Shown here: positions 1-64,000 of the stretch, piece by piece
Position numbering within the stretch: position 1 is the first letter of the stretch
Layout of the letters: each line of letters begins with the position of its first letter
Assembly (NCBI RefSeq): GCF_000422945.1
Contig: NZ_AUHA01000002.1
Coordinates: 1,054,001-1,118,000 of the forward strand
Origin: Daejeonella oryzae DSM 19973
Lineage (GTDB): Bacteria; Bacteroidota; Bacteroidia; Sphingobacteriales; Sphingobacteriaceae
DNA length: 64,000 nucleotides
Reading direction: 5' to 3'
Notes under the pieces: model-generated
Database searches by the model: none
What the model was told of the DNA's origin: nothing
What the model saw: only the letters and a program-made list of their open reading frames with translations
Translations under genes and position numbers: made by a program

Positions 1-1
1 A

Positions 2-823
2 ATTACCCTTGATCTGGCAAAAGCAGCAATTGAAAATGAAGCTTTGGGACAAAATTCAGATACAGATTTCTTAACAGTCAGTTTTTCATCAACAGATTAT
101 ATCGGACACCAGCTGGGGCATAATTCAGTAGAAATAGAAGATACTTACCTGCGCCTGGATCATGATTTATCTTCTTTCTTTACTTTTTTAGATTCTAAAA
201 TGGGAAAAGGAAATTATACGGTTTTTTTAACCTCAGATCATGGTGCAGCTACCAATGCTAACCTGCTGAAAGATAAAAACATCCCGGCAGGCTTATGGCC
301 CGGAAAAGAAATTTTAGCGGATCTTAATTCTTTGTTATTATCAAAATACAAAGCTCCCGGACTGGTAATTGGACTGGGTAATTATCAGGTTAACCTTAAT
401 AATTTACTAATTGCAAAAAATAAGCTAAATGAACAGGAAATAGTTACGGATTGCATTGCTTTCTTAAAAAATAAACCGGGAGTTGCTTTTGTAGTAAACA
501 TGCAAAATATTCAGAATTCTTCAATTCCTGATGAATTGCGCAGCCGGATTGTGAACGGATATAACGCCGAACGGAGCGGTGCTATTCAACTAATTTTAAA
601 ACCGGGCTGGTATCTGGGTTACAGCAGCACCGGTACAACACACGGAACCTGGAATTCTTACGATGCGCATATTCCTTTGTTATTTATGGGCTGGGGAATA
701 AATAAAGGCAAAACCAATCAGGCGGTACGCATGACGGATATTGCACCTACTGTTTCTGCACTCTTACATATTCAGGAGCCAAACGGATCAATTGGAAAAC
801 CCATTGTTGAAGTATTAAAATAG
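2..823 (+). CDS. pafA: Alkaline phosphatase PafA, C-terminal part (5' truncated)
   Basis: The reading frame is open from base 2, so the gene begins left of the window and about 273 residues of a roughly 550-residue family are visible. The segment has the family signatures FSSTDYIGH, TSDHGAA (Asp and His metal ligands) and GTTHGTWNSYDAHIP (a further zinc-binding His). PafA enzymes are periplasmic, di-zinc phosphomonoesterases of the alkaline phosphatase superfamily that release phosphate from many organic esters. An in-frame TTG at 44 lies inside the conserved domain and is not a credible start. The stop is one base before the thiE start, so the two are probably cotranscribed. Family call is firm; the substrate range is inferred from the family. 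Confidence 0.9.
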   Translation: MTLDLAKAAIENEALGQNSDTDFLTVSFSSTDYIGHQLGHNSVEIEDTYLRLDHDLSSFFTFLDSKMGKGNYTVFLTSDHGAATNANLLKDKNIPAGLWPGKEILADLNSLLLSKYKAPGLVIGLGNYQVNLNNLLIAKNKLNEQEIVTDCIAFLKNKPGVAFVVNMQNIQNSSIPDELRSRIVNGYNAERSGAIQLILKPGWYLGYSSTGTTHGTWNSYDAHIPLLFMGWGINKGKTNQAVRMTDIAPTVSALLHIQEPNGSIGKPIVEVLK

Positions 824-824
824 A

Positions 825-1463
825 ATGAGAAAATACATTTCCCGATTTCATTACCTTACTCAGGATCTTCCTCATCGAAGTCATGCAGAACAAACACAAA
901 TTGCCTGCGAAGCCGGGGCAAACTGGATACAGTATCGCTGTTTCAGTAAAGATGATGAGGAACTGATAAATGAAATACATCAGGTTGCTTCTATTTGTGA
1001 TGACTGGGGAGCTACATTAATATTAACCGATCATTATCATTTGCTTCACCTGGTAGATGCGCAGGGCGTTCATCTGGAAAATATAGAAGCGGATTTTAAA
1101 ATGATTCGTGAAAGAATTACGGATGAAAAAACTTTAGGTGCTTCCGCGAATTCCATAGATGACATTTACCGTATTTCCACGTCAGGCGTGGTTGATTATA
1201 TTGGTTGCGGCCCATACGCCTTTACCAAAACTAAGCCTAATGATTATCCGGTATTGGGTTTTGAAGCATACCGAAGCATCATTTCTAAAATGAATGATCA
1301 GCAAATCGATATTCCTTTGATTGCCGTGGGAGGCATTAAACCGATGGATGTTGATGATTTGCTTACCACAGGAATACAGGGAATTGCTGTTTCTGCAGCA
1401 ATTAATGCCGAGGAAGATCCATACTCAGCATTTAAAGAGTTTTATAAAAAGATTTCTTTGTAG
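825..1463 (+). CDS. thiE: Thiamine phosphate synthase
   Basis: A 212-residue TIM-barrel protein of normal length for ThiE, which joins HMP pyrophosphate and the thiazole phosphate to make thiamine phosphate in the cytoplasm. Visible motifs are WIQYR near the N-terminus, DHYHL, the GVHLE strand, GCGPYAFTKTK (phosphate loop and conserved Thr-Lys) and AVGGI near residue 167. The ATG lies one base after the upstream phosphatase stop. No other thi biosynthesis gene is nearby, so this is a stand-alone copy. Its downstream neighbour resembles thiamine pyrophosphokinase, which makes a small thiamine module possible. Confidence 0.93.
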   Translation: MRKYISRFHYLTQDLPHRSHAEQTQIACEAGANWIQYRCFSKDDEELINEIHQVASICDDWGATLILTDHYHLLHLVDAQGVHLENIEADFKMIRERITDEKTLGASANSIDDIYRISTSGVVDYIGCGPYAFTKTKPNDYPVLGFEAYRSIISKMNDQQIDIPLIAVGGIKPMDVDDLLTTGIQGIAVSAAINAEEDPYSAFKEFYKKISL

Positions 1464-1496
1464 GAAGTTGTAAAATTGCTTCGCTATTTTTGTTAC

Positions 1497-2063
1497 ATGT
1501 CGTCGCACCATATCATCCGTGAAAAACAGGAGCCAGCCCTGTTAATTATGTACTTTAAAGATTTTGACGATGAATATCTCGGGCAATTACTGGAATGGAG
1601 TCCAACTGTAATTGTACCAGAGAATATCTATGATCATGCCGAATCGCTTGGAATTAAAATTGATGGGATTGTAACTACTAATGCTGACATCTCAACTCAG
1701 GAAAATACAGCTATAATCTTAACCGTAGATAATCCTTTGGAGGATGCTCTAAAATACTTATCGGGAGAACAATATCCCGCGGTAAATATTATCGCAAAAT
1801 CCTTTTCACTTAAAGATTATGCTTTGTTTGTTGATGATATAAATTTGGTAATTTTTTCTGGAGGAAAAAAAATCTATCCCGTACGTTCAGGATTCAGCAA
1901 ATGGCAGGCTGCCGGTGAACAGCTTGAGCTGATGCATAACGTATCTAACCTGAAAGTTGAGGGATTGTATTATCTGACAGACCATATTTTGGAGACCGAA
2001 AAAGATGGTTTTTATACGCTCATCTTTCCGCAGCCATTTATATTTATTGCAGAATTTATTTAA
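1497..2063 (+). CDS. Thiamine pyrophosphokinase-like protein, probably non-catalytic
   Basis: About 188 residues starting at the ATG of MSSHHIIREKQEP; a TTG 21 bases upstream is in frame but less likely. The layout follows thiamine pyrophosphokinase: an alpha/beta N-terminal half (LLEWSPTVIV, then LGIKIDGIV) and a beta-rich C-terminal half (LVIFSGGKKIYPV, SKWQAAGEQL, NLKVEGLYYLTD). Where active enzymes have a Gly-Asp-x-Asp-Ser loop after this strand, this protein reads TTNADIS, and the following acidic stretch is weakened to VDNPLEDAL. That suggests a degenerate or repurposed paralogue. It sits 33 bases after thiE and its stop abuts the ATG of the GNAT gene. Family assignment is by memory of motif layout and is moderate. 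Confidence 0.6.
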   Translation: MSSHHIIREKQEPALLIMYFKDFDDEYLGQLLEWSPTVIVPENIYDHAESLGIKIDGIVTTNADISTQENTAIILTVDNPLEDALKYLSGEQYPAVNIIAKSFSLKDYALFVDDINLVIFSGGKKIYPVRSGFSKWQAAGEQLELMHNVSNLKVEGLYYLTDHILETEKDGFYTLIFPQPFIFIAEFI

Positions 2064-2552
2064 ATGATTATTCGTAAGGCTCAACTTTCTGACATTTCTA
2101 CAGTTCACGAACTGGCAAACAAAATTTGGTGGCCAACTTACCACGGAATTATTCCTGATGACCAGATTGCTTTTATGTTGCAGGATATGTATTCTGAAAA
2201 TGCGTTACTAAATCAGATGAGCCGGGGTTATCACTTTCTAATTGCAGAACAGAATAGCATCCCGGTAGGATTTGCATCTTATTCTTTGACCGAGCCGGAA
2301 AATCACGTTTTTAAACTTCAGAAATTATATGTTTTAAGCTCTGAGCAAGGAAAGGGGACTGGTAAAAAACTGATTGAGGAAGTAATTTCTATTGTGAAAA
2401 TGCAGCATGCTGAGGTTCTCGAATTAAATGTAAACCGGGGAAATAAGGCTTTTCATTTTTACGAAAAACTGGGTTTTGAAATTTATCAACAGGTTGATAT
2501 TCGGTACCACCAGTATGTTCTCAATGATTTTATAATGCGAAAGAAAATTTAA
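2064..2552 (+). CDS. GNAT family N-acetyltransferase
   Basis: A 162-residue single-domain GNAT protein. The N-terminus has the RKAQLSDIS start typical of the fold, the central KLYVLSSEQGKGTGKKLI carries the acetyl-CoA binding Q-x-x-G-x-G/A loop near residues 98-105, and LNVNRGNKAFHFYEKLGF is the usual motif B region. It should transfer an acetyl group from acetyl-CoA to an amine, but nothing here identifies the acceptor. The ATG follows the stop of the previous gene directly, which implies translational coupling in the pafA-thiE-TPK-like-GNAT run. Confidence 0.88.
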   Translation: MIIRKAQLSDISTVHELANKIWWPTYHGIIPDDQIAFMLQDMYSENALLNQMSRGYHFLIAEQNSIPVGFASYSLTEPENHVFKLQKLYVLSSEQGKGTGKKLIEEVISIVKMQHAEVLELNVNRGNKAFHFYEKLGFEIYQQVDIRYHQYVLNDFIMRKKI

Positions 2553-2608
2553 CAACCATTACAGGCTTACGAATTTTTAAATCCGCAAGCCCGAGGGTTA
2601 ATTGCTGA

Positions 2609-3910
2609 TTATTTATCCAGCTTAGGAATTCTTTTAGGAGTATCTGCTCCTGCAATAATGCTCTTCGAACTTAGTGCAATAGCCCTGATCGTGGAAACAA
2701 TGTTAGATACATCGAGCGTTTCAAATTCGTCATTTACGGTATGGTAAAATTTATCTGTATCAATTTGATCTGTAGAAATAGTATGAGCGGGTACGCCAAG
2801 AGCGGCTAATGTAGCATTGTCACTTCTGTAAAAAAGTTTTTGAGCAGGATATGGATCCGGGTAAAAGTTAAACTGCGTATTCTCCAGATTTTTTTGCAGA
2901 ATTTCTGCAAAGTCTGATTTTTCATAACCGGTTACAAAAGCTGTGTTTTTTCCAAACTTGGAATCTTTGCCAATCATTTCAATGTTAAACATTGCAACCA
3001 CATCATCCGGATTAAGCTGCTTAGAAAAATATTGCGAACCAAAGCCGCCAATTTCTTCTGCTGTAAAAGCAACAAAAATCAGAGTTCGCTCATTATTGTT
3101 AAGCTTTTTGTAATATTTAGCCAGAGAAATTACGGCGGTAATACCTGTTGCATCATCATCAGCACCATTTGCTATTGAATCGCCTTCTACAGATTTTACA
3201 ATTCCTAAATGATCATAATGACCTGAGAAAACAACCAATTCTTTTTCCTTTGATTTGCCTGGGAACATTCCAACAATGTTGGATAGACTCAGAGTTTCAA
3301 TTTTATTTTTAAAATTTACTGAAAAAGAAGTAGCCTCATTATATCCCAATGCAAAAATAATAGCCGTATTTTCATTTAAGTCGTCCACAACACGTGCACG
3401 CGAACTGAAATCTTTCAGGCGTTTAAATGCATCAGCATGTACCTGATCAACCAGTACAAAGGCTGATTTTTCAGACCTGATGATGCTTCGGTAACGGTCC
3501 ATAAGGCTTTCTCCCGATTTGATAGTCAGTACTTCTACCTTATCCGCCTGACTTAAATTCAGTGCTTCTTTATCAGAAATAATGACGGCGGCCGTTGCAG
3601 GCACTAATTTACCATCTATAATAACTTCTAAAGTTTGAGGCTTGAGACGTTTCATCTCAAAAGACTGCCTGAAATTATTTTTGCCTTCGAGTGGTTGTAA
3701 ACCAATAGACTTAAACTCGTTTTCAATGAAAACCGCGGCCTTTTCAATTCCGGGAGTAAAAGTAGCTCTGCCCTGCATTTCATCAGATGATAATGTTTTG
3801 ATGATGCGCTCGACATCGTTTTCTTTAACAAGTTTGTTTGGAGTTTTTACAGCGCAGGAGGCAAGCAAAAGAATTGAGAACAGTCCCGGAAGTGTTTGCT
3901 TTATTAACAT
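2609..3910 (-). CDS. M28 family zinc aminopeptidase-like lipoprotein
   Basis: A 433-residue protein with a lipoprotein signal: a hydrophobic stretch ending LLLASC, with Cys19 as the likely lipidated residue. The catalytic domain is in the second half. SGHYDHLG (first zinc His at residue 231), NGADDDATG (bridging Asp), FTAEEIGGFGS (general base Glu and zinc Glu), NIEMIGKD and a late HTVNDE His match the two-zinc M28 set. The N-terminal 200 residues hold a segment consistent with an inserted PA-like domain. It probably trims peptides in the periplasm or on the outer membrane. It lies 36 bases downstream of the M61 peptidase gene on the same strand, so a peptidase operon is likely. Confidence 0.9.
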   Translation of the reverse strand: MLIKQTLPGLFSILLLASCAVKTPNKLVKENDVERIIKTLSSDEMQGRATFTPGIEKAAVFIENEFKSIGLQPLEGKNNFRQSFEMKRLKPQTLEVIIDGKLVPATAAVIISDKEALNLSQADKVEVLTIKSGESLMDRYRSIIRSEKSAFVLVDQVHADAFKRLKDFSSRARVVDDLNENTAIIFALGYNEATSFSVNFKNKIETLSLSNIVGMFPGKSKEKELVVFSGHYDHLGIVKSVEGDSIANGADDDATGITAVISLAKYYKKLNNNERTLIFVAFTAEEIGGFGSQYFSKQLNPDDVVAMFNIEMIGKDSKFGKNTAFVTGYEKSDFAEILQKNLENTQFNFYPDPYPAQKLFYRSDNATLAALGVPAHTISTDQIDTDKFYHTVNDEFETLDVSNIVSTIRAIALSSKSIIAGADTPKRIPKLDK

Positions 3911-3946
3911 GTAGTTTTGAGTTTAATATTATTTTAAAAGGTCTGA

Positions 3947-5782
3947 TTAGTTTAATGAAGAGGATAACCAGCTTTTTCTGAATTTTTCCATTGCTGGAGT
4001 TAGCTTTAATCCGGCCTTTTCTGCGGGTACAATTTCCATAGAATTATTAGCCTGCAGTTTAACTTTTACATTTTTAATTGTTTTGCGATGCTCGTAGGTT
4101 ATTTCCACTTCTTCACCGGGCTTGTGCTTTGCCAGAATAGTTTCCAGGTCGGCAGATGATTTCGACTCATCAGAACCAATTTTTAATAGAAAATCGCCGA
4201 TATCTAAACCAGCTTCATACGCCGCAGTTCCTTTCAAGGTATTCATCGCTACACGTAATTTTCCGTTTACCGGGGATAACCGAACCATTCCAATTGAAGC
4301 TTTATCAGCCATCGGATGTCTTAATACCAGTCCAGCTTTAGCTAATAATTTTTTGTAATCATTCTTATCCGTTCCATATACGTACCGAGTAAAAAAGTCA
4401 TCCGCGAAAGCAGTATTGGTTAATTTCGAAAGCACTTTTTGCAAATCTGAAACGGTGTAAGGAATCTCGGTTTTACCGTGAGTTACCCAAACAGCTTTCA
4501 TATAGTCATCCAGGCTCAGATTAAATTCGGAGCGTAAACGGAGATCTAAAGCAAGTGCGATAGTTGCACCGTAGATATAATACGATGTGAAAATATTCAC
4601 CTGATTGGTCTGATCGACTGCTACGCCGGCATCAGCAAAAACGGCATATCTGCTCATTTGTGTAGCCGGAAATGTATTGGCTCCCGGAGCATTTAATACA
4701 CCGTTTAAAAGATTTTTTAAAGTTCCGCAATATGTATCCAGATCTCTGTAACCGGCTCTTTTTAGTATTAGTTCGCCATAATATTGGGTAAATCCTTCGG
4801 CAAACCAAAGTTCGTTACTCATATTGGCATGCTCAAAATTAAAGGGCTCTAATGTTTTAGGACGAATCCGTTCCACGTTCCAGGCATGAAAGAATTCGTG
4901 CGAAAAAGTACTTAGCAGATCTTCTTCGTTTCCGGAGATTTTATCAGTACGCTCAACAATTACAGTCGAATTACGATGCTCCATGCCATCTCCTGCGTTT
5001 TCAGTATTTACATCCTGTAAAAAGGTATAGGTGCCGAAATCAAAAGTTGGGAGTTCTCCAAAAACAGCTTTGGCTTCAGTCACCATTCGCTCTACCATTT
5101 TTGCATATCCATCTATTACAGTCTGGTCATCAGCTGAATGTGCACTTAAACGAATAGTCTGAACATTTTTGTCCGTGTTAATATCTTTCCAGGAACTTAG
5201 TTTAAATGCAGAAAGTTCAACAGGACTGTCTAAAAAATATTGAAGGTTTGCAGCTGTGAAAATTTTGGCATCTGTATCAGGTTTTAACTGAGTAGCTACT
5301 TTCCATCCATATTTATCCAGATCATTTATCTGAAGCTGAATGGGGCGCTGCTCAAAACCTTGTGCCCACATAAAAGTAGCGGGCATATTCATATGAGCAT
5401 GCGTTTCATCAATCCCCAGGTAAGTTCCGTCGATCCAGTTACCGAAAATGGTATAAGAAACTGTTAACTTTCCATTGTGATCCGGTATTTCGTAAACATC
5501 GCCCTGAACCTGGTTAATTGTTAGCGATTTCCCCTGCTCGTTGGCAGCCTGCACATTGTATACATTTTTTCCAAATTCATGCGTGGCATACCTGCCCGGT
5601 GATGAACGGCTCATACGAACAGTTAATTTTCCGGCCGGTATTTCTGAAATACTCATGCTGATGCGTGCTTCGTGATGAACAGCATTCGGAAATGAAATAA
5701 CGTATTTTACAGGTTCATCAGCAACTGCTGCAAATGAAAAAAAGAACAGTATAATTGAGGATAAGGAAAGTATTTTTTTCAT
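3947..5782 (-). CDS. M61 family (glycyl aminopeptidase-type) metallopeptidase with PDZ domain
   Basis: A 611-residue exported protein with a signal peptide (about residues 1-21, ending AAVADEP). An N-terminal beta-sandwich leads into the zinc site HEFFH at residues 295-299, with the downstream ELWFAEGFTQYY supplying the third ligand Glu. A PDZ domain follows at roughly 505-580 (GMVRLSPVNGKL, then AAYEAGLDIGDFLLKIG). This is the usual M61 order. The role is periplasmic peptide cleavage; the substrate is not deducible. It follows the DUF4407 gene by 79 bases and precedes the M28 gene, both on the same strand. Confidence 0.93.
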   Translation of the reverse strand: MKKILSLSSIILFFFSFAAVADEPVKYVISFPNAVHHEARISMSISEIPAGKLTVRMSRSSPGRYATHEFGKNVYNVQAANEQGKSLTINQVQGDVYEIPDHNGKLTVSYTIFGNWIDGTYLGIDETHAHMNMPATFMWAQGFEQRPIQLQINDLDKYGWKVATQLKPDTDAKIFTAANLQYFLDSPVELSAFKLSSWKDINTDKNVQTIRLSAHSADDQTVIDGYAKMVERMVTEAKAVFGELPTFDFGTYTFLQDVNTENAGDGMEHRNSTVIVERTDKISGNEEDLLSTFSHEFFHAWNVERIRPKTLEPFNFEHANMSNELWFAEGFTQYYGELILKRAGYRDLDTYCGTLKNLLNGVLNAPGANTFPATQMSRYAVFADAGVAVDQTNQVNIFTSYYIYGATIALALDLRLRSEFNLSLDDYMKAVWVTHGKTEIPYTVSDLQKVLSKLTNTAFADDFFTRYVYGTDKNDYKKLLAKAGLVLRHPMADKASIGMVRLSPVNGKLRVAMNTLKGTAAYEAGLDIGDFLLKIGSDESKSSADLETILAKHKPGEEVEITYEHRKTIKNVKVKLQANNSMEIVPAEKAGLKLTPAMEKFRKSWLSSSLN

Positions 5783-5861
5783 CTATTAAAATTATAATCG
5801 GGTTTAAAATAGAATTAATAGATGAATATCTGAAATTATCCCGTAAATGTGACAATCCGTA

Positions 5862-6983
5862 TCAGGCTTCCCAATTATATTGCCGGAGATCCCTGACCGA
5901 GGTCTTTTTTATAATCTCTTTTTGTTTTTCTATTTCAGTTTCTACACGGGTATCCTGAACGCCGTTGGTAACTGCAATATCATAATCTTTTCCACGGTAA
6001 GAACCATGCATCGCTGCTTCCTCTGTATTTTGAAGTGCTACATCATATGGTCCTTTATTGCTCATTAACTTCACAAAAACAGGTAAACACTCGAATAATA
6101 TAAAGAGGAAACCAATAAATGTAATAGCCAGATAATTATCCAGATCCCGTTTACCATCTTCCTTAAAAGTTAACTGCCCCAAAGCCCAGTTTCTGTCGGC
6201 AAAACCTGCAACATTAGAAAGACTGTCGAGCTGATAACCGCTAAACATACGCTGATCTGAAAGGCCGTCCAGTTCCTTTCGCCGGTTAAAGAAGTTGTCC
6301 ATATTGAGCATTTCTGCCCGGATTGCTTCTAACCGTTGCTCTTTTTGCAATACCAGTGATTCTTTTTGTTTGGCATAAGTTCCATAGCCTGTAATGCCCG
6401 AAGTTTGATTGGTTTTATCACCAAATACTTCCTGATTTAAAATATATCTGGATTGCTTGATATCCTTCTCCAAAGAATCTTTCTCACGTTTTAAATCAGC
6501 CGTTTTACCTAGTTCGGAACTATATTTATTAGCGAAGGTTTTATTTAGGGTATCAATTTTGGAGCGCTGGCCATTTAAATAACTGGTTTTTAATTTCTGA
6601 CGAATCTCCTTATCAAATATTTTTAGTTCCAGCGGACGTGAAATAACCAGTCCGATCATAATTGCCAGTAGAATTCGCGGAGTTGCCTGCATTATCTGCT
6701 GGTTGGTTGATCCGCTTTTACTGATACTGGATACAATGTAACGGTCCATATTGAAAATGGCCAATCCCCAAATTATTCCAAAAAAGAATGCAAAAAAGAT
6801 AGCAGCCGGACTTCCGGAAAAAACAAAGTACATGGCATAACCGCCGGAAAGTGCTGCAAAAAATGCGGTAAAAAATATGGTAGCTCCAATTCCAACATAT
6901 TTATTATGTTCTGTAGGATATTTTTGAAGTGTACCTACATGAGCTCCGGAACAGAACCAGAAAAAATCAGTTATGCTTTTCAT
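5862..6983 (-). CDS. DUF4407 domain membrane protein
   Basis: A 373-residue inner-membrane protein matching DUF4407 in its layout. It opens with FFWFCSGAHVGTL, then has two close hydrophobic helices (about 30-50 and 57-75), GIIWGLAIFNMDRY, a third helix with ISRPLELKIF, a long charged coiled-coil stretch (about 125-245), and a final membrane segment (FIGFLFILFECLPVFVKLM). The family has no established function. It is first in the leftward run with the M61 and M28 peptidases. Confidence 0.85.
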   Translation of the reverse strand: MKSITDFFWFCSGAHVGTLQKYPTEHNKYVGIGATIFFTAFFAALSGGYAMYFVFSGSPAAIFFAFFFGIIWGLAIFNMDRYIVSSISKSGSTNQQIMQATPRILLAIMIGLVISRPLELKIFDKEIRQKLKTSYLNGQRSKIDTLNKTFANKYSSELGKTADLKREKDSLEKDIKQSRYILNQEVFGDKTNQTSGITGYGTYAKQKESLVLQKEQRLEAIRAEMLNMDNFFNRRKELDGLSDQRMFSGYQLDSLSNVAGFADRNWALGQLTFKEDGKRDLDNYLAITFIGFLFILFECLPVFVKLMSNKGPYDVALQNTEEAAMHGSYRGKDYDIAVTNGVQDTRVETEIEKQKEIIKKTSVRDLRQYNWEA

Positions 6984-7304
6984 TGAAAATTTTATTGTCT
7001 AAGATATGTTATTGTTGAGTTTGCCTATTATTTCTTAAGATTTCGGAGCAGTTAATATTCATAGTCATAAAAATTTGAGGGAGTTATGAAATAAGATTGG
7101 TTTAAAACCCTCCCTGATTTTTTAGTATCAATTAATGATCCGAAAATAGTTTAAAATTAAACGATTAGCTTTTAAACATGTTACTTAAATGCAAATATAT
7201 TGCACATCTGATTGCACCAATTCAATAATAAAGATTTTGAGTGATTTTAGCATCTATTTGATATGCATTAAAAACGATACCTTTGATTAACAAGTTAATA
7301 AGCA
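6984..7304. other. Intergenic region between divergent genes
   Basis: This 321-base AT-rich gap separates DUF4407 (leftward) from the rhodanese gene (rightward). A good Bacteroidota promoter lies at its right end. An inverted repeat AGGGAG/CTCCCT starting at 7078 with a 27-base loop and a following T-run is weak and has no rightward gene upstream to terminate. No gene is seen. Confidence 0.6.
7257..7285 (+). promoter_or_regulatory. Bacteroidota-type promoter for the rhodanese gene
   Basis: TTTG at 7257-7260 (the -33 element) and TACCTTTG at 7278-7285 (an exact TAnnTTTG -7 element) are 17 bases apart. The coding start is 20 bases further on, giving a short leader. Confidence 0.7.
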
Positions 7305-7622
7305 ATGAAAGAAATAACAGTACTGGAATTAAAACAAAAAATTGAAGCTGGCGAAGATTTTCAACTGATCGATGTTCGCGAACAATTTGAATACGAAATG
7401 TCTAACCTTAACGGCGAAAATATTCCTTTGGCAGGCATTCTGATCGAGGCAAATAAACTTCAGAAGGATAAACCGGTAATTATTCAATGCCGCAGCGGTG
7501 CCCGAAGTACAGCCGCCATTATACAGTTAGAAAAGCAGTTTGGCTTACAAAATTTATATAATCTTAAAGGAGGCATTTTAGCCTGGGCAGCTGAGTTTGA
7601 TCCGGGAATGCAGGTTTACTAG
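7305..7622 (+). CDS. Single-domain rhodanese-like sulfurtransferase
   Basis: A 105-residue protein consisting of one rhodanese domain. LIDVREQFEYE near residues 21-31 and the active loop QCRSGARST with the persulfide-forming Cys62 are intact. Single-domain proteins of this kind (GlpE/PspE type) move sulfane sulfur from a donor to an acceptor such as cyanide or a thiol in the cytoplasm; there is no signal peptide. The small membrane protein gene follows after six bases, so the two are probably cotranscribed from the promoter at 7257. Confidence 0.92.
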   Translation: MKEITVLELKQKIEAGEDFQLIDVREQFEYEMSNLNGENIPLAGILIEANKLQKDKPVIIQCRSGARSTAAIIQLEKQFGLQNLYNLKGGILAWAAEFDPGMQVY

Positions 7623-7628
7623 AACAGA

Positions 7629-7817
7629 ATGATACTAAAAATCCTGATAAATATTTTTTTGAACATAGCCATATTTACGTTAGTATTAAGCTTGTTCTGG
7701 TGTTTCAACCATCAATATTATGCTTACGGGGCAGGAGCACTGCTTGCTTTGGGTATGTTTATTTATCTCAAGATCCGGGTTATAAAAAGCGTCAGAAAGA
7801 TGACGAAGAATCCTTGA
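7629..7817 (+). CDS. Small two-helix membrane protein
   Basis: A 62-residue protein made of two hydrophobic segments (about 4-25 and 30-50) with a basic C-terminal tail (IRVIKSVRKMTKNP), which predicts a cytoplasmic tail. I recognise no enzymatic motif. It follows the rhodanese gene by six bases and is read in the same direction, so it probably belongs to that transcript. The composition resembles its neighbours, which supports a genuine gene despite the size. Confidence 0.65.
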   Translation: MILKILINIFLNIAIFTLVLSLFWCFNHQYYAYGAGALLALGMFIYLKIRVIKSVRKMTKNP

Positions 7818-7893
7818 TTTTTCTTAACTTTCAAAGATAAAATGGGGCTGGATTATTTCCGGCCTTATTATTTATTCACCTAACCCATTCATT

Positions 7894-8799
7894 ATGTTTT
7901 TAATTGTACTCGGAATTTTCATCGTAATTGTTGGTTTTTTTATGTCCGCTCAGGATACGCAAGCATCCCGTTTTGGGAATGTTGTGCGCATTGCCGGCGT
8001 TGTGGTTATTGTAATAGGAGCTTTAACTTCCATGTTTAAAGTTATAGAGGCCGGGCAGGTTGGCGTTAAAACTGTCTTCGGAAAAGTAGATCAGGATGTT
8101 TTATACAGTGGTTTGAATGTTATCAACCCAATTGCCGAAATAACAAGTTTCGATGTAAAAACCCAAAATTATACGATGTCCGGAGGAACGGATGAAGGAG
8201 GTAAATCTGCTGATGATGCCATGCGGGTCTTATCTGCAGATGGTCTTGAAGTGATCATTGATCTTTCTGTACTTTTCAGGGTAACGGCATCGTCTGCGCC
8301 AAATATTTTAAAAGAAATTGGAACAGATTATCTGGATAAAATTGTACGGCCGATTGCCAGAACTGCTATCAGAGATAATGCTGTAGCTTACGATGCAGTC
8401 TCTTTATATTCAAGTAAACGTGCCGAATTTCAGGCAAAAATATATCAGAACATTGGTAAAAGTTTCGCAAAAAGAGGCCTGGAACTTGAATCAATTCTGG
8501 TGAGGAATATTACTCTTCCGGCTTCCGTTAAAACTACGATTGAATCAAAAATTAATGCGGAACAGGATGCGCAAAAGATGACCTTTGTTTTGCAGAAGGA
8601 GCGTCAGGAAGCGGAACGTAAGCGTGTAGAAGCTCAGGGTATTGCAGATTATCAGAAAATTTTATCTACGGGTTTAAGTGATAAGCAATTGCAGTATGAA
8701 TCTATCAAGGCTCAAAAAGAAATTGCATTATCGCCAAACTCAAAAGTTATTATTATGGGTAACAGCAAGGGTTCCTCAATAATTTTAGGAGGAAACTAA
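7894..8799 (+). CDS. SPFH/prohibitin-like membrane protein
   Basis: A 301-residue protein. Two N-terminal hydrophobic segments (about 1-18 and 28-47) anchor an SPFH/band-7 domain that starts at VIEAGQVGVKTVFGKV (about 50-65) and runs to roughly 230. A helical, charged region (QKERQEAERKRVEAQGIADYQKI) follows, as is usual in prohibitin-like proteins that assemble into ring-shaped oligomers in the inner membrane and influence membrane proteases or microdomains. The EcsC gene is 62 bases downstream, beyond a hairpin. Confidence 0.9.
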   Translation: MFLIVLGIFIVIVGFFMSAQDTQASRFGNVVRIAGVVVIVIGALTSMFKVIEAGQVGVKTVFGKVDQDVLYSGLNVINPIAEITSFDVKTQNYTMSGGTDEGGKSADDAMRVLSADGLEVIIDLSVLFRVTASSAPNILKEIGTDYLDKIVRPIARTAIRDNAVAYDAVSLYSSKRAEFQAKIYQNIGKSFAKRGLELESILVRNITLPASVKTTIESKINAEQDAQKMTFVLQKERQEAERKRVEAQGIADYQKILSTGLSDKQLQYESIKAQKEIALSPNSKVIIMGNSKGSSIILGGN

Positions 8800-8805
8800 T
8801 GGAAC

Positions 8806-8832
8806 AACTCTTCCTGTTATGCGGGAAGAGTT
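8806..8832 (+). terminator. Stem-loop after the SPFH gene, possible partial terminator
   Basis: AACTCTTCC (8806-8814) pairs perfectly with GGAAGAGTT (8824-8832) across a nine-base loop, seven bases after the stop codon. The sequence after it (ATCTTACTTAAT) is T-rich but not a clean run, so read-through into the EcsC gene is plausible. Confidence 0.5.
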
Positions 8833-8861
8833 ATCTTACTTAATAATTGTGTTTATAAAAT

Positions 8862-9599
8862 ATGACTGAGTATGAGGAAAAGGCGTACCATGAATTAATT
8901 TTATGGCAGCAAAAAATGCAGAAAAAACCATCCATAATAGATCGGATGACTAAAGACCTGCAAACTAAAATCAACAGTTATATCCCCGAAAAAATTCATA
9001 CGGCTATTACGGTCACTATCAGAAAAATGCTTGAAGCTGTATTGTTTGGAGCAAAATACAGTACGAAAAAGCCAAAGGAAGATTCTTCTTTATTTTTAAG
9101 AGAAGCCTATGTGCGGGAGCGGATTGAGTTCTATCGTAAAACAGCATCTGCTGAGGGCGCTATTACCGGAGCAGGCGGAATTCTGTTAGGCTTTGCAGAT
9201 TTTCCAATCCTTATCGGGATAAAAATTAAATTACTGTTTGATATAGCGGCCCTATACGGACATGACGTTAAGGATTATAAGGAACGCTTGTATATCCTGT
9301 ATATCTTTCAGCTGGCTTTCTCAAGTCAGAAAGGTCGTAATGAAGTTTATAAAAAAATTGCCGACTGGCAGGGTTATACCTCAACACTGCCGGAAGATGT
9401 ATCTGAATTTGACTGGCGGACTTTTCAGCAGGAATACCGCGATTATATTGACATTGCAAAAATGGCTCAATTAATTCCGGTTATTGGTGCTGCTGTTGGT
9501 GCGGTGGTCAATTATAAACTCATTAATAAACTGGGAGAAACAGCAATCAATTGTTACCGGATGCGTAACATCAGTAAATTGAAAATCTTGAAGAATTAA
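8862..9599 (+). CDS. EcsC family protein
   Basis: A 245-residue protein with the EcsC-family pattern. The N-terminal YEEKAYHELILWQQKM is followed by IPEKIHTAITVTIRKM, a glycine-rich hydrophobic segment AITGAGGILLGFADFPILI (about 105-125) and a second one near the C-terminus (LIPVIGAAVGAVVNYKLI). These segments suggest a membrane-associated protein. The family is named after Bacillus EcsC of the ecsABC locus, but no molecular function is established and no ABC transporter is nearby. It ends 16 bases before the stop of the convergent FAD-protein gene. Confidence 0.82.
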   Translation: MTEYEEKAYHELILWQQKMQKKPSIIDRMTKDLQTKINSYIPEKIHTAITVTIRKMLEAVLFGAKYSTKKPKEDSSLFLREAYVRERIEFYRKTASAEGAITGAGGILLGFADFPILIGIKIKLLFDIAALYGHDVKDYKERLYILYIFQLAFSSQKGRNEVYKKIADWQGYTSTLPEDVSEFDWRTFQQEYRDYIDIAKMAQLIPVIGAAVGAVVNYKLINKLGETAINCYRMRNISKLKILKN

Positions 9600-9614
9600 A
9601 GATTTTAATTGAAT

Positions 9615-10877
9615 TTAGTTCATTAAGTTTCCGCTTAGATCTACACGTACATTAAACGGTTGCAAGTACTTATCGGCCAGAACGGCAAATTCTCTTCTGT
9701 TTATTGCACGTTTAGGCTCATATTTAGTGCTGAACTTAAAGCTGTCTTTCCAGCCCTTTTCAATTTCTTTTCTTAATTCCTCTCCGCGAGCAACACTAAA
9801 CATAAACAGGTTAATGACATCCTCAATACTGAGTTCTTCCATTTTGTTATCGGCAAACCAAATCTGACTTCTTGAGTAAAATTCTTTCATTGGAATCCGT
9901 AATTCGGCTGCCGAAACTGTACCCAGAGTATCAAAAATGAATTGTTCAGTAGAATCCGCCTTGGCTGTTTTCAGATTAATTAATCCGGTTAACGCAATAT
10001 GCTGGAAAGCCATCGCATCCCGATCTTTAAAGTCAATGTCAGCAAAAGGAACCATGCGGCTTTCGAAAGCAAGTAATTCGCCTTGAATAACCCGGATGTT
10101 GAGGTTTTTAGTGGTGGTTTTAAAAAAAGCACAAAAGGCTGCAGAAGCGCCTGCAGCTTGTCCCGCGGACATAGAAACAGGTACAAATTTACCTTCTCCC
10201 CGAGGGACAATAATAAAATTCTCAATCCCGGAAGGCAATAAGCTGGCTAATGGAACCGGGAATTCGCTGCGGCTTCCGTTTTCAGTAATCAGTTCTCCGT
10301 AACCAACACTTGTCCGGTAAACTTTCGATAAGTATTGATTTTTATCTGTAGATGCCGAAAGGCTAAGAATTGTTTTTCCGGGATTTATGTTTAATAATGA
10401 GCTGGCCTTAAAATCAGAACTGGCGTCAACCAAAACGTCAGTTTTAACAGACTTCCCCGAAGTTAATTTAATCTCCCAGCCCTTGCCATTCTTTTCAATT
10501 TTTCTAAAATCAGTATTTAATAAAACTGTTAGATTTTTTACAGTATCAGTAATGCCTTTAATCAGTTGAGATAATTCTCTGCTGCTTAAATTTTTGGACA
10601 ATAGCGAATCTGCCACAGCTGGCTTCGAGCCTTTTTTACCAGAAAAATGATTTCTGATTTTGTTCAGATAATCAATATCTTTTGCGGTAAGCGCAGTAGA
10701 AATCTCAGTTTCGGAGGAAAGCAGAATAGTTTTAACTCCCGAACGTGAAGCCTGAATTGCTGCTGCTAATGCTCCTGCTGTGTTTCCACTAACAACTACA
10801 TCTGTACGGGTGGTTTGTGAAAAAGAAGGTATGCTAAAAAGGGTGAATAAAAAGATCAGGCTATATTTATAATTCAT
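9615..10877 (-). CDS. Exported FAD-dependent oxidoreductase
   Basis: A 420-residue protein with a signal peptide (about 1-20, ending PSFSQ). It is followed at once by a dinucleotide-binding strand and loop: TDVVVSGNTAGALAAAIQASRSG, where G-x-x-x-G replaces the common GxGxxG. This fits the FAD_oxidored group often found in Bacteroidota, in which a Rossmann domain is followed by a second region with VPLASLLP and SAGQAAGASAAF (about 215-245). The substrate is unknown. It is monocistronic, convergent with EcsC and divergent from the amidase. Confidence 0.8.
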   Translation of the reverse strand: MNYKYSLIFLFTLFSIPSFSQTTRTDVVVSGNTAGALAAAIQASRSGVKTILLSSETEISTALTAKDIDYLNKIRNHFSGKKGSKPAVADSLLSKNLSSRELSQLIKGITDTVKNLTVLLNTDFRKIEKNGKGWEIKLTSGKSVKTDVLVDASSDFKASSLLNINPGKTILSLSASTDKNQYLSKVYRTSVGYGELITENGSRSEFPVPLASLLPSGIENFIIVPRGEGKFVPVSMSAGQAAGASAAFCAFFKTTTKNLNIRVIQGELLAFESRMVPFADIDFKDRDAMAFQHIALTGLINLKTAKADSTEQFIFDTLGTVSAAELRIPMKEFYSRSQIWFADNKMEELSIEDVINLFMFSVARGEELRKEIEKGWKDSFKFSTKYEPKRAINRREFAVLADKYLQPFNVRVDLSGNLMN

Positions 10878-11051
10878 TTGTTAAATCGTATTAATGCAAT
10901 GTGTTCTCAAACATAAAAAAATACGAGTTATTATTCATCACAGATTTTTTGTGAATTCGGCTGCAAGAAAATGGCTTTATTATGAACCTTTAATAATCTC
11001 TTTTTTATAGGTTCAGGGCTTTTAAGTTCTGGAACTAGTATTTGTAAAGCC

Positions 11052-11076
11052 ATAAATTTTCAGATCGAAAATTTAT
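11052..11076. promoter_or_regulatory. Perfect 10-bp inverted repeat upstream of the amidase gene
   Basis: ATAAATTTTC (11052-11061) and GAAAATTTAT (11067-11076) are exact reverse complements around a five-base AGATC centre, 30 bases before the amidase start. It could be an operator for a dimeric regulator or a leader hairpin. AT-rich dyads also arise by chance, so confidence is limited. Confidence 0.45.
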
Positions 11077-11106
11077 AATTAATTTACCTGTAAAATCAAA
11101 CAGCAT

Positions 11107-12783
11107 ATGCGGAAAATATTGTCAGTCAGCCTGATCGGCTTAGTACTTCTATCAATCAGTTTTGTGTTGGGCGCATTCGTTGCCGATAAATCTGCTGATG
11201 GTAAAATTACTTTAGCAATGATTCTTCAAGCACAAAAAATAATGGGTTTGGATTTTACGGATGCAGAAGCTGATTCTATGCTTACTGATGTGAATGATCA
11301 GCTTGATAGCTATGTCGCTCTATGGAAACTTCAAATACCTAATGAGGTTTCACCTGCTCTGAATTTTAATCCGCTTCCGGCCGGTTACCAGTTTCCTGAT
11401 AAGGCAAATTATTTTAAAACGAATGAAATAAAAGGCGTTTTGCCCGTCAATCGTGAGGAGCTTGCATTCTATAATATCCGTCAGCTTTCATACCTCATAA
11501 AATCCCGCCAAATATCATCCGTAGAATTAACCAGATTTTTTATAGATCGGTTAAAAAAATACAATCCTGTATTGCTCAATGTGGTGACTATTACCGAAGA
11601 AAGGGCTATGAAGCAGGCCGCAAAAGCAGATGCGGAAATAAAAGCCGGAAAATATCGGGGTCCATTACACGGAATTCCTTTCGGGGCAAAAGATTTGCTG
11701 GCTGTAAAAGGCTATAAAACTACCTGGGGTTCTGTTGCTTATAAAAATCAGGATATTGATATGGATGCTACGGTAATAAGCAGGCTGGAAAATGCGGGTG
11801 CTGTATTGATTGCCAAAACTACGCTGGGTGAATTAGCCATGGGCGATGTTTGGTTTGGAGGTAAAACTAAAAATCCCTGGGATATTAACCGTGGTTCCAG
11901 TGGTTCTTCAGCTGGTTCGGCCTCGGCAGTTGCTGCCGGCTGCATGCCTTTTGCAATTGGGTCTGAAACATTGGGTTCCATCGTTTCGCCTTCTACAGAA
12001 TGCGGAACTACCGGATTGAGGCCAACATTTGGGCGCATAAGCAAACACGGCGCTATGGCTTTGAGTTGGAGTATGGATAAACTGGGCCCCATTGCACGCA
12101 GCGCAGAAGATTGCGCCATTGTCCTTAATTCTATAGAAGGTGTTGATCAAAAAGATCTCAGTGTAATTGCGGCTCCATTTACTTATATATCTCCGGGTGC
12201 CAGTTTAAAAGGTGTAAAAATTGGCTATCTGAAAACCGAATTTGACCGTGCATATCCAAACCATAAAAACGATAGTCTGAGCCTGATTAAACTGAAAGAA
12301 CTGGGTGCAGAGTTAATACCGGTGGAAATACCTAATATGCCTTACGGCGATATGACCATTGTTTTATCTGCTGAGGCTGGAGCTGCATTTGATGAATTAA
12401 CACGAAGCAACCGCGATGACTTATTGGTAAAGCAGGATAAAAATGCCTGGCCAAACGCCTTCAGATCAGCAAGATTTATTCCTGCAGTTGAATATATTCA
12501 GGCGAACAGGGCCCGCTCACTCCTGATAGAAAAACTGCAATCTATGATGAAGGGAATTGATCTTTACATGGCTCCTTCCTTCAGCCAGAATTTAAGAGCT
12601 ACTAACCTAAGCGGTCACCCATGTGTTGTTTTGCCAAATGGTTTTAATAAAGAAGGCAGGCCTTCGAGTATTACCTTCACCGGACAGCTTTTTGGAGAGG
12701 GTAAGCTATTGCAGGTTGCCGAAGTATACCAGAACTCAACCCAGTTTAATAAACAGCATCCTAAAATGAATTTTGCATTCTAA
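11107..12783 (+). CDS. Exported amidase (amidase signature family)
   Basis: A 558-residue protein. Residues 5-24 form a signal peptide or membrane anchor (LSVSLIGLVLLSISFVLGAF), and the amidase signature domain starts at about 120 (QLSYLIKSRQISSVELTRFF). The catalytic set is present: Lys195 in PFGAKDLL, the cis-Ser in the GSSGSSAGS loop (264-271) and the nucleophile Ser291 in SETLGSI. It should hydrolyse an amide to acid and ammonia in the periplasm. It is not GatA: it is exported, and no gatB or gatC gene is adjacent. The aldehyde dehydrogenase gene begins two bases after its stop. Confidence 0.9.
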   Translation: MRKILSVSLIGLVLLSISFVLGAFVADKSADGKITLAMILQAQKIMGLDFTDAEADSMLTDVNDQLDSYVALWKLQIPNEVSPALNFNPLPAGYQFPDKANYFKTNEIKGVLPVNREELAFYNIRQLSYLIKSRQISSVELTRFFIDRLKKYNPVLLNVVTITEERAMKQAAKADAEIKAGKYRGPLHGIPFGAKDLLAVKGYKTTWGSVAYKNQDIDMDATVISRLENAGAVLIAKTTLGELAMGDVWFGGKTKNPWDINRGSSGSSAGSASAVAAGCMPFAIGSETLGSIVSPSTECGTTGLRPTFGRISKHGAMALSWSMDKLGPIARSAEDCAIVLNSIEGVDQKDLSVIAAPFTYISPGASLKGVKIGYLKTEFDRAYPNHKNDSLSLIKLKELGAELIPVEIPNMPYGDMTIVLSAEAGAAFDELTRSNRDDLLVKQDKNAWPNAFRSARFIPAVEYIQANRARSLLIEKLQSMMKGIDLYMAPSFSQNLRATNLSGHPCVVLPNGFNKEGRPSSITFTGQLFGEGKLLQVAEVYQNSTQFNKQHPKMNFAF

Positions 12784-12785
12784 AT

Positions 12786-14183
12786 TTGAAACAGAACATA
12801 CCGGCAGTTTTTGAGCTTCAGAAAGCGCATAGCCTAACTCTTAGAAATACCAGCGCTTTACAGCGGATAAATAAACTCAGGAAACTCAAAGCAGTTATTG
12901 AAGCACATGAGAAAGAAATTTATGCTGCTTTATATGCAGATCTGCGGAAATCTGAATTCGAAGCTGCTTTCTCTGAAGTGTATTTCAGTTACGGCGAAAT
13001 AGATTTTGCAATCAAGAACCTTTCCGGTTGGATGAAACCCAAAAAGGTAGCGGTAACGATGACCTCTATTCTCACTAAAAGCAGGATTTATTACGAACCG
13101 AAAGGAACCAGCCTGATTATTGCTCCGTGGAATTATCCTTTCCAGCTGTTAATTAGTCCCCTGATTTCTGCAATTGCAGCCGGTAATTGTGCTATTCTAA
13201 AACCTTCGGAAATTAGTGTGGCTACAAGCGCTTTAATTTTTAAAATGATCACCGATAATTTTGATGTAAGCGAAATAGCCTGCTTTGAAGGAGATGTAGA
13301 AGTTTCTAAAGCGTTGCTTGAATTGCCTTTTGACCATATATTTTTTACCGGCGGAACCCAGGTAGGTAAAGTTGTAATGGCTGCCGCGGCTAAAAACCTG
13401 ACTTCTGTTACATTAGAACTTGGCGGAAAATCGCCGGTTATAATTGATGAACATATCAATCTTCAGAAAGCGGCTGAAAAAATTGTGTGGGGCAAGTTTA
13501 TGAATGCAGGTCAAACGTGCATTGCCCCGGATTATATCCTGATTAAAAAAGAGCAGGAAGAGGAGTTTGTCAGACATGCTTCAGAAGCAATTGATAAAAT
13601 GTATCGCCCGCAAGGCAAACTGGATAAAGGCAATTATGGCAAGATCATAAATGAGAAAAATTTTAACCGGTTGAGTGATTTGCTGAAGGACGCAGTTTCA
13701 GAAGGTGCCACCATCAGAGTTGGCGGCAGTCAAAATTCAGAAGATGCTACCATTGAACCTACGTTGCTTTCGGCCGTCAATCCTCAGAGTAAATTGATGC
13801 AGGAGGAGATTTTTGGTCCGCTATTACCTATATTAAATTACCGGAATACCGATGAAGCGATTAATTTTGTAAACCGGCGCCAAAAGCCCCTTGCTCTGTA
13901 TATTTTTTCTGATGACAAGGAGGTAACCGGGAAAATTTTAAAGAATACTTCTGCCGGTGGTACAGCTGTGAACGATGTACTGGTCCATATTTCAAACCCC
14001 AACTTGCCTTTTGGCGGAGTTAACTCCAGCGGTACGGGGAGTTGTCACGGATTTTTTGGATTTAAAGCATTTTCTCACGAGCGTGCAGTACTTTTTCAAT
14101 CTTCTTTAAATTTTAATAAGATGATATATCCTCCATTTAATCAGAAGAGTGGTATTTTAAAATGGCTTAAGAAACTGATGTAA
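12786..14183 (+). CDS. Aldehyde dehydrogenase (class-3-like)
   Basis: A 465-residue NAD(P)-dependent aldehyde dehydrogenase that uses a TTG start. The frame gives good family sequence right from the N-terminus (FELQKAHSLTLRNTSALQRI), so no later ATG is preferred. Motifs are IIAPWNYPFQLLISPL, LKPSE, FFTGGTQVGKVV, ELGGKSPVI (general-base Glu) and NAGQTCIAPDY with the catalytic Cys245. Length, the lack of an N-terminal extension and the C-terminal KAFSHERAVLFQSS fit the short class-3/fatty-aldehyde group. It is coupled to the exported amidase gene, but this enzyme is cytoplasmic, so a shared pathway is uncertain. Confidence 0.92.
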   Translation: MKQNIPAVFELQKAHSLTLRNTSALQRINKLRKLKAVIEAHEKEIYAALYADLRKSEFEAAFSEVYFSYGEIDFAIKNLSGWMKPKKVAVTMTSILTKSRIYYEPKGTSLIIAPWNYPFQLLISPLISAIAAGNCAILKPSEISVATSALIFKMITDNFDVSEIACFEGDVEVSKALLELPFDHIFFTGGTQVGKVVMAAAAKNLTSVTLELGGKSPVIIDEHINLQKAAEKIVWGKFMNAGQTCIAPDYILIKKEQEEEFVRHASEAIDKMYRPQGKLDKGNYGKIINEKNFNRLSDLLKDAVSEGATIRVGGSQNSEDATIEPTLLSAVNPQSKLMQEEIFGPLLPILNYRNTDEAINFVNRRQKPLALYIFSDDKEVTGKILKNTSAGGTAVNDVLVHISNPNLPFGGVNSSGTGSCHGFFGFKAFSHERAVLFQSSLNFNKMIYPPFNQKSGILKWLKKLM

Positions 14184-14321
14184 AGATCAGGTTCTGAAGA
14201 TTGCTTTAATGAGCAAAAAATCTTTACACTTTGCTGTAAACGCAGTATTTCAGATTCAATCCACTGTATATTTTTACTCATATAACGATGTAACAAACTG
14301 AATAAAAACAGTCTATTACTT

Positions 14322-15719
14322 ATGATTTTATTTCAATCAAATTTTTGCAGGAGCCTTATTCTTTTACTACTGCTTACAACTCTTCCGACAATAGCTTTTA
14401 GTCAAAGTAAAAAAGATCAGATTGATATGCTGATGAAAGAGGCTCATGGACTTGGTCTTTTCAATGGCAATGTATTAGTCATGCAATCCGGTAAACGGAT
14501 TTACAGACAATCTTTTGGTTCGGCTGATGCTGCCGGCAAAATCGAGCTGAGCAGAAAATTTCGCTTTAATATTGGTTCAATTGCAAAGGAGTTCAATGCT
14601 ATTGGTATTATGATGCTGAAAGAACAGAATCTGCTGAGTCTGGATGATGTTATTTCAAAATATTTACCCGAGCTTCCGGCCTGGTCCAACAAAGTAAAGA
14701 TTCGAAATTTGCTGCAATATGCAAGCGGTGTACCAAACAGTCCATGGAAAGACATGCGTGGAGATCAGGATAATATGAATTATTTGAAAAATGTGAAGGC
14801 GCTTGATTTCGAACCGGGAACAAAATACGCTTATAATAACAATAATGTTTTTCTGCAGAGGCAAATCATTGCCAGGATAAGCGGAATGTCTTTCAATGAT
14901 TTTGTTAGGAAAAGAATATTAAAACCGATTGGGATTAAAAATGCAATTATTGATCCATCGGCTGCTGAGCCTTTGATTGCCAAAGCCTTTTCCAATACGG
15001 GCGTGTATGATGATTTGACACCACCTTTTTCTGGCTGGACAAATTTAAATGTAGATGACTTTTATACTTTTTCTGAAGCAGTCAATTCTTTTAAACTGAT
15101 CTCTCCGGCTTCTACAAAAGAATTACTTATGCCTTTTTCAACAGGAAATCAATCCGGGCTTGGTAAGGGAGAAATGCAGGGAGATTTTTTGATTAATCAT
15201 ACACATGACGGATCTGCATATAACTACCAGGCATTGTTAGTCAGCCAGCTGGACAAAGAACTCACCATTATTCTCCAGACAAACAATCAGCAGAATAACC
15301 TCTATCCAATCAGCCGTTCGATTCAATCTATCATGGATAATTTGCCGTATGCAAAAATCAAAAAATCATTCCTAAAAGTTTATAGCGCTGAAATGGAGAA
15401 AATGGATGGAAAGCAAATTCTTTCTTTCTACCAGCAGACGAGGCTAAAGGAGTATAATAATTTTAATTTTGACAGTGAAGATTTGCTTAATGATGTTGGA
15501 TATTTTTTGATCCGGCAAAAAAAGCTCAGTGATGCTTTAGAGATATTTGTTTACAATGCGCAGCTGTTTCCCGATTCCGCCAATGTATTCGACAGTCTGG
15601 CTGAGGCCTATCTAATGTTAGGAGACAAAGTCAAAGCTTTAGCAAATTATCAGAAAGCAGTAGCACTAAATCCCGCCCTGGAATCTGCAAAGAAAATGGT
15701 TGCCGAACTGGAGAAATAA
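14322..15719 (+). CDS. Exported serine hydrolase (beta-lactamase/PBP4-like) with C-terminal TPR
   Basis: A 465-residue protein with a signal peptide ending AFSQS (about residue 29). The serine beta-lactamase-like domain has the nucleophile motif SIAK (Ser86, Lys89) and a YxN-type element in KYAYNNNN. A late HTHDGSAYNY probably occupies the position of the third KTG-like motif. The last 70 residues (LSDALEIFVYNAQLFPDSANVFDSLAEAY and on) are a tetratricopeptide repeat. Such proteins act on peptides or esters in the periplasm; resistance should not be assumed. It stands alone, 138 bases after the aldehyde dehydrogenase gene. Confidence 0.9.
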   Translation: MILFQSNFCRSLILLLLLTTLPTIAFSQSKKDQIDMLMKEAHGLGLFNGNVLVMQSGKRIYRQSFGSADAAGKIELSRKFRFNIGSIAKEFNAIGIMMLKEQNLLSLDDVISKYLPELPAWSNKVKIRNLLQYASGVPNSPWKDMRGDQDNMNYLKNVKALDFEPGTKYAYNNNNVFLQRQIIARISGMSFNDFVRKRILKPIGIKNAIIDPSAAEPLIAKAFSNTGVYDDLTPPFSGWTNLNVDDFYTFSEAVNSFKLISPASTKELLMPFSTGNQSGLGKGEMQGDFLINHTHDGSAYNYQALLVSQLDKELTIILQTNNQQNNLYPISRSIQSIMDNLPYAKIKKSFLKVYSAEMEKMDGKQILSFYQQTRLKEYNNFNFDSEDLLNDVGYFLIRQKKLSDALEIFVYNAQLFPDSANVFDSLAEAYLMLGDKVKALANYQKAVALNPALESAKKMVAELEK

Positions 15720-15847
15720 ATAGTCTGTTAACTTTTGTTATTTTTATTGGATTATAATATTTCTTTTAAAATGGATCTAACTCAGCACTAACAAAAGAGT
15801 GTAGGTTTATTAATCACGACCATCAGTTTCTGTTCAGCAAGTACAGA

Positions 15848-16450
15848 TCAGCCGTGAATTGTTTCTTTTTTACCGTAATTCTGGACAACCTGAGCTTCGT
15901 AGGCCAGAAAATCTTTCCAGCGTTTTTCAACGTCAATCTTGCCGGCATATTTGCGGGCTAGTGTAATGAATGTAGTATAATGGCCGGCTTCACTTACCAT
16001 CAGTTCATAATAAAAATCAGCCAGCTGCTTATCATTAATATGTTCTGACATTACTTTAAAGCGCTCACAGCTGCGGGCTTCGATCATGGCCGAAAAAAGT
16101 AAACGGTCTACCAGCTGCTGTTGCCGGCTTCCGCCCTTTACCAAAAACTGCATTAATTCATTCACGTAATTGTCTTTACGTTCACGTCCAAGCGTATAGC
16201 CGCGTTCCAGGATAATATCATGAACCCGTTTAAAATGGTCCATCTCTTCCTGTACAAGCAAGGCCATTTCCTGCACAAGATCAGAAAGATTGGGATTCTG
16301 AACAATCAGCGTAATTGCATTGCTGGCCGCTTTCTGTTCACAGAATGCGTGATCAGTTAATATTTCCTCAATATTACTCTCAACAACATTTTTTACCCAA
16401 AGCGGATCTGTTGGAAGCTGCAGTTTTAATATGGTTTTTTCGTTACTCAC
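15848..16450 (-). CDS. miaE: MiaE-like tRNA hydroxylase
   Basis: A 200-residue, all-helical ferritin-fold protein matching the tRNA-(ms2io6A)-hydroxylase family. Iron ligands are suggested by HAFCEQKAASN, LLVQEEMDHFKRVHDI, EARSCERF and SEAGHYTTF, the paired Glu/His pattern of a carboxylate-bridged di-iron site. The reaction is O2-dependent hydroxylation of the prenyl group on A37 of certain tRNAs. It is last in the leftward run yicC-gmk-nadD-TonB receptor-miaE and starts nine bases after the receptor stop. Whether it hydroxylates ms2i6A here depends on miaA and miaB elsewhere in the genome. Confidence 0.87.
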   Translation of the reverse strand: MSNEKTILKLQLPTDPLWVKNVVESNIEEILTDHAFCEQKAASNAITLIVQNPNLSDLVQEMALLVQEEMDHFKRVHDIILERGYTLGRERKDNYVNELMQFLVKGGSRQQQLVDRLLFSAMIEARSCERFKVMSEHINDKQLADFYYELMVSEAGHYTTFITLARKYAGKIDVEKRWKDFLAYEAQVVQNYGKKETIHG

Positions 16451-16459
16451 GCAGCAAAA

Positions 16460-18652
16460 TTAAAAACTTCCGCGTAAAGAAACGATGAAATTACGCCCCG
16501 GCGCACTAATACCTGATGCAAAAACCCGGTAATTACGATCAAGAATGTTTTCAAGAGCTGTTTGAATTCTAAAGTTTTTATTTAAATCGAGCCCTGCCCG
16601 TACATTAACTGTGTACCATGCAGGCATTCCATTAGGTGTAGCCTGAGGTAAATTATCTTCCCCGTTCAGGTTATAATCTTTCAATTTTTTTCGCTGATTA
16701 TATTGCACGAAAAATTCGCCTTGAAAGTTCTTAAAAGCATATTCAATACTGCTTAAACCCATAAAAGGCGGGATATGATCCAACGGTTGCTGCGGACTTA
16801 ATGAGGTGATGCGTGCAAAGGTGTAAGCGGCATTGCTTTTTACAATTATATTTCTGAGGGGATTAAAAGTAAGATCTGCTGAAAATCCGGTTAAGTACGC
16901 TTTTTGAGCATTTACATTTGCCGTTACAATGCTTAATTCACCATCATAGAATATTTCACTTTGGCCATTAAATAAAAAAGGCTGAGTAGTAATTGCATTA
17001 CGATACCATGTGTAAAAACCATTCAGGGTAATTGTCGCATTTTCTTTGAAATTTTTTTCAAATCCTAATTCTGCATTATAAGTGTATTCAGGTTTCAGAT
17101 CCGGATTGGGAAGAATTACCGAGCCCGCTGTACTTTCAAAAACTTTCGCAAGATCGTCTACATTTGGCGCCCGAAAACCACTTGAACCAAGTAATGATAT
17201 TTTAAAATCATTCTTTGGCTTGTAAATAATACTGGCATTTCCGTTCAAAGCAATATTGGCCTGATTCACAGAATTAAAATCAAAAGGGAAAAATCTTTTA
17301 TCATTAAACTTCGCATATAGGTTTACGTGATTTAAACGCAAGCCTTCAGTAATTTGCCATTTTTTATTTATTTTGAAACGATGCGATACAAAAGCAGCAG
17401 CAGAAAATACATCAGAACCTCCATCAGGATACCTTGTATCCAGGTTTGTTATAGTGCCTGTGCTGATATTTAATCTATTTGCTCTGGATTGAACGTAATT
17501 TTGATTTAGCTCGATTCCATAGCCCAGATCGTTCTTTTTAAAGGTTTTATTGAAATCGGCATTTAAAGAAAAAATACCTACCTCCTCTGAGCGATTATTG
17601 AGGTTGCTACTGTTTAGTCGACGATCATGCCTGCTTTCCACTAAATTTTGGTAAGCAATAGTAATATTTGAATGATTGAATAGTTTCTTAAAATTATTAA
17701 GCTGAAGCTGATAGGATCCTGAAAATCTTTTTTGAGGGCCGTAATACCATTCTGCATAACGCGGCTGATTATTTTCAAGCTGCGCCAAACGGTCATAGCG
17801 TGGGATATCTCCCGAATTTGAATATTGAAAATTGAGAACCTGCGTTACCCTATCATTATTCCTGTAAAGAAATTTTTGAAGCAGATCCATCTGATTGTAT
17901 CCGGTTTGGGTTTGAACTTCCGGCCGGGAATTGGTTCTGACCAAATCTGCGCCATTAGATTGCTCCACAAAATAAATGCTTTTCCATTTCTCTGTTCCAG
18001 GCTGATAATTATTGGCACCCTGCCGTAAATCACCTATTTTGCTGTAGGTAACCACAGTGGTAGCCGCCCATTTTTCTCTTCCGAAATTGAAATTAATGCT
18101 GGAGGTATATTCGTTTGCCGCAGTAGAAAAACGGGCTAAAGCACTTCCTGAAGTGGTATTTAACACCGGCTTTTTAGTGAAAAATTGAACAACTCCGCCA
18201 AGCGCATCGCTTCCATAAAATACCGAACTGGAGCCGAAACCGACTTCAATTTTTTCCAGAGAATTATTGTCAACAGTAATGCTGTTTTGTAAATGACCGC
18301 CTCTGTAAATAGCATTGTTCATGCGCACACCGTCTACTACAAGCAGAATCCGGTTGGCTTCAAATCCCCTGATTACCGGACTTCCACCACCCAGCTGACT
18401 TTTTTGAACAGATACACCTGGTGTTTGCTGAAGAACATCAGCCGTGCTGATTGAATTTAACTGCTTTAGCCGGGCCCCGGTAATAACCTGAACTGCCTGA
18501 GCTACATTTTCTTTGCTTTCCTCAAAACGGGAAGAAACCACAACCACTTCTTTTAATTTGGTTGTATCGGTAGCAGTTTTATTCTGAGCTCTTAAAAAGA
18601 AGGGAAATAATACAAGCCATGTAAGTAGTATGTAGTTCTTGATAAAAAGCAT
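16460..18652 (-). CDS. TonB-dependent outer-membrane receptor, heme-receptor-like
   Basis: A 730-residue receptor with a signal peptide (about 1-22, ending FFLRAQ). The TonB-box-like segment LKEVVVVSSR leads into a plug domain (about 35-150: VIRGFEANRILLVVDGVR, then NNAIYRGGHLQN) and a 22-strand-type barrel ending in Phe (SLRGSF). The plug and the FRAP (GFRAPNVDDL) and NPDL (LPNPDLKPEY) boxes resemble heme or hemoglobin receptors. The His found between these boxes in characterised heme receptors is not present, so the ligand is uncertain. It is eight bases downstream of nadD, an unusual operon partner. Confidence 0.88.
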   Translation of the reverse strand: MLFIKNYILLTWLVLFPFFLRAQNKTATDTTKLKEVVVVSSRFEESKENVAQAVQVITGARLKQLNSISTADVLQQTPGVSVQKSQLGGGSPVIRGFEANRILLVVDGVRMNNAIYRGGHLQNSITVDNNSLEKIEVGFGSSSVFYGSDALGGVVQFFTKKPVLNTTSGSALARFSTAANEYTSSINFNFGREKWAATTVVTYSKIGDLRQGANNYQPGTEKWKSIYFVEQSNGADLVRTNSRPEVQTQTGYNQMDLLQKFLYRNNDRVTQVLNFQYSNSGDIPRYDRLAQLENNQPRYAEWYYGPQKRFSGSYQLQLNNFKKLFNHSNITIAYQNLVESRHDRRLNSSNLNNRSEEVGIFSLNADFNKTFKKNDLGYGIELNQNYVQSRANRLNISTGTITNLDTRYPDGGSDVFSAAAFVSHRFKINKKWQITEGLRLNHVNLYAKFNDKRFFPFDFNSVNQANIALNGNASIIYKPKNDFKISLLGSSGFRAPNVDDLAKVFESTAGSVILPNPDLKPEYTYNAELGFEKNFKENATITLNGFYTWYRNAITTQPFLFNGQSEIFYDGELSIVTANVNAQKAYLTGFSADLTFNPLRNIIVKSNAAYTFARITSLSPQQPLDHIPPFMGLSSIEYAFKNFQGEFFVQYNQRKKLKDYNLNGEDNLPQATPNGMPAWYTVNVRAGLDLNKNFRIQTALENILDRNYRVFASGISAPGRNFIVSLRGSF

Positions 18653-18660
18653 TACACAAA

Positions 18661-19233
18661 TTATTTATACAGGTTCTTACTTTCTATGAATTTAAGAACC
18701 GGATCTGAGACGAAAAATTGGACGTTTTTACCTTCTTTAAATGATTTCCGGATAAACGTTGCCGAAAGTTCCATCAGCGGTGTTTGGGTTATGGTTACTG
18801 ATGGATGATTGATCAGTTCAGCATTCTCAAAACCCGGCCGCGGATAAATGTGGATATGGTAATCCCGTAAAATGAGCTCATAATTTTTCCATTTTTTTAA
18901 GGAAACCAGATTATCAGATCCCATAATCAGGCTGAAGTGATGTTCAGGATATTTTTCATGAAGAAATGCAAGCGTATCAATGGTGTAAGACGGTTGTGGT
19001 AGTTTTAATTCCACATCGCTTACGCGGATATTTTGGGTGTTTTCCACCGCCAGCTTTGCCATCTCTAGGCGGTCGTACATATTGATAAGATCGCCTTTTT
19101 CTTTAAGGGGATTATGCGGAGATACAACCAGCCAGACCTGGTCAAGATCTGTGTAATTTGCCATATAATTGGCGATAATCAAATGCCCAATGTGTACCGG
19201 ATTAAATGATCCGAAAAACAGACCGATTTTCAT
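18661..19233 (-). CDS. nadD: Nicotinate-nucleotide adenylyltransferase
   Basis: A 190-residue nucleotidyltransferase of the NaMN/NMN adenylyltransferase family, making deamido-NAD in NAD biosynthesis. The start chosen is the ATG giving MKIGLFFGSFNPVHIGH, which places the GxFxPxHxGH ATP-binding motif at the N-terminus as usual. A longer frame reaches 36 bases upstream but lies inside gmk. Other family landmarks are VSPHNPLK, SLIMGSDNLVSLKKW and the C-terminal SATFIRKSF (ISxTxIR-type) loop. The start is one base from the gmk stop, so translation is probably coupled. Confidence 0.95.
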   Translation of the reverse strand: MKIGLFFGSFNPVHIGHLIIANYMANYTDLDQVWLVVSPHNPLKEKGDLINMYDRLEMAKLAVENTQNIRVSDVELKLPQPSYTIDTLAFLHEKYPEHHFSLIMGSDNLVSLKKWKNYELILRDYHIHIYPRPGFENAELINHPSVTITQTPLMELSATFIRKSFKEGKNVQFFVSDPVLKFIESKNLYK

Positions 19234-19234
19234 A

Positions 19235-19807
19235 TTAATCCCTTTCCAGAAAATTACTAACCAATTCAACTGCTTCGGAACAGGCGGTTTCCAAATCGTA
19301 ATTTTTTTGAATTACATCAAAGCGATTGGCATATTTTAATTCTTTATCTGCCTTCACAATCCGTTCAGCAAGTTTTTCATCGCTGTCTGTGCCGCGGCTG
19401 GTTAAGCGCTCAATCAGAATTTCCAGGGAAGGTGGCTGAACAAATACGGCCAGAGCCTGGTCACCAAATTTCTTCTTCAGGTGCAATCCGCCTTCTACAT
19501 CAATATCAAAAATAACATGCTTTCCCTGGCTCCAGATACGTTCAATTTCTGAACGCAGAGTGCCGTAGAAAGTGCCTGTATATACTTCTTCAAATTCAAC
19601 GAATTCTTTTTTAGCTATTTTATGAAGGAATTCTTCTTTACTGATAAAATAATAATCGCGGCCATGTACCTCATCAAAACGTTTGGTGCGGGTTGTTGCT
19701 GAAATGGAAAATTCCAACGCCGGTATCTTACCTAAAAGATGATGAACAATGGTTGTTTTACCTGCTCCGGAAGGAGCTGAAAATATAATGAGTTTGCCTT
19801 CTTGCAT
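19235..19807 (-). CDS. gmk: Guanylate kinase
   Basis: A 190-residue P-loop kinase that phosphorylates GMP to GDP. The Walker A motif is SAPSGAGKTT near residues 10-19. The GMP-binding segment has SATTRTKRFDEVHGRDYYF, and VIFDIDVEGG is the Walker B strand. Length is normal. It sits between yicC (61 bases upstream) and nadD (one base downstream), an order common in Bacteroidota. Confidence 0.97.
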   Translation of the reverse strand: MQEGKLIIFSAPSGAGKTTIVHHLLGKIPALEFSISATTRTKRFDEVHGRDYYFISKEEFLHKIAKKEFVEFEEVYTGTFYGTLRSEIERIWSQGKHVIFDIDVEGGLHLKKKFGDQALAVFVQPPSLEILIERLTSRGTDSDEKLAERIVKADKELKYANRFDVIQKNYDLETACSEAVELVSNFLERD

Positions 19808-19868
19808 AATTCAGTTAGAAGCTAAAGCCGGGTGCCTAAAACTTTTGCTTTAAGCTTTTTCCTTTTGC

Positions 19869-20744
19869 TTACAGTACGTTTAATAATTGTTCTTTAATCT
19901 TTTCCAGTTCTTCTTTCATGCCCACAACCACCTGCTGCATTTTGGCATCGTTCGCCTTAGATCCCATGGTATTTATTTCCCGGCCAATTTCCTGAGAAAT
20001 AAAACCTAATTTTTTGCCGTTTGCATCTTTATCTTTCAGAGCTTCGATAAAATAATCACAGTGACTTTTTAAACGAATCTTTTCTTCTGTGATGTCTAAT
20101 TTATCGATATAATAAATCAATTCTTGCTCAAAGCGATTGTGATCTACATGTTCTTTTCCTACAGCTCCTTCAAGAAAATGATTCAGACGTTCCCTGATTT
20201 GGGGAATGCGCATCGGTTCATTTTCGGCAACTTTATTCATCCCTTCTAAAATATTTTTTATCCGGAATACCAGGTCCTGCTTTAACACATTCCCTTCATC
20301 CAAACGGAAAGTCTGAAAGTTCTTTAGGGCTTCTTCAAAGGTTTTATGAAGCTGTTTCCATTCGTCCTCGCTTACTCCATCCGCATCATACTGGATCACA
20401 TCCGGAAAATTAAGAGCCAGCTGAAGCAGGTTTGCTGCATTATCACCCAGCTCATCGGCAGTAGATTTAAGCTGCTGATAATATTTTTTTAATAGCTCCT
20501 GGTTAATTGTAGCCGCTTTTGGATTTGATTCAGCATATTCTACATGCATGCTGATTTGTACTTTACCGCGTTCTATCTGTTTGCTGCACTCGTTGCGAAG
20601 CATAAACTCTTTATCAGAGAAAGCCTTAGGGAATTTAAGAGAAAGATCTAAAAATTTGCTGTTTAATGATTTGATCTCAACTGTATATTTTGCCTGTGCA
20701 AAATCATTAACAGCCAAGCCATAACCGGTCATGGATTTTATCAT
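19869..20744 (-). CDS. yicC: YicC/YloC family endoribonuclease
   Basis: A 291-residue protein starting at the ATG of MIKSMTGYGLA, the canonical YicC N-terminus; an in-frame extension of 25 residues is non-conserved. EIKSLNSKFLDLSLKFP and the C-terminal GKKLGFISQEIGREINTMGSKANDA complete the family signature. YicC proteins are cytoplasmic endoribonucleases involved in small-RNA and mRNA turnover. It is first in the leftward run to miaE. An exact TAnnTTTG element ends five bases before the ATG, which would give a leaderless or nearly leaderless message. Confidence 0.93.
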   Translation of the reverse strand: MIKSMTGYGLAVNDFAQAKYTVEIKSLNSKFLDLSLKFPKAFSDKEFMLRNECSKQIERGKVQISMHVEYAESNPKAATINQELLKKYYQQLKSTADELGDNAANLLQLALNFPDVIQYDADGVSEDEWKQLHKTFEEALKNFQTFRLDEGNVLKQDLVFRIKNILEGMNKVAENEPMRIPQIRERLNHFLEGAVGKEHVDHNRFEQELIYYIDKLDITEEKIRLKSHCDYFIEALKDKDANGKKLGFISQEIGREINTMGSKANDAKMQQVVVGMKEELEKIKEQLLNVL

Positions 20745-20748
20745 CGGG

Positions 20749-20756
20749 CAAAGATA
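20749..20756 (-). promoter_or_regulatory. -7 promoter element just upstream of yicC
   Basis: On the minus strand this reads TATCTTTG, an exact TAnnTTTG. Its last base is only four bases from the first base of the yicC ATG, so transcription would start at or beside the start codon. No clear TTTG -33 element is visible at the expected distance. Confidence 0.45.
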
Positions 20757-20864
20757 TGATTTATTGATGAATTGATTTTCCTGCTTATTAAGTTCTGAAT
20801 ATTTAACACTATTTAGCAAATGGAAAAGTAATCTATTGTTATTATTGCAGTTTTATCATTAGTT

Positions 20865-21638
20865 ATGCATTTATACTTCACCAGGGCGGCCTTGTATTTA
20901 CTTTTGATGTTCATCTTAAGTTCTTCTGCAAATGCTCAGCAAATTGTTATAAAGGGAGTGATAATGGATAATAGCACGGGCTTAAGAATTGCAGGAGCAG
21001 GCATTCATGTTAGCGGACGGGAATTAAATGCCAGAAGCAATACGTTGGGTGAATTTTCGATTACTGCTAATCCCGGCGATTCAATTCATATCAGGAAGGA
21101 AGGTTATACCAACTATTCTCAAAAAATTAACGCTGCTTCAGATCTTTTTATAAAACTACAACCGGTTATCCGTCTTACTGAAGTCACGGTTACATCTCAA
21201 ACTAAAAAGCAGGAGATGGATGAAATTAAAAAGCAATACCGCAAAAAGGGAAGTTATTACGAAGGAAAACCACCCCTTCTGAGTTATATTTTTACTCCCC
21301 TAACGGCATTATACGAGTTGGTAGGCAAAACTCCACGTCAGGCCCGCAGGTTTAATAATTACTATAACCGCGAATTGCAGGAAACTGAGATTGACCGGAG
21401 ATTTAACCGGTTTACAGTTGGCAAGTACAGCGGATTTGATGGAATGGATCTTCAGAATTTCATGGAGAATTATCGTCCTCAATATTCTGAATTAATTGGA
21501 TGGGATGAATATAAGCTGCTGTTATATATTAAAAACTCTGCTCAGAAATTTGTAAGCAATGGGAAACCGGCAGGTAAATTTGCTTTACCGGTTCTTCCGA
21601 AAGCACCGGATTTAAGCATTAAAATGAAAGAAAATTAA
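20865..21638 (+). CDS. Exported protein with carboxypeptidase-like regulatory domain
   Basis: A 257-residue protein with a signal peptide (about 1-24, ending SSANAQ). A CarboxypepD_reg-like beta-sandwich follows (about 27-110), seen in GVIMDNSTGLRIAGAGIHV, NTLGEFSITANPGD and LTEVTVTSQ. The remaining 145 residues are charged and rich in Arg, Tyr and Asn, with no recognised domain. In Bacteroidota such proteins are usually periplasmic or outer-membrane associated; the function is unknown. It runs divergently from yicC, and its stop codon overlaps the stop of the converging plsC gene. Confidence 0.8.
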   Translation: MHLYFTRAALYLLLMFILSSSANAQQIVIKGVIMDNSTGLRIAGAGIHVSGRELNARSNTLGEFSITANPGDSIHIRKEGYTNYSQKINAASDLFIKLQPVIRLTEVTVTSQTKKQEMDEIKKQYRKKGSYYEGKPPLLSYIFTPLTALYELVGKTPRQARRFNNYYNRELQETEIDRRFNRFTVGKYSGFDGMDLQNFMENYRPQYSELIGWDEYKLLLYIKNSAQKFVSNGKPAGKFALPVLPKAPDLSIKMKEN

Positions 21639-22381
21639 GATTCACCTTTGATGATCATTTCTTCTAAGATACGGTATGCTTTTTCTTTTAACTGCGGCAA
21701 ATCCTTCTCTGTCATTCCCAAAACTTCAATAGGTTTGCCATAAACACAGGTCACCTGTCCCGGCTTAATCAGCAGCATATTTTTTCTTGGAAGTAAATTT
21801 CGGGCATTAATTATAGCTACCGGAAGCAATGCTGTCTGGGTTTCTATAGCCAACCGAAAAGCTCCGTCATAAAATTCAGCCAGTGCTATTTCTGAGCGGT
21901 TCATAGTTCCTTCCGGAAAGATTAATATGGAGAGACCGAATGCAAGTTCTGTTTTCAGGGATTCCACACTTCGGGCTCTGCTCTCCTTATCTTTACGGTT
22001 AATGAGCACGACCATGCGTTTGTAAATCATCCCAAATATGGGAGCTTTTAGTAATTCTATTTTCCCTAATGGCTTAAAAGGCTGAGGTGTAGATACAACC
22101 ATCGCCACGGCATCCAGATAGGAGTTGTGGTTGCAGATATAAATGTATGATTTGGATCGGTCTACTTCTTTGCTGTTGCTTTTGATAAAAAAGAAACACA
22201 AAGTACTGAAAGTATAGGCCCATAGTTTTAAAAAAAGAAATCCGATCCGGTGACCTGTTTTACCCTTAAATAGTGTTGTAAATAAAATGATAAATGGAAA
22301 AACCACCATCATTGACAGTGTAAAAACCAGAGCACACCATATTAAAAAAACAGCTGAAGAAATACGTTCAATAAACTTCAT
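21635..22381 (-). CDS. plsC: 1-acyl-sn-glycerol-3-phosphate acyltransferase
   Basis: A 248-residue membrane acyltransferase. Two N-terminal hydrophobic helices (about 8-40 and 50-65) precede the catalytic NHNSYLDA (an H-x4-D motif), then GKIELLKAPIFGMI, and FPEGTMNRS (the phosphate-binding motif III). It should acylate lysophosphatidic acid to phosphatidic acid at the inner membrane in phospholipid synthesis. It is 28 bases downstream of rnc, in line with acpP and fabF, which places it in a lipid-synthesis run. The symbol follows the family; paralogues may exist elsewhere. Confidence 0.9.
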   Translation of the reverse strand: MKFIERISSAVFLIWCALVFTLSMMVVFPFIILFTTLFKGKTGHRIGFLFLKLWAYTFSTLCFFFIKSNSKEVDRSKSYIYICNHNSYLDAVAMVVSTPQPFKPLGKIELLKAPIFGMIYKRMVVLINRKDKESRARSVESLKTELAFGLSILIFPEGTMNRSEIALAEFYDGAFRLAIETQTALLPVAIINARNLLPRKNMLLIKPGQVTCVYGKPIEVLGMTEKDLPQLKEKAYRILEEMIIKGES

Positions 22382-22409
22382 ATCGGTTTTTTAATCGAAA
22401 TATTGGAAG

Positions 22410-23138
22410 TTAAATTTGTAAGGCTTCGCAGGCTTTTTCAGCAGCAAGTTTTTCTGCGTTCTTTTTATTGTAATCACGTCCCAGAGCGTAATTCTCTCCG
22501 TCGATCACAATCTGGACAGTGAACAGCTTAGTATTTTCACCCTCGGCATTTGCAATAACTTCAAACATTATGTCTTTCCCGTGCCGCTGACACCATTCAA
22601 TCACCTTGCTTTTGAAATTTGTTTCTGTAAGCTCCAGCTGATGAATATCTACGTGAGGTTTTATGATCCTGTTGATGAGAAATTCCCGGGTGAAGTTATA
22701 TCCTTTATCTAAAAAAACGGCTCCTACCAGTGCTTCAAAAGCATCGCCCAGCAATGCACCCTGTTTATTAGGGAAATTTAGAACCCGGTTATCATATTCC
22801 AGAATTTCGCCCAGACCAAGCTTGCGGGATAGCTGATTGAGGTTAGAGCGGCTTACGATTTTTGAACGCATTTCTGTTAAAAAGCCTTCTTCCTTGTAAG
22901 GATATCTTTTAAAAAGAACCTCGGCCACAACAGATCCAAGAATAGCATCACCCAAAAACTCCATGCGTTCATTGCTGTTTTTGGAACCATTTTTTAAAGG
23001 CACCGCAACAGATTTATGTCTGAAAGCCATTCTGTATAAACTTAAATTACCCGGTACAAATCCCAGAAGGTTTCTTAAAACCTTAATGTAATTTCGGTGG
23101 GGTGAAAGGTAAAGTTTGTAAAGTCTGGAAACAGGCAT
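22410..23138 (-). CDS. rnc: Ribonuclease III
   Basis: A 242-residue enzyme that cuts double-stranded RNA in rRNA and mRNA processing. The signature NERMEFLGDAILGSVV is near residues 55-70. The second acidic helix GDAFEALVGAVFLDKG completes the metal site, and a C-terminal dsRNA-binding domain (about 165-242) ends KKNAEKLAAEKACEAL. It has about 30 extra N-terminal residues compared with E. coli. It is downstream of fabF across a 78-base gap that holds a striking dyad. Confidence 0.95.
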   Translation of the reverse strand: MPVSRLYKLYLSPHRNYIKVLRNLLGFVPGNLSLYRMAFRHKSVAVPLKNGSKNSNERMEFLGDAILGSVVAEVLFKRYPYKEEGFLTEMRSKIVSRSNLNQLSRKLGLGEILEYDNRVLNFPNKQGALLGDAFEALVGAVFLDKGYNFTREFLINRIIKPHVDIHQLELTETNFKSKVIEWCQRHGKDIMFEVIANAEGENTKLFTVQIVIDGENYALGRDYNKKNAEKLAAEKACEALQI

Positions 23139-23151
23139 AGATTAATTTATA

Positions 23152-23189
23152 GGATTGATAAGGTACTAAATTTAGCTCATCATCAATCC
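23152..23189 (-). promoter_or_regulatory. Symmetric dyad in the rnc leader
   Basis: Outer arms GGATTGAT (23152-23159) and ATCAATCC (23182-23189) are exact complements. The ten-base palindrome CTAAATTTAG (23166-23175) sits exactly in the middle, six bases from each arm. It begins 14 bases before the rnc start, in the fabF-rnc gap. As RNA it could fold into a long stem with a 6x6 internal loop, a shape RNase III might cut. The structure is seen; the role is inferred. Confidence 0.5.
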
Positions 23190-23216
23190 AAAATCAAGAA
23201 TCTTTAAAGATTGGGG

Positions 23217-24470
23217 TTATTCCTGGTATTTCTTAAAAATTACAGATGCGTTATGACCTCCAAAACCAAATGTATTACTTAACGCTGCTCTGACAACACG
23301 TTTTTGAGCTTTGTTAAAAGTAAGATTCAATTTAGGATCCACATCAGGATCATCGGTAAAATGATTAATAGTTGGAGGAATAATATCGTTCTTCACGGCA
23401 AGTATTGCAGCAATAGCTTCAACTGCGCCGGCAGCACCTAACAGATGCCCCGTCATCGACTTTGTAGAACTGATATTCAGTTTGTAGGCATTTTCGGCAA
23501 AAAGAGCAATAATGGCTTTTGATTCGCTGATATCTCCTAATGGAGTAGAAGTTCCGTGAACATTGATATAATCAATATCAGAAGTAGTTAAGCCGGCATC
23601 TCTCAGAGCGTTAGTCATAACCAGTTTTGCGCCCAATCCTTCCGGATGAGGAGCTGTAATGTGATTGGCATCGGCACTCATTCCGCCACCTACAATTTCG
23701 GCGTAGATTTTAGCTCCGCGTGCTTTCGCGTGTTCCAGTTCTTCTAAAATAATACAACCTGCACCTTCACCTGCAACAAAACCATCGCGATCTTTATCAA
23801 AGGGGCGTGATGCTGTTGTCGGGTCATCATTACGGGTTGATAAAGCATGCATTGCATTAAATCCGCCCATTCCGGCTTCATTAATAATAGCTTCAGAACC
23901 ACCGGAAACAATTACATCGGCCATTCCTAAACGCAGGTAATTGAATGAATCAATTAACGCATTTGTAGAAGAAGCACATGCAGAAACAGTAGAGAAATTT
24001 GGTCCGCGGAGACCGTACTTAATAGAAATGTGTCCCGGAGCAATATCCAGGATCATTTTAGGAATAAAAAATGGATTGAATCTTGGAGTTCCATCGCCTT
24101 TGGCGAAATTCACAACTTCATCAAAAAAGGTTTTTAAGCCACCAATACCAGATCCCCAAATTACGCCAATGCGATTGGTATCTAATTTTTCAAAATCCAG
24201 ACCGGCATCCTTTACACCCTCATCTGTAGCGGCAAGGGCAAAATGAACAAATGGATCTAATTTGCGAGCTTCCTTCTTATCCATGAAATCTTCCGGATTG
24301 AAGTTTTTTACTTCGCAAGCGAACTTTGTTTTAAACAAGGTAGTATCATACCTGGTTATAGGAGCAGCGCCGCTTACCCCATTGATAAGATTATCCCAAT
24401 ATTCGGGAACAGTATTACCAATTGGAGTAAGCGCACCTAGTCCTGTAACAACAACTCTTTTTAGCTCCAT
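23217..24470 (-). CDS. fabF: 3-oxoacyl-[acyl-carrier-protein] synthase II
   Basis: A 417-residue condensing enzyme of fatty-acid elongation that adds malonyl-ACP to acyl-ACP. The nucleophile Cys165 lies in VSACASSTN, and the two catalytic His residues are in INVHGTSTPLGD and MTGHLLGAAGAVE, which gives the Cys-His-His triad of the FabF/FabB group. VVVTGLGALTPIG is the standard N-terminus. It starts 19 bases after the acpP stop, the usual acpP-fabF pairing. Confidence 0.97.
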   Translation of the reverse strand: MELKRVVVTGLGALTPIGNTVPEYWDNLINGVSGAAPITRYDTTLFKTKFACEVKNFNPEDFMDKKEARKLDPFVHFALAATDEGVKDAGLDFEKLDTNRIGVIWGSGIGGLKTFFDEVVNFAKGDGTPRFNPFFIPKMILDIAPGHISIKYGLRGPNFSTVSACASSTNALIDSFNYLRLGMADVIVSGGSEAIINEAGMGGFNAMHALSTRNDDPTTASRPFDKDRDGFVAGEGAGCIILEELEHAKARGAKIYAEIVGGGMSADANHITAPHPEGLGAKLVMTNALRDAGLTTSDIDYINVHGTSTPLGDISESKAIIALFAENAYKLNISSTKSMTGHLLGAAGAVEAIAAILAVKNDIIPPTINHFTDDPDVDPKLNLTFNKAQKRVVRAALSNTFGFGGHNASVIFKKYQE

Positions 24471-24489
24471 TTATTTGAGATGGCGTAAA

Positions 24490-24726
24490 TTACTTTACGT
24501 TTTTTTCTAAATAAGTAATAGCTTGACCAACTGTACCGATCGTTTCGGCTTGATCATCAGGGATAGCTACATTAAATTCCTTTTCAAACTCCATGATAAG
24601 TTCCACGGTGTCTAATGAATCGGCACCAAGATCATTGGTAAAAGATGCCTCGGGTGTAACTTCGCTTTCGTCTACACCTAATTTTTCAACGATAATTGCT
24701 TTAACTCTTGAAGCGATATCAGACAT
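24490..24726 (-). CDS. acpP: Acyl carrier protein
   Basis: A 78-residue acidic protein with the phosphopantetheine site GADSLDTVE (Ser37). The sequence is typical for the fatty-acid ACP ([22 protein letters not shown]). It carries growing acyl chains for FabF and the acyltransferase encoded in the same leftward run. Confidence 0.97.
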
Positions 24727-24759
24727 AGTTTTAATTTTAAATGGTTAAATATTTCTGTG

Positions 24760-24790
24760 CAAAGAAAAATAAATTCTGGCAATAATCAAA
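24760..24790 (-). promoter_or_regulatory. Probable promoter of the acpP-fabF-rnc-plsC run
   Basis: On the minus strand, TTTG (24787-24790) is followed 19 bases later by TTTCTTTG (24760-24767), one mismatch from TAnnTTTG. The acpP start is 33 bases further downstream. Confidence 0.5.
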
Positions 24791-24841
24791 CCTTTTTGTT
24801 TTTAACCAGATATATCCTGCAATTTAGAACATAAACCCTTT

Positions 24842-24849
24842 TACATTTG
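24842..24849 (+). promoter_or_regulatory. -7 element of the IPExxxVDY gene
   Basis: TACATTTG is an exact TAnnTTTG, 20 bases before the TTG start. The only -33 candidate is a TTTA about 15 bases upstream, so the call is tentative. Confidence 0.4.
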
Positions 24850-24869
24850 TACTTTAATAAAAAAATAAT

Positions 24870-25289
24870 TTGAATAAAACTACTCTCAAATACGAACTGG
24901 ACCTGGATTTTGTGTTGCTGGCCATTACAGCGCCACTAAAAGACTATCGGTTGTGCTTTAAAATAAATAAACAACTTAATTTTGATCTGAGTCGTAAAGA
25001 TGAGTTGGAATTGTTTTTTAGTGCCAGCGAAGTGCCCGTTTATTATAGCCGCTACCTTTATCACCAGGCTCATACAGATACTGAATTTCATCTTATTGCC
25101 AATAAAGGTACCGGAGGCTTTCTGATACCTGAAATGAAAACTGTTGATTTCTTTTTATTAATTCGTAATTATATTGATGAAGAAGAGCTCAGAGCCCTTA
25201 TTTCATCGTTAAATAAGATTCCAGAAATACTTGTAGCTGTAGAAGTTGATCCAAAAAAACTCAAATCCAAAGAAAATCTCATATTTTAG
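24870..25289 (+). CDS. IPExxxVDY family protein
   Basis: A 139-residue protein that starts with TTG; no ATG gives the conserved N-terminus. It carries the family's namesake motif, here IPEMKTVDFFL at about residue 87, preceded by LIANKGTGGF. The family occurs in Bacteroidota beside acpP and pyk and has no known function. There is no signal peptide or membrane helix, so it is predicted cytoplasmic. It runs divergently from acpP, with pyk 69 bases downstream. Confidence 0.85.
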   Translation: MNKTTLKYELDLDFVLLAITAPLKDYRLCFKINKQLNFDLSRKDELELFFSASEVPVYYSRYLYHQAHTDTEFHLIANKGTGGFLIPEMKTVDFFLLIRNYIDEEELRALISSLNKIPEILVAVEVDPKKLKSKENLIF

Positions 25290-25296
25290 CATTCTT

Positions 25297-25313
25297 GGTG
25301 TACCTTGTACACC
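25297..25313. promoter_or_regulatory. Inverted repeat between the IPExxxVDY gene and pyk
   Basis: GGTGTAC (25297-25303) and GTACACC (25307-25313) form a perfect seven-base stem with a three-base CTT loop, eight bases after the stop and 45 bases before pyk. There is no T-run, so it is not an ordinary terminator. It may be an operator or an RNA hairpin. Confidence 0.5.
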
Positions 25314-25358
25314 TCCGCAATAACAGTAAATAGAATTGTCCATTAAAATATATTCAAG

Positions 25359-26789
25359 ATGAAAACGGTTCATAACAGAACTAAAATTGTAGCCACCCTG
25401 GGTCCGGCCTCGGCTAAAAAAGAAGTTTTATTAAGCATGATTAAAGCGGGGGTAGATGTATGCAGATTAAATTTTTCTCACGGCAGTACTGCTGACCATC
25501 AGAAAGTAATCGATATTATTCGTGAGATCAATAAAAAATATAAGACCAACGTAGGCATTCTGGCCGATTTGCAGGGTCCTAAAATTCGTATCGGTTTAGT
25601 TAAAGATGGTGGCGTTAATCTTTTAAGCGGTAATAAAATAACTATTACCACCAAGGAAATGATTGGCGATGATCAGCAGATTTATATCACTTATCCAAGT
25701 TTTCCGAAAGATGTTCGTGCAAATGAAATTATCTTGCTGGATGATGGTAAGATCCAGATGCGTGTAATTGAAACCAATAACAACGATACCGTTCTGTGCG
25801 AAGTGGTTTACGGCGGAATTCTTACTTCCCGTAAAGGTGTTAACCTGCCTAATACCAAAGTTTCTATTCCCAGTTTAACAGAAGAAGATCTTTCTAATCT
25901 GGAATTTGCATTAAAAAATGATGTGGAATGGATTGGGTTATCTTTCGTTCGTTCTGCAGATGATATTATTGATTTGAAAAGAATCATCGGACGCAGTCAG
26001 AAAAATGCAAGGGTTATTGCAAAAATTGAAAAGCCCGAAGCAATTGACAACATTGATGAAATTATCAGCGTAAGCGATGGGGTAATGGTTGCCCGTGGTG
26101 ATTTGGGGGTTGAGATGCCAATGGAACAAGTTCCTTTATTACAAAAAATGATCATCCGGAAATGTTGTGCTGCCTCTAAACCGGTTATCGTGGCAACACA
26201 AATGCTCGAAAGTATGATTACTGCTGCCCGTCCAACACGTGCCGAAGTAAACGACGTTGCAAACTCTGTATTAGACGGAGCCGATGCGGTGATGCTGAGC
26301 GGAGAAACTTCGGTAGGAGAATTTCCACTAATCGTAATCGAGACAATGCAAAAGATTGTTCGCAATGTGGAGGAGAACGGATATACTTTTAACCTTCCAA
26401 AAGAATTAAACCCAAATTCTGCAACTTATATGGGTGATGCTGTTTGTGGTTCTGCGGTTTATCTGGCCGAAAAAACCAATGCTGTAGGAATTATTTCCAT
26501 GACTTCATCCGGTTATACCGCCTTCGAAATTTCAAGTCACCGTCCTCAGGCCGGAACGTTTATTTTTACGAGTAACCATCAGTTGCTGAATACGCTGAGT
26601 TTGGTATGGGGTGTTCGCGGATTTTACTATGATAAATTTGAAAGTACCGACAAAACCATCAGTGAAGTAAATAAAATATTAAAGGCAGAGCGGTTAATTG
26701 AACCCGGAAATGTGGTGATTAACACTGCCGCTATTCCTATTGAGAAAAAAGGTAAAACCAATATGATTAAAGTTACTCTTGTAGATTAG
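25359..26789 (+). CDS. pyk: Pyruvate kinase
   Basis: A 476-residue glycolytic enzyme that converts phosphoenolpyruvate and ADP to pyruvate and ATP. Motifs are TKIVATLGPAS, RLNFSHG, ILADLQGPKIRIG, the active-site IAKIEKPEAIDNIDEI (catalytic Lys and metal-binding Glu), VMVARGDLGVEMP and ATQMLESM. An exact terminator follows 27 bases after the stop. Confidence 0.97.
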   Translation: MKTVHNRTKIVATLGPASAKKEVLLSMIKAGVDVCRLNFSHGSTADHQKVIDIIREINKKYKTNVGILADLQGPKIRIGLVKDGGVNLLSGNKITITTKEMIGDDQQIYITYPSFPKDVRANEIILLDDGKIQMRVIETNNNDTVLCEVVYGGILTSRKGVNLPNTKVSIPSLTEEDLSNLEFALKNDVEWIGLSFVRSADDIIDLKRIIGRSQKNARVIAKIEKPEAIDNIDEIISVSDGVMVARGDLGVEMPMEQVPLLQKMIIRKCCAASKPVIVATQMLESMITAARPTRAEVNDVANSVLDGADAVMLSGETSVGEFPLIVIETMQKIVRNVEENGYTFNLPKELNPNSATYMGDAVCGSAVYLAEKTNAVGIISMTSSGYTAFEISSHRPQAGTFIFTSNHQLLNTLSLVWGVRGFYYDKFESTDKTISEVNKILKAERLIEPGNVVINTAAIPIEKKGKTNMIKVTLVD

Positions 26790-26815
26790 ATTCTTCTAAA
26801 TAGTTGAATATGGAA

Positions 26816-26841
26816 AGCCGGTTTATGAACCGGCTTTTTTT
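26816..26841 (+). terminator. Intrinsic terminator of pyk
   Basis: AGCCGGTT and AACCGGCT form a perfect eight-base stem with a four-base TATG loop, directly followed by a run of seven T residues. Confidence 0.92.
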
Positions 26842-27051
26842 ATGTCATAAAGTTCTTCACATCTTCCGGTCCCCGGGAATAATCCGCAGCTAATTTCTCA
26901 CAAGCTATTGAACACGGACCAACTAATTGAAATTGTATGATTATTAAATTCATTTTTGCAATAAAAGAATGCAGTTTTTTAATGGAGGCTTTCTTTTTAT
27001 GACCTGTTATTAAGTGTGATACAAATTCGCAGTCGTACATGTTTTTCAGAG

Positions 27052-27138
27052 TTATCAACAGGTTTAAATGGCTATAATTCAGTGCTTTTAATAATGCAGC
27101 ATTGCACCCTGCGGCATACACTAACAACTTGTGGAAAA
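27052..27138. promoter_or_regulatory. Two DnaA-box-like sites upstream of nrdJ
   Basis: TTATCAACA at 27052-27060 (plus strand) is one mismatch from TTATCCACA. TTTTCCACA at 27130-27138 (minus strand) fits TTwTnCACA exactly. They lie 100-190 bases before nrdJ and just upstream of its promoter. Only two sites are seen, so this is more likely gene regulation or chance than an origin. Confidence 0.35.
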
Positions 27139-27143
27139 CTCAA

Positions 27144-27175
27144 ATTGAGTTTAATTACCGGGAAGGATAAATTTG
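27144..27175 (+). promoter_or_regulatory. Probable nrdJ promoter
   Basis: TAAATTTG at 27168-27175 is an exact TAnnTTTG -7 element. ATTG at 27144-27147, 20 bases upstream, is a near match to the TTTG -33 element. The coding start is 62 bases downstream. Confidence 0.55.
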
Positions 27176-27237
27176 ATTTAAAACTCCGTATGATTTTTAA
27201 GCGGTAATTCACTTACACCCAGTACTCAACATCAGCA

Positions 27238-30200
27238 ATGGCAAAAACTTCTACAAACAAATCAGCAAAAGGAGCCGGAAATGGATTAGGCTTCCAGCGA
27301 TATTTTACAAAAGCAGGTGTAAACGTATATGATCTGTTCACATACGAAAAGCGCACATCGGTAATCCGTAATCCGGCCGGCGATGCGGTGTTTGAAATGA
27401 AAGATGTAGAGGTTCCTGCTTCTTGGAGCCAGGTTGCCACCGATATTTTAGCACAAAAATATTTCCGTAAAGCCGGAGTGCCTAAACCCGACGGAACCAC
27501 AGGTTCTGAAACCAGTATTAAGCAGGTTGCTCACCGTATGGCCGATTGCTGGAAATCATGGGGAGAACGCTACAATTACTTCGCAAGCAAAGAAGATGCA
27601 TCTATATTTTATGATGAATTGGTCTATACAATTGTGGGTCAATTGGCCGCTCCAAACTCACCGCAGTGGTTTAATACCGGCTTACACAGTTCTTACGGAA
27701 TCACCGGAAAGCCCCAGGGCCATTACTTTGTAGACCCTGTAACCGAAAAATTAGAAAGATCAACATCCGCCTACGAGCGCCCGCAACCACATGCCTGCTT
27801 TATTTTATCAGTTTCTGATGATCTGGTAAATGACGGCGGAATTATGGATCTCTGGGTTCGCGAAGCACGGATTTTTAAATATGGCTCGGGTGTTGGAACC
27901 AATTTTTCCGCTATCCGCGGAGAAAGTGAAAAGCTTTCGGGCGGAGGATATTCTTCAGGCCTAATGTCATTCCTTAAAATTGGCGACCGTGCAGCCGGTG
28001 CAATTAAATCCGGAGGAACAACCCGCCGGGCAGCCAAAATGGTTTGCCTGGATCTGGATCATCCCGAAATTGAAGGATTTGTAAACTGGAAAGTAGAAGA
28101 AGAGAAAAAAGTAGCCGCGTTAATTGCTGCCGGTTATTCTTCAGATTATGAAGGCGAAGCGTATCGCACCGTTTCCGGTCAGAATTCAAATAACTCGGTT
28201 CGTATTCCAAACAGTTTTTTCAATGCTTTGGAAGAAGGAAAAAACTGGGATTTGATTGGAAGAATCAGCGGAAAGGCTGTAAAATCGATTTCATCTGAAA
28301 AACTTTGGCAGGATATCGCCTTCGCAGCATGGGCTTGCGCCGATCCGGGTGTACAGTATGATACCACTATCAACGAGTGGCATACCTGTCCCGAAGGTGG
28401 ACGCATCAATGCATCCAATCCATGTTCAGAATATATGTTCCTGGATAATACAGCCTGTAATTTAGCTTCCATCAACCTGGCGCATTTCTTTGATCCCAAA
28501 ACATTGGTTTTTGATGTTAAAGGATTTGAGCATGCCTGCCGTGTCTGGACCGTTGTATTAGAGATTTCTGTACTGATGGCGCAGTTTCCATCTAAAGAAG
28601 TTGCCCAGTTATCGTATGATTACCGCACATTAGGTTTGGGTTACGCCAACCTGGGTTCCATGCTGATGGTAGCCGGAATTCCGTACGACAGTGAAAAAGC
28701 ACGTGCTATTGGCGGTGCTATTACCGCGGTGATGACGGGAACAGCTTACGCAACTTCGGCAGAAATGGCTAAAGAACTGGGAACGTTCAGTAGCTACCAG
28801 GATAATAAGGAACACATGCTTCGCGTCATGCGCAATCATCGCTACGCGGCTTACAATACCGGTTCTTACGAAGGACTGGAAATCAATCCGCAGGGAATTG
28901 ATCAGAACAGATGTCCTGATTATTTACTTTCTGCAGCCTGTAATTCATGGGATAAAGCCGTAGAATTAGGAGAGAAATACGGATACCGTAATGCACAAAC
29001 AACTGTAATAGCTCCAACCGGAACTATTGGTTTGGTCATGGATTGCGATACTACCGGCATCGAGCCGGATTTCGCCCTTGTGAAATTTAAAAAACTTTCA
29101 GGAGGTGGATATTTCAAGATTATTAATCAGGGAGTTCCTGCCGCATTGCGCAACCAGGGATATCGCGAACATGAAATTGAAGCCATTGTAAATTATGCCA
29201 AAGGTGCCGCAACTTTAAATAAAGCTCCGCATATCAACTTCGACAGTCTTGCTGCCAAAGGGTTCACGCAGGATGAACTGGAAAAAGTGGACAAATCATT
29301 ACTGGCCGCTTTCGAAATCGGTTTTGTGTTTAACCAATGGAGTTTGGGCGAAGATTGTCTGAAACGTTTGGGCTTTAAACCAGATCAGTACAATTCCCCT
29401 GATTTTAACTTCCTGAGAGCTATTGGTTTTAACCGTCAGCAAATCGCGGAAGCCAACGAATATATTTGCGGAACCATGACCATTGAAGGGGCGCCGTTCT
29501 TAAAAGAGGAGCATTACCCGATCTTTGATTGTGCCAACAAATGCGGTAATAAAGGTCAGCGCTATATTCATGCAACAGGTCATATCCGCATGATGGCCGC
29601 GGCTCAGCCTTTCTTATCAGGAGCAATTTCTAAAACCATTAACCTGCCAAACGAAGCAACGGTTGAAGAAATCAAGGAGTGTTATGAACTTTCCTGGAAA
29701 CTGGCTTTAAAAGCGAATGCCTTGTACCGCGATGGTTGCAAATTATCTCAGCCATTGTCTACCAAATCATCAGATAGTAAGGAAGATAAGCTGGATTCAG
29801 TGGAAGAAGTTTTGGGCGAGGCCGCCAATGTGAAATTAAGCGATCTTACTCCGGATCAGGTTCTGGAAGCTGCACGTGCTATTCTGGAAAGATCTACCGA
29901 CACGCATTTTAAGCGCCAGTTATCCTCGGTCGTAGAAAAGAAAAGTCTTCCTCACCGCAGAGCCGGTTTCACTCAGAAAGCAGCCGTAGGCGGACAAACC
30001 ATTTTCGTTCGCACCGGCGAATATGAAGATGGAACATTGGGCGAGATCTTTGTAGATATGCACAAAGAAGGCGCAACTTTCCGCTCGCTGATGAACTGTT
30101 TTGCCATTGCCGTTTCGGTAGGATTGCAATACGGCGTGCCCTTGGAAGAGTTTGTAGATAAATTTACTTTCACCCGTTTTGAGCCTAGCGGGATGGTAGG

Positions 30201-30552
30201 CGGACATCAGAATATTAAATCGGCCACCTCTATTGTGGATTATATTTTCCGGATGCTGGGTTACGAGTATTTGGGCCGCGAGGACCTGGTACATGTAATC
30301 ACCGAGCAGAAAGCGGTTTTGGGAAACCCCCAAATGACTGATGAAGATAAAAACCCGGATGAAAATAATTTTGCAGCCGCTCCAAAACCTCAGGATAAAG
30401 TTGCATCTGATAAAAAGCTGAAGCCTGTTTTTGATATCTCCGGCGGCGGACAAAGTGATGCCCCGTCATGTGGTAACTGCGGACATATTATGGTTCGCTC
30501 AGGTACTTGTTATAAGTGTTTGAACTGCGGAACGCAGGGAGGATGCAGTTAA
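27238..30552 (+). CDS. nrdJ: Adenosylcobalamin-dependent ribonucleotide reductase (class II)
   Basis: A 1104-residue class II reductase that makes deoxyribonucleotides without oxygen, using a 5'-deoxyadenosyl radical from B12. The N-x-C-x-E catalytic motif is at residues 394-398 (NPCSEY, radical Cys396). It is surrounded by [26 protein letters not shown] and [10 protein letters not shown]. The C-terminal CGNCGH and [13 protein letters not shown] cysteine clusters are the zinc-ribbon/redox tail of the long NrdJ type. No class I partner is in the window, and no cobalamin riboswitch core was recognised upstream. Confidence 0.95.
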
Positions 30553-30600
30553 GGGTAAGCGGCTGGCTTTAATGGTAGAATAGAGCAAAAAATTTAAGGT

Positions 30601-30627
30601 AGCCCTGCCGAATGGTAGGGCTTTTTT
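30601..30627 (+). terminator. Intrinsic terminator of nrdJ
   Basis: AGCCCT (30601-30606) pairs with AGGGCT (30617-30622), extended by an inner CC/GG pair, and is followed by a run of six T residues. Confidence 0.85.
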
Positions 30628-30710
30628 ATGCTAGTTGGCTCTAAAGTATGAAATGTCATCGAAGCTATTTTATTAAAGTATGAAATATCAAATTTTGATT
30701 TAATAATTTT

Positions 30711-31538
30711 ATGAAAGATTTACTTGAGGAAGTGCGCCATGGCCTAAAAGAGCGGCTTCGAAATCCCTTTGCAGGAGCTTTTTGTTTATCATGGATAGCA
30801 TTTAATTGGAAAGCAGTTTTTAGTATCTTTCTCTCTACTAAACCAATTGAAGGGCGAATTAGTTATGTTAGTGCAAATTTTTCCGACCTAAATCACTTGC
30901 TATTCTTGGCATTTATTGTTGCTGTTGTATACCTTATTGTTCTCCCTTATATTAGTCTCGCACTCGAAACAGCACTAACTCATTCTTCCAATCGCCGCAG
31001 TGTCATATCATTGAAGCAGAAAAAGCTCAGGATATCACAAGAGACAGAGATAGAAATAGAGAGAATCAAACGTGAAAAAGCCAAGGCTGAATTTCGAGAA
31101 CAAGATCAGTTTAATAAGGAAGTTAGAGACCTGAAGTCTCAACTATTAGCTGCTAATGAGCGAGCTGCAAAAGATAAATATGATTATTCGAGTTTAGTAA
31201 AAGTTTTACAAGACCAGAACACTAAAACGCAAGAAGACATGATTGAATCTGCTAAACGATTTGATGAATCTCTTTCAGTATTAAGAAAGGAAAAGGACGC
31301 TGACATACTGAGATCACAAACGCTTCTTCATGAGTCCCAATCCACTAAATTGGCTTTGGAGGTTAAAATATCGAGTCTTTCTGTGGAAAAAGATAGGTTA
31401 TTAAAAGAATTACAGCAGACAAACGATAAAGGCCTCGGCAATGATCGTCCGATGAATAACAGTAGTTTATCTGTTGGAAGTCCCGCCATTGCGGCGGCAG
31501 GTCATTTTATTAAAGATAAAAAGTTCAAAGATGAATAA
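30711..31538 (+). CDS. Membrane-anchored coiled-coil protein of unknown function
   Basis: A 275-residue protein I do not recognise. It opens with a basic amphipathic stretch (LLEEVRHGLKERLRNPFAG), then two membrane helices (about 24-44 and 62-86) separated by about 18 residues. A long charged coiled coil follows (about 98-240: repeated KxxLRISQETEIEIERIK-like heptads) and a Ser/Gly-rich tail. A short segment plus a two-helix anchor with a long cytoplasmic coiled coil could act as a sensor or scaffold. It stands alone between the nrdJ terminator and the REP cluster, a typical accessory insertion point. No known partner gene is adjacent. Confidence 0.7.
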   Translation: MKDLLEEVRHGLKERLRNPFAGAFCLSWIAFNWKAVFSIFLSTKPIEGRISYVSANFSDLNHLLFLAFIVAVVYLIVLPYISLALETALTHSSNRRSVISLKQKKLRISQETEIEIERIKREKAKAEFREQDQFNKEVRDLKSQLLAANERAAKDKYDYSSLVKVLQDQNTKTQEDMIESAKRFDESLSVLRKEKDADILRSQTLLHESQSTKLALEVKISSLSVEKDRLLKELQQTNDKGLGNDRPMNNSSLSVGSPAIAAAGHFIKDKKFKDE

Positions 31539-31551
31539 CATACTCCAATCG

Positions 31552-31570
31552 TCCGCGTTTGTAACGCGGA
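31552..31570. repeat. REP-like palindrome with divergent stem
   Basis: CCGCGTT (31553-31559) pairs with AACGCGG (31563-31569), extended by a T-A pair. The flanks and spacing resemble the TCCTCGTT/AACGAGGA repeats to its right, but with a changed stem. The compensating changes on both arms keep the pairing intact. Confidence 0.6.
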
Positions 31571-31650
31571 TGCATGAGAATTACATTTATAATGTACGCA
31601 AGCAGTCAGTCTTTTCAGATACTTTGAGCTTTTATTTAGATGAATAACGA

Positions 31651-31694
31651 GCGATACAATCGCTGTTTTCCTTCATCCTCGTTGCAAACGAGGA
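31651..31694. repeat. Two-hairpin REP element, copy 1
   Basis: Hairpin A is GCGAT-ACA-ATCGC (31651-31663). After exactly 12 bases comes hairpin B, TCCTCGTT-GCA-AACGAGGA (31676-31694). Total length is 44 bases. Confidence 0.8.
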
Positions 31695-31786
31695 CGATGA
31701 TAAGTAGGGTTGAGAAGTATATTTATAATGTAAGCAAGCAGCCAGTCTTTTCAAATACTTTGAGCTTTTATTTAGGATAATAACGG

Positions 31787-31830
31787 GCGATACAATCGCA
31801 ATTCTCGTTCATCCTCGTTTTAAACGAGGA
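31787..31830. repeat. Two-hairpin REP element, copy 2
   Basis: Hairpin A GCGAT-ACA-ATCGC (31787-31799), a 12-base spacer, and hairpin B TCCTCGTT-TTA-AACGAGGA (31812-31830) repeat copy 1 with a changed B loop. A further half-element AAACGAGGACGAT follows at 31844. Confidence 0.8.
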
Positions 31831-31886
31831 CGATAACAGTAATAAACGAGGACGATACAATTTCTTATATTGTATTAAAATCAGCC

Positions 31887-32432
31887 ATGTCAGGAGACAG
31901 ATATTTTATTCGTGATCAGCATCAAACTTATTTTATTACCTGCACTATTGTAGAGTGGATCGATTTATTCACCCGCCAGCATTACAAAACCATAATTACT
32001 GATTCTTTAAATTATTGCATTAAAGAAAAAGGGTTAAGAGTAAATGGCTGGGTTTTAATGACCAACCATTTGCACTTGTTAGCCCGATGTGAAAAGCCGC
32101 ACCTGATGTCGGACTTTTTACGTGATTTTAAAAAGTTCACCTCCAAAAGATTAGCCGAAGTCATTCTAACGGAACCGGAAAGCCGCCGTGACTGGTTATT
32201 GGATAAGTTTAATTTCGAAGCCCGCAAAACAAGAAGAGCCGAACATTTTAAAATCTGGAGAGATGATAATCATGCAATTGATATGGATCATATTGACATC
32301 ATGCAAAAGCTCAGCTACATACATGATAACCCGGTTCGGACAATGATTGTTGAAAATCAGGAGGATTATTTGTTCAGCAGTGCCAGAGATTATGCCGGGA
32401 TAAAGGGTTTGATTGAAATTGAAATGATTTAA
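31887..32432 (+). CDS. REP-associated tyrosine transposase (RAYT, Y1 family)
   Basis: A 181-residue HUH single-strand transposase-like protein. The metal-binding His pair is in MTNHLHLLAR (His61, His63). The likely nucleophile is Tyr144 in LSYIHDNPVR, the pattern typical of RAYTs rather than IS200/IS605 TnpA. Such proteins nick and join REP hairpins in single-stranded DNA and are normally non-mobile single-copy genes. It is flanked by two-hairpin repeats on both sides, which supports the call. All three catalytic residues are intact, so it may be active. Confidence 0.9.
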   Translation: MSGDRYFIRDQHQTYFITCTIVEWIDLFTRQHYKTIITDSLNYCIKEKGLRVNGWVLMTNHLHLLARCEKPHLMSDFLRDFKKFTSKRLAEVILTEPESRRDWLLDKFNFEARKTRRAEHFKIWRDDNHAIDMDHIDIMQKLSYIHDNPVRTMIVENQEDYLFSSARDYAGIKGLIEIEMI

Positions 32433-32461
32433 AAGCGGATAATTTTTTAAAAATTAAAAGG

Positions 32462-32505
32462 GCGATAAAATCACTATTCTCCTTTATCCTCGTTGCAAAC
32501 GAAGA
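32462..32505. repeat. Two-hairpin REP element, copy 3 (downstream, decayed)
   Basis: GCGAT-AAA-ATCAC (32462-32474), a 12-base spacer and TCCTCGTT-GCA-AACGAAGA (32487-32505) keep the 44-base geometry and orientation of the upstream copies. There is one stem mismatch in each hairpin. Confidence 0.75.
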
Positions 32506-32535
32506 CGGTGATAATTTTAATCGCTGTTTAGCAAT

Positions 32536-33000
32536 TTATTCTTTAATAATTTGTCCTCTTACTTCGCCTTCTGGATGAGTAGTTGTCAGGATAATATAAT
32601 ACCATTGACCTGAAAGAAGCTGGCTCCCGGCTATTGAATTGAGGTTAAATGAACCTGTAGCCTCCCCCTCGACTGAAGGTGAAGCAGAAGAGGCAAGGTG
32701 TATTTCGGGGCCATTTTGTCCCGATGAGGAAGGGCCGTTGATACTGATTTTAGTCCATGGTCCGGAAAGATCCTTAAACCGGATTGTATAGATAAAAAGG
32801 TTATAATAACCTTTAGAATACACTCCGAAAAATGTCGAACTGGCATTTGTTGATATTTCAGGAACAACTTGTTTTCCGCTTCCATCTCCTACCATATTGG
32901 TGACTTCGAATTTTACCCGCTCTTTCTTGCAGCCAGGTAAAGAAATTGATAGGAATAAAATCGCAATCAAAAATCCAGGTAGCCCAATTTTAGTTTTCAT
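32536..33000 (-). CDS. CHRD-domain-like lipoprotein
   Basis: A 154-residue protein starting at the ATG of MKTKIGLPG; a GTG six bases upstream is in frame. The lipoprotein signal ends SISLPGC, with the Cys followed by Lys-Lys. The rest is beta-rich, and the C-terminal LLSGQWYYIILTTTHPEGEVRGQI closely resembles the end of CHRD domains. It is shorter than most CHRD proteins and may be a single, partly divergent domain. A cell-surface or periplasmic binding role is inferred. It stands alone beside the REP cluster. Confidence 0.72.
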   Translation of the reverse strand: MKTKIGLPGFLIAILFLSISLPGCKKERVKFEVTNMVGDGSGKQVVPEISTNASSTFFGVYSKGYYNLFIYTIRFKDLSGPWTKISINGPSSSGQNGPEIHLASSASPSVEGEATGSFNLNSIAGSQLLSGQWYYIILTTTHPEGEVRGQIIKE

Positions 33001-33100
33001 AATCACGTTTCATAAATGACTGTAAGCAAATGCTATTGATTTTTTTTGCCCATAATCTATTAGATGATGTGTTTAACTTGTTACGGGGTAATATTTAAAC

Positions 33101-34489
33101 CTATTTATACGGATTGAAGCCTAAAGATTTGGTGCACCAGCTTTCAAAATTCTTCTGAATGTCATCCATCGGCATACCTAAAACCTGTGTCAGAATATCA
33201 GAATTGGAGCGGATGTGTAAAACAGTCAGGTCTTCTTCGCCGGGTTTCCCGGGAATTTTTTCTTCGGTGGTGCGGTTCCGGTACGCTTCCATCACTTCGT
33301 TTAATTTATTCTGACTGGCTATAAATGCGACAAAGGCAAAGCTGTACGAATAATGAAGAGAGCTTTGGATAAGCCGATCGCCGGGCTTGCCGCTAAATTG
33401 CTGCCAGTTGTAATTAACCAGGGAAGTAACCGGAGGTGAGTTGATCTCATATTCACTTTTCAGCATATTCGATTTTCTCAGCAAATCGCTTCGGTAATTG
33501 CGCAAATTAACCGTGAGTTTATTGCTGCTCAGATTAGAAGACTCAAAGTAACAGGCGGTTCCTTCATCAAGCCATGCAGGAATATCGCCCACAAAAGATT
33601 TGATCATCAGGTGAAAAAGTTCATGTTTCATGGCGCCAAGCCAGGCAAAATTGGCGATACCCATCATTACCAGATCAGCGCTCGAAGCATACCCGAAAGT
33701 AGATTCGGGAATTTTTATTTTATGAATTTTTGAGCTGATGAGGTTAAGCTGTGTACGGTTGGGACAATAAAATACGGTGATCAGCCGGTTAACTTCCTGC
33801 AGCTTAAACTCCTTTTTGAAATACAGGTAATATTCTTCCAGAGCTTTGATTTGCGCAGAAATATTAATCTTGCTGTTGGGATAAAAGATAAGCAGGTTGG
33901 CAGTGGTATCCGACCTGTACGATTCGTCGTTAATCAGGTTTGAATAGTATTTCTCTGCGGCTGCTTTCTCATTCAGATTGAATTTTCGGTTTTCGGTATC
34001 GAAAGACAGGTTTTCAAAATCCAGCTCCTCTACCCTTGCGCTCGCACTTGGAATACCCATTTTTGATTCAATGCCTGCTCCGCCTGGTCCTTCAAAAACC
34101 TCGCTTCCAATGGTCTTTAGAAATGACTTCATGTCGTCAACCGACGGTGCAATGGCAGTTCCGCCCATGCAAGATTGGTTGAGTTGCTTCAGTTCACTGC
34201 GTTTTTTGCCCGACAAATTATCATATGAATTAAGAATGTGATTAAACCATTCAGTTGAAAGTTCGGGTTTGTTTAAACGACAGTAACCTACTGCCAGACA
34301 ATAATCCATAAAGGCATTTTTATAATATTCTTTCTTTCGTAGCTGCGAAGTTCGGTTGACCAGCGAAACATACTTACCGGATTGCAGCAGGATTTTTAAT
34401 TCATCAATTTCTGCCTTTGTTTGGGAGTTAACCGAATGAAGTGCAACAAAGGAGAGTACAATTACAATGAAGAATGCTTTCTTTTTCAT
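33101..34489 (-). CDS. Exported gluzincin-type peptidase (peptidase MA-like)
   Basis: A 462-residue protein with a signal peptide (about 1-22, ending HSVNSQ). Residues 25-110 look like helical repeats. The C-terminal half has HELFH at 289-293 and, after FVGDIPAW, LDEGTACYFE with the third zinc ligand Glu. This is the gluzincin layout (HExxH plus a downstream Glu) seen in M1-like and peptidase MA proteins. A glycine-rich segment (EGPGGAGIESKMGIP) lies in the middle. The substrate is unknown. It begins five bases after the stop of the membrane protein gene, so the two are almost certainly an operon. Confidence 0.8.
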   Translation of the reverse strand: MKKKAFFIVIVLSFVALHSVNSQTKAEIDELKILLQSGKYVSLVNRTSQLRKKEYYKNAFMDYCLAVGYCRLNKPELSTEWFNHILNSYDNLSGKKRSELKQLNQSCMGGTAIAPSVDDMKSFLKTIGSEVFEGPGGAGIESKMGIPSASARVEELDFENLSFDTENRKFNLNEKAAAEKYYSNLINDESYRSDTTANLLIFYPNSKINISAQIKALEEYYLYFKKEFKLQEVNRLITVFYCPNRTQLNLISSKIHKIKIPESTFGYASSADLVMMGIANFAWLGAMKHELFHLMIKSFVGDIPAWLDEGTACYFESSNLSSNKLTVNLRNYRSDLLRKSNMLKSEYEINSPPVTSLVNYNWQQFSGKPGDRLIQSSLHYSYSFAFVAFIASQNKLNEVMEAYRNRTTEEKIPGKPGEEDLTVLHIRSNSDILTQVLGMPMDDIQKNFESWCTKSLGFNPYK

Positions 34490-34494
34490 GGCGT

Positions 34495-35232
34495 TTAGTT
34501 CTTTGGCGGAGGGTTTACCAAAATCAAATCAGTTGAAGAAGTATCATCTGGCTTCCTGATTACCTGTATTTTACTACCTGGAGGAAGTTCCTCAACAAGC
34601 GTTGCAGAATCTTTTTTTGCATAATCTTCCAGGTATTCCGAAACGGCATCTTCAGAATGACCTTTGCTGAAATAAGGAGCCACCAGATATTCTTTGGTGA
34701 GGTATAATCCGGCATCCCTGACATTTATTTTATCCTCATTTACCGATGCAATTCCAATGAGCAATGTGCCCAGCACCCCGAAAGCAACTCCGGGTGAAGA
34801 AGTTGCAAGAGTCGCTTTCCAGATCTCGCCCTTGGAGGCATTCATGTCCACCTTTTCTTTGAGCTTTAAAAGGATAAACAGAGACCCGACAATAATCATA
34901 ATAATGCCGGTAAAAAATCCCAAGAACTGTCTGAACGTGCGGCTTACCAATGAGTAATGTCCCTGGTTATATCGTTCTGTCAGGCTTTCTTCTTCCAGTA
35001 ATGCCAGTGTTATAAAGTTATACTGCTGTTCAGACAGGGATTGGGCAGAACCGAGTCGGGCGGTCATATCTTTAATAGCGGTTGATTTGCCGCTTTCAAT
35101 TTTTGAATTAATCTGCTGCAACTGAAACATGGAAACCACTATGAAAACCACCAGAAAAAATACTGGGAATCCTATTAAGATGTATATGAGTTTATTATAA
35201 ACCTTTTGGAAGCTATCATCCGGATTACTCAT
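34495..35232 (-). CDS. Three-helix membrane protein of unknown function
   Basis: A 245-residue protein I do not recognise. Membrane segments are at about 15-37, 108-130 and 145-165, the last rich in Gly and Ser (TSSPGVAFGVLGTLLIGIASV). The loop between the first and second is helical and charged. The C-terminal 80 residues are soluble and end in a Pro-rich tail. It is first in a two-gene unit with the gluzincin peptidase, so it may anchor or regulate that enzyme. Confidence 0.65.
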   Translation of the reverse strand: MSNPDDSFQKVYNKLIYILIGFPVFFLVVFIVVSMFQLQQINSKIESGKSTAIKDMTARLGSAQSLSEQQYNFITLALLEEESLTERYNQGHYSLVSRTFRQFLGFFTGIIMIIVGSLFILLKLKEKVDMNASKGEIWKATLATSSPGVAFGVLGTLLIGIASVNEDKINVRDAGLYLTKEYLVAPYFSKGHSEDAVSEYLEDYAKKDSATLVEELPPGSKIQVIRKPDDTSSTDLILVNPPPKN

Positions 35233-35333
35233 GATATTCTATTTAGCAGGCTGACTATTATTTTAGAACTATCGCTTAAAAGCATATTAAATTTATGCAA
35301 TATTTCCTGATTGCACGCATAGCTGATATGAAG

Positions 35334-36254
35334 CTACAAATGATTGTTTTTGGTTTTATTAAATGAGAGTATAACGCTTCCGCTGATGGTCAGTGCAATA
35401 ACCAGCAGAGAAATAAATGTTGGAATATGGATAAAATCTGACAGCACCATTTTAAATCCCACAAATGCCAGCACAATTGCGAGTCCGTATGACAAATAAA
35501 CAAAGCGTGTTACAATGTGCGCCAGGGCAAAATATAGCGAGCGGAGACCCAAAATTGCAAAAACATTTGAGGTGTACACGATAAATTCATCCTGAGTAAT
35601 AGCCAATATTGCCGGAATACTATCTACAGCGAAAATGATATCGGTTGTTTCTACAATAATCAACACCAGAAACAATGGACTTGCATACGTCTTCCCGTTC
35701 TTTTTTATAAAAAATTTATTGCCTTCTACCTGATCTGTTACGGGCATTATTTTCTTAAAGAATTTGATCACAGGGTTTTTATCGGGTTCAATATTCTGCC
35801 CCTTTTTAGTAAACATTTTATAAGCTGTGCAAATCAGAAAGATTCCGAAAATGTAAATGGTCCAGTGAAATTTTTCTATTAAGGCCACACCGGCAAAGAT
35901 GAAAATCACACGCATAACCAGCGCCCCTAAAATGCCCCAAAACAATATTTTATGCTGGTATTGAGGCGCAACCTGGAAATAGCCAAAGATGATTACAAAC
36001 ACAAAGATGTTATCTACGCTCAGGGATTTTTCAATAAGATAACCTGTTAAAAATTCGATGGCCTTATTTTCTCCGAACCAATAGTAAATAAGGCTGTTGA
36101 AAATTAAAGCCAGGGTGATCCAGATCCCCGACCAGATCAGCGCTTCTTTTACAGATACTACATGTGCTTTGCGGTTAAATACTGCTAAATCCACGACCAG
36201 CATCAGCAGTACAAAAACATTGAATCCTATCCAGAATATGCTGTTAACTTCCAT
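35334..36254 (-). CDS. TerC family integral membrane protein
   Basis: A 306-residue protein with about nine membrane helices. TerC signatures are EFLTGYLIEKSLSVDNIFVFVIIF and VETTDIIFAVDSIPAILAIT, each with acidic residues inside a helix that are thought to bind metal. The family is linked to tellurium resistance and to manganese export at the inner membrane; the sequence alone cannot separate these. It is monocistronic with a 289-base gap upstream. Confidence 0.92.
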   Translation of the reverse strand: MEVNSIFWIGFNVFVLLMLVVDLAVFNRKAHVVSVKEALIWSGIWITLALIFNSLIYYWFGENKAIEFLTGYLIEKSLSVDNIFVFVIIFGYFQVAPQYQHKILFWGILGALVMRVIFIFAGVALIEKFHWTIYIFGIFLICTAYKMFTKKGQNIEPDKNPVIKFFKKIMPVTDQVEGNKFFIKKNGKTYASPLFLVLIIVETTDIIFAVDSIPAILAITQDEFIVYTSNVFAILGLRSLYFALAHIVTRFVYLSYGLAIVLAFVGFKMVLSDFIHIPTFISLLVIALTISGSVILSFNKTKNNHL

Positions 36255-36543
36255 TGTTTTTTATTTAATGTCCGTAATCCATCACAAATAGTGATATTTT
36301 AAAAGGCATATTTCTGCACGAAGGTCTGGGAGAACTACAATAATAATTGGATAAACCTGTGTTTTAACCACCTGGAGCGGCTTGTTTAAATCCAGTTCTT
36401 CTTAGTTTAATTTACAATTTTGGAGTTAATGTGTTACTTAATATTTTCTTATATCTTTAAGTATAATGTAACCTTATCTGTAAAAAGTGGTCATAGACAC
36501 ATTCAAACAGACCATCCTGAAAGCTCTTTAATAAATCTTATTT

Positions 36544-39051
36544 ATGAAAAAAATCATTTTCAAATTAGTTCCCATCGTTATTTTATCTGTATTTGTATTT
36601 CGGGCGGAAGCCCAGGTAAATGCGGATACCAAACCGGTACCGAAAATTTATCGCCAAACGGTAAGCAAAGTCAATAGTCTGGTACATACCAAGCTGGAAG
36701 TACGTTTTGATTATTCTAAACAATTTATGTACGGCAAAGCCTGGCTCACATTAAAGCCCTATGCGTATAGTACAGATTCTTTAAAACTTGACGCAAAAGG
36801 AATGGATATCAACAACGTTTCTATTGTTAAAAGCAGCAAGATTATTCCCTTAAAATATTCTTATGATAGCCTGGAGTTGCGAATTATTCTGGATAAAAAT
36901 TATAAAGCCGATGAGCAGTACATGATTTTTATTGATTACACATCCAAGCCAAATCAGTTAAAAGCTAAAGGCAGCGCTGCCATAAGCGATGCAAAAGGTT
37001 TGTATTTTATCAATCCGGATAGCGCTGTTAAAAATAAGCCAGTACAGATCTGGACTCAGGGCGAAACCGAAGCTTCATCTGTATGGTTTCCTACTATTGA
37101 TAAACCCAACCAGAAAACAACTTCGGAGATCAGCATGACGGTTCCGTCAAAATATGTCACTCTTTCTAACGGCCGCTTGGTATCACAAAAATCCAATACC
37201 AATTCAACCCGAACAGATACCTGGAAAATGGATCTCCCGCATGCCCCCTATTTATTTATGATGGCTGTAGGAGATTTTAAAATCTATAAGGATAAATGGA
37301 GAGATAAAGAAGTGAGTTATTACCTGGAACCGGAATATGCTCCTTATGCTAAGCAAATATTTGGGATGACTCCGAAAATGATGGAGTTCTTCTCTAAAAA
37401 ACTGGGGGTAGATTATCCCTGGAATAAATATTCACAAATTGTAGTGCGTGATTATATCAGCGGAGCGATGGAAAATACGACCGCAACCATTCATGGTGAT
37501 TTTGTACAGCAAACTCCGGGCGAATTAATTGATGAAAGCGCAGGAGAATTTGTAATAGCGCATGAACTTTTTCACCAATGGTTTGGTGATTATGTAACTG
37601 CCGAAAGTTGGAGTAACCTCACCGTTAATGAATCTTTTGCCAATTTTAGTCAGGTTCTTTGGAACGAATATAAGCATGGTAAAGATGCAGGCGATTACGG
37701 AAATTTCATAGATATGCAGGATTACTTGCGCTCGCCGGAGGATGTAAAGAAAGATCTTGTCCGCTTTAATTATAAAGATAAAGAGGATATGTTTGACCTG
37801 GTAAGCTATCAAAAAGGTGGACGGATACTGAACATGCTTCGCAATTATTTAGGTGAGGAGGTTTTTTATAAAGGGCTAAACATTTATCTCAAACAAAACG
37901 CTTTTAAAACAGGTGAGGCGCACCAGGTCCGCTTGGCGCTTGAAGAAGCCAGCGGCAAAGATCTGAACTGGTTTTTTGATCAGTGGTATTTTAGAAGTGG
38001 CCATCCGGTGCTTAAAATTGATTACAAGTGGGATGAAACAACAAAGAAACAAAGCGTTTATCTGCAGCAAACTCAGGAAGGAGAAGCATTTACGCTTCCG
38101 GTAGCCATTGATTTTTATGCCGGCGGTAAAATGGAACGTCATGAAGTGTGGATGGACAGCAAAGCCGATACGTTTATTTACTCATTCGCGGTTAAACCTG
38201 ATTTGGTAAACGTGGATGCTCATAAAATTCTTCTGGCACAAAAGACAGACAGCAAGACACTGAATGAATATGTATTTCAATATTTCAACGCACCTTTATT
38301 TGTAGATCGCCAGGAGGCAATAACTGAAGCTTCAAAAAAACAGGATGATGCTGCCGCCCGTAAGGTGATGATTGCAGCGCTGAATGATAAATTTTTCAGG
38401 TTGAGAATCAAGGCAATCAATTCCCTTGACTTAAAAAATCCGGAAATTCTGAAAGAAGCCGCACCAATCTTGTCTAAGCTGGCAAGCAGTGATCCATCTA
38501 CACTGGTTCAATCTGCAGCCATTCGATCTTTAGCAAGGTCAAATGATTCTTCAAATTTAACAGTGTTTAGCCAGGCCTTTAAAAGCAAATCATACAGCGT
38601 TCAGGCGGCGGCAATGAGCGGAGTTGCTGCATTGGATAATGCAGAAGGCTTGCGTTTAGCCAAAACAATGGAGAAAGACAGTAAAGGAGCAATAAGACAA
38701 TCCGTAATCAATATATACAGTAAATATGGTGGTCCGCAGGAAGCGGCATTTGTAGTGAATGAATTTGATAATGCTTCTGTAAATGGTAAGTTCCAGATGA
38801 TCGAAAATTTCTTTGTGTTATTAGGAAATATGAACGAAACAGCAGCTTTTAACACCAACTTTAATAAAATTACAAGTTTAATTGAGGAGTACAAGCAGTA
38901 TGGTATCGGCAAACAACTTATTCCTTTGTTAACTATGCTGAAGGATGAGAAACTGGCTAAAGCAAAATCATCAAAAGAACTCAGCGCCCAGTTAAATACG
39001 CAGGCAGATTCTGTTAAAAAAGTAATCGAAAATATACAGGCTGGAAAGTAG
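36544..39051 (+). CDS. Exported M1 family aminopeptidase with HEAT-like C-terminus
   Basis: An 835-residue protein with a signal peptide (about 1-23, ending FRAEAQ). The exopeptidase loop GAMEN is near residue 308 and the zinc site is HELFHQWFG (His340, His344), with Glu363 in NESFANF. The last 270 residues are alpha-helical repeats (for example AAMSGVAALDNAEGL and AAIRSLARS), which replace the usual ERAP-like domain. It releases N-terminal amino acids from peptides in the periplasm. Monocistronic; a hairpin follows the gene. Confidence 0.93.
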   Translation: MKKIIFKLVPIVILSVFVFRAEAQVNADTKPVPKIYRQTVSKVNSLVHTKLEVRFDYSKQFMYGKAWLTLKPYAYSTDSLKLDAKGMDINNVSIVKSSKIIPLKYSYDSLELRIILDKNYKADEQYMIFIDYTSKPNQLKAKGSAAISDAKGLYFINPDSAVKNKPVQIWTQGETEASSVWFPTIDKPNQKTTSEISMTVPSKYVTLSNGRLVSQKSNTNSTRTDTWKMDLPHAPYLFMMAVGDFKIYKDKWRDKEVSYYLEPEYAPYAKQIFGMTPKMMEFFSKKLGVDYPWNKYSQIVVRDYISGAMENTTATIHGDFVQQTPGELIDESAGEFVIAHELFHQWFGDYVTAESWSNLTVNESFANFSQVLWNEYKHGKDAGDYGNFIDMQDYLRSPEDVKKDLVRFNYKDKEDMFDLVSYQKGGRILNMLRNYLGEEVFYKGLNIYLKQNAFKTGEAHQVRLALEEASGKDLNWFFDQWYFRSGHPVLKIDYKWDETTKKQSVYLQQTQEGEAFTLPVAIDFYAGGKMERHEVWMDSKADTFIYSFAVKPDLVNVDAHKILLAQKTDSKTLNEYVFQYFNAPLFVDRQEAITEASKKQDDAAARKVMIAALNDKFFRLRIKAINSLDLKNPEILKEAAPILSKLASSDPSTLVQSAAIRSLARSNDSSNLTVFSQAFKSKSYSVQAAAMSGVAALDNAEGLRLAKTMEKDSKGAIRQSVINIYSKYGGPQEAAFVVNEFDNASVNGKFQMIENFFVLLGNMNETAAFNTNFNKITSLIEEYKQYGIGKQLIPLLTMLKDEKLAKAKSSKELSAQLNTQADSVKKVIENIQAGK

Positions 39052-39084
39052 AATGAAGGCGTTCTCCTTTTCATAATTCAGGAA

Positions 39085-39110
39085 TTCTTCGATTTAAACC
39101 GAAGAACTCT
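39085..39110 (+). terminator. Probable terminator after the M1 peptidase gene
   Basis: TTCTTCG (39085-39091) pairs with CGAAGAA (39100-39106) across eight bases and is followed by the T-rich CTCTTATTATTATT, an imperfect T-run. Confidence 0.55.
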
Positions 39111-39178
39111 TATTATTATTCTGAGCAAGCAAAACTATTAAATACCTGTACTGTTCCTTTTTTAAATAACAATAAATC

Positions 39179-40228
39179 ATGACACAAGTAAAAGCATATG
39201 CTGCCGAAAAAGCAGACAAGCCATTAGGGCCATTTAAATTGGACAGGAGAGAGCCTGGAGAAGAGGATGTAGAGATTGAGATCCTGTATTGCGGAGTTTG
39301 TCATTCGGATATTCACACGGCCCGCGGTGAATGGCCCGGAACCATTTATCCGGTAGTGCCCGGACATGAAATTGTTGGGAAGGTAAATCGGATTGGCAGT
39401 AATGTCACAAAATATAAAGTTGGAGATACGGTAGGTGTTGGATGTTTTGTAGATTCTTGCGGGCATTGCAGTAATTGCGAGGAAGATCTGGAGCAATATT
39501 GTGAAAATGGCGTTTCAGCAACATACAGCTCCTATCTGCAGGATAAAAAAACAATCACGTATGGCGGTTATTCAACGCATATCGTAGTTAAAGAAAGTTT
39601 TGTATTAAAGGTTTCTGATAAATTGCCCCTCGAGGCCGTTGCTCCACTTTTGTGTGCCGGTATAACAACATATTCTCCTTTAAAATATTGGAATGTTAAA
39701 AAGGGAGATAAAGTTGCCGTAGTTGGCCTTGGAGGTTTAGGACACATGGCTGTTAAACTTGCGGCCTCCATGGGTGCTGATGTAACCATGCTGAGCCGTT
39801 CTCCTGAAAAAGCAAAAGATGCCGAAAGATTAGGGGCTCATCATTTTGAGCTGACTACTGATCAGGATAACATGAAAAAAATGGCGGGTACTTTTAATTT
39901 AATTATTGATACTGTATCTGCCAAGCATGATTATAACGAATATCTTGCCTTATTGAGAACCAACGGGGTAATGGTTATTCTGGGTGTACCGCCCGAGCCT
40001 GAAATGGTATATGCTACTTCTTTAATTTTTGGAAGAAGAAGTCTTGTAGGTTCTTTGGTTGGTGGAATTAAAGAAACACAGGAAATGCTTGACTATTGTG
40101 CAGAGCATGAAATTGTTTCGGATGTAGAAATCATCAATATCGATCAGATAAATGAAGCCTATGACCGCACCATTAGCGGAGATGTGCATTACCGATTTGT
40201 AATAGATATGGCTTCCTTAAAAAATTAG
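39179..40228 (+). CDS. Zinc-dependent alcohol dehydrogenase (CAD/YahK-like)
   Basis: A 349-residue medium-chain dehydrogenase. Catalytic zinc ligands are Cys41 (GVCHSDIHTARGEW) and His63 (GHEIVG). The structural zinc site has four Cys in SCGHCSNCEEDLEQYC. The NAD(P) fold is at VVGLGGLGHMAVKLA. This arrangement matches the YahK/cinnamyl-alcohol group, which usually reduces aldehydes with NADPH. The gene stands alone with its own terminator, so no pathway can be assigned. Confidence 0.92.
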   Translation: MTQVKAYAAEKADKPLGPFKLDRREPGEEDVEIEILYCGVCHSDIHTARGEWPGTIYPVVPGHEIVGKVNRIGSNVTKYKVGDTVGVGCFVDSCGHCSNCEEDLEQYCENGVSATYSSYLQDKKTITYGGYSTHIVVKESFVLKVSDKLPLEAVAPLLCAGITTYSPLKYWNVKKGDKVAVVGLGGLGHMAVKLAASMGADVTMLSRSPEKAKDAERLGAHHFELTTDQDNMKKMAGTFNLIIDTVSAKHDYNEYLALLRTNGVMVILGVPPEPEMVYATSLIFGRRSLVGSLVGGIKETQEMLDYCAEHEIVSDVEIINIDQINEAYDRTISGDVHYRFVIDMASLKN

Positions 40229-40248
40229 GAGCATAATTTAACCAGGAA

Positions 40249-40280
40249 GAGAGCTGATGAATTAATCAGCTCTTTTTTTT
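40249..40280 (+). terminator. Intrinsic terminator of the alcohol dehydrogenase gene
   Basis: GAGCTGAT (40251-40258) and ATCAGCTC (40265-40272) pair perfectly across six bases, with additional A-T pairing at the base, and lead into a run of eight T residues. Confidence 0.9.
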
Positions 40281-40432
40281 ATGCGTTAAATTCGAGGATA
40301 AAATTTCCTGATTCAGCCTTCATAAGAAATTGTGATAAATATATATTCCTGTAATTCTTTCAGTTATCAATTTATTAATCCGGGTATTTATGAATTAGCA
40401 ATTGATTTTCTATATTCATCAAAAAAACAATT

Positions 40433-41080
40433 ATGAAAAAAATTTACCTTATTTTATTTTTATTGTTGCCAGCGACCCTTGGTTTTTCTCAGGGTTTTGA
40501 AGGATCAAAGCAGATTTTTGAAAGTCCGGTTTTAAAAACTGCTGTTGCTCAGCATAAATTGGTGGCGATTTTGCCTTACGATGTGAAAATCACGTATAAA
40601 AAACAGCCTAAAAACTTTAATGTAGAGGCCAATCGCGAGCAGGAAAAGACCATGTCAAAATCCATCCAGTCAAGTATGTATACTTTCCTGCTTCGTAAAT
40701 CTAAAGATTACCGGGTAAGTTTTCAGGATGTTGATAAGACAAATATCCTGTTAAAGAAAGCGGGAATGACGGATAAAATGGATGAATTTACACGTGATGA
40801 AATTGCGAAGGCATTGGGAGTTGATGCTGTAATTGGCGGTAAATTTGAAGTAGAGCAAACAAAATCTGAAGCGGCTGCATTGGCAACTGCAGTATTATTT
40901 GGTGGTTTGGGCGGTAAAACCGGAACAGGCAGTTTGATCCTGACACTAAATAATGGATCGGATGGAGAATTACTTTGGCGTTTCTTTAAAACCATGGACG
41001 AAGGTATTATGTCATCAACCGATGATCTGGTAGAAAGAATGATGCGCAAAGTATCCAGAAATTTTCCATACGCTATATAG
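40433..41080 (+). CDS. Exported TolB/CsgG-N-like protein
   Basis: A 215-residue protein with a signal peptide (about 1-19, ending TLGFSQ). The mature part has the features of the TolB N-terminal / CsgG / GNA1162 alpha-beta fold. VAILPYDVKI is followed by a helix with MSKSIQSSMYTFLLRK, then VSFQDVDKTNILLKKAG, a second helix ending DEIAKALGVDAVIGGKFEVE and a Gly/Ala-rich segment. It lacks a lipobox Cys and the full CsgG pore region. Periplasmic location is inferred; the function is unknown. Confidence 0.65.
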   Translation: MKKIYLILFLLLPATLGFSQGFEGSKQIFESPVLKTAVAQHKLVAILPYDVKITYKKQPKNFNVEANREQEKTMSKSIQSSMYTFLLRKSKDYRVSFQDVDKTNILLKKAGMTDKMDEFTRDEIAKALGVDAVIGGKFEVEQTKSEAAALATAVLFGGLGGKTGTGSLILTLNNGSDGELLWRFFKTMDEGIMSSTDDLVERMMRKVSRNFPYAI

Positions 41081-41139
41081 TAAATCAAAACTTAGTCAGC
41101 AGGATCAGATCCTTTTGGTGTTGTGTAAAATTAAATCAG

Positions 41140-41167
41140 GCCTCCTCATAATTGTGGAGGCTTTTTT
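41140..41167 (+). terminator. Intrinsic terminator
   Basis: GCCTCC (41140-41145) pairs with GGAGGC (41156-41161) and is followed by six T residues, 60 bases after the upstream stop. Confidence 0.85.
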
Positions 41168-41314
41168 GATGCTTTGATTTGTAGTTTGAAATCTTCCGGT
41201 GTTTAAGCGTTAAATAATAAAACAAGCATAAAAAAATGCTGTTGAAGAGTATTAATAAGATGTCAATCACTGGATTGAGCTTAAAGAATCTCACCATTTA
41301 AAACCAACATTCAT

Positions 41315-41869
41315 ATGAAAAAATCAATTTCTTTTAGTCTGAAAGCGCTAACCTTTACGTTTATTGCAGGAATTTTAATTCAGGCTTCATGCCGTCAGAA
41401 TGTTTCTGCAGAGAAAAAGGCAGAAGCAGTTATCACAGCTACTAAAGCAGATTATCCCGCATCAGGTATTGCAAAGTTTGAGCAGGAAAAAGATGGAAAG
41501 GTAGAAATGAAACTCGAACTGACGGTTCCGGGTAAGGCCAATCAGAGCGTTGCAGTTCATTTTCATGAACATGGCATGTGCGGTAATGAAGGAAATGATG
41601 CTCACGGTCATTGGAATCCTACTAACAAACAGCACGGAAAATGGGGAAGCAGTTCATTTCACGCGGGCGATATTGGAAATATTACACTTGATGCAAGCGG
41701 TAAAGGTCAGCTGACTTTAGAAACTGATTTATGGACAATAGGTGGAGATTCTACCACCAATATCCTGAATAAAGGAATTATTGTTCACTCCGGAGTGGAT
41801 GATTATACAACTCAGCCTACCGGAAATTCGGGTGCAAGAGTTGCTTGCGGCGTTATAATTATGAAATAA
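41315..41869 (+). CDS. Cu/Zn superoxide dismutase family lipoprotein
   Basis: A 184-residue lipoprotein with a signal ending LIQASC (Cys26). The SOD fold follows. The metal His residues are in VAVHFHEHG, AHGHWNP and FHAGD (with the zinc Asp), and in IIVHSGVDDY. A disulfide pair is formed by the Cys in GMCGNEG and VACGVI. The active-site Arg is in GARVACG. It dismutates superoxide outside the cytoplasm. All metal ligands appear present, so the enzyme should be active. The gene stands alone. Confidence 0.93.
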   Translation: MKKSISFSLKALTFTFIAGILIQASCRQNVSAEKKAEAVITATKADYPASGIAKFEQEKDGKVEMKLELTVPGKANQSVAVHFHEHGMCGNEGNDAHGHWNPTNKQHGKWGSSSFHAGDIGNITLDASGKGQLTLETDLWTIGGDSTTNILNKGIIVHSGVDDYTTQPTGNSGARVACGVIIMK

Positions 41870-42025
41870 CTTAAGGAGCTAAACTCTTATTATGAATCAC
41901 AGGGTAAGATTTGATGAGTTATAAGCCTTTAAAATGTACTTATATTTAAGTTTATAAATAAAATCTAAACCCTAATGCATTTAATTTGTTACACTCTCAG
42001 TGTTTAATATTTTAAAAATAGTTTT

Positions 42026-42217
42026 ATGAAAATAAAAATTGCAATGATTCTGCTTTTTTCCGGTGCGTTAATAGCAGGATGTGGTTCCACACAAAATAGT
42101 GGGATGTCTGATTCAGATTCAACAATGATTGATTCTTCAATGCGTGATACCACAGTTATGGATACTACTCCTGTTGATACTGTAAGCAGAGATACCGTAA
42201 AGAGAGATACTCTATAA
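42026..42217 (+). CDS. Small Asp/Ser/Thr-rich lipoprotein A
   Basis: A 63-residue lipoprotein: the signal ends LIAGC (Cys19), then a 44-residue low-complexity tail made of repeated Asp-Ser/Thr dipeptides (DSDST, RDTTVMDTTPVDT, RDTVKRDT). No domain is recognised. The tail is probably extended and acidic on the periplasmic or outer face. A perfect terminator follows, and a paralogue lies 71 bases downstream. Confidence 0.72.
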   Translation: MKIKIAMILLFSGALIAGCGSTQNSGMSDSDSTMIDSSMRDTTVMDTTPVDTVSRDTVKRDTL

Positions 42218-42231
42218 TATTTTCTTTATAT

Positions 42232-42267
42232 AACCCGCTATGATCTTTTCATAGCGGGTTTATTTTT
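42232..42267 (+). terminator. Strong intrinsic terminator between the two small lipoprotein genes
   Basis: AACCCGCTATGA (42232-42243) and TCATAGCGGGTT (42249-42260) form a perfect 12-base stem with a five-base loop and a following TATTTTT. Confidence 0.9.
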
Positions 42268-42287
42268 AAACTCTTAATAATTATCTG

Positions 42288-42479
42288 ATGAATAAAATGA
42301 AACTATTTGCTTTTTTACTGCTTGCGGGTTTTTCTATTACATCCTGTACGTCTACTACCCAAACGGATAATGCAGATAGTACAGCAATTGATGCTCCTAT
42401 GCCTGATACAGCCAGCAGTGCGCTTGGAGCTGATACAAGCAGAAATGATTCTATGCTTGTAGATAGCCTGAATCAATAA
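42288..42479 (+). CDS. Small Asp/Ser/Thr-rich lipoprotein B
   Basis: A 63-residue lipoprotein of the same length and build as its left neighbour: the signal ends SITSC (Cys20), followed by an acidic Asp/Ser/Thr/Ala tail (TDNADSTAIDAPMPDTASS). It looks like a divergent tandem paralogue. It has its own transcript end (a 14-base perfect hairpin), so each copy may be expressed separately. Function unknown. Confidence 0.72.
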   Translation: MNKMKLFAFLLLAGFSITSCTSTTQTDNADSTAIDAPMPDTASSALGADTSRNDSMLVDSLNQ

Positions 42480-42507
42480 GCTTTAAAAAGAATATTATAA
42501 TGATTTA

Positions 42508-42540
42508 ATAAAATGCCTCAGTAAGCCTGAGGCATTTTAT
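42508..42540. terminator. Bidirectional terminator
   Basis: ATAAAATGCCTCAG (42508-42521) and CTGAGGCATTTTAT (42527-42540) form a 14-base perfect stem. The A/T ends serve both the rightward lipoprotein gene and the leftward gene that ends at 42550. Confidence 0.9.
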
Positions 42541-42549
42541 GTTTTAAAT

Positions 42550-42948
42550 TTATCTCTGCAAAAGATTCTCGCCCTGCGGACTTGCCCTCATTGCATATAC
42601 AGAATCAACAATATATTTGCTAAAGCCTCTCCATGGAAGAGTAGCATGATATTCTTTGTAATGAAGATCAAGGGTCTTGCCGGAATTTTTCATTAGAATA
42701 TCTGCAATTTTTTCGTCCTCAACAGAAAATTCAAATTCATACGATTGAATGGAACCGGCAGCTCCAGGTCTTAATCCGCTTTGTATGAGCTTGCCTTCAT
42801 ACGTTTTAAAAACATTTCCTTTTTTAACCAGATAATTCAATTCCCCCGATTTAACTCCTTCTCCAAATACGTAATAGTATCTGAAAAAGACAAAAAGGCT
42901 TAGCGCAAAAACCAGTACAGTAACAAGTATCAAGGGTAAGTTTTTCAC
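42550..42948 (-). CDS. Single-pass membrane protein of unknown function
   Basis: A 132-residue protein with one N-terminal hydrophobic helix (about 5-24) and a beta-rich soluble part with GEGVKSGELNYLVKKGNVFKTYEG and SYEFEFSVED. Similar small proteins are common in Bacteroidota and, from memory, have been mislabelled as 6-phosphogluconate dehydrogenase; nothing here resembles that enzyme (no Rossmann fold, far too short). It faces the lipoprotein genes across a shared terminator. Confidence 0.65.
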   Translation of the reverse strand: MKNLPLILVTVLVFALSLFVFFRYYYVFGEGVKSGELNYLVKKGNVFKTYEGKLIQSGLRPGAAGSIQSYEFEFSVEDEKIADILMKNSGKTLDLHYKEYHATLPWRGFSKYIVDSVYAMRASPQGENLLQR

Positions 42949-43060
42949 TTTAAATTTATTTGGCGGATAATTAATACCGCATTAATTCATATTAATTTCC
43001 GGAAATTATACTGCAATATAAGGTTCTTCGCTAATTAAAATGAATGGGAGTTATTGGCAA

Positions 43061-43096
43061 TAAAAATCCCGCTAACATCTTTCGATGCCGCGGGAC
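43061..43096 (-). terminator. Intrinsic terminator of the small barrel gene
   Basis: On the minus strand, CCCGC pairs with GCGGG and CATC with GATG around a GAAA tetraloop, with a small asymmetric bulge. A T-run (ATTTTTA) follows. Confidence 0.8.
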
Positions 43097-43134
43097 ATTT
43101 AATTAAATAATCTAAACTTTGGTTAATTAAATCT

Positions 43135-43737
43135 TTAGAATTTAAAACCTAAACCTGCTTGTATAACCTGGTTTCTGAAAACCGGAGTTTCGCTTGTTCC
43201 GTTTTCATTATTTTTCTGAAAATCAAGAGCATAACGTGCGCTCAAACCAATTTTTGGTGTAATATCAAAACCAGCTCCCACAACTCCACCGGCAATGCTT
43301 TTTCTGAAATTATCAGAATCTTCATTAATAGTTTGTTCTGCTGTTCCAAAAGAACCTTCAAACTTGTTGGTAGTTTTAGTAAGGAAAGAAACCTGTGGTC
43401 CTAAAAAGATGTTGAATTTTGGTGCGGCCTGAATTTTAGCCAATACCGGAATTTCAATCCAGTTCGTAGTTTGAGTTAAAGTTCCCAATGTTCTTTCTGA
43501 TTTATAACCTTTTTGAGAAAACATAAGTTCAGGTGCGAAAGAAAAAGTATTTCCTAAGCCAATCTCCATTGTTAAACCTGCGTGTAATCCCGGTTTGAAA
43601 TCAGTTTTAAAACTCTCATCATCAGTTTTGATAATGTTTGATAAGTTAGCTCCTGCTTTTACTCCAAAAGATACATTCTGAGCATTTGCAGCTCCTGCAG
43701 CAAATACACCTATAGCAATAATTAATAATTTTTTCAT
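43135..43737 (-). CDS. Porin-like outer-membrane beta-barrel protein
   Basis: A 200-residue protein with a signal peptide (about 1-19, ending GAANAQ). The mature part is a series of amphipathic strands: VSFGVKAGANLSNI, GLHAGLTMEIGLG, FSFAPELMFSQKGYK, FNIFLGPQVSFLTK, and a final strand QVIQAGLGFKF with a terminal aromatic, as in eight- to ten-stranded barrels of the OMP_b-brl_2/PorT-like group. It probably sits in the outer membrane; substrate or role is unknown. The gene is monocistronic with a good terminator and runs divergently from the GH3 gene. Confidence 0.85.
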   Translation of the reverse strand: MKKLLIIAIGVFAAGAANAQNVSFGVKAGANLSNIIKTDDESFKTDFKPGLHAGLTMEIGLGNTFSFAPELMFSQKGYKSERTLGTLTQTTNWIEIPVLAKIQAAPKFNIFLGPQVSFLTKTTNKFEGSFGTAEQTINEDSDNFRKSIAGGVVGAGFDITPKIGLSARYALDFQKNNENGTSETPVFRNQVIQAGLGFKF

Positions 43738-44093
43738 TTTTATGTTTTTTTAGTTCAATACCCCCCTTATGAAATAACTATGCCAGAATAGTTTCATTCA
43801 TAACATTGCTTATACACTCATATAAATTTTAAACACCTCATTATGTTCATTTTAAGTACCCTTAATAAATTTTAAAGTATTGTTAGAAGTTACCCCAGGA
43901 TTATAAAATTACCGGTCGGGTTGTATTATTTTTAATACAAGTTCAAATAGTTTGCATTAACCGGACAGTTTTTTTTCTTTTATAAAATCTATTGGCGGGT
44001 AATTTGAGCAGTATATAATGGTTAATATTGCTGCTTGTTATTTTTACACCAGAATAGATCCTTATTATTTTGCTCATCCTGTATAAATTTAAA
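43738..44093. other. Divergent intergenic region between the barrel and GH3 genes
   Basis: This 356-base AT-rich region has no gene. Near its middle, TTGTATTA (43921-43928) and TAATACAA (43933-43940) form a perfect 8-base dyad with a four-T centre, a candidate operator for one or both genes. No full TTTG...TAnnTTTG promoter was found. Confidence 0.5.
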
Positions 44094-45806
44094 ATGAACA
44101 CATTAAAAAAAATTTGTCTCCTGCTCCTGATTTTATCGCCATTTATAAGTTCAGCCCAAAATTCTAAATCTTTTATACAAGGTTTAGAAGATGAAAACGC
44201 CTGGGTTGATTCGGTATTCCGGAAATTATCCCGTAAGGAGCGCATTGCCCAGTTATTTATGGTGCGTGCGCATACCGATAAAGGAAAAAAATATGAAGAT
44301 TCTATCGCTAAGGTAATACGCAAGGAGCGTATCGGCGGTCTTGTATTTTTTCAGGGTGGTCCCGGCCGACAGGCTATTTTGACAAATTCTTATCAGGAGA
44401 TCTCTAAAGTTCCGCTTTTAATTGCCCTTGATGGAGAATGGGGTTTAGGTATGCGTTTAGACAGTACCGTTTCTTACCCGTATCAAATGACTCTGGGAGC
44501 TATCGCTGACAATAAACTGATCTACCAGATGGGCAGGCAGGTTGCAGCAGATTTTAAACGGCTGGGCATGCATGTAAACTTTGCACCCGATGCCGATATA
44601 AATAATAATCCTAAAAATCCCGTAATCGGATACAGATCTTTTGGGGATAATAAATACAATGTAACCGCCAAAGTAGGCGAATACATGAATGGAATGCAGG
44701 ACAATCGCATCCTGGTAAGCTTAAAACATTTTCCCGGCCATGGCGATACGGATGTAGATTCTCATCATGATCTTCCACAACTTCCTTTCAGTCGCGAACG
44801 GTTGGATTCTTTGGAATTATATCCTTTCCGCGAACTGATAAAGCAAGGCGCATCAGGTGTGATGGTTGCCCATATGAACATTCCGGTTCTTGATAATACG
44901 CCCAATTTACCTTCTACACTTTCAAAACCAATTATTACGGGTTTGTTAAAAAATGAGCTGGGTTTTAAAGGTCTGGTTTTTTCTGATGCCATGGGAATGA
45001 AGGGTGTTGTAAAATTCTTTCCAAACGGAGAAGCGGATGTTCGCGGAATTATTGCAGGTAACGATGTGCTCGAACTTTCTGAAAACTCAGTGCGTGCTGT
45101 AAAATTAATTCGTAAGGCTATAAAGGAAAAGAGGATCAGCTGGAATCAGATCAATACAAGTGTTCGTAAGGTTTTATATGCTAAATATTGGGTAGGATTA
45201 AATAATTATCAGCCCGTTAGTACTTCTAACGTTGTTAATGATTTGAATACTGCAGAATCGAAGGCTCTGAATCAAAAGCTGGCGGAGGCATCAGTTACCT
45301 TATTAAACAGCGACAGCTTAATAACCTCACTTGACAGAAACAAAAAAACAGCTTTAATTTCTATTGGAACTGGGTCTATCAGTACTTTTCAAAAGGAGCT
45401 GAATCCTAATTTTAATAATGTGGTTAATTTTATTGTTCCCAAAAATGCAAGCGCTGCCGACATACAAAATGTGAGCAGGGAGTTAAAGAATTTTTCCCAG
45501 ATCATTATGGGTATTCATGATATGAGAAAGCGGCCTCAAAGTTCTCTTGATTACAGCGCTGGCGTAAAAATGCTGATTGCTGAGATAGCTTCTTTAAATA
45601 CAATAACAAGTGTTTTTGCGAATCCTTATTCTATTGCAGGTTTGCCCGGAGTAGAACGAAGTAAAACGTTACTGATGAATTATCAGCAAAGCGAAGATTT
45701 AGAAAAAGCAGCTGCTAAAGTTGTACTCGGCAATTTAAAAGCCAGCGGAAAGCTTCCGGTAAGTATTAATACATTTTATACTAACGGAAATGGTTTAACT
45801 CAGTAA
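44094..45806 (+). CDS. GH3 family beta-N-acetylhexosaminidase-like (NagZ-type) enzyme
   Basis: A 570-residue protein from the ATG at 44094; an in-frame TTG eight codons earlier is unlikely. A signal peptide (about 1-18, ending ISSAQ) precedes the GH3 barrel. NagZ-type motifs are KHFPGHGDTDVDSHHDLP (about 211-228, with the Asp/His catalytic dyad of N-acetylglucosaminidases) and the nucleophile Asp298 in FSDAMGMKGV. A C-terminal GH3_C-like domain ends FYTNGNGL. Many Bacteroidota relatives continue into a fused beta-lactamase-like domain, which is absent here. It probably releases GlcNAc from peptidoglycan fragments in the periplasm. Confidence 0.88.
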   Translation: MNTLKKICLLLLILSPFISSAQNSKSFIQGLEDENAWVDSVFRKLSRKERIAQLFMVRAHTDKGKKYEDSIAKVIRKERIGGLVFFQGGPGRQAILTNSYQEISKVPLLIALDGEWGLGMRLDSTVSYPYQMTLGAIADNKLIYQMGRQVAADFKRLGMHVNFAPDADINNNPKNPVIGYRSFGDNKYNVTAKVGEYMNGMQDNRILVSLKHFPGHGDTDVDSHHDLPQLPFSRERLDSLELYPFRELIKQGASGVMVAHMNIPVLDNTPNLPSTLSKPIITGLLKNELGFKGLVFSDAMGMKGVVKFFPNGEADVRGIIAGNDVLELSENSVRAVKLIRKAIKEKRISWNQINTSVRKVLYAKYWVGLNNYQPVSTSNVVNDLNTAESKALNQKLAEASVTLLNSDSLITSLDRNKKTALISIGTGSISTFQKELNPNFNNVVNFIVPKNASAADIQNVSRELKNFSQIIMGIHDMRKRPQSSLDYSAGVKMLIAEIASLNTITSVFANPYSIAGLPGVERSKTLLMNYQQSEDLEKAAAKVVLGNLKASGKLPVSINTFYTNGNGLTQ

Positions 45807-45948
45807 AGGTTAAAAATAGTCTGTGCTCTGATGTAAAGCTTAAGGCACAGGCTTGTTATTTCTAAAATTACTTTATCTTGCATAAGGAAAATCTCTAATG
45901 AGTTTCTTGTATTCTGCTGAAACCTAACATTAATATAATTCCTTGCTG

Positions 45949-48900
45949 ATGATAAGAGTATTCTCTCTCTTATTTGTTTTTTTAGCACTGCAGTTTTCCA
46001 CATTTACTGCCCGTTCAAATCCCTCTGATCAATTTTTTTTACAGCATCTGGATAACCGCAACGGTCTTTCTAACAGTGCTATCAATCATATATTTCAGGA
46101 TTCTGACAATATTGTTTGGGTAGCTACCTGGGATGGACTGAATATGTTTGACGGAACATCTTTTCATGTATTTAATTACAGCAAGGAGAATGATTCAAAA
46201 AGCATAGGCAGTAACATCATACAGAATATCAGCGAAGACAGACGCCGGAACATTTGGATCAGCACTATTGAGGGAATTTCGAGGTATGATAAAAAATCAG
46301 GAAAATTTTATAACTATTTCTATAGCCAAATCCAGCGGGGCCGTATCAGCGAGCAGGAATATGAATTAGCGGTAGATACCGGAGGAAACGTTTTCTGTAT
46401 GACTAAAAAATACGGACTGACTTATTATGATGCGGCTGCAGATACATTTCGGGTTTGTACATCCGCTCCGGCTTCATTTCAAAAGCAGCCCTCCGCCCGC
46501 ATCAGCAAGCTGATATTTGATCGCTCCAATCATTTATGGCTATTAAATAATTCAGGCGATTTAGAAATGCTTTCCCGAAACGGAGCTTCCAAATTTACAA
46601 TCAGGCGCACCTACCGGGATAAATCCGAGATTCTGAACTTTTTTTATCTGAATAACCGCATATTTTTTACCACGGCAACCAACCAGATTTTTGAAATAGA
46701 TCCTGAAACCCTGGTCCAAAAATCAGTGAAACAACTCGACCGCGGAATCACCTCTATGATTTATTATAAAAATCATTACCTGCTTGCATGGTCTTCAAAA
46801 GGATACGGGGTTTTTGACGGTCAGTTTCGATCATCATTATTCCTTAATTCAGAAGTTCAGCAGATGAGGGATATAAAAATCACTTCATGGGCCCTGGGAA
46901 GCGAACAGATACTGTGGTACGGAACGGATGGAAATGGAATTATTAAGATTTTTCCCAAAACTAAATTTTTTGCAACTGTCAGCACTTCAGATAACGGAAT
47001 GCCTTACAATAAATCTGTAAGGGCTTTTTGCGAAGAGAATGGAAATCTTTGGGTTGGAACAAAAGGAAGCGGAATTATTAAAATTCCGCAGTTCTGGTCA
47101 GAAACTCAGGGAGCTAAACAACATATTCTTTCGCCTGCAGAGCTTGATAATAATTCCGTTTATGTTCTTAAAAAAGGAACAGACAATCTGATTTACATAG
47201 GCACAGACGGAAAAGGATTAGGAGTATATGATCTTTTAAATAAGAAATTTAGTAAGTGGGCCAATATTAAAGGCTTTAATAAGTATGCCGAATTTGGTTC
47301 TGTGTATGCCATATTGCAGGATAAAGATCAGTCTTTATGGCTTGGAACCAGCGGTTACGGATTAATTCATTTGAAAGTAACCCGCGACCAGAATGGTAAA
47401 TTATCTCTGGATTTTCTCGAACGGTATACCTTTAATAATAAAAATACAGGTCCCGCCAACGATATAATTTATTCCCTTGCCGAAGGCGATAGTAATTATT
47501 TATGGGTGGCCTGTCGTTATGGAGGCCTGAGTTTGCTGGACAAAAAGCAGCGTACTTTTAAAACGTTTAAGGCATTTTCTTATGAAGGCAGTTTGTCAAA
47601 TAATGATGTACTATCACTGTACAAAGATAAAAAGAACAGGATATGGGTGGGAACCAGTTATGGCTTAAACTGGATTGATCAAAAGGATGCAGGCCTGTCA
47701 AAACCCATTTTTAAAAAGTTAACAACTGCAAACGGATTACCCAATAATACCATTCACGCAATTGAGGAAGATGGAGCTGGATATATTTGGGTAAGTACAA
47801 ACAAAGGTCTGGCGAAAGTTCAGCCTTCAGATCTGGAGATCTCCCGTTACCAGCAACTTGATGGTTTGCAAAGCAACGAATTCAGTGATGGTGCCGTTTG
47901 GAAAGATCCTGCCGGATACCTGTATTTCGGCGGAACGTATGGATTCAATTACTTCCTCCCTCAGAATATTATCGGCAGCATTTTAAGGCCTAATCTCTTG
48001 GTTTCAGATATAAAGTTAGGCGGAGATAAAGGAGTTGAGAATAGTGTGGTAGTCTTGCGGCCGGGAATAAATTCTTCTCTTAATTATTCACTTAACCGCA
48101 AGGATAATTATTTCGAACTTCAGCTTAAAGCAGTCAGTTACCTGAATGCCGAAAAATGCGAATATGCCTATTATCTTGCAGGCAATGATAATGAATGGCA
48201 TTATTCAGGTACTTCCGGTAAGGTTTCCTACAGTAATATTCCTCCCGGAAATTATTCATTAATGGTTAAATGGTCTAACGGCGAAGGACTCTGGACCGAT
48301 GAGGTTAAACTGCTCGATTTGGAGGTAAAGCAATATTTTTGGCTCACCCTTCCCGCATTGCTTGTTTATTTTATAATTCTGTCTGCTACCGGCTATACCA
48401 TTTATAGTTATCGTAAAAACAAGCTTCAGATAAAACACCAGCTGGATATGGAACACTTGCTTCGCCAGAAAGAAGAGGATCTGCATCAGGAACAGCTTAG
48501 CTTTTTTACAAACATTACACATGAATTGCAGACCCCGCTGACACTTATTATGGGTTCTACAGAGCGCTTTCTGGAAAAACATAAAGCAGAGGAAAAGAAG
48601 CAGGGGCGTCCGTACTTTCTTTCATTAATTCATCAGCAGGCTTCCCGGCTTTCTTACCTTGTTCAGCAATTGCTGGAGTTTCGCAAAGCGGAAGCCGGTT
48701 ATCTTAAAAGTCAATACAGTTACTTAAACGTATCTGAGTTGCTTGATAAATTATCCAGTCTATTTATCCCATTGGCCGAACAGAACAGCATGCTGTTTAA
48801 GCGTACCATTTCGCCTGATATTATTGCCATGATTGATAAGGATAAACTGGAAAAGATCATGTTCAACCTGTTGTCAAACGCATTTAAACATTCGGGTAAG

Positions 48901-50094
48901 AATGAGAATATCTTCCTGAAAGTGGAAGAAAACAAGCAAACAGGTATGTTGCAAATAGAGGTTGCTAACTCCGGCTGCCATATTCCGTCTGATCAGCTTG
49001 ATAAATTATTTGATAAATTCTATGTGTCGAATATAATGGGTCTTGAAAAATTTGGTGCCGGAATTGGTCTGGCATTTACCCGCGAGCTGGTACTGGTGCT
49101 TAACGGAGAGATAAAAGTAAGTAGTGAAAATAAATGGATCACCTTTAAAGTAGATATTCCACTGCCAGTTCGCGAAAAAGAATTGAAAACTGAAGATAAG
49201 CAGCAGCTGACCAGTAATCCTTCATCTTTTCTCTACAAATCCATGGTTTCCTATCATGAAGAATCCACCCAATCTACAGTTGATAATAACAAGCAGGCTA
49301 TCATACTTGAGTTGGAAACCAATAAGCGGCAAAGCATATTAGTGGTGGAAGATGAATCGGCCATCAGATATTTACTGAAAGATATTTTAAAAGACCATTA
49401 CACCATATTTGAATCAGAAAACGGAAGAGAGGCTCTGGAACTTATACATAAAGTTATTCCGGATTTAATTATTTGTGATGTAATGATGCCCGGAATGAGC
49501 GGCCTGGAATTATGCAATCGGGTTAAAAATGCGCCTGCAACCTGTCACATACCTTTTATAATCTTATCTGCACGGGGAAATATCGAGCATCGTACCGAAG
49601 GATACGAAGTTGGTGCAGATGCGTATATCGCTAAACCATTTCATACCGCACATTTGCAGGTACGAATCAGAAAACTGCTCGAATACAGAAAACGGTTAAA
49701 TGATTTCTTTACCAATGAAAGTGCCGCTTATTCAGTTGTAGAATCAGATCTGGTAGATAGCGACAAGCAATTTTTAGGAAGAATATTATCTGTAATTGAG
49801 AAAAATCTGGGTGAGCCCGATTTTAATGCCGCCCGGCTGGAAAGCGAATTAGCGATGAGCAAAATGCAGCTTTACCGGAAACTAAAAACAATGACCAACT
49901 TAACCCCCGGCGAGTTTATAAAGCATATCCGTTTAAAGCAGGCTGCACATCTGCTACTGTCGACTAATCTTACAGTTTCAGAAATCTTTTACCGCACGGG
50001 ATTTAACAACCAGTCTTATTTTTACCGGGAATTTAAAAAGCGCTACCAATACGCACCCAATGAATACCGCGAGCAGCAGAATGAGCAGGTTTAA
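45949..50094 (+). CDS. Hybrid two-component system regulator (HTCS)
   Basis: A 1382-residue protein from the ATG at 45949, with a signal peptide (about 1-22). The periplasmic sensor (about 25-780) holds two seven-bladed propellers (repeated NIVWVATWDGL, LWVGTKGSG, RIWVGTSYG-like blades) and a Y_Y_Y domain. A membrane helix lies at about 800-822. The histidine kinase follows (NITHELQTPLTLI, phospho-acceptor His858; ATPase near FNLLSNAFKHS). The receiver has Asp1177 in IICDVMMPG, and an AraC-type DNA-binding domain ends the protein (about 1270-1375). One protein thus senses a sugar and activates transcription, almost certainly of the genes just downstream. Confidence 0.96.
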   Translation: MIRVFSLLFVFLALQFSTFTARSNPSDQFFLQHLDNRNGLSNSAINHIFQDSDNIVWVATWDGLNMFDGTSFHVFNYSKENDSKSIGSNIIQNISEDRRRNIWISTIEGISRYDKKSGKFYNYFYSQIQRGRISEQEYELAVDTGGNVFCMTKKYGLTYYDAAADTFRVCTSAPASFQKQPSARISKLIFDRSNHLWLLNNSGDLEMLSRNGASKFTIRRTYRDKSEILNFFYLNNRIFFTTATNQIFEIDPETLVQKSVKQLDRGITSMIYYKNHYLLAWSSKGYGVFDGQFRSSLFLNSEVQQMRDIKITSWALGSEQILWYGTDGNGIIKIFPKTKFFATVSTSDNGMPYNKSVRAFCEENGNLWVGTKGSGIIKIPQFWSETQGAKQHILSPAELDNNSVYVLKKGTDNLIYIGTDGKGLGVYDLLNKKFSKWANIKGFNKYAEFGSVYAILQDKDQSLWLGTSGYGLIHLKVTRDQNGKLSLDFLERYTFNNKNTGPANDIIYSLAEGDSNYLWVACRYGGLSLLDKKQRTFKTFKAFSYEGSLSNNDVLSLYKDKKNRIWVGTSYGLNWIDQKDAGLSKPIFKKLTTANGLPNNTIHAIEEDGAGYIWVSTNKGLAKVQPSDLEISRYQQLDGLQSNEFSDGAVWKDPAGYLYFGGTYGFNYFLPQNIIGSILRPNLLVSDIKLGGDKGVENSVVVLRPGINSSLNYSLNRKDNYFELQLKAVSYLNAEKCEYAYYLAGNDNEWHYSGTSGKVSYSNIPPGNYSLMVKWSNGEGLWTDEVKLLDLEVKQYFWLTLPALLVYFIILSATGYTIYSYRKNKLQIKHQLDMEHLLRQKEEDLHQEQLSFFTNITHELQTPLTLIMGSTERFLEKHKAEEKKQGRPYFLSLIHQQASRLSYLVQQLLEFRKAEAGYLKSQYSYLNVSELLDKLSSLFIPLAEQNSMLFKRTISPDIIAMIDKDKLEKIMFNLLSNAFKHSGKNENIFLKVEENKQTGMLQIEVANSGCHIPSDQLDKLFDKFYVSNIMGLEKFGAGIGLAFTRELVLVLNGEIKVSSENKWITFKVDIPLPVREKELKTEDKQQLTSNPSSFLYKSMVSYHEESTQSTVDNNKQAIILELETNKRQSILVVEDESAIRYLLKDILKDHYTIFESENGREALELIHKVIPDLIICDVMMPGMSGLELCNRVKNAPATCHIPFIILSARGNIEHRTEGYEVGADAYIAKPFHTAHLQVRIRKLLEYRKRLNDFFTNESAAYSVVESDLVDSDKQFLGRILSVIEKNLGEPDFNAARLESELAMSKMQLYRKLKTMTNLTPGEFIKHIRLKQAAHLLLSTNLTVSEIFYRTGFNNQSYFYREFKKRYQYAPNEYREQQNEQV

Positions 50095-50208
50095 ATATCT
50101 GTTTATTTTAATTGGATTTAAGTGGGCAGAATCGCTCAATTTATGTGATTTGTGATTATAGTACAGTAAAATGTAAGCATAGTGCATAAGGGCGCACATC
50201 ATAAAATA

Positions 50209-50216
50209 TAGCTTTG
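50209..50216 (+). promoter_or_regulatory. -7 element of the PUL operon
   Basis: TAGCTTTG is an exact TAnnTTTG, 18 bases before the first PUL gene. No TTTG is present at the expected -33 position, which fits a promoter that needs an activator such as the adjacent HTCS. Confidence 0.5.
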
Positions 50217-50233
50217 GTTTTCAATCGCTGTAT

Positions 50234-52711
50234 ATGCTAACACGTAAAACCAGGCTGTCTATTTTTCCTCTTTTCCTGTTCAGCTTGTTAAATTATTCAT
50301 TCGCCAATAGCCAGCAGCTTTCTCTTAAAGTTGCCGGAGATGATAAGTCGGGTTTTCATGTTGATATATATAATGGCAATCAAAGGCTGGTTGTTAATAC
50401 CGAAGAATTTTATCTCCAACTCTTTAATCTTGATTTAAGTACGGTTTCGAATTTGCTATGGACAGGCCAAAAATGGACTGCTGATAAAAATAGTATCACT
50501 TTAAAAAGAGATTCTTATCTCAAAGAATTTGATGCTAATTTATCTGTTTCAGTAACTTATCAAGTTCTTAATACAAATCTTATTAAAAAGACTGTTGAGT
50601 TGAAACAGCCTTCCATGCCTGGAATGTATTATATTTTAACACAAACTTCCAGGCCTGCAGAAAACCCAAAAAAATATGTTTCATTTGAATATGATGATTT
50701 CCCCGGCGGCTTTGTTCATGAAATATTCCCTGCAGCCGGATTTATTACCCCCGATAATAATATAGTTGGATTTTTAACAGACGCAGGTTATAAAAATCAA
50801 TTTACGAGAAATACCCGTCGCCGTTTCAGCAGTCGTGGAGGTGGTTTTGTAGGTATGCGGAGATTACCGGATCCTAATTTGGTTTCAGTGGCCAATCCCA
50901 CAGAAAGAGCGCAAAATAATCAGTATATCAAACAAACATTTGGGGAAATGTATAATCTGGATGCCGGCACAAAAACAGTTTTAAAAACTCCGGTCTCCTA
51001 TAAAAAAGAAGGAAATTCTGAAGTTATCAGGACTACGGATCTCATTTCCATAAATGGTCATCCGGGAGGCCGGGCCGGAATAGAATTCAGTGCTCCATTC
51101 AAAGATCAGAAGATCTATAGCATTTCTTTTCTGGCTAAAGGGAATACTGATCTGGCTTTAAAGCTTTTCAGAATTAATAAAGGGCAAAAAACTATTGAAC
51201 TGGAACATGGAGTAAAGTACATCGATAACTTTCCCATTGTTGAAGACGAATGGACTCTCTTTGAAGGCAGTATACTCGTTCCCTATATTGAGAGGGATAG
51301 CGTATCCATGTTCATTGGTACACAATCCGGAAAAGAATGCAAACTGCAAATCAAAGATTTAAAATTTGTGGAGCATCAGCCACAGCAGGAACCTTTTAAC
51401 CTGCTTCCGCTTGGCGAAAAGATTGAGAAAACGACCTATGTTTTTGTTGAGCCCTGGAAATCGCATCAGCAATTTATGATCTCATCACAGGTCCGGTTAG
51501 CCGAGGGAAAAGGCTTCAAGGGATCTTTGATTGAAAAAATGCTGTATGCCAATTTCAATATGCTAACCTGGATTACAGATACAAAGGATTTTACTCCGCT
51601 AAATGTTCCCAACATGAATTATGCACCCGATATGTATAATAGGGATTCTTTCTTCTCAACCATAGCATCTTATAATAAAGAGTTGAACCTTTCCATATGG
51701 GATCAATGGTCGAAAACGCAAACGCCCGAGGGAGGTATTGGCACAATCATAACACCGTTAATGGGATCAATAGAAGCGAAAGATAATGAAGCCACTATCG
51801 AATGGCTGATCTGGGCGATGATGAATAAACGTCGGTTCGGAGTTATTCTTCCTCAGGAGAAAATTAAGAAAGCGGTTGATTATGTATTGAATGAATTTGA
51901 TGCCGATGGCGATGGAAAATGTGAATCCCATTTCTCCTTAAGTCAGGTAGATATTGTTGATTTTAATCCCAAAACGGATAGGTTGGGAGTTAACCAGGGT
52001 ATGCTCGCCATCGCTTTAAGGACAATAAAGGAGTTGGGCTTTAATATTTCTGAAGAGTATATTCAAAAGGCAGAGCAGGAATATCGAAACTTTTATGACC
52101 CAAAAAGAAAACATATTCTGTTCGACAGGAATTTCCCCGACATCATTACACTTACAGACCTGGAGCCGGAATTTTTCTCCCTTTGGTTATTCAACAGGCC
52201 TCTGCTAACAGATGAAATGGTGAAAAATCACCTCGATCAGATCCCGGTTTTAAATAAAGTATCCAATTCGCCCCATCCGGAATATGGCACCACTGCACCC
52301 ATATGCGTAAGATTAACTAATGATAGCAAAGGGTATGCTTACCTCAGCGGCAATTATCAGCCATTTGAAAAATTCGGTGAAGAAAATTACAGCGATGGTA
52401 AAAGTGACGGATTTTATTATAACGGCGGAAGCTGGTTCAGGGCTGAATATTGTGCTTATGTAGTTGGATTAAAGCATGGCTGGAAAAAAGCCAGTATCCT
52501 AATGGAAAACAGGGCCTGGGCAGAGATCTACTTAAATCCTAAATGGCCCTTCAGTAAAGAATTTATTCCAACAAAATGGAATACAACAGATACCTGGTGG
52601 CCCTCAACCAGGGGCCTTAGCTGGAATGTGTTTATCCTGATGGCCAATGAAGTTGCCGGTCTGCGAACTCCTGAAATGGATCCTGATTTTCTAAAAACGA
52701 ATACCAAATAA
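50234..52711 (+). CDS. Exported beta-sandwich / CBM-like / alpha-toroid protein, candidate new glycoside hydrolase
   Basis: An 825-residue protein I cannot place in a named family. A signal peptide (about 1-25, ending SFANSQ) is followed by a beta-sandwich (about 30-260). A jelly-roll segment similar to CBM4/9-type modules comes next (about 265-390: GGRAGIEFSAPFKDQKIYSI ... EWTLFEGSILVP). A C-terminal alpha-helical region (about 415-815) looks like an (alpha/alpha)6 toroid, with acidic patches such as NYAPDMYNRDSFF, GGIGTIITP and NTTDTWWPSTRGLSWN. That order is common in six-hairpin glycosidases. Its location at the head of a PUL supports a glycan-cleaving role. The linkage is unknown. Confidence 0.65.
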   Translation: MLTRKTRLSIFPLFLFSLLNYSFANSQQLSLKVAGDDKSGFHVDIYNGNQRLVVNTEEFYLQLFNLDLSTVSNLLWTGQKWTADKNSITLKRDSYLKEFDANLSVSVTYQVLNTNLIKKTVELKQPSMPGMYYILTQTSRPAENPKKYVSFEYDDFPGGFVHEIFPAAGFITPDNNIVGFLTDAGYKNQFTRNTRRRFSSRGGGFVGMRRLPDPNLVSVANPTERAQNNQYIKQTFGEMYNLDAGTKTVLKTPVSYKKEGNSEVIRTTDLISINGHPGGRAGIEFSAPFKDQKIYSISFLAKGNTDLALKLFRINKGQKTIELEHGVKYIDNFPIVEDEWTLFEGSILVPYIERDSVSMFIGTQSGKECKLQIKDLKFVEHQPQQEPFNLLPLGEKIEKTTYVFVEPWKSHQQFMISSQVRLAEGKGFKGSLIEKMLYANFNMLTWITDTKDFTPLNVPNMNYAPDMYNRDSFFSTIASYNKELNLSIWDQWSKTQTPEGGIGTIITPLMGSIEAKDNEATIEWLIWAMMNKRRFGVILPQEKIKKAVDYVLNEFDADGDGKCESHFSLSQVDIVDFNPKTDRLGVNQGMLAIALRTIKELGFNISEEYIQKAEQEYRNFYDPKRKHILFDRNFPDIITLTDLEPEFFSLWLFNRPLLTDEMVKNHLDQIPVLNKVSNSPHPEYGTTAPICVRLTNDSKGYAYLSGNYQPFEKFGEENYSDGKSDGFYYNGGSWFRAEYCAYVVGLKHGWKKASILMENRAWAEIYLNPKWPFSKEFIPTKWNTTDTWWPSTRGLSWNVFILMANEVAGLRTPEMDPDFLKTNTK

Positions 52712-52753
52712 TATGATTTATCATCAACTAAGACTAACCTAATCAGCATTTAA

Positions 52754-55700
52754 ATGAAACGAAAAGTCAATCACATGTGGCTAGTACTGCTTGTACTTGT
52801 ATTCACAAATCAGGGGCTCTTTGCCCAGACCAGAATTACCGGAACGGTTAAAGATGTAAATGGATTAAGTTTGCCCGGAGTTTCTGTAACACAACTTAAT
52901 ACCCAAAACGCTACTGTCACCAATGCTCAGGGCAATTATTCCATCACCTTAACTGCAGGTGCATCTCAATCCCTGGTTTTTAGTTATTTGGGGTTTTTAG
53001 CCCAAACGGTAGCTGTTGCAGATAACCCCGTTATTAATATTATCCTAAAAGAAGATCAGGTAGCTTTAAGCGAAGTAGTGGTTGTTGGTTACACCTCCCA
53101 GAAGAAATCATCTATAACCGGAGCAGTTAGTACTGTGGATATGGCTGATTTAGAAAAAACAAGAATAGCTGATGTTGCACAGGCCTTACAGGGTCAGGTA
53201 GCAGGAGTTTTTGTTTCAGCTAATACCGGAGCACCCGGCGATGGTATAAAGGTGCGAATCAGGGGTGAAGGTACTTTAGGAAATAACGATGTTCTTTATG
53301 TGATAGACGGAGTACCTACACGGGATATTTCTTTTCTGAATCAATCAGACGTAAAGTCGATGACTGTATTAAAAGATGCATCGGCAACTGCAATTTACGG
53401 TTCAAGAGCTTCGGGCGGGGTAGTTGTGATTACCACCAATAGCGGCCAGCAGGGCAAAATGAATCTGGAGCTTGATTATTTCTCGGGCCTCTATAATGCA
53501 ACCAATCTCCCTGAAATGTTGAATACAGATCAGTATTTAATGGTAAAAGATAAAGCCTGGCACAATACATTGGGTAATCCGGCTGATGGGATAAGCCCAT
53601 ACGCTGCCGATAGAACCAGAGTCGATTTGGCCAATACGAGTTGGTTAAATGAATTATTTACTACAGGGAGATCTCAAAATTTTCAGGCTTCGGCAAGTGG
53701 AGGAACGGAAAAATTACAGTATCTGTTATCGGCTGGTTATTTTGGTCAAAACGGTATTGTGGAATCAGATAATGATAAATATCAGCGTCTTAACCTAAGA
53801 ACTAATATTAATGCCAATGTTTCAGACCGTTTTAAAGTAGGAACAAACCTGCAGCTGACTTATGCTAAGCAGGATAGAATTGCTTCCAGCGGAGAAAGTG
53901 TAATCCGCTATGCGGTATTAAGAACTCCTGTAATACCTGTTTTTAAAAGCCCGACAGATCCTACTTACAGCGAATCTAATCCTTACACCGATTTGCCTTT
54001 TTATCTTAATAATAACAGCAATGGAGGATGGTCCAGAAATTATGAATTTGTTGGTAACCCGCTGGCCTTTGTAAATTTTACTGATGATGAACGCAAAAGT
54101 TATCAAACCTTTGGAAATGTATTTGGCGAATTTGCTTTCTTAAAAGACAAATCCTTGAAATTCCGTTCTAACGTTGGGGCTGATATTGCTTTTTCACACA
54201 ATAAAAATTTCGCACAAAACTTTGGTGATGACAATGATAATGATCCCGGAGAACTATATCCGGGTTTGGGCCGCAACAACAGGCCAAATAACCTGGACGA
54301 AAACCGCGGAGAAGCCATGACATTTACTTTTAGTAATACCTTAAATTATGTTAAAACCTTTAATGAAAAACATAGTTTAAATGCGCTGGCAGGAACAGAA
54401 TACATAAGTTTTAAAACTTCTGGAATTGGTGGAAGCAGACAAAACTTTGATAATGCTACCAATACTTTCCGATACTTGGATTACGGTAGTTTGCCCAATC
54501 AGCGCAGTGGCGGTTCTGCCAACGAATGGAACTTGCTATCTTTCTTTGCCTCACAAACCTATGGTTACGAGAATAAATATTTTTTAACCTCAACAATTCG
54601 GGCAGATGCTTCCAGCCGCTTTGGCCCAAATAATAAATGGGGGTATTTCCCTTCCCTTTCGGCAGGATGGAAAGTTTCTGATGAGAAGTTTCTTGAAAAT
54701 GCCGAATGGATATCTAATTTACAATTCAGGGCCAGCTGGGGGAAATCCGGAAATCAGGAAATACCCAATTATGCTTACGAAACTATTGTAAGTCAGGTTG
54801 GCGGCGTGGTGAATATAGATCGCTACGGTAACCCGGATCTGAAATGGGAAACTACGGCACAAACCAATTTTGGTTTAGATCTGGCCGTGTCAAATAATAA
54901 ACTGTCTTTGTCTGCGGATTACTTTATTAAAAATACAAGCGATATCATATTACCGGTTGGATTACCGGCTGTATCTGTAGGAGTAATACAACGGACTTTT
55001 ATAAATGCAGGTGAAGTAACTAACAAAGGGTTTGAATTTGGCTTGAATTACAGAAATAATGATCGTGCCTTTAAATATGGTGCCAATGCAAACATCGCAA
55101 CCCTTACCAACCGGGTAGAAAAGCTATTTACATTTTTACCGAATATTACAGACGATGCTACCCGTACCAGGACAGAAGCAGGCCAGCCCATTAGTTCATA
55201 TTTCGGCTACGTGTTTGATGGAATATACCAGAATACATCTGAAGTTAGCAGCCATTTATTTACCAATACTAACGGCACCCAGCCGGGAGATATTAAATTC
55301 AAAGACCTGGATGGCGATGGCCAGATAAACGCCAACGACCGTAATTTTATAGGTAATCCAATTCCAAAACTTACCTATGGATTCGCTTTTTCATCAGAAT
55401 TTAAGCAATTCGACTTTTCGTTTTTATTGCAGGGTGTTCAGGGTGTCGACCGCTATAATGATATGAAACAAATTCTGAATTATGATACCAGACCGTTTAA
55501 TTCTACAACGGATGTATTAGACAGTTGGGATGGTGAAGGAAGCAGCAACACTACGCCAAGGGTAACTTTTAACAATAATGGCGGTGGTAATGTATCGAGC
55601 GTTTTTGTCGAAGATGCTTCCTACTTCAGATTAAAAAACATTGAAATAGGCTACACTTTTAATGCAAATAAGATTGGAATACAGAACCTCCGCTTGTATG

Positions 55701-55828
55701 CATCCGGACAAAATGTTTTTACTGTTACTAAATATACAGGCCTTGATCCGGAGTCTACTTCATTAATAGACAAAGGAACTTATCCTCAATCTACCGCCTT
55801 TCTTTTTGGCGTAAGGGTTAAACTATAA
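52754..55828 (+). CDS. SusC/RagA family TonB-linked outer-membrane transporter
   Basis: A 1024-residue receptor with a signal peptide (about 1-24, ending LFAQ). A carboxypeptidase-like N-terminal domain (about 27-105, TGTVKDVNGLSLPGVSV) comes next, then a TonB-box-like LSEVVVVGYTSQKK and a plug with the SusC signature LYVIDGVPTRDIS and LKDASATAIYGSRASGGVV. A 22-strand barrel ends with a terminal Leu (GVRVKL). There is no N-terminal STN domain, consistent with control by the HTCS rather than an anti-sigma factor. It imports oligosaccharides captured by SusD. Confidence 0.97.
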   Translation: MKRKVNHMWLVLLVLVFTNQGLFAQTRITGTVKDVNGLSLPGVSVTQLNTQNATVTNAQGNYSITLTAGASQSLVFSYLGFLAQTVAVADNPVINIILKEDQVALSEVVVVGYTSQKKSSITGAVSTVDMADLEKTRIADVAQALQGQVAGVFVSANTGAPGDGIKVRIRGEGTLGNNDVLYVIDGVPTRDISFLNQSDVKSMTVLKDASATAIYGSRASGGVVVITTNSGQQGKMNLELDYFSGLYNATNLPEMLNTDQYLMVKDKAWHNTLGNPADGISPYAADRTRVDLANTSWLNELFTTGRSQNFQASASGGTEKLQYLLSAGYFGQNGIVESDNDKYQRLNLRTNINANVSDRFKVGTNLQLTYAKQDRIASSGESVIRYAVLRTPVIPVFKSPTDPTYSESNPYTDLPFYLNNNSNGGWSRNYEFVGNPLAFVNFTDDERKSYQTFGNVFGEFAFLKDKSLKFRSNVGADIAFSHNKNFAQNFGDDNDNDPGELYPGLGRNNRPNNLDENRGEAMTFTFSNTLNYVKTFNEKHSLNALAGTEYISFKTSGIGGSRQNFDNATNTFRYLDYGSLPNQRSGGSANEWNLLSFFASQTYGYENKYFLTSTIRADASSRFGPNNKWGYFPSLSAGWKVSDEKFLENAEWISNLQFRASWGKSGNQEIPNYAYETIVSQVGGVVNIDRYGNPDLKWETTAQTNFGLDLAVSNNKLSLSADYFIKNTSDIILPVGLPAVSVGVIQRTFINAGEVTNKGFEFGLNYRNNDRAFKYGANANIATLTNRVEKLFTFLPNITDDATRTRTEAGQPISSYFGYVFDGIYQNTSEVSSHLFTNTNGTQPGDIKFKDLDGDGQINANDRNFIGNPIPKLTYGFAFSSEFKQFDFSFLLQGVQGVDRYNDMKQILNYDTRPFNSTTDVLDSWDGEGSSNTTPRVTFNNNGGGNVSSVFVEDASYFRLKNIEIGYTFNANKIGIQNLRLYASGQNVFTVTKYTGLDPESTSLIDKGTYPQSTAFLFGVRVKL

Positions 55829-55939
55829 ATGTTCATTTCAAATATTATAGATTATGAAATCTGCATGGGCGATCACAGACAATCCGAAATAAATAATGGT
55901 CGGGCACATGCAAATTAATCAGCAATAAAAATTATTTAT

Positions 55940-57424
55940 ATGAAAGCAATATATAAAATAGGGTTCGTACTGGCCATTGCATCTGTTACAAGTTGTAAAA
56001 AACAGTTAACCACAGAACCAATAGGCCTGTTAACTTTAGATCAGGTAAATGCAACTCCAACCCTTAATACGGTAGAAACTTCCGTACGATCTTCATATCA
56101 GCTGCTTAGCAACAGACTAAATATTTTAGCTGAATGGGATTGGGGAGGCGGTCTGGTATTTCAGAACGATTACATCATGCAGGACATTGCTTCTGATGAT
56201 ATGGAGAAAAAGTGGAATGCAGATGGCGACCAGCCCTGGATAGATGATATCAACAACTTCACGTTTACTTCTACAAATGGCGGCCCCAACGGTCTGTGGA
56301 AATATAATTATGAGGGTATTAAAAGGTTGAATATTGCTATAAATTTTCTAACCAAGCCCGAAATAGAATCTATAACCGGCATTTCTACCACCCGTAAAAA
56401 CCAGCTTTTAGGCGAAGCCTATTTTTTAAGGTCGTATTATTATTTCAGCCTGGTGACCAATTTTGGAGATGTACCTCTGATTTTAGCGCCGGTGCTCACA
56501 TTTCAGGAAGCTTTTGATGTAGCAGTAAGAACCGATAAAAACCTTGTGTGGGATCGTATTAAAGGCGACTTGCTTACAGCAAAAACCTTGTTGCCTAATG
56601 CTAAATTCTCTTCTGATACAGAAAAATGGCGGATTAGCAAGGGAGCGGTAATTGCCCTGCAGGCTAAATCAGCTTTATATACTCAAAAATGGGCCGATGT
56701 TATTACCCTGGTTTCTGAATTAGAAACATTGGGGTTTTATAGTCTTAACGCTAATTATTTCGATTCCTTTAATGCTTCTAAAGAATTTGCTGATAACGAA
56801 GTAATTTTTTCTTACGATCATCAAACCAATCAGACTCCTAGAAATGGAAATGGTATTTGCGCTCCCTTAGGATGGGGATTTTTCGCTCCAAGTACTGATT
56901 TTCTGAACGCTTTTGAAGCGAATGATCCCAGAAAGTTTTACACTGTTGATGCACCTAACCAAAACGTGAATAAAATGCTTGGCAGTTTAGATGGAACCAA
57001 TAAAGGTAATGATGATGCCGCCATCAATAAAGTATATATCCGTTTTGCAGATGTGTTGCTTTGGAAAGCGGAAGCCTATATCGAAACAGGTAATTTACAG
57101 GGTGCCATAGATATTATAAACCAGGTTAGAGCCAGAGCCAGAAATACCATTACTGCTGCAGGCACCATTCCTCCGGCCGGTACTTTACCAGATAGAGCAG
57201 CTTCAGCGGATAAAGCTACAGTTACCGGATGGCTGATATCTGAAAGAAGAGTAGAGCTTGGTTTCGAATCACAAAGAATGGCTGATTTAAAAAGATGGGG
57301 AACCGCAAAAGCAGTATTGGCCGCTAAGGGTAAAAATTTCCAGGACAGACATTATTTATACCCAATCCCACAGAGTGAAATTGATGCTTCTGCCGGAACT
57401 TTGACGCAAAATGCAGGGTATTAA
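55940..57424 (+). CDS. SusD/RagB family glycan-binding lipoprotein
   Basis: A 494-residue surface lipoprotein: the signal ends VTSC (Cys19). Family landmarks are AYFLRSYYYFSLVTNFGDVPLIL, the helical TPR-like core, VYIRFADVLLWKAEAYIETGN, LISERRVELGFESQRMADLKRWG and the C-terminal HYLYPIPQSEID. It caps the SusC barrel and binds the target glycan outside the cell. It is separated from SusC by 111 bases, which contain only a 12-codon frame (55854) that is probably meaningless. Confidence 0.96.
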   Translation: MKAIYKIGFVLAIASVTSCKKQLTTEPIGLLTLDQVNATPTLNTVETSVRSSYQLLSNRLNILAEWDWGGGLVFQNDYIMQDIASDDMEKKWNADGDQPWIDDINNFTFTSTNGGPNGLWKYNYEGIKRLNIAINFLTKPEIESITGISTTRKNQLLGEAYFLRSYYYFSLVTNFGDVPLILAPVLTFQEAFDVAVRTDKNLVWDRIKGDLLTAKTLLPNAKFSSDTEKWRISKGAVIALQAKSALYTQKWADVITLVSELETLGFYSLNANYFDSFNASKEFADNEVIFSYDHQTNQTPRNGNGICAPLGWGFFAPSTDFLNAFEANDPRKFYTVDAPNQNVNKMLGSLDGTNKGNDDAAINKVYIRFADVLLWKAEAYIETGNLQGAIDIINQVRARARNTITAAGTIPPAGTLPDRAASADKATVTGWLISERRVELGFESQRMADLKRWGTAKAVLAAKGKNFQDRHYLYPIPQSEIDASAGTLTQNAGY

Positions 57425-57430
57425 TTTCCT

Positions 57431-57450
57431 TCTGATATTAACTTATCAGA
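57431..57450 (+). promoter_or_regulatory. Hairpin between the SusD and GH130 genes
   Basis: TCTGATA (57431-57437) and TATCAGA (57444-57450) form a perfect seven-base stem seven bases after the SusD stop. No T-run follows, so an RNA processing or stability element that sets different levels for surface proteins and cytoplasmic enzymes is possible. Confidence 0.4.
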
Positions 57451-57515
57451 TGTAAAATGAGTTAACTCATAATTGCATGAATTTTATTTTCCATGATCCA
57501 TCTCATTAGTTTAAA

Positions 57516-58577
57516 ATGAATGATATAGCCAAACGTTTTACAGAAAATCCTTTATTGTCACCCGCTGATCTGAAGTCCAGCAGCGAAGGATTGGAAATTA
57601 CCTGTTTACTAAATCCGGGAGTTTTTAAATTTGAAAACAAAACCTGGCTGATAGTACGAGTAGCCGAAAGGCCCGGGCAAAAAGAAGGAATAATTTCTTT
57701 TCCGATACTAACGGAATCGGGTACTGAAATTATAGAAATTCAGCTGGATGATGCAGATCTCATAGCTACTGATGCAAGAGTTATAAATTACAAGAAAGTA
57801 GATTACCTGACTACTCTTTCGCATCTGCGCTTACTTTGCAGCGATGATGGAATTCGTTTTTACGAGCCTGAAGGGTATCCTTTACTAATGGGCGAAGGGA
57901 TTTTGCAGAGTTTTGGTATAGAGGATTGCCGGGTTACATTTCTGGATGATAAATATTATCTCACATTTACTGCCGTATCCGGCAATGGGGTTGGTGTTGG
58001 AATGCGGAGCACACATGATTGGAAGCAATTTGAATCACATGGCATGATCATGCCTCCTCATAATAAAGATTGCGCAATTTTTGAAGAGAAAATAAATGGT
58101 AAATACTTTGCACTGCACCGTCCCAGCAGTGTAGATATTGGAGGTAATTTTATCTGGCTTGCCGAATCACCGGATGCAATTCATTGGGGAAATCATAAGT
58201 GCATTGCAAGAACCCGCGAAGGCCATTGGGATAGTGCCCGGGTTGGCGCAGGGGCATCTCCCATCAAAACTGAAAAGGGCTGGCTGGAAATTTATCATGG
58301 AGCCAACTCTCAGCATCAGTATTGTCTGGGCGCTTTACTTTTAGATCTGGATGACCCTTCAAAAGTTTTGGCACGTACAGAAGATCCAATTATGGTTCCC
58401 ACAGCGCCTTACGAGTTAAGCGGTTTTTTTGGGAATGTAGTATTTACCAACGGTCATCTTCTTGATCCCGACGGCGACACACTTACACTTTATTATGGCG
58501 CTTCTGATGAGTTTGTTTGCGGTGCGCACTTTTCTATAAATGAAATTTTCACAATGTTAAAATACAATCATGCTTAA
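57516..58577 (+). CDS. Glycoside hydrolase family 130 enzyme (beta-mannoside phosphorylase/mannosidase)
   Basis: A 353-residue five-bladed-propeller enzyme without a signal peptide, so predicted cytoplasmic. GH130 motifs are NPGVFKFENKTWLIVRVAERP, TTLSHLRLLCSDDGIRF, GIEDCRVTF with the conserved catalytic Asp137, and CAIFEEKINGKYFALHRPS. GH130 enzymes cleave beta-mannosides, most by phosphorolysis to mannose 1-phosphate, and some (beta-1,2-mannosidases) by hydrolysis. The N-terminal ENPLLSPADLK and SHLRL pattern reminds me of the beta-1,2-mannoside group, but that is a memory-based inference. The last eight bases overlap the MFS gene. Confidence 0.9.
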   Translation: MNDIAKRFTENPLLSPADLKSSSEGLEITCLLNPGVFKFENKTWLIVRVAERPGQKEGIISFPILTESGTEIIEIQLDDADLIATDARVINYKKVDYLTTLSHLRLLCSDDGIRFYEPEGYPLLMGEGILQSFGIEDCRVTFLDDKYYLTFTAVSGNGVGVGMRSTHDWKQFESHGMIMPPHNKDCAIFEEKINGKYFALHRPSSVDIGGNFIWLAESPDAIHWGNHKCIARTREGHWDSARVGAGASPIKTEKGWLEIYHGANSQHQYCLGALLLDLDDPSKVLARTEDPIMVPTAPYELSGFFGNVVFTNGHLLDPDGDTLTLYYGASDEFVCGAHFSINEIFTMLKYNHA

Positions 58578-59880
58578 TAAACTGAAAGTAGAAATAGCGC
58601 ATTTTAAGAGCCAGCCTCATAATTTTCAGATTCTGATTATGACTAATCTGGTATATGCTCTTGTATTGCCGGTTATAGATATTTTTGTGGCCGCTTATGT
58701 AATGCGAAGTTCCAATGATCCCACAAAAGTGGTGATCTATCAGCTTACAATATACACCGGTATACCCCTTACATTCCTGTTAAACGGCTGGCTGCTTAAA
58801 CATTTTAATATCCGTAAACTTTATTCGGCAGGCATGCTTTTGAGTGGCATTTCCATGATGATTATGATGTCATTAAAAACGCTTGATCTGGTAGGTATCG
58901 GCTTTGCCGGAATAACGATGGGTATGTCTTTCGGTTTTTACTGGGCCAACCGCGATTATCTTGCTCTGGCAATTACCAATGACGGCAACCGGAATTATTA
59001 TTACGGCCTGGAAACGTTTTTTTATACCATCATTGCCGTAGTTATTCCGGTAGCAATTGGCTGGTTTATTGAGACTCAGGGAGGAAATGTGGAAAGTCTT
59101 CAGGCAGCGCAAATTAACCAGGCTTATAAAATCATAACCGGGGTAGTGTTTGCAATTACAATTGTTGCCTCAATTGTTTGTTTCAGGGGAACTTTCAGTA
59201 ATCCTTTACAAAAGCAATATGTGTTCTTTAAATTCCATCCTTTATGGAATAAATTATTATTTCTGGCTTCATTAAAAGGATTGGTTCAGGGATTTCTGGT
59301 TACAGCTCCTGCTATGCTGATTATGCTGTTATTGGGAAAAGAAGGTGCGCTGGGAACTGCTCAATCAGTTGGAGCCATTATTGCCGCCATTATGATGTAT
59401 ATCGTTGGCCGGATTTCCAAACCAGAACATCGCTTAAAAATATTTGCAGCCGGTCTTATTTTATTTGCCGTTGCAGCGCTTTTAAACGGTATCTTATTTA
59501 ACCAGGTCGGTGTGATTTTGTTCATGCTATTTCTGCTGGTAGCTAAGCCACTAATGGACCTGGCTTATTTTCCTATACAATTTAAAGTGATCGACATTGT
59601 TTCTAAAATCGAAAATCGGGGCGAATTCGCTTACATTTTAAACCATGAGGCCGGATTATATGTGGGCAGATTTCTGGGAGCCGGAACTTTTCTTCTTTTA
59701 GCCTATGGGTTTTCTGTGGAAATTGCTTTGCGCTATGCAATCATAATTGTTGCCGTACTGCAGTTGAGCTCGATCTGGGTTGCAAAAAACATCATTAATA
59801 AAGGCAAAGAACTTGCACCGGATACCAAAGAAATCAGCGAAGATGAAATTACGGGTCTGGTAAGCGAAGTTATCGTTTAA
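58570..59880 (+). CDS. MFS family sugar transporter
   Basis: A 436-residue inner-membrane protein with about 12 helices and a short central cytoplasmic loop (about 215-225). It has no signal peptide. MFS features include LNGWLLKHFNIRKLYSAGMLL (helix 2-3 loop), GISMMIM and MGMSFGFYWANRDYLAL. Translation starts eight bases before the GH130 stop, so the two are translationally coupled. That pairing suggests it brings the short mannoside made in the periplasm to GH130. The substrate is inferred from context only. Confidence 0.85.
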   Translation: MLNKLKVEIAHFKSQPHNFQILIMTNLVYALVLPVIDIFVAAYVMRSSNDPTKVVIYQLTIYTGIPLTFLLNGWLLKHFNIRKLYSAGMLLSGISMMIMMSLKTLDLVGIGFAGITMGMSFGFYWANRDYLALAITNDGNRNYYYGLETFFYTIIAVVIPVAIGWFIETQGGNVESLQAAQINQAYKIITGVVFAITIVASIVCFRGTFSNPLQKQYVFFKFHPLWNKLLFLASLKGLVQGFLVTAPAMLIMLLLGKEGALGTAQSVGAIIAAIMMYIVGRISKPEHRLKIFAAGLILFAVAALLNGILFNQVGVILFMLFLLVAKPLMDLAYFPIQFKVIDIVSKIENRGEFAYILNHEAGLYVGRFLGAGTFLLLAYGFSVEIALRYAIIIVAVLQLSSIWVAKNIINKGKELAPDTKEISEDEITGLVSEVIV

Positions 59881-59929
59881 CAGAATTGTAGTTCAAAGTT
59901 TAATTCATTAACTAAATCAGCAATACTCA

Positions 59930-61678
59930 ATGAAGCATATTTTAAAGATCTCCATTATTGGGCTAGTGTTTACGGCCTGCAGTCAGTCTGTACAAATTCC
60001 GGTTACGCAGATTGAAAGCTCTCCTGTAAAGCAACAGAATTTGGCACGTGTAGATTTAATGTCTAACGTTCCCCAGCCTTTAAAAATAATTGATTACCAG
60101 CAGCTGGCCCTAAGGTTTGACAGTACCGTGTATGATTTTAATGCCAAAGGCGAGTTTTGGCCGATGGTATGGAGAGACAGCACCAATAAAAATTATCCCC
60201 AGACAGTTGTTGGTTTATATACCGCTGTGGGAGATGTGCGTCAGGGGCCGGCTAATAACAAAGGGATGTTTCATGAAGCATTGGGTGTTATGGGTGCCAT
60301 TATGGGCGCTTCATTGGTTGGCGTTGATAAAAGCAATCAGCAAAACCTGAATTATGTAGGCATGCTGAAAAATTATTTTAATAAAGATACCGGCTGGGAT
60401 ATAATGATGAATAATACAGCTCCTGAAGTTGCACTTCTTGGGGGCGGTTACGGCCGAGATTGGTGGTATGATGTATATCCCAATGTATTGTTTTATGCCA
60501 TCTATAATCAATATCCCAACGAGCCGGGTTTTGAGGAAATTGCCCGCAAAATTGCCGATAAGTTTTATAAAGCAGATTCTATTCTGAACGGCAACTACGA
60601 CTATTCCTATTTTGATTATGGTCAGATGAAACCTATGAAAACCCATATTTGCGCACAGCCCGATGCTGCTGCCGGACATGCCTGGGTATTATATTCGGCC
60701 TATAAGAAGTTTGGAGATCAAAAATATCTTAATGGTGCACTAAGCGCCTTAAAAGCTTTGGAAGCACAGAAACTGAATCCGACCTACGAAGTTTTAATGC
60801 CTTTTGGAGCTTATTTATCTGCCCGGATTAATTCAGAAATGGGAAAAGATTTTGATGAGAATAAAATGATGAGCTGGACTTTTGATGGAACACCGATCTG
60901 TCGCGAAGGATGGGGCGTACTGGTAGGTAACTGGAACGGGACAGATATTTCTGGAATTGTTGGAAGTACGGTAGATCATGGCGGATACGGGTTTTTAATG
61001 AATACGTATGATGCCGCCTGGCCGCTTATTCCGATGGTGCGTTATAATCAGTCATATGCAAATGCCATCGGAAAATGGATGTTGAATGCCGCAAATGCCG
61101 CCCGGTTTTTCTATCCTGAATACATGCCTGATGAAAATGAAACCATTCCTCAATTTGCATCGGTTACCAAAGGAGTTATTGGTTACGAAGGGATCGTGAA
61201 AAAATCCACATTTGACAAATATGCCCAGATAAAATCTCCGGTTGCTCAGGGCGACGGGCCCAATTGGGTTCCCGGTAAAAATCCCGAAGTCTCCCAATTC
61301 AGCGTTTACGGAAGTGCCCATGTAGGGATATTTGGAAGTATTATCCGTAAAACGGAAGTAGAAGGGATTATGCAGCTTGACTTACTAGCCACTGATTTCT
61401 ATCGTGATGAGGCTTATCCTTCATATCTGTATTACAATCCCTTTACAGAAAATAAAACAGTTTCGATCTCCTCAGAAAATGGACAAAAAAGAGATTTATA
61501 TAATACCATTTCGGCCAAATTTATAGCACGAAACGTATCTTCTTCAACTCAGATTAATCTGCCTCCGCAAACTGCTGCGGTAATTGTTTCTGTACCAGCC
61601 GGAGGCAAAGTAACCTATGAAGGGAGCAAAATGATGGTAAACGGAATTGTTGTGGACTATAAGTTTAAGGGAAAATAG
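59930..61678 (+). CDS. Lipoprotein with alpha-helical toroid-like fold, candidate glycan-active enzyme
   Basis: A 582-residue lipoprotein (signal ending VFTAC, Cys17) that I cannot place in a family. After about 50 residues of linker it is mostly helical, with recurring Trp/Tyr/Asp-rich turns typical of (alpha/alpha) toroids: GEFWPMVWRDSTN, GRDWWYDVYPNVLFYAI, AGHAWVLYSAYKKFG, TPICREGWGVLVGNWNG and FFYPEYMPDENE. A beta-rich C-terminal segment follows (about 475-575). Such folds occur in glycoside hydrolases and polysaccharide lyases. It is last in the PUL and ends at a clean terminator. Location in the periplasm or on the surface is unresolved. Confidence 0.6.
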   Translation: MKHILKISIIGLVFTACSQSVQIPVTQIESSPVKQQNLARVDLMSNVPQPLKIIDYQQLALRFDSTVYDFNAKGEFWPMVWRDSTNKNYPQTVVGLYTAVGDVRQGPANNKGMFHEALGVMGAIMGASLVGVDKSNQQNLNYVGMLKNYFNKDTGWDIMMNNTAPEVALLGGGYGRDWWYDVYPNVLFYAIYNQYPNEPGFEEIARKIADKFYKADSILNGNYDYSYFDYGQMKPMKTHICAQPDAAAGHAWVLYSAYKKFGDQKYLNGALSALKALEAQKLNPTYEVLMPFGAYLSARINSEMGKDFDENKMMSWTFDGTPICREGWGVLVGNWNGTDISGIVGSTVDHGGYGFLMNTYDAAWPLIPMVRYNQSYANAIGKWMLNAANAARFFYPEYMPDENETIPQFASVTKGVIGYEGIVKKSTFDKYAQIKSPVAQGDGPNWVPGKNPEVSQFSVYGSAHVGIFGSIIRKTEVEGIMQLDLLATDFYRDEAYPSYLYYNPFTENKTVSISSENGQKRDLYNTISAKFIARNVSSSTQINLPPQTAAVIVSVPAGGKVTYEGSKMMVNGIVVDYKFKGK

Positions 61679-61711
61679 TACTCCTTTAAAAATATTTCCT
61701 AAAATTTATAT

Positions 61712-61743
61712 AGAGGCTGTGTTGAAAATACAGCCTCTTTTTA
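61712..61743 (+). terminator. Intrinsic terminator at the end of the PUL
   Basis: AGAGGCTGT (61712-61720) and ACAGCCTCT (61730-61738) form a perfect nine-base stem followed by a T-run to 61742. Confidence 0.92.
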
Positions 61744-61825
61744 TTGACATATAATTTTTGTTTTGCTTTTGCTATCTTCTTTTTCATCAAAGCTATTAAT
61801 CAATACCTTTGACTTTCTGTATATT

Positions 61826-61854
61826 CCCCCTTCATACGCGGGGGATTCTATCCC
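61826..61854 (+). promoter_or_regulatory. Two mutually exclusive hairpins before the helicase gene
   Basis: CCCCC (61826-61830) can pair with GGGGG (61840-61844), and GGGAT (61842-61846) can pair instead with ATCCC (61850-61854). The shared G-run means only one can form at a time. They lie 22-50 bases before the start codon. This may be coincidence. Confidence 0.3.
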
Positions 61855-61875
61855 TTTGAAAAATATAATCAGCAC

Positions 61876-64000
61876 ATGCAAATCCTCTCTAAATACAACG
61901 ATAATTTTCTTAAAGCGCTGGCTCAGCTGAATAAAAACCAGCTGGAAGCGGTGAACCGGATTGAAGGCCCGGTATTGGTAATTGCCGGGCCGGGTACAGG
62001 CAAAACACAGATATTAGCCGCCCGGATTGGTAAAATCTTATTAGATACCGATACCCAGCCCCATAATATTTTATGCCTTACCTATACCGATGCCGGAGCT
62101 GTTGCCATGCGAAAGCGCCTTTTCGATTTTATTGGTCCGGAAGCATATCGTGTAAACATTTATACTTTTCATGCTTTTTGCAATGATATCATTCAGGAGA
62201 ACCTGGACTATTTTGGCAAAATGGAGCTGGATGCCATTTCAGATCTCGAACGTATGGATTTGTTCCGAAAACTGGTGGATAGTTTCGGTAAGGATCATCC
62301 GCTGAAGCGGTACCGCGGAGATGTTTATTTCGAAGTGAAACGTCTGCAAACCTTATTCTCTGTAATGAAGCGTGAAGACTGGAGTCCGGAATATGTTACT
62401 GAGAAAATTGATGAATTTAAATGTCTGGTAACCGATTGTGAGCCCGGATCTGATTATTATAAAGAATACAAATACAGCAAAAAGTACATGAACAAGGAAG
62501 CGGGCAGCTTTAAACCTGTTTATACTTCCCTGATTGAGAACCTCGAAAAAACCAGAGCGGGCGCTCTGGAATTTCCGAAATATCAGCAGATGATGCGGAA
62601 TGCAGGCCGGTATGATTATGATGATATGATTTTATGGGTTTTAAATGCATTCAAAAATGATGAGCAGTTTTTACTCAATTACCAGGAGCGGTATCAGTAC
62701 ATTCTGGTGGATGAATATCAGGATACCAGTGGTGCACAAAATGAATTGATTTCCCTGTTAATCAGTTATTGGGAAAAGCCAAATATTTTTGTTGTAGGTG
62801 ATGATGATCAGTCGATTTTTCGTTTTCAGGGAGCCAATATTCAAAATATTATGGAATATAGCTCGCGGTATGCCAGCTTTTTATATTCGGTTATGCTGAC
62901 GGATAATTACCGCTCTTCCCAGCATATTCTGGATACTGCAAGAGTTTTAATTGATAATAATACAGAACGCATTCAGCTTACGGGTTTGAGCAAAAACCTT
63001 GTGGCTAAAAATATTCTCCATGAAGGTTCATTGGTAAAGCCAGAGATTCGTTCTTACCCAAGCCAGTTTCACGAGTTCGCAGCAATTACCGCCGAAATAT
63101 CCGGTTTGGTAGAAGAAGGGGTAAACCCTTCCGAAATCGCGGTTATTTATAAGGAGCATAAATCGGGCGAAGAACTTGCACGCTATTTTCATATCAAAGG
63201 GATTCCGGTTAACACCAAACGGAAGGTAAATATTCTTAAAGAGCCTTTCGGCGAAAAGCTCATCAGCATTTTGCGTTATCTGGCTTTGGAAAATGAATTT
63301 CCCGGCAGTGGTGATGAACTGCTCTTCCCGATAATGCATTATGATTTTTATGCCATCGAGCCGATGGATGCAGCCCGGATAAGCATAGAAGTAAGTGAAT
63401 ATAATCGTAAAACCAAGGGTGAAAAAACGTCTATAAGGGCTAAATTACATGCTATTGCCCGCAAAACCGGGCAAACTCTTTTTGATACTGAAAGTGATAA
63501 ACAGATTAAGCGCTTAAGTGATGATCTGGAATTCTGGATTAAAGAAGTTCATAACGTAACGCTGCAGAGTCTGTTTGAAAAAATTATGGTACGTGGCGGA
63601 ATTTTGGCGTATGTCTTAAAATCTCCTGATAAAACCTGGCTCATGCAGGTGCTTTCTTCTTTGTTTAATTTCCTTAAAGAAGAAAGCCGGAAAAAGCCGG
63701 ATCTTAAACTGAAAGAATTTGTAATGCTTCTGGATCTTCTAAAAGAAAATGATCTGTCATTAGAGCTTCATCAAACTATTTTTAATGAAGCCGGAGTAAA
63801 TTTCCTAACCTGTCACGGGTCAAAAGGCCTCGAATTTGAATATGTGTTTTTGCCGGGAAGCACCAAAAACGTGTGGGAGAAAAAGCGAAAAATGAATTCG
63901 GGATACAAAATGCCTGATACTATTTTTTCATCTCTGGCTACTTCTAAAGATGAAGAAGAGTTGCGCCGACTGTTTTACGTAGCTATTACGCGGGCTAAAA
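61876..64000 (+). CDS. UvrD/PcrA-like superfamily 1 DNA helicase, N-terminal part (3' truncated)
   Basis: The frame is open from the ATG at 61876 to the window edge (708 codons). Superfamily 1 motifs appear in order: NKNQLEAV (Q motif), GPGTGKT (Walker A), LTYTDAGAVAMRKRL, ILVDEYQDTSG (Walker B), VVGDDDQSIFRFQGAN, LTDNYRSS, TCHGSKGLEFEYVF and LFYVAITRAK, where the sequence stops. It unwinds DNA 3'-5' with ATP. The DEYQDT and GDDDQSI motifs are UvrD-type, but the N-terminus (KYNDNFLKALAQL) and long insert differ from housekeeping PcrA, so this may be a second helicase, and a C-terminal nuclease domain cannot be excluded. Confidence 0.92.
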   Translation, partial: MQILSKYNDNFLKALAQLNKNQLEAVNRIEGPVLVIAGPGTGKTQILAARIGKILLDTDTQPHNILCLTYTDAGAVAMRKRLFDFIGPEAYRVNIYTFHAFCNDIIQENLDYFGKMELDAISDLERMDLFRKLVDSFGKDHPLKRYRGDVYFEVKRLQTLFSVMKREDWSPEYVTEKIDEFKCLVTDCEPGSDYYKEYKYSKKYMNKEAGSFKPVYTSLIENLEKTRAGALEFPKYQQMMRNAGRYDYDDMILWVLNAFKNDEQFLLNYQERYQYILVDEYQDTSGAQNELISLLISYWEKPNIFVVGDDDQSIFRFQGANIQNIMEYSSRYASFLYSVMLTDNYRSSQHILDTARVLIDNNTERIQLTGLSKNLVAKNILHEGSLVKPEIRSYPSQFHEFAAITAEISGLVEEGVNPSEIAVIYKEHKSGEELARYFHIKGIPVNTKRKVNILKEPFGEKLISILRYLALENEFPGSGDELLFPIMHYDFYAIEPMDAARISIEVSEYNRKTKGEKTSIRAKLHAIARKTGQTLFDTESDKQIKRLSDDLEFWIKEVHNVTLQSLFEKIMVRGGILAYVLKSPDKTWLMQVLSSLFNFLKEESRKKPDLKLKEFVMLLDLLKENDLSLELHQTIFNEAGVNFLTCHGSKGLEFEYVFLPGSTKNVWEKKRKMNSGYKMPDTIFSSLATSKDEEELRRLFYVAITRAK

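What the first reader, a model, noticed from the sequence alone, without database searches (positions are those of the whole stretch)
45949..61743. Compact PUL with two unrecognised toroid-like proteins and one GH130, and no classical endo-acting enzyme
The locus has an HTCS, SusC, SusD, an inner-membrane transporter and only one family I can name (GH130). The initial depolymerisation must fall to the proteins at 50234 and 59930 or to enzymes elsewhere. A beta-mannoside-containing glycan is the most economical target, possibly with an uncommon linkage. This is the best candidate for an undescribed degradation system.
Basis: partly seen in the sequence, partly recalled or inferred. Interest (0 to 1): 0.7.

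Follow-up and report, generated by a model that had tools for sequence, protein, structure and literature searches.

The report
Mannoside-degrading operon with two unnamed enzymes
This is a real bacterial sugar-harvesting gene cluster, with relatives in many Bacteroidota, that most likely breaks down a mannose-containing glycan with an enzyme family that the libraries searched here do not name.

Summary
Window 45949-61743 is a compact polysaccharide utilisation operon (HTCS, T825, SusC, SusD, GH130, MFS, T582) ending in a 12-pair terminator-like hairpin. T825 (50234-52711) and T582 (59930-61678) match no Pfam or NCBIfam family over cut-off and no solved relative by sequence; models of both are (alpha/alpha) toroids with beta domains, as in many glycosidases. 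They are not equivalent. Of 19 sister loci fetched for holding T582, 13 have the whole set; T825 is in 2 of these 13, and 10 have no further gene, leaving GH130 and T582 as the only enzyme candidates. Of 44 T582-bearing genomes in a 300-genome order sample, 36 have the same GH130 clade within 6 kb. Fused relatives (PKD, LamG, T9SS tail) show that the family is exported. The GH130 is closest to Uhgb_MS and the beta-1,2-mannobiose phosphorylase Lin0857, so a beta-1,2-type mannoside is the best guess. Relatives add GH2 beta-mannosidase, phosphomannose isomerase and, in 20 of 113 distinct loci, a GH13 alpha-glucosidase, so a mixed alpha-Glc/beta-Man glycan is a live rival. Activity, endo action, linkage and source are inferred. 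CAZy itself could not be searched. Probably new enzyme families in a known kind of system.

The parts
45949..50094 (+). HTCS: hybrid two-component sensor (Reg_prop propeller, Y_Y_Y, HisKA, HATPase_c, receiver, AraC-type HTH)
   Evidence: Pfam; 45-54% identical orthologues in the same position
50234..52711 (+). T825: exported protein (my reading of its N-terminus) of unnamed family; N-terminal beta-sandwich, CBM-like insert (about 257-407), C-terminal (alpha/alpha) toroid (411-808). Accessory enzyme candidate
   Evidence: no family match; CBM_4_9 weak in 19 of 46 members scanned, not in the window protein; model (pLDDT 82.9, pTM 0.84); Foldseek top GH116 E 1.1e-12
52754..55828 (+). SusC-type TonB-dependent transporter
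   Evidence: TIGR04056 836.6 bits, cut-off 368.25
55940..57424 (+). SusD-type outer membrane lipoprotein
   Evidence: PF07980 113.1 bits, cut-off 23.1
57516..58577 (+). GH130 mannoside phosphorylase candidate, no signal peptide seen by eye (cytoplasmic), Uhgb_MS / Lin0857 clade
   Evidence: PF04041; 9erg 533.9 bits, 5b0p (Lin0857) 294.5 bits; D137 and K184 (numbers checked) aligned with Lin0857 and Teth514_1789
58570..59880 (+). MFS transporter, overlaps GH130 by 8 bp
   Evidence: PF07690 43.3 bits, cut-off 33.4
59930..61678 (+). T582: exported or lipoprotein (Cys17 in FTACSQ, by eye) of unnamed family, (alpha/alpha) toroid plus C-terminal beta-sandwich; core glycanase candidate
   Evidence: model (pLDDT 75.3, pTM 0.84); found in 44 of 300 order genomes
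61712..61738 (+). terminator-like hairpin after the last gene
   Evidence: 12 pairs, T-rich tail; the scan finds 20 such sites in the region against 14.8 expected, this being the longest stem listed

Best explanation
The locus is a utilisation operon for a beta-mannoside glycan, most likely with beta-1,2-type linkages. T582, a toroid glycoside hydrolase of an unnamed family, cuts the glycan outside the cytoplasm; SusC/SusD imports fragments; T825, an optional second toroid hydrolase with a built-in carbohydrate-binding domain, trims or debranches them; the MFS protein carries the short product over the inner membrane; GH130 phosphorolyses it to mannose-1-phosphate and a shorter sugar. The HTCS senses a product and switches the operon on. 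Shown by sequence: gene content, operon conservation, GH130 membership, no match of T582 and T825 to the libraries searched. Inferred: enzyme activity of both toroids, endo action, linkage, cell compartment, direction of flow.
For: Of 44 T582-bearing genomes in a 300-genome order sample, 41 have the Uhgb_MS-clade GH130 (20 expected), 36 of them within 6 kb of T582 (from; not corrected for phylogeny). Of 19 sister loci fetched for T582, 13 hold the whole HTCS-SusC-SusD-GH130-MFS-T582 set: 10 with no other ORF of 120 aa or more between HTCS and T582, 2 with T825, 1 (L036) with an M19-peptidase-like and an unmatched protein. T825 shares a gene run with T582 in 57 of 80 loci fetched for T825, with SusC in 51, SusD 49, GH130 43, MFS 40, HTCS 25 (several contigs are short). 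Fused T582 forms carry LamG and T9SS tails (LamG in 20, Por_Secre_tail in 19 of 32 members scanned), so the family acts outside the cytoplasm. Partner clusters in 113 distinct loci, each named from one representative: GH2 beta-mannosidase 9, phosphomannose isomerase 6, ROK kinase 3. GH130 is closest to Uhgb_MS and Lin0857; PMC8950772 (passages) lists beta-1,2-mannobiose among the products of both. Seven acidic residues of T582 (D64, E116, E287, D339, E420, D442, D489) are kept in 68-70 of 70 relatives. One operon on plasmid pPP5 of Persicobacter holds two T582 paralogues.
Against: No activity data for T582 or T825. The GH130 clade is wider than T582 (136 of 300 genomes against 44), and in 20 loci without T582 beside it, it never shares direction with an adjacent SusC/SusD pair, so it does not by itself fix the substrate of the operon; beside a glucuronate isomerase in 3 of these 20 it may even serve a uronate glycan. 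Three of 44 T582 genomes lack the GH130 clade and 5 carry it far away. Six of 19 T582 loci are incomplete, three of them with no SusD, GH130 or MFS gene called beside T582 (L035, L042, L045). Foldseek matches are fold-level (TM on query 0.31-0.37 for the first 18 T582 rows, 0.32-0.34 for the first 18 T825 rows, about 10% identity, large rmsd). Alpha-glucosidases in 20 of 113 loci suggest that the glycan may not be a pure mannan. Uhgb_MS is described as a mixed-linkage synthase, so its natural linkage is not settled. The closest NCBIfam GH130 model (BtaManbiosPhlase) scores below its cut-off (393.5 of 550).
Confidence: 0.5

Rival explanations
1. The target is a mixed glycan of alpha-glucose and beta-mannose (for example a bacterial exopolysaccharide). 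T582 and/or T825 cut the alpha-glucosyl part, an alpha-glucosidase trims it, and GH130 splits a beta-mannosyl disaccharide in the cytoplasm.
For: A GH13 whose closest solved relatives are oligo-1,6-glucosidases (one representative; about 26 extra N-terminal residues, read by eye as a signal peptide) is in 20 of 113 distinct loci, 19 of the 20 with T582, in Flavobacteriia and Bacteroidales, and a 59-61% identical one is in the Persicobacter plasmid operon. The 7 loci with the GDE_C/GH94-like protein c15 share none with the GH13, as if one replaced the other. T825's fold neighbours include kojibiose and cellobiose phosphorylases and a dextran dextrinase.
Against: The window's operon has no alpha-glucosidase, and none of the 19 sister T582 loci holds a member of the GH13 cluster. 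Specificity was inferred from similarity only.
Confidence: 0.25
2. The operon serves fungal alpha-mannan with beta-1,2-mannose caps, as in Candida, with T582 a GH76-like alpha-mannanase.
For: GH130 beta-1,2-mannosidases sit in yeast-mannan loci of Bacteroides (PMC4599007, passages). The window's genome has two GH92 genes elsewhere and one weak GH76. A GH76 (6u4z) is among T582's fold neighbours, E 2.4e-3.
Against: No GH92 or GH76 in this operon. The GH130 here shows no signal peptide by eye, whereas PMC4599007 says that phosphorylases are cytoplasmic and hydrolases secreted. T582 has no GH76 Pfam match.
Confidence: 0.1
3. T582 and T825 are not hydrolases: they bind, epimerise or eliminate (the only Pfam whisper for T582 is the C5-epimerase toroid).
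For: C5-epim_C weak in 7 of 32 T582 relatives, best E 4.7e-4, and below cut-off in the window protein. Catalytic residues were not mapped on a template.
Against: T582 has seven nearly invariant acids. No uronate enzyme is named in the operon. T825 resembles glycosidases in fold and has a CBM-like insert. In 10 of 13 complete sister operons no other extracytoplasmic enzyme candidate is present.
Confidence: 0.12
4. Plant beta-1,4-mannan or host N-glycan system.
For: GH130 also contains beta-1,4 phosphorylases that serve these glycans (PMC8950772, passages).
Against: The GH130 is far from the beta-1,4 enzymes (Uhgb_MP 118.5 bits against Uhgb_MS 533.9); no GH26 was found in the genome; no GH18, GH20, GH5 or GH26 in the operon. 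Other endo-mannanase families elsewhere in the genome were not searched.
Confidence: 0.05

Closest known systems
GH130 Uhgb_MS (PDB 9erg/9erh/9eqq) and Lin0857 (5b0p)
   Same: Window GH130 aligns end to end, 533.9 and 294.5 bits; GIEDxRV and NKD segments kept
   Different: Physiological role of Uhgb_MS not read here; the window enzyme is untested
Beta-1,2-glucan degradation by clan GH-S endo-glucanases (GH144, GH162, GH192-194; PMC12102758, passages)
   Same: Works-like analogue: toroid endo-enzymes for a 2-linked glycan; that a phosphorylase follows is recalled
   Different: No beta-1,2-glucanase among the 50 Foldseek rows shown for T582 and no Pfam match; sugar and phosphorylase family differ
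GH127/GH146 beta-L-arabinofuranosidases (and BT_1003, GH142 by recall)
   Same: Best Foldseek hits of the T582 model
   Different: TM about 0.35, about 10% identity, no Pfam match; not members
GH116 (TxGH116), then GH94- and GH65-type phosphorylases (family numbers of the latter recalled)
   Same: Best Foldseek hits of the T825 model: N-terminal beta-sandwich plus toroid
   Different: TM about 0.34, extra CBM-like insert, no Pfam match
Bacteroides yeast-mannan PULs (PMC4599007, passages)
   Same: PUL with a GH130 aimed at beta-1,2-mannose
   Different: Those GH130s are secreted hydrolases lacking the phosphate-binding residues; no alpha-mannan enzyme in this operon

Membership tests
SusC/D-type PUL with HTCS | adjacent SusC and SusD with a hybrid sensor and glycan enzymes in one operon | tested here: met
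   whole set in 13 of 19 sister T582 loci
GH130 | Pfam PF04041 above cut-off | tested here: met
   167.8 bits, cut-off 26
GH130 | invariant catalytic Asp | tested here: met
   D137 in GIEDCRV aligned with the E-D pair of Lin0857 and Teth514_1789; equated with Glu141-Asp142 of BT3780 (PMC4599007) by inference, BT3780 not aligned
GH130 phosphorylases (not hydrolases) | three basic phosphate-binding residues, no signal peptide | tested here: inconclusive
   no signal peptide by eye; the exact phosphate ligands were not mapped
GH130 beta-1,2 group | Lys equivalent to BT3780 Lys199 | tested here: inconclusive
   K184 matches Lys in two beta-1,2 enzymes; BT3780 itself not aligned
NCBIfam BtaManbiosPhlase equivalog | 550 bits or more | tested here: not met
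   393.5 bits
any Pfam/NCBIfam/PHROG/PDB family for T582 | curated cut-off or significant sequence match of the toroid domain | tested here: not met
any CAZy family for T582 or T825 | match to a CAZy/dbCAN profile | not testable with these tools
   no CAZy library on hand
Clan GH-S (GH144 etc.) for T582 | three clan-defining residues and fold | not tested
   no such enzyme in the 50 Foldseek rows shown of 752; residues not aligned
GH116 for T825 | GH116 sequence profile | tested here: not met
   no GH116 family among the 12 Pfam families hit by any of 46 members; fold similarity only
Yeast alpha-mannan PUL | GH92/GH76/GH99 in the locus (features recalled) | tested here: not met
   none in the operon; two GH92 and a weak GH76 elsewhere; GH99 elsewhere not searched
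any | enzymatic activity on a defined glycan | not testable with these tools
   needs assay

The most novel reading that the evidence does not exclude
T582 founds a new glycoside hydrolase family of endo-beta-1,2-mannanases, the mannan counterpart of the clan GH-S beta-1,2-glucanases, and this operon is a widespread Bacteroidota pathway for a 2-linked beta-mannan or beta-mannosyl glycan (for instance a protist or bacterial storage polymer) that has had no known degrader; T825 founds a second family with a CBM inserted between its sandwich and toroid.
Probability: 0.28. Interest if true: 0.78.

Novelty: new variant of a known kind. Interest (0 to 1): 0.52.

Why it matters
T582 has no entry in Pfam, NCBIfam or the PDB, yet recurs beside one GH130 clade in Sphingobacteriia, Flavobacteriia, Bacteroidales and Cytophagales; T825, equally unnamed, shares a gene run with it in 57 of 80 loci. 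That makes the activity directly testable with three or four proteins. If T582 depolymerises a beta-1,2-type mannoside, it supplies the first step of a pathway of which mainly the phosphorylases are known, and would suggest that such glycans are ordinary food for bacteria of places such as fens (named in several isolate labels).

Tried and rejected
T582 and T825 as relatives of each other or of the other toroid-like proteins in these loci (c9, c15, m7): hhalign gave no support (best T582 against m7, probability 12%). The first T582 alignment was shallow (Neff 1.9), so one of 70 sequences was built (Neff 3.1). Transcription signals: 41 sigma-70-like sites against 48 expected, so no promoter claim. 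Rfam: no family in 43000-64000. GH3 at 44070 as part of the system: matched in none of 20 loci. Viral fold search for T825: phage tail, CBM-like and GH65-like pieces among the rows shown. T825 and T582 as a fixed pair: rejected, 7 of 8 genomes with a lone T825 lack T582 and the same 7 lack the GH130 clade, though all have other GH130 genes (completeness unstated, several are MAGs). Census of operon neighbours: 83 of 110 picked proteins (from 206) were scanned and 25 of 127 families are shown, so rare families cannot be excluded; a GH115 was among those shown; nine proteins were scanned singly, two of them from a complete operon (L036). The 119 loci include six contigs held twice and two (L166, L172) in which no T582 or T825 ORF was called; counts above use the 113 distinct ones, except that one search uses the 80. 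Papers, listings only unless said: 1 of 1; 10 of 10; 8 of 8; 40 of 635; 20 of 21; 40 of 75; 10 of 11; 10 of 3,501; none listed names an endo-beta-1,2-mannanase or this operon in title or abstract start. Subscription journals are mostly not held, and the GH130 diversity paper PMC7660257 is not held.
Full report
Observation. The seven genes are present and intact, in one direction, with short gaps. HTCS, SusC, SusD, GH130 and MFS are recognised by Pfam; T825 and T582 are not recognised over cut-off by Pfam, NCBIfam or PHROGs, nor credibly by PDB sequences, and profiles of their families do no better over the toroid domain. A hairpin with a T-rich tail follows at 61712-61738. CAZy profiles were not available.

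What T825 and T582 look like. T825 (46-sequence alignment) is modelled as an N-terminal beta-sandwich, a jelly-roll-like insert and a C-terminal toroid (pLDDT 82.9). The insert resembles CBM22 (TM on target 0.64-0.65) and 19 of 46 members hit CBM_4_9 weakly, best E 4.8e-4. The best whole-chain fold matches are GH116, then an exo-beta-D-arabinanase, a dextran dextrinase and cellobiose-type phosphorylases, all with low TM. T582 (20-sequence alignment, pLDDT 75.3) is a toroid with a C-terminal beta-sandwich; best matches are GH127 and GH146 enzymes, again fold-level. Its best model is well ahead of the other four (75.3 against 62.0-69.1), so details should not be trusted.

Which one matters. T582 is found in 44 of 300 genomes of the order (three of them only 36-37% identical) and, with a profile, in 20 of 395 of the phylum sample (one at E 7.4e-4); T825 in 3 of 395 of the phylum sample (single sequence). 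Of 19 T582 loci fetched, 13 have the whole set HTCS-SusC-SusD-GH130-MFS-T582. Ten of these 13 have no other ORF of 120 aa or more between HTCS and T582, 2 carry T825, and 1 carries an M19-peptidase-like protein and an unmatched one. So the minimal operon has two enzyme candidates, GH130 and T582, and GH130 shows no signal peptide by eye. Of 44 T582 genomes, 41 have the same GH130 clade, 36 within 6 kb, 5 elsewhere, 3 not at all. The reverse is not true: 136 of 300 genomes have the GH130 clade, and in 20 such loci without T582 beside it (two of them from genomes that hold T582 elsewhere) it never shares direction with an adjacent SusC/SusD pair; it lies beside another unclassified protein, m7, in 4 and a glucuronate isomerase in 3. 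T825 was found at 80 loci across Bacteroidota (85 confirmed, 80 kept), in one gene run with T582 in 57 of them.

Where T582 works. Twenty-five T582 relatives in the loci examined are 1035-1083 aa; a representative carries LamG and a T9SS sorting tail, and in a 32-member scan, 20 of them long forms, LamG is matched in 20 and Por_Secre_tail in 19. Three loci hold both a short and a long form, as does plasmid pPP5 of Persicobacter psychrovividus, whose operon reads GH130, MFS, T582, SusC, SusD, LamG protein, alpha-glucosidase, long T582, with an HTCS divergent. The family is thus exported and, for the long forms, probably surface-bound. The window's T582 has a Cys at position 17 in a lipoprotein-like context (by eye; position checked).

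Which glycan. The GH130 matches Uhgb_MS (533.9 bits), then Lin0857 (294.5) and Teth514_1789 (173.5), well above the beta-1,4 enzymes such as Uhgb_MP (118.5). PMC8950772 (passages) lists Lin0857 as beta-1,2-mannobiose phosphorylase and Uhgb_MS as a mixed-linkage mannoside synthase with beta-1,2-mannobiose among its products. PMC4599007 (passages) says that phosphorylases are cytoplasmic and hydrolases secreted, and names a lysine as beta-1,2 determinant; K184 here matches a lysine kept in two beta-1,2 enzymes, but BT3780 itself was not aligned. In 113 distinct related loci, clusters named from one representative each add GH2 beta-mannosidase in 9, phosphomannose isomerase in 6 and ROK kinase in 3, which fits mannose. 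They also add a GH13 alpha-glucosidase in 20 and a GDE_C/GH94-like protein in 7 others, which keeps a mixed glycan open. The window's genome has no GH26 match, two GH92 and one weak GH76 elsewhere.

Mechanism. Most likely: T582 outside cuts, SusCD imports, T825 trims when present, MFS imports, GH130 phosphorolyses. This resembles beta-1,2-glucan use, where toroid endo-enzymes of clan GH-S act (PMC12102758, passages). I file T582 and T825 in no known family.

Verdict. In the listings seen (several of them capped) I found no description of this operon or of an endo-beta-1,2-mannanase; that search is limited to open papers.

Noticed in passing
L088:17454-18788 and cluster c9 (14 distinct loci): A third unclassified protein of about 445 aa, lipoprotein-like and toroid-like by eye, recurs in these loci in both SusCD-type and ABC-transporter-type lineages; no Pfam match for the representative.
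   Followed up: partly
L195, L196, L200, L211 (cluster m7): About 735-aa protein with a weak, below-cut-off C5-epim_C/GH88 signal next to the same GH130 clade where T582 is not beside it; unrelated to T582 by hhalign.
   Followed up: partly
L198, L199, L214: The GH130 clade sits beside a glucuronate isomerase (UxaC) gene, hinting at beta-mannosyl-uronate substrates in some genomes.
   Followed up: no
L160, L161, L164, L165, L167, L168, L169: ABC-transporter-like version of the system: long T582 with GH2 beta-mannosidase and GDE_C/GH94-like protein in all 7, MalK-type ATPase in 5 and a divergent GH130 in 5.
   Followed up: partly
L215 (plasmid pPP5 of Persicobacter psychrovividus) and L216 (pAT2 of Aureibacter tunicatorum): The operon lies on large plasmids, typed non-mobilizable by PLSDB although pPP5 has mobC and relaxase genes nearby; T825 has no match in the plasmid collection.
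   Followed up: partly
L104, L078, L097, L102, L107, L139, L140: T825 without T582 or the GH130 clade in the genome, so it may have a use of its own.
   Followed up: partly
L117:12413-14026: A GH32 gene lies between T825 and the alpha-glucosidase in Lutibacter flavus.
   Followed up: no
window 44070-45806: GH3 with NagZ-like scores, below the model's cut-off, just upstream of the HTCS; not matched in the 20 sister loci examined.
   Followed up: partly
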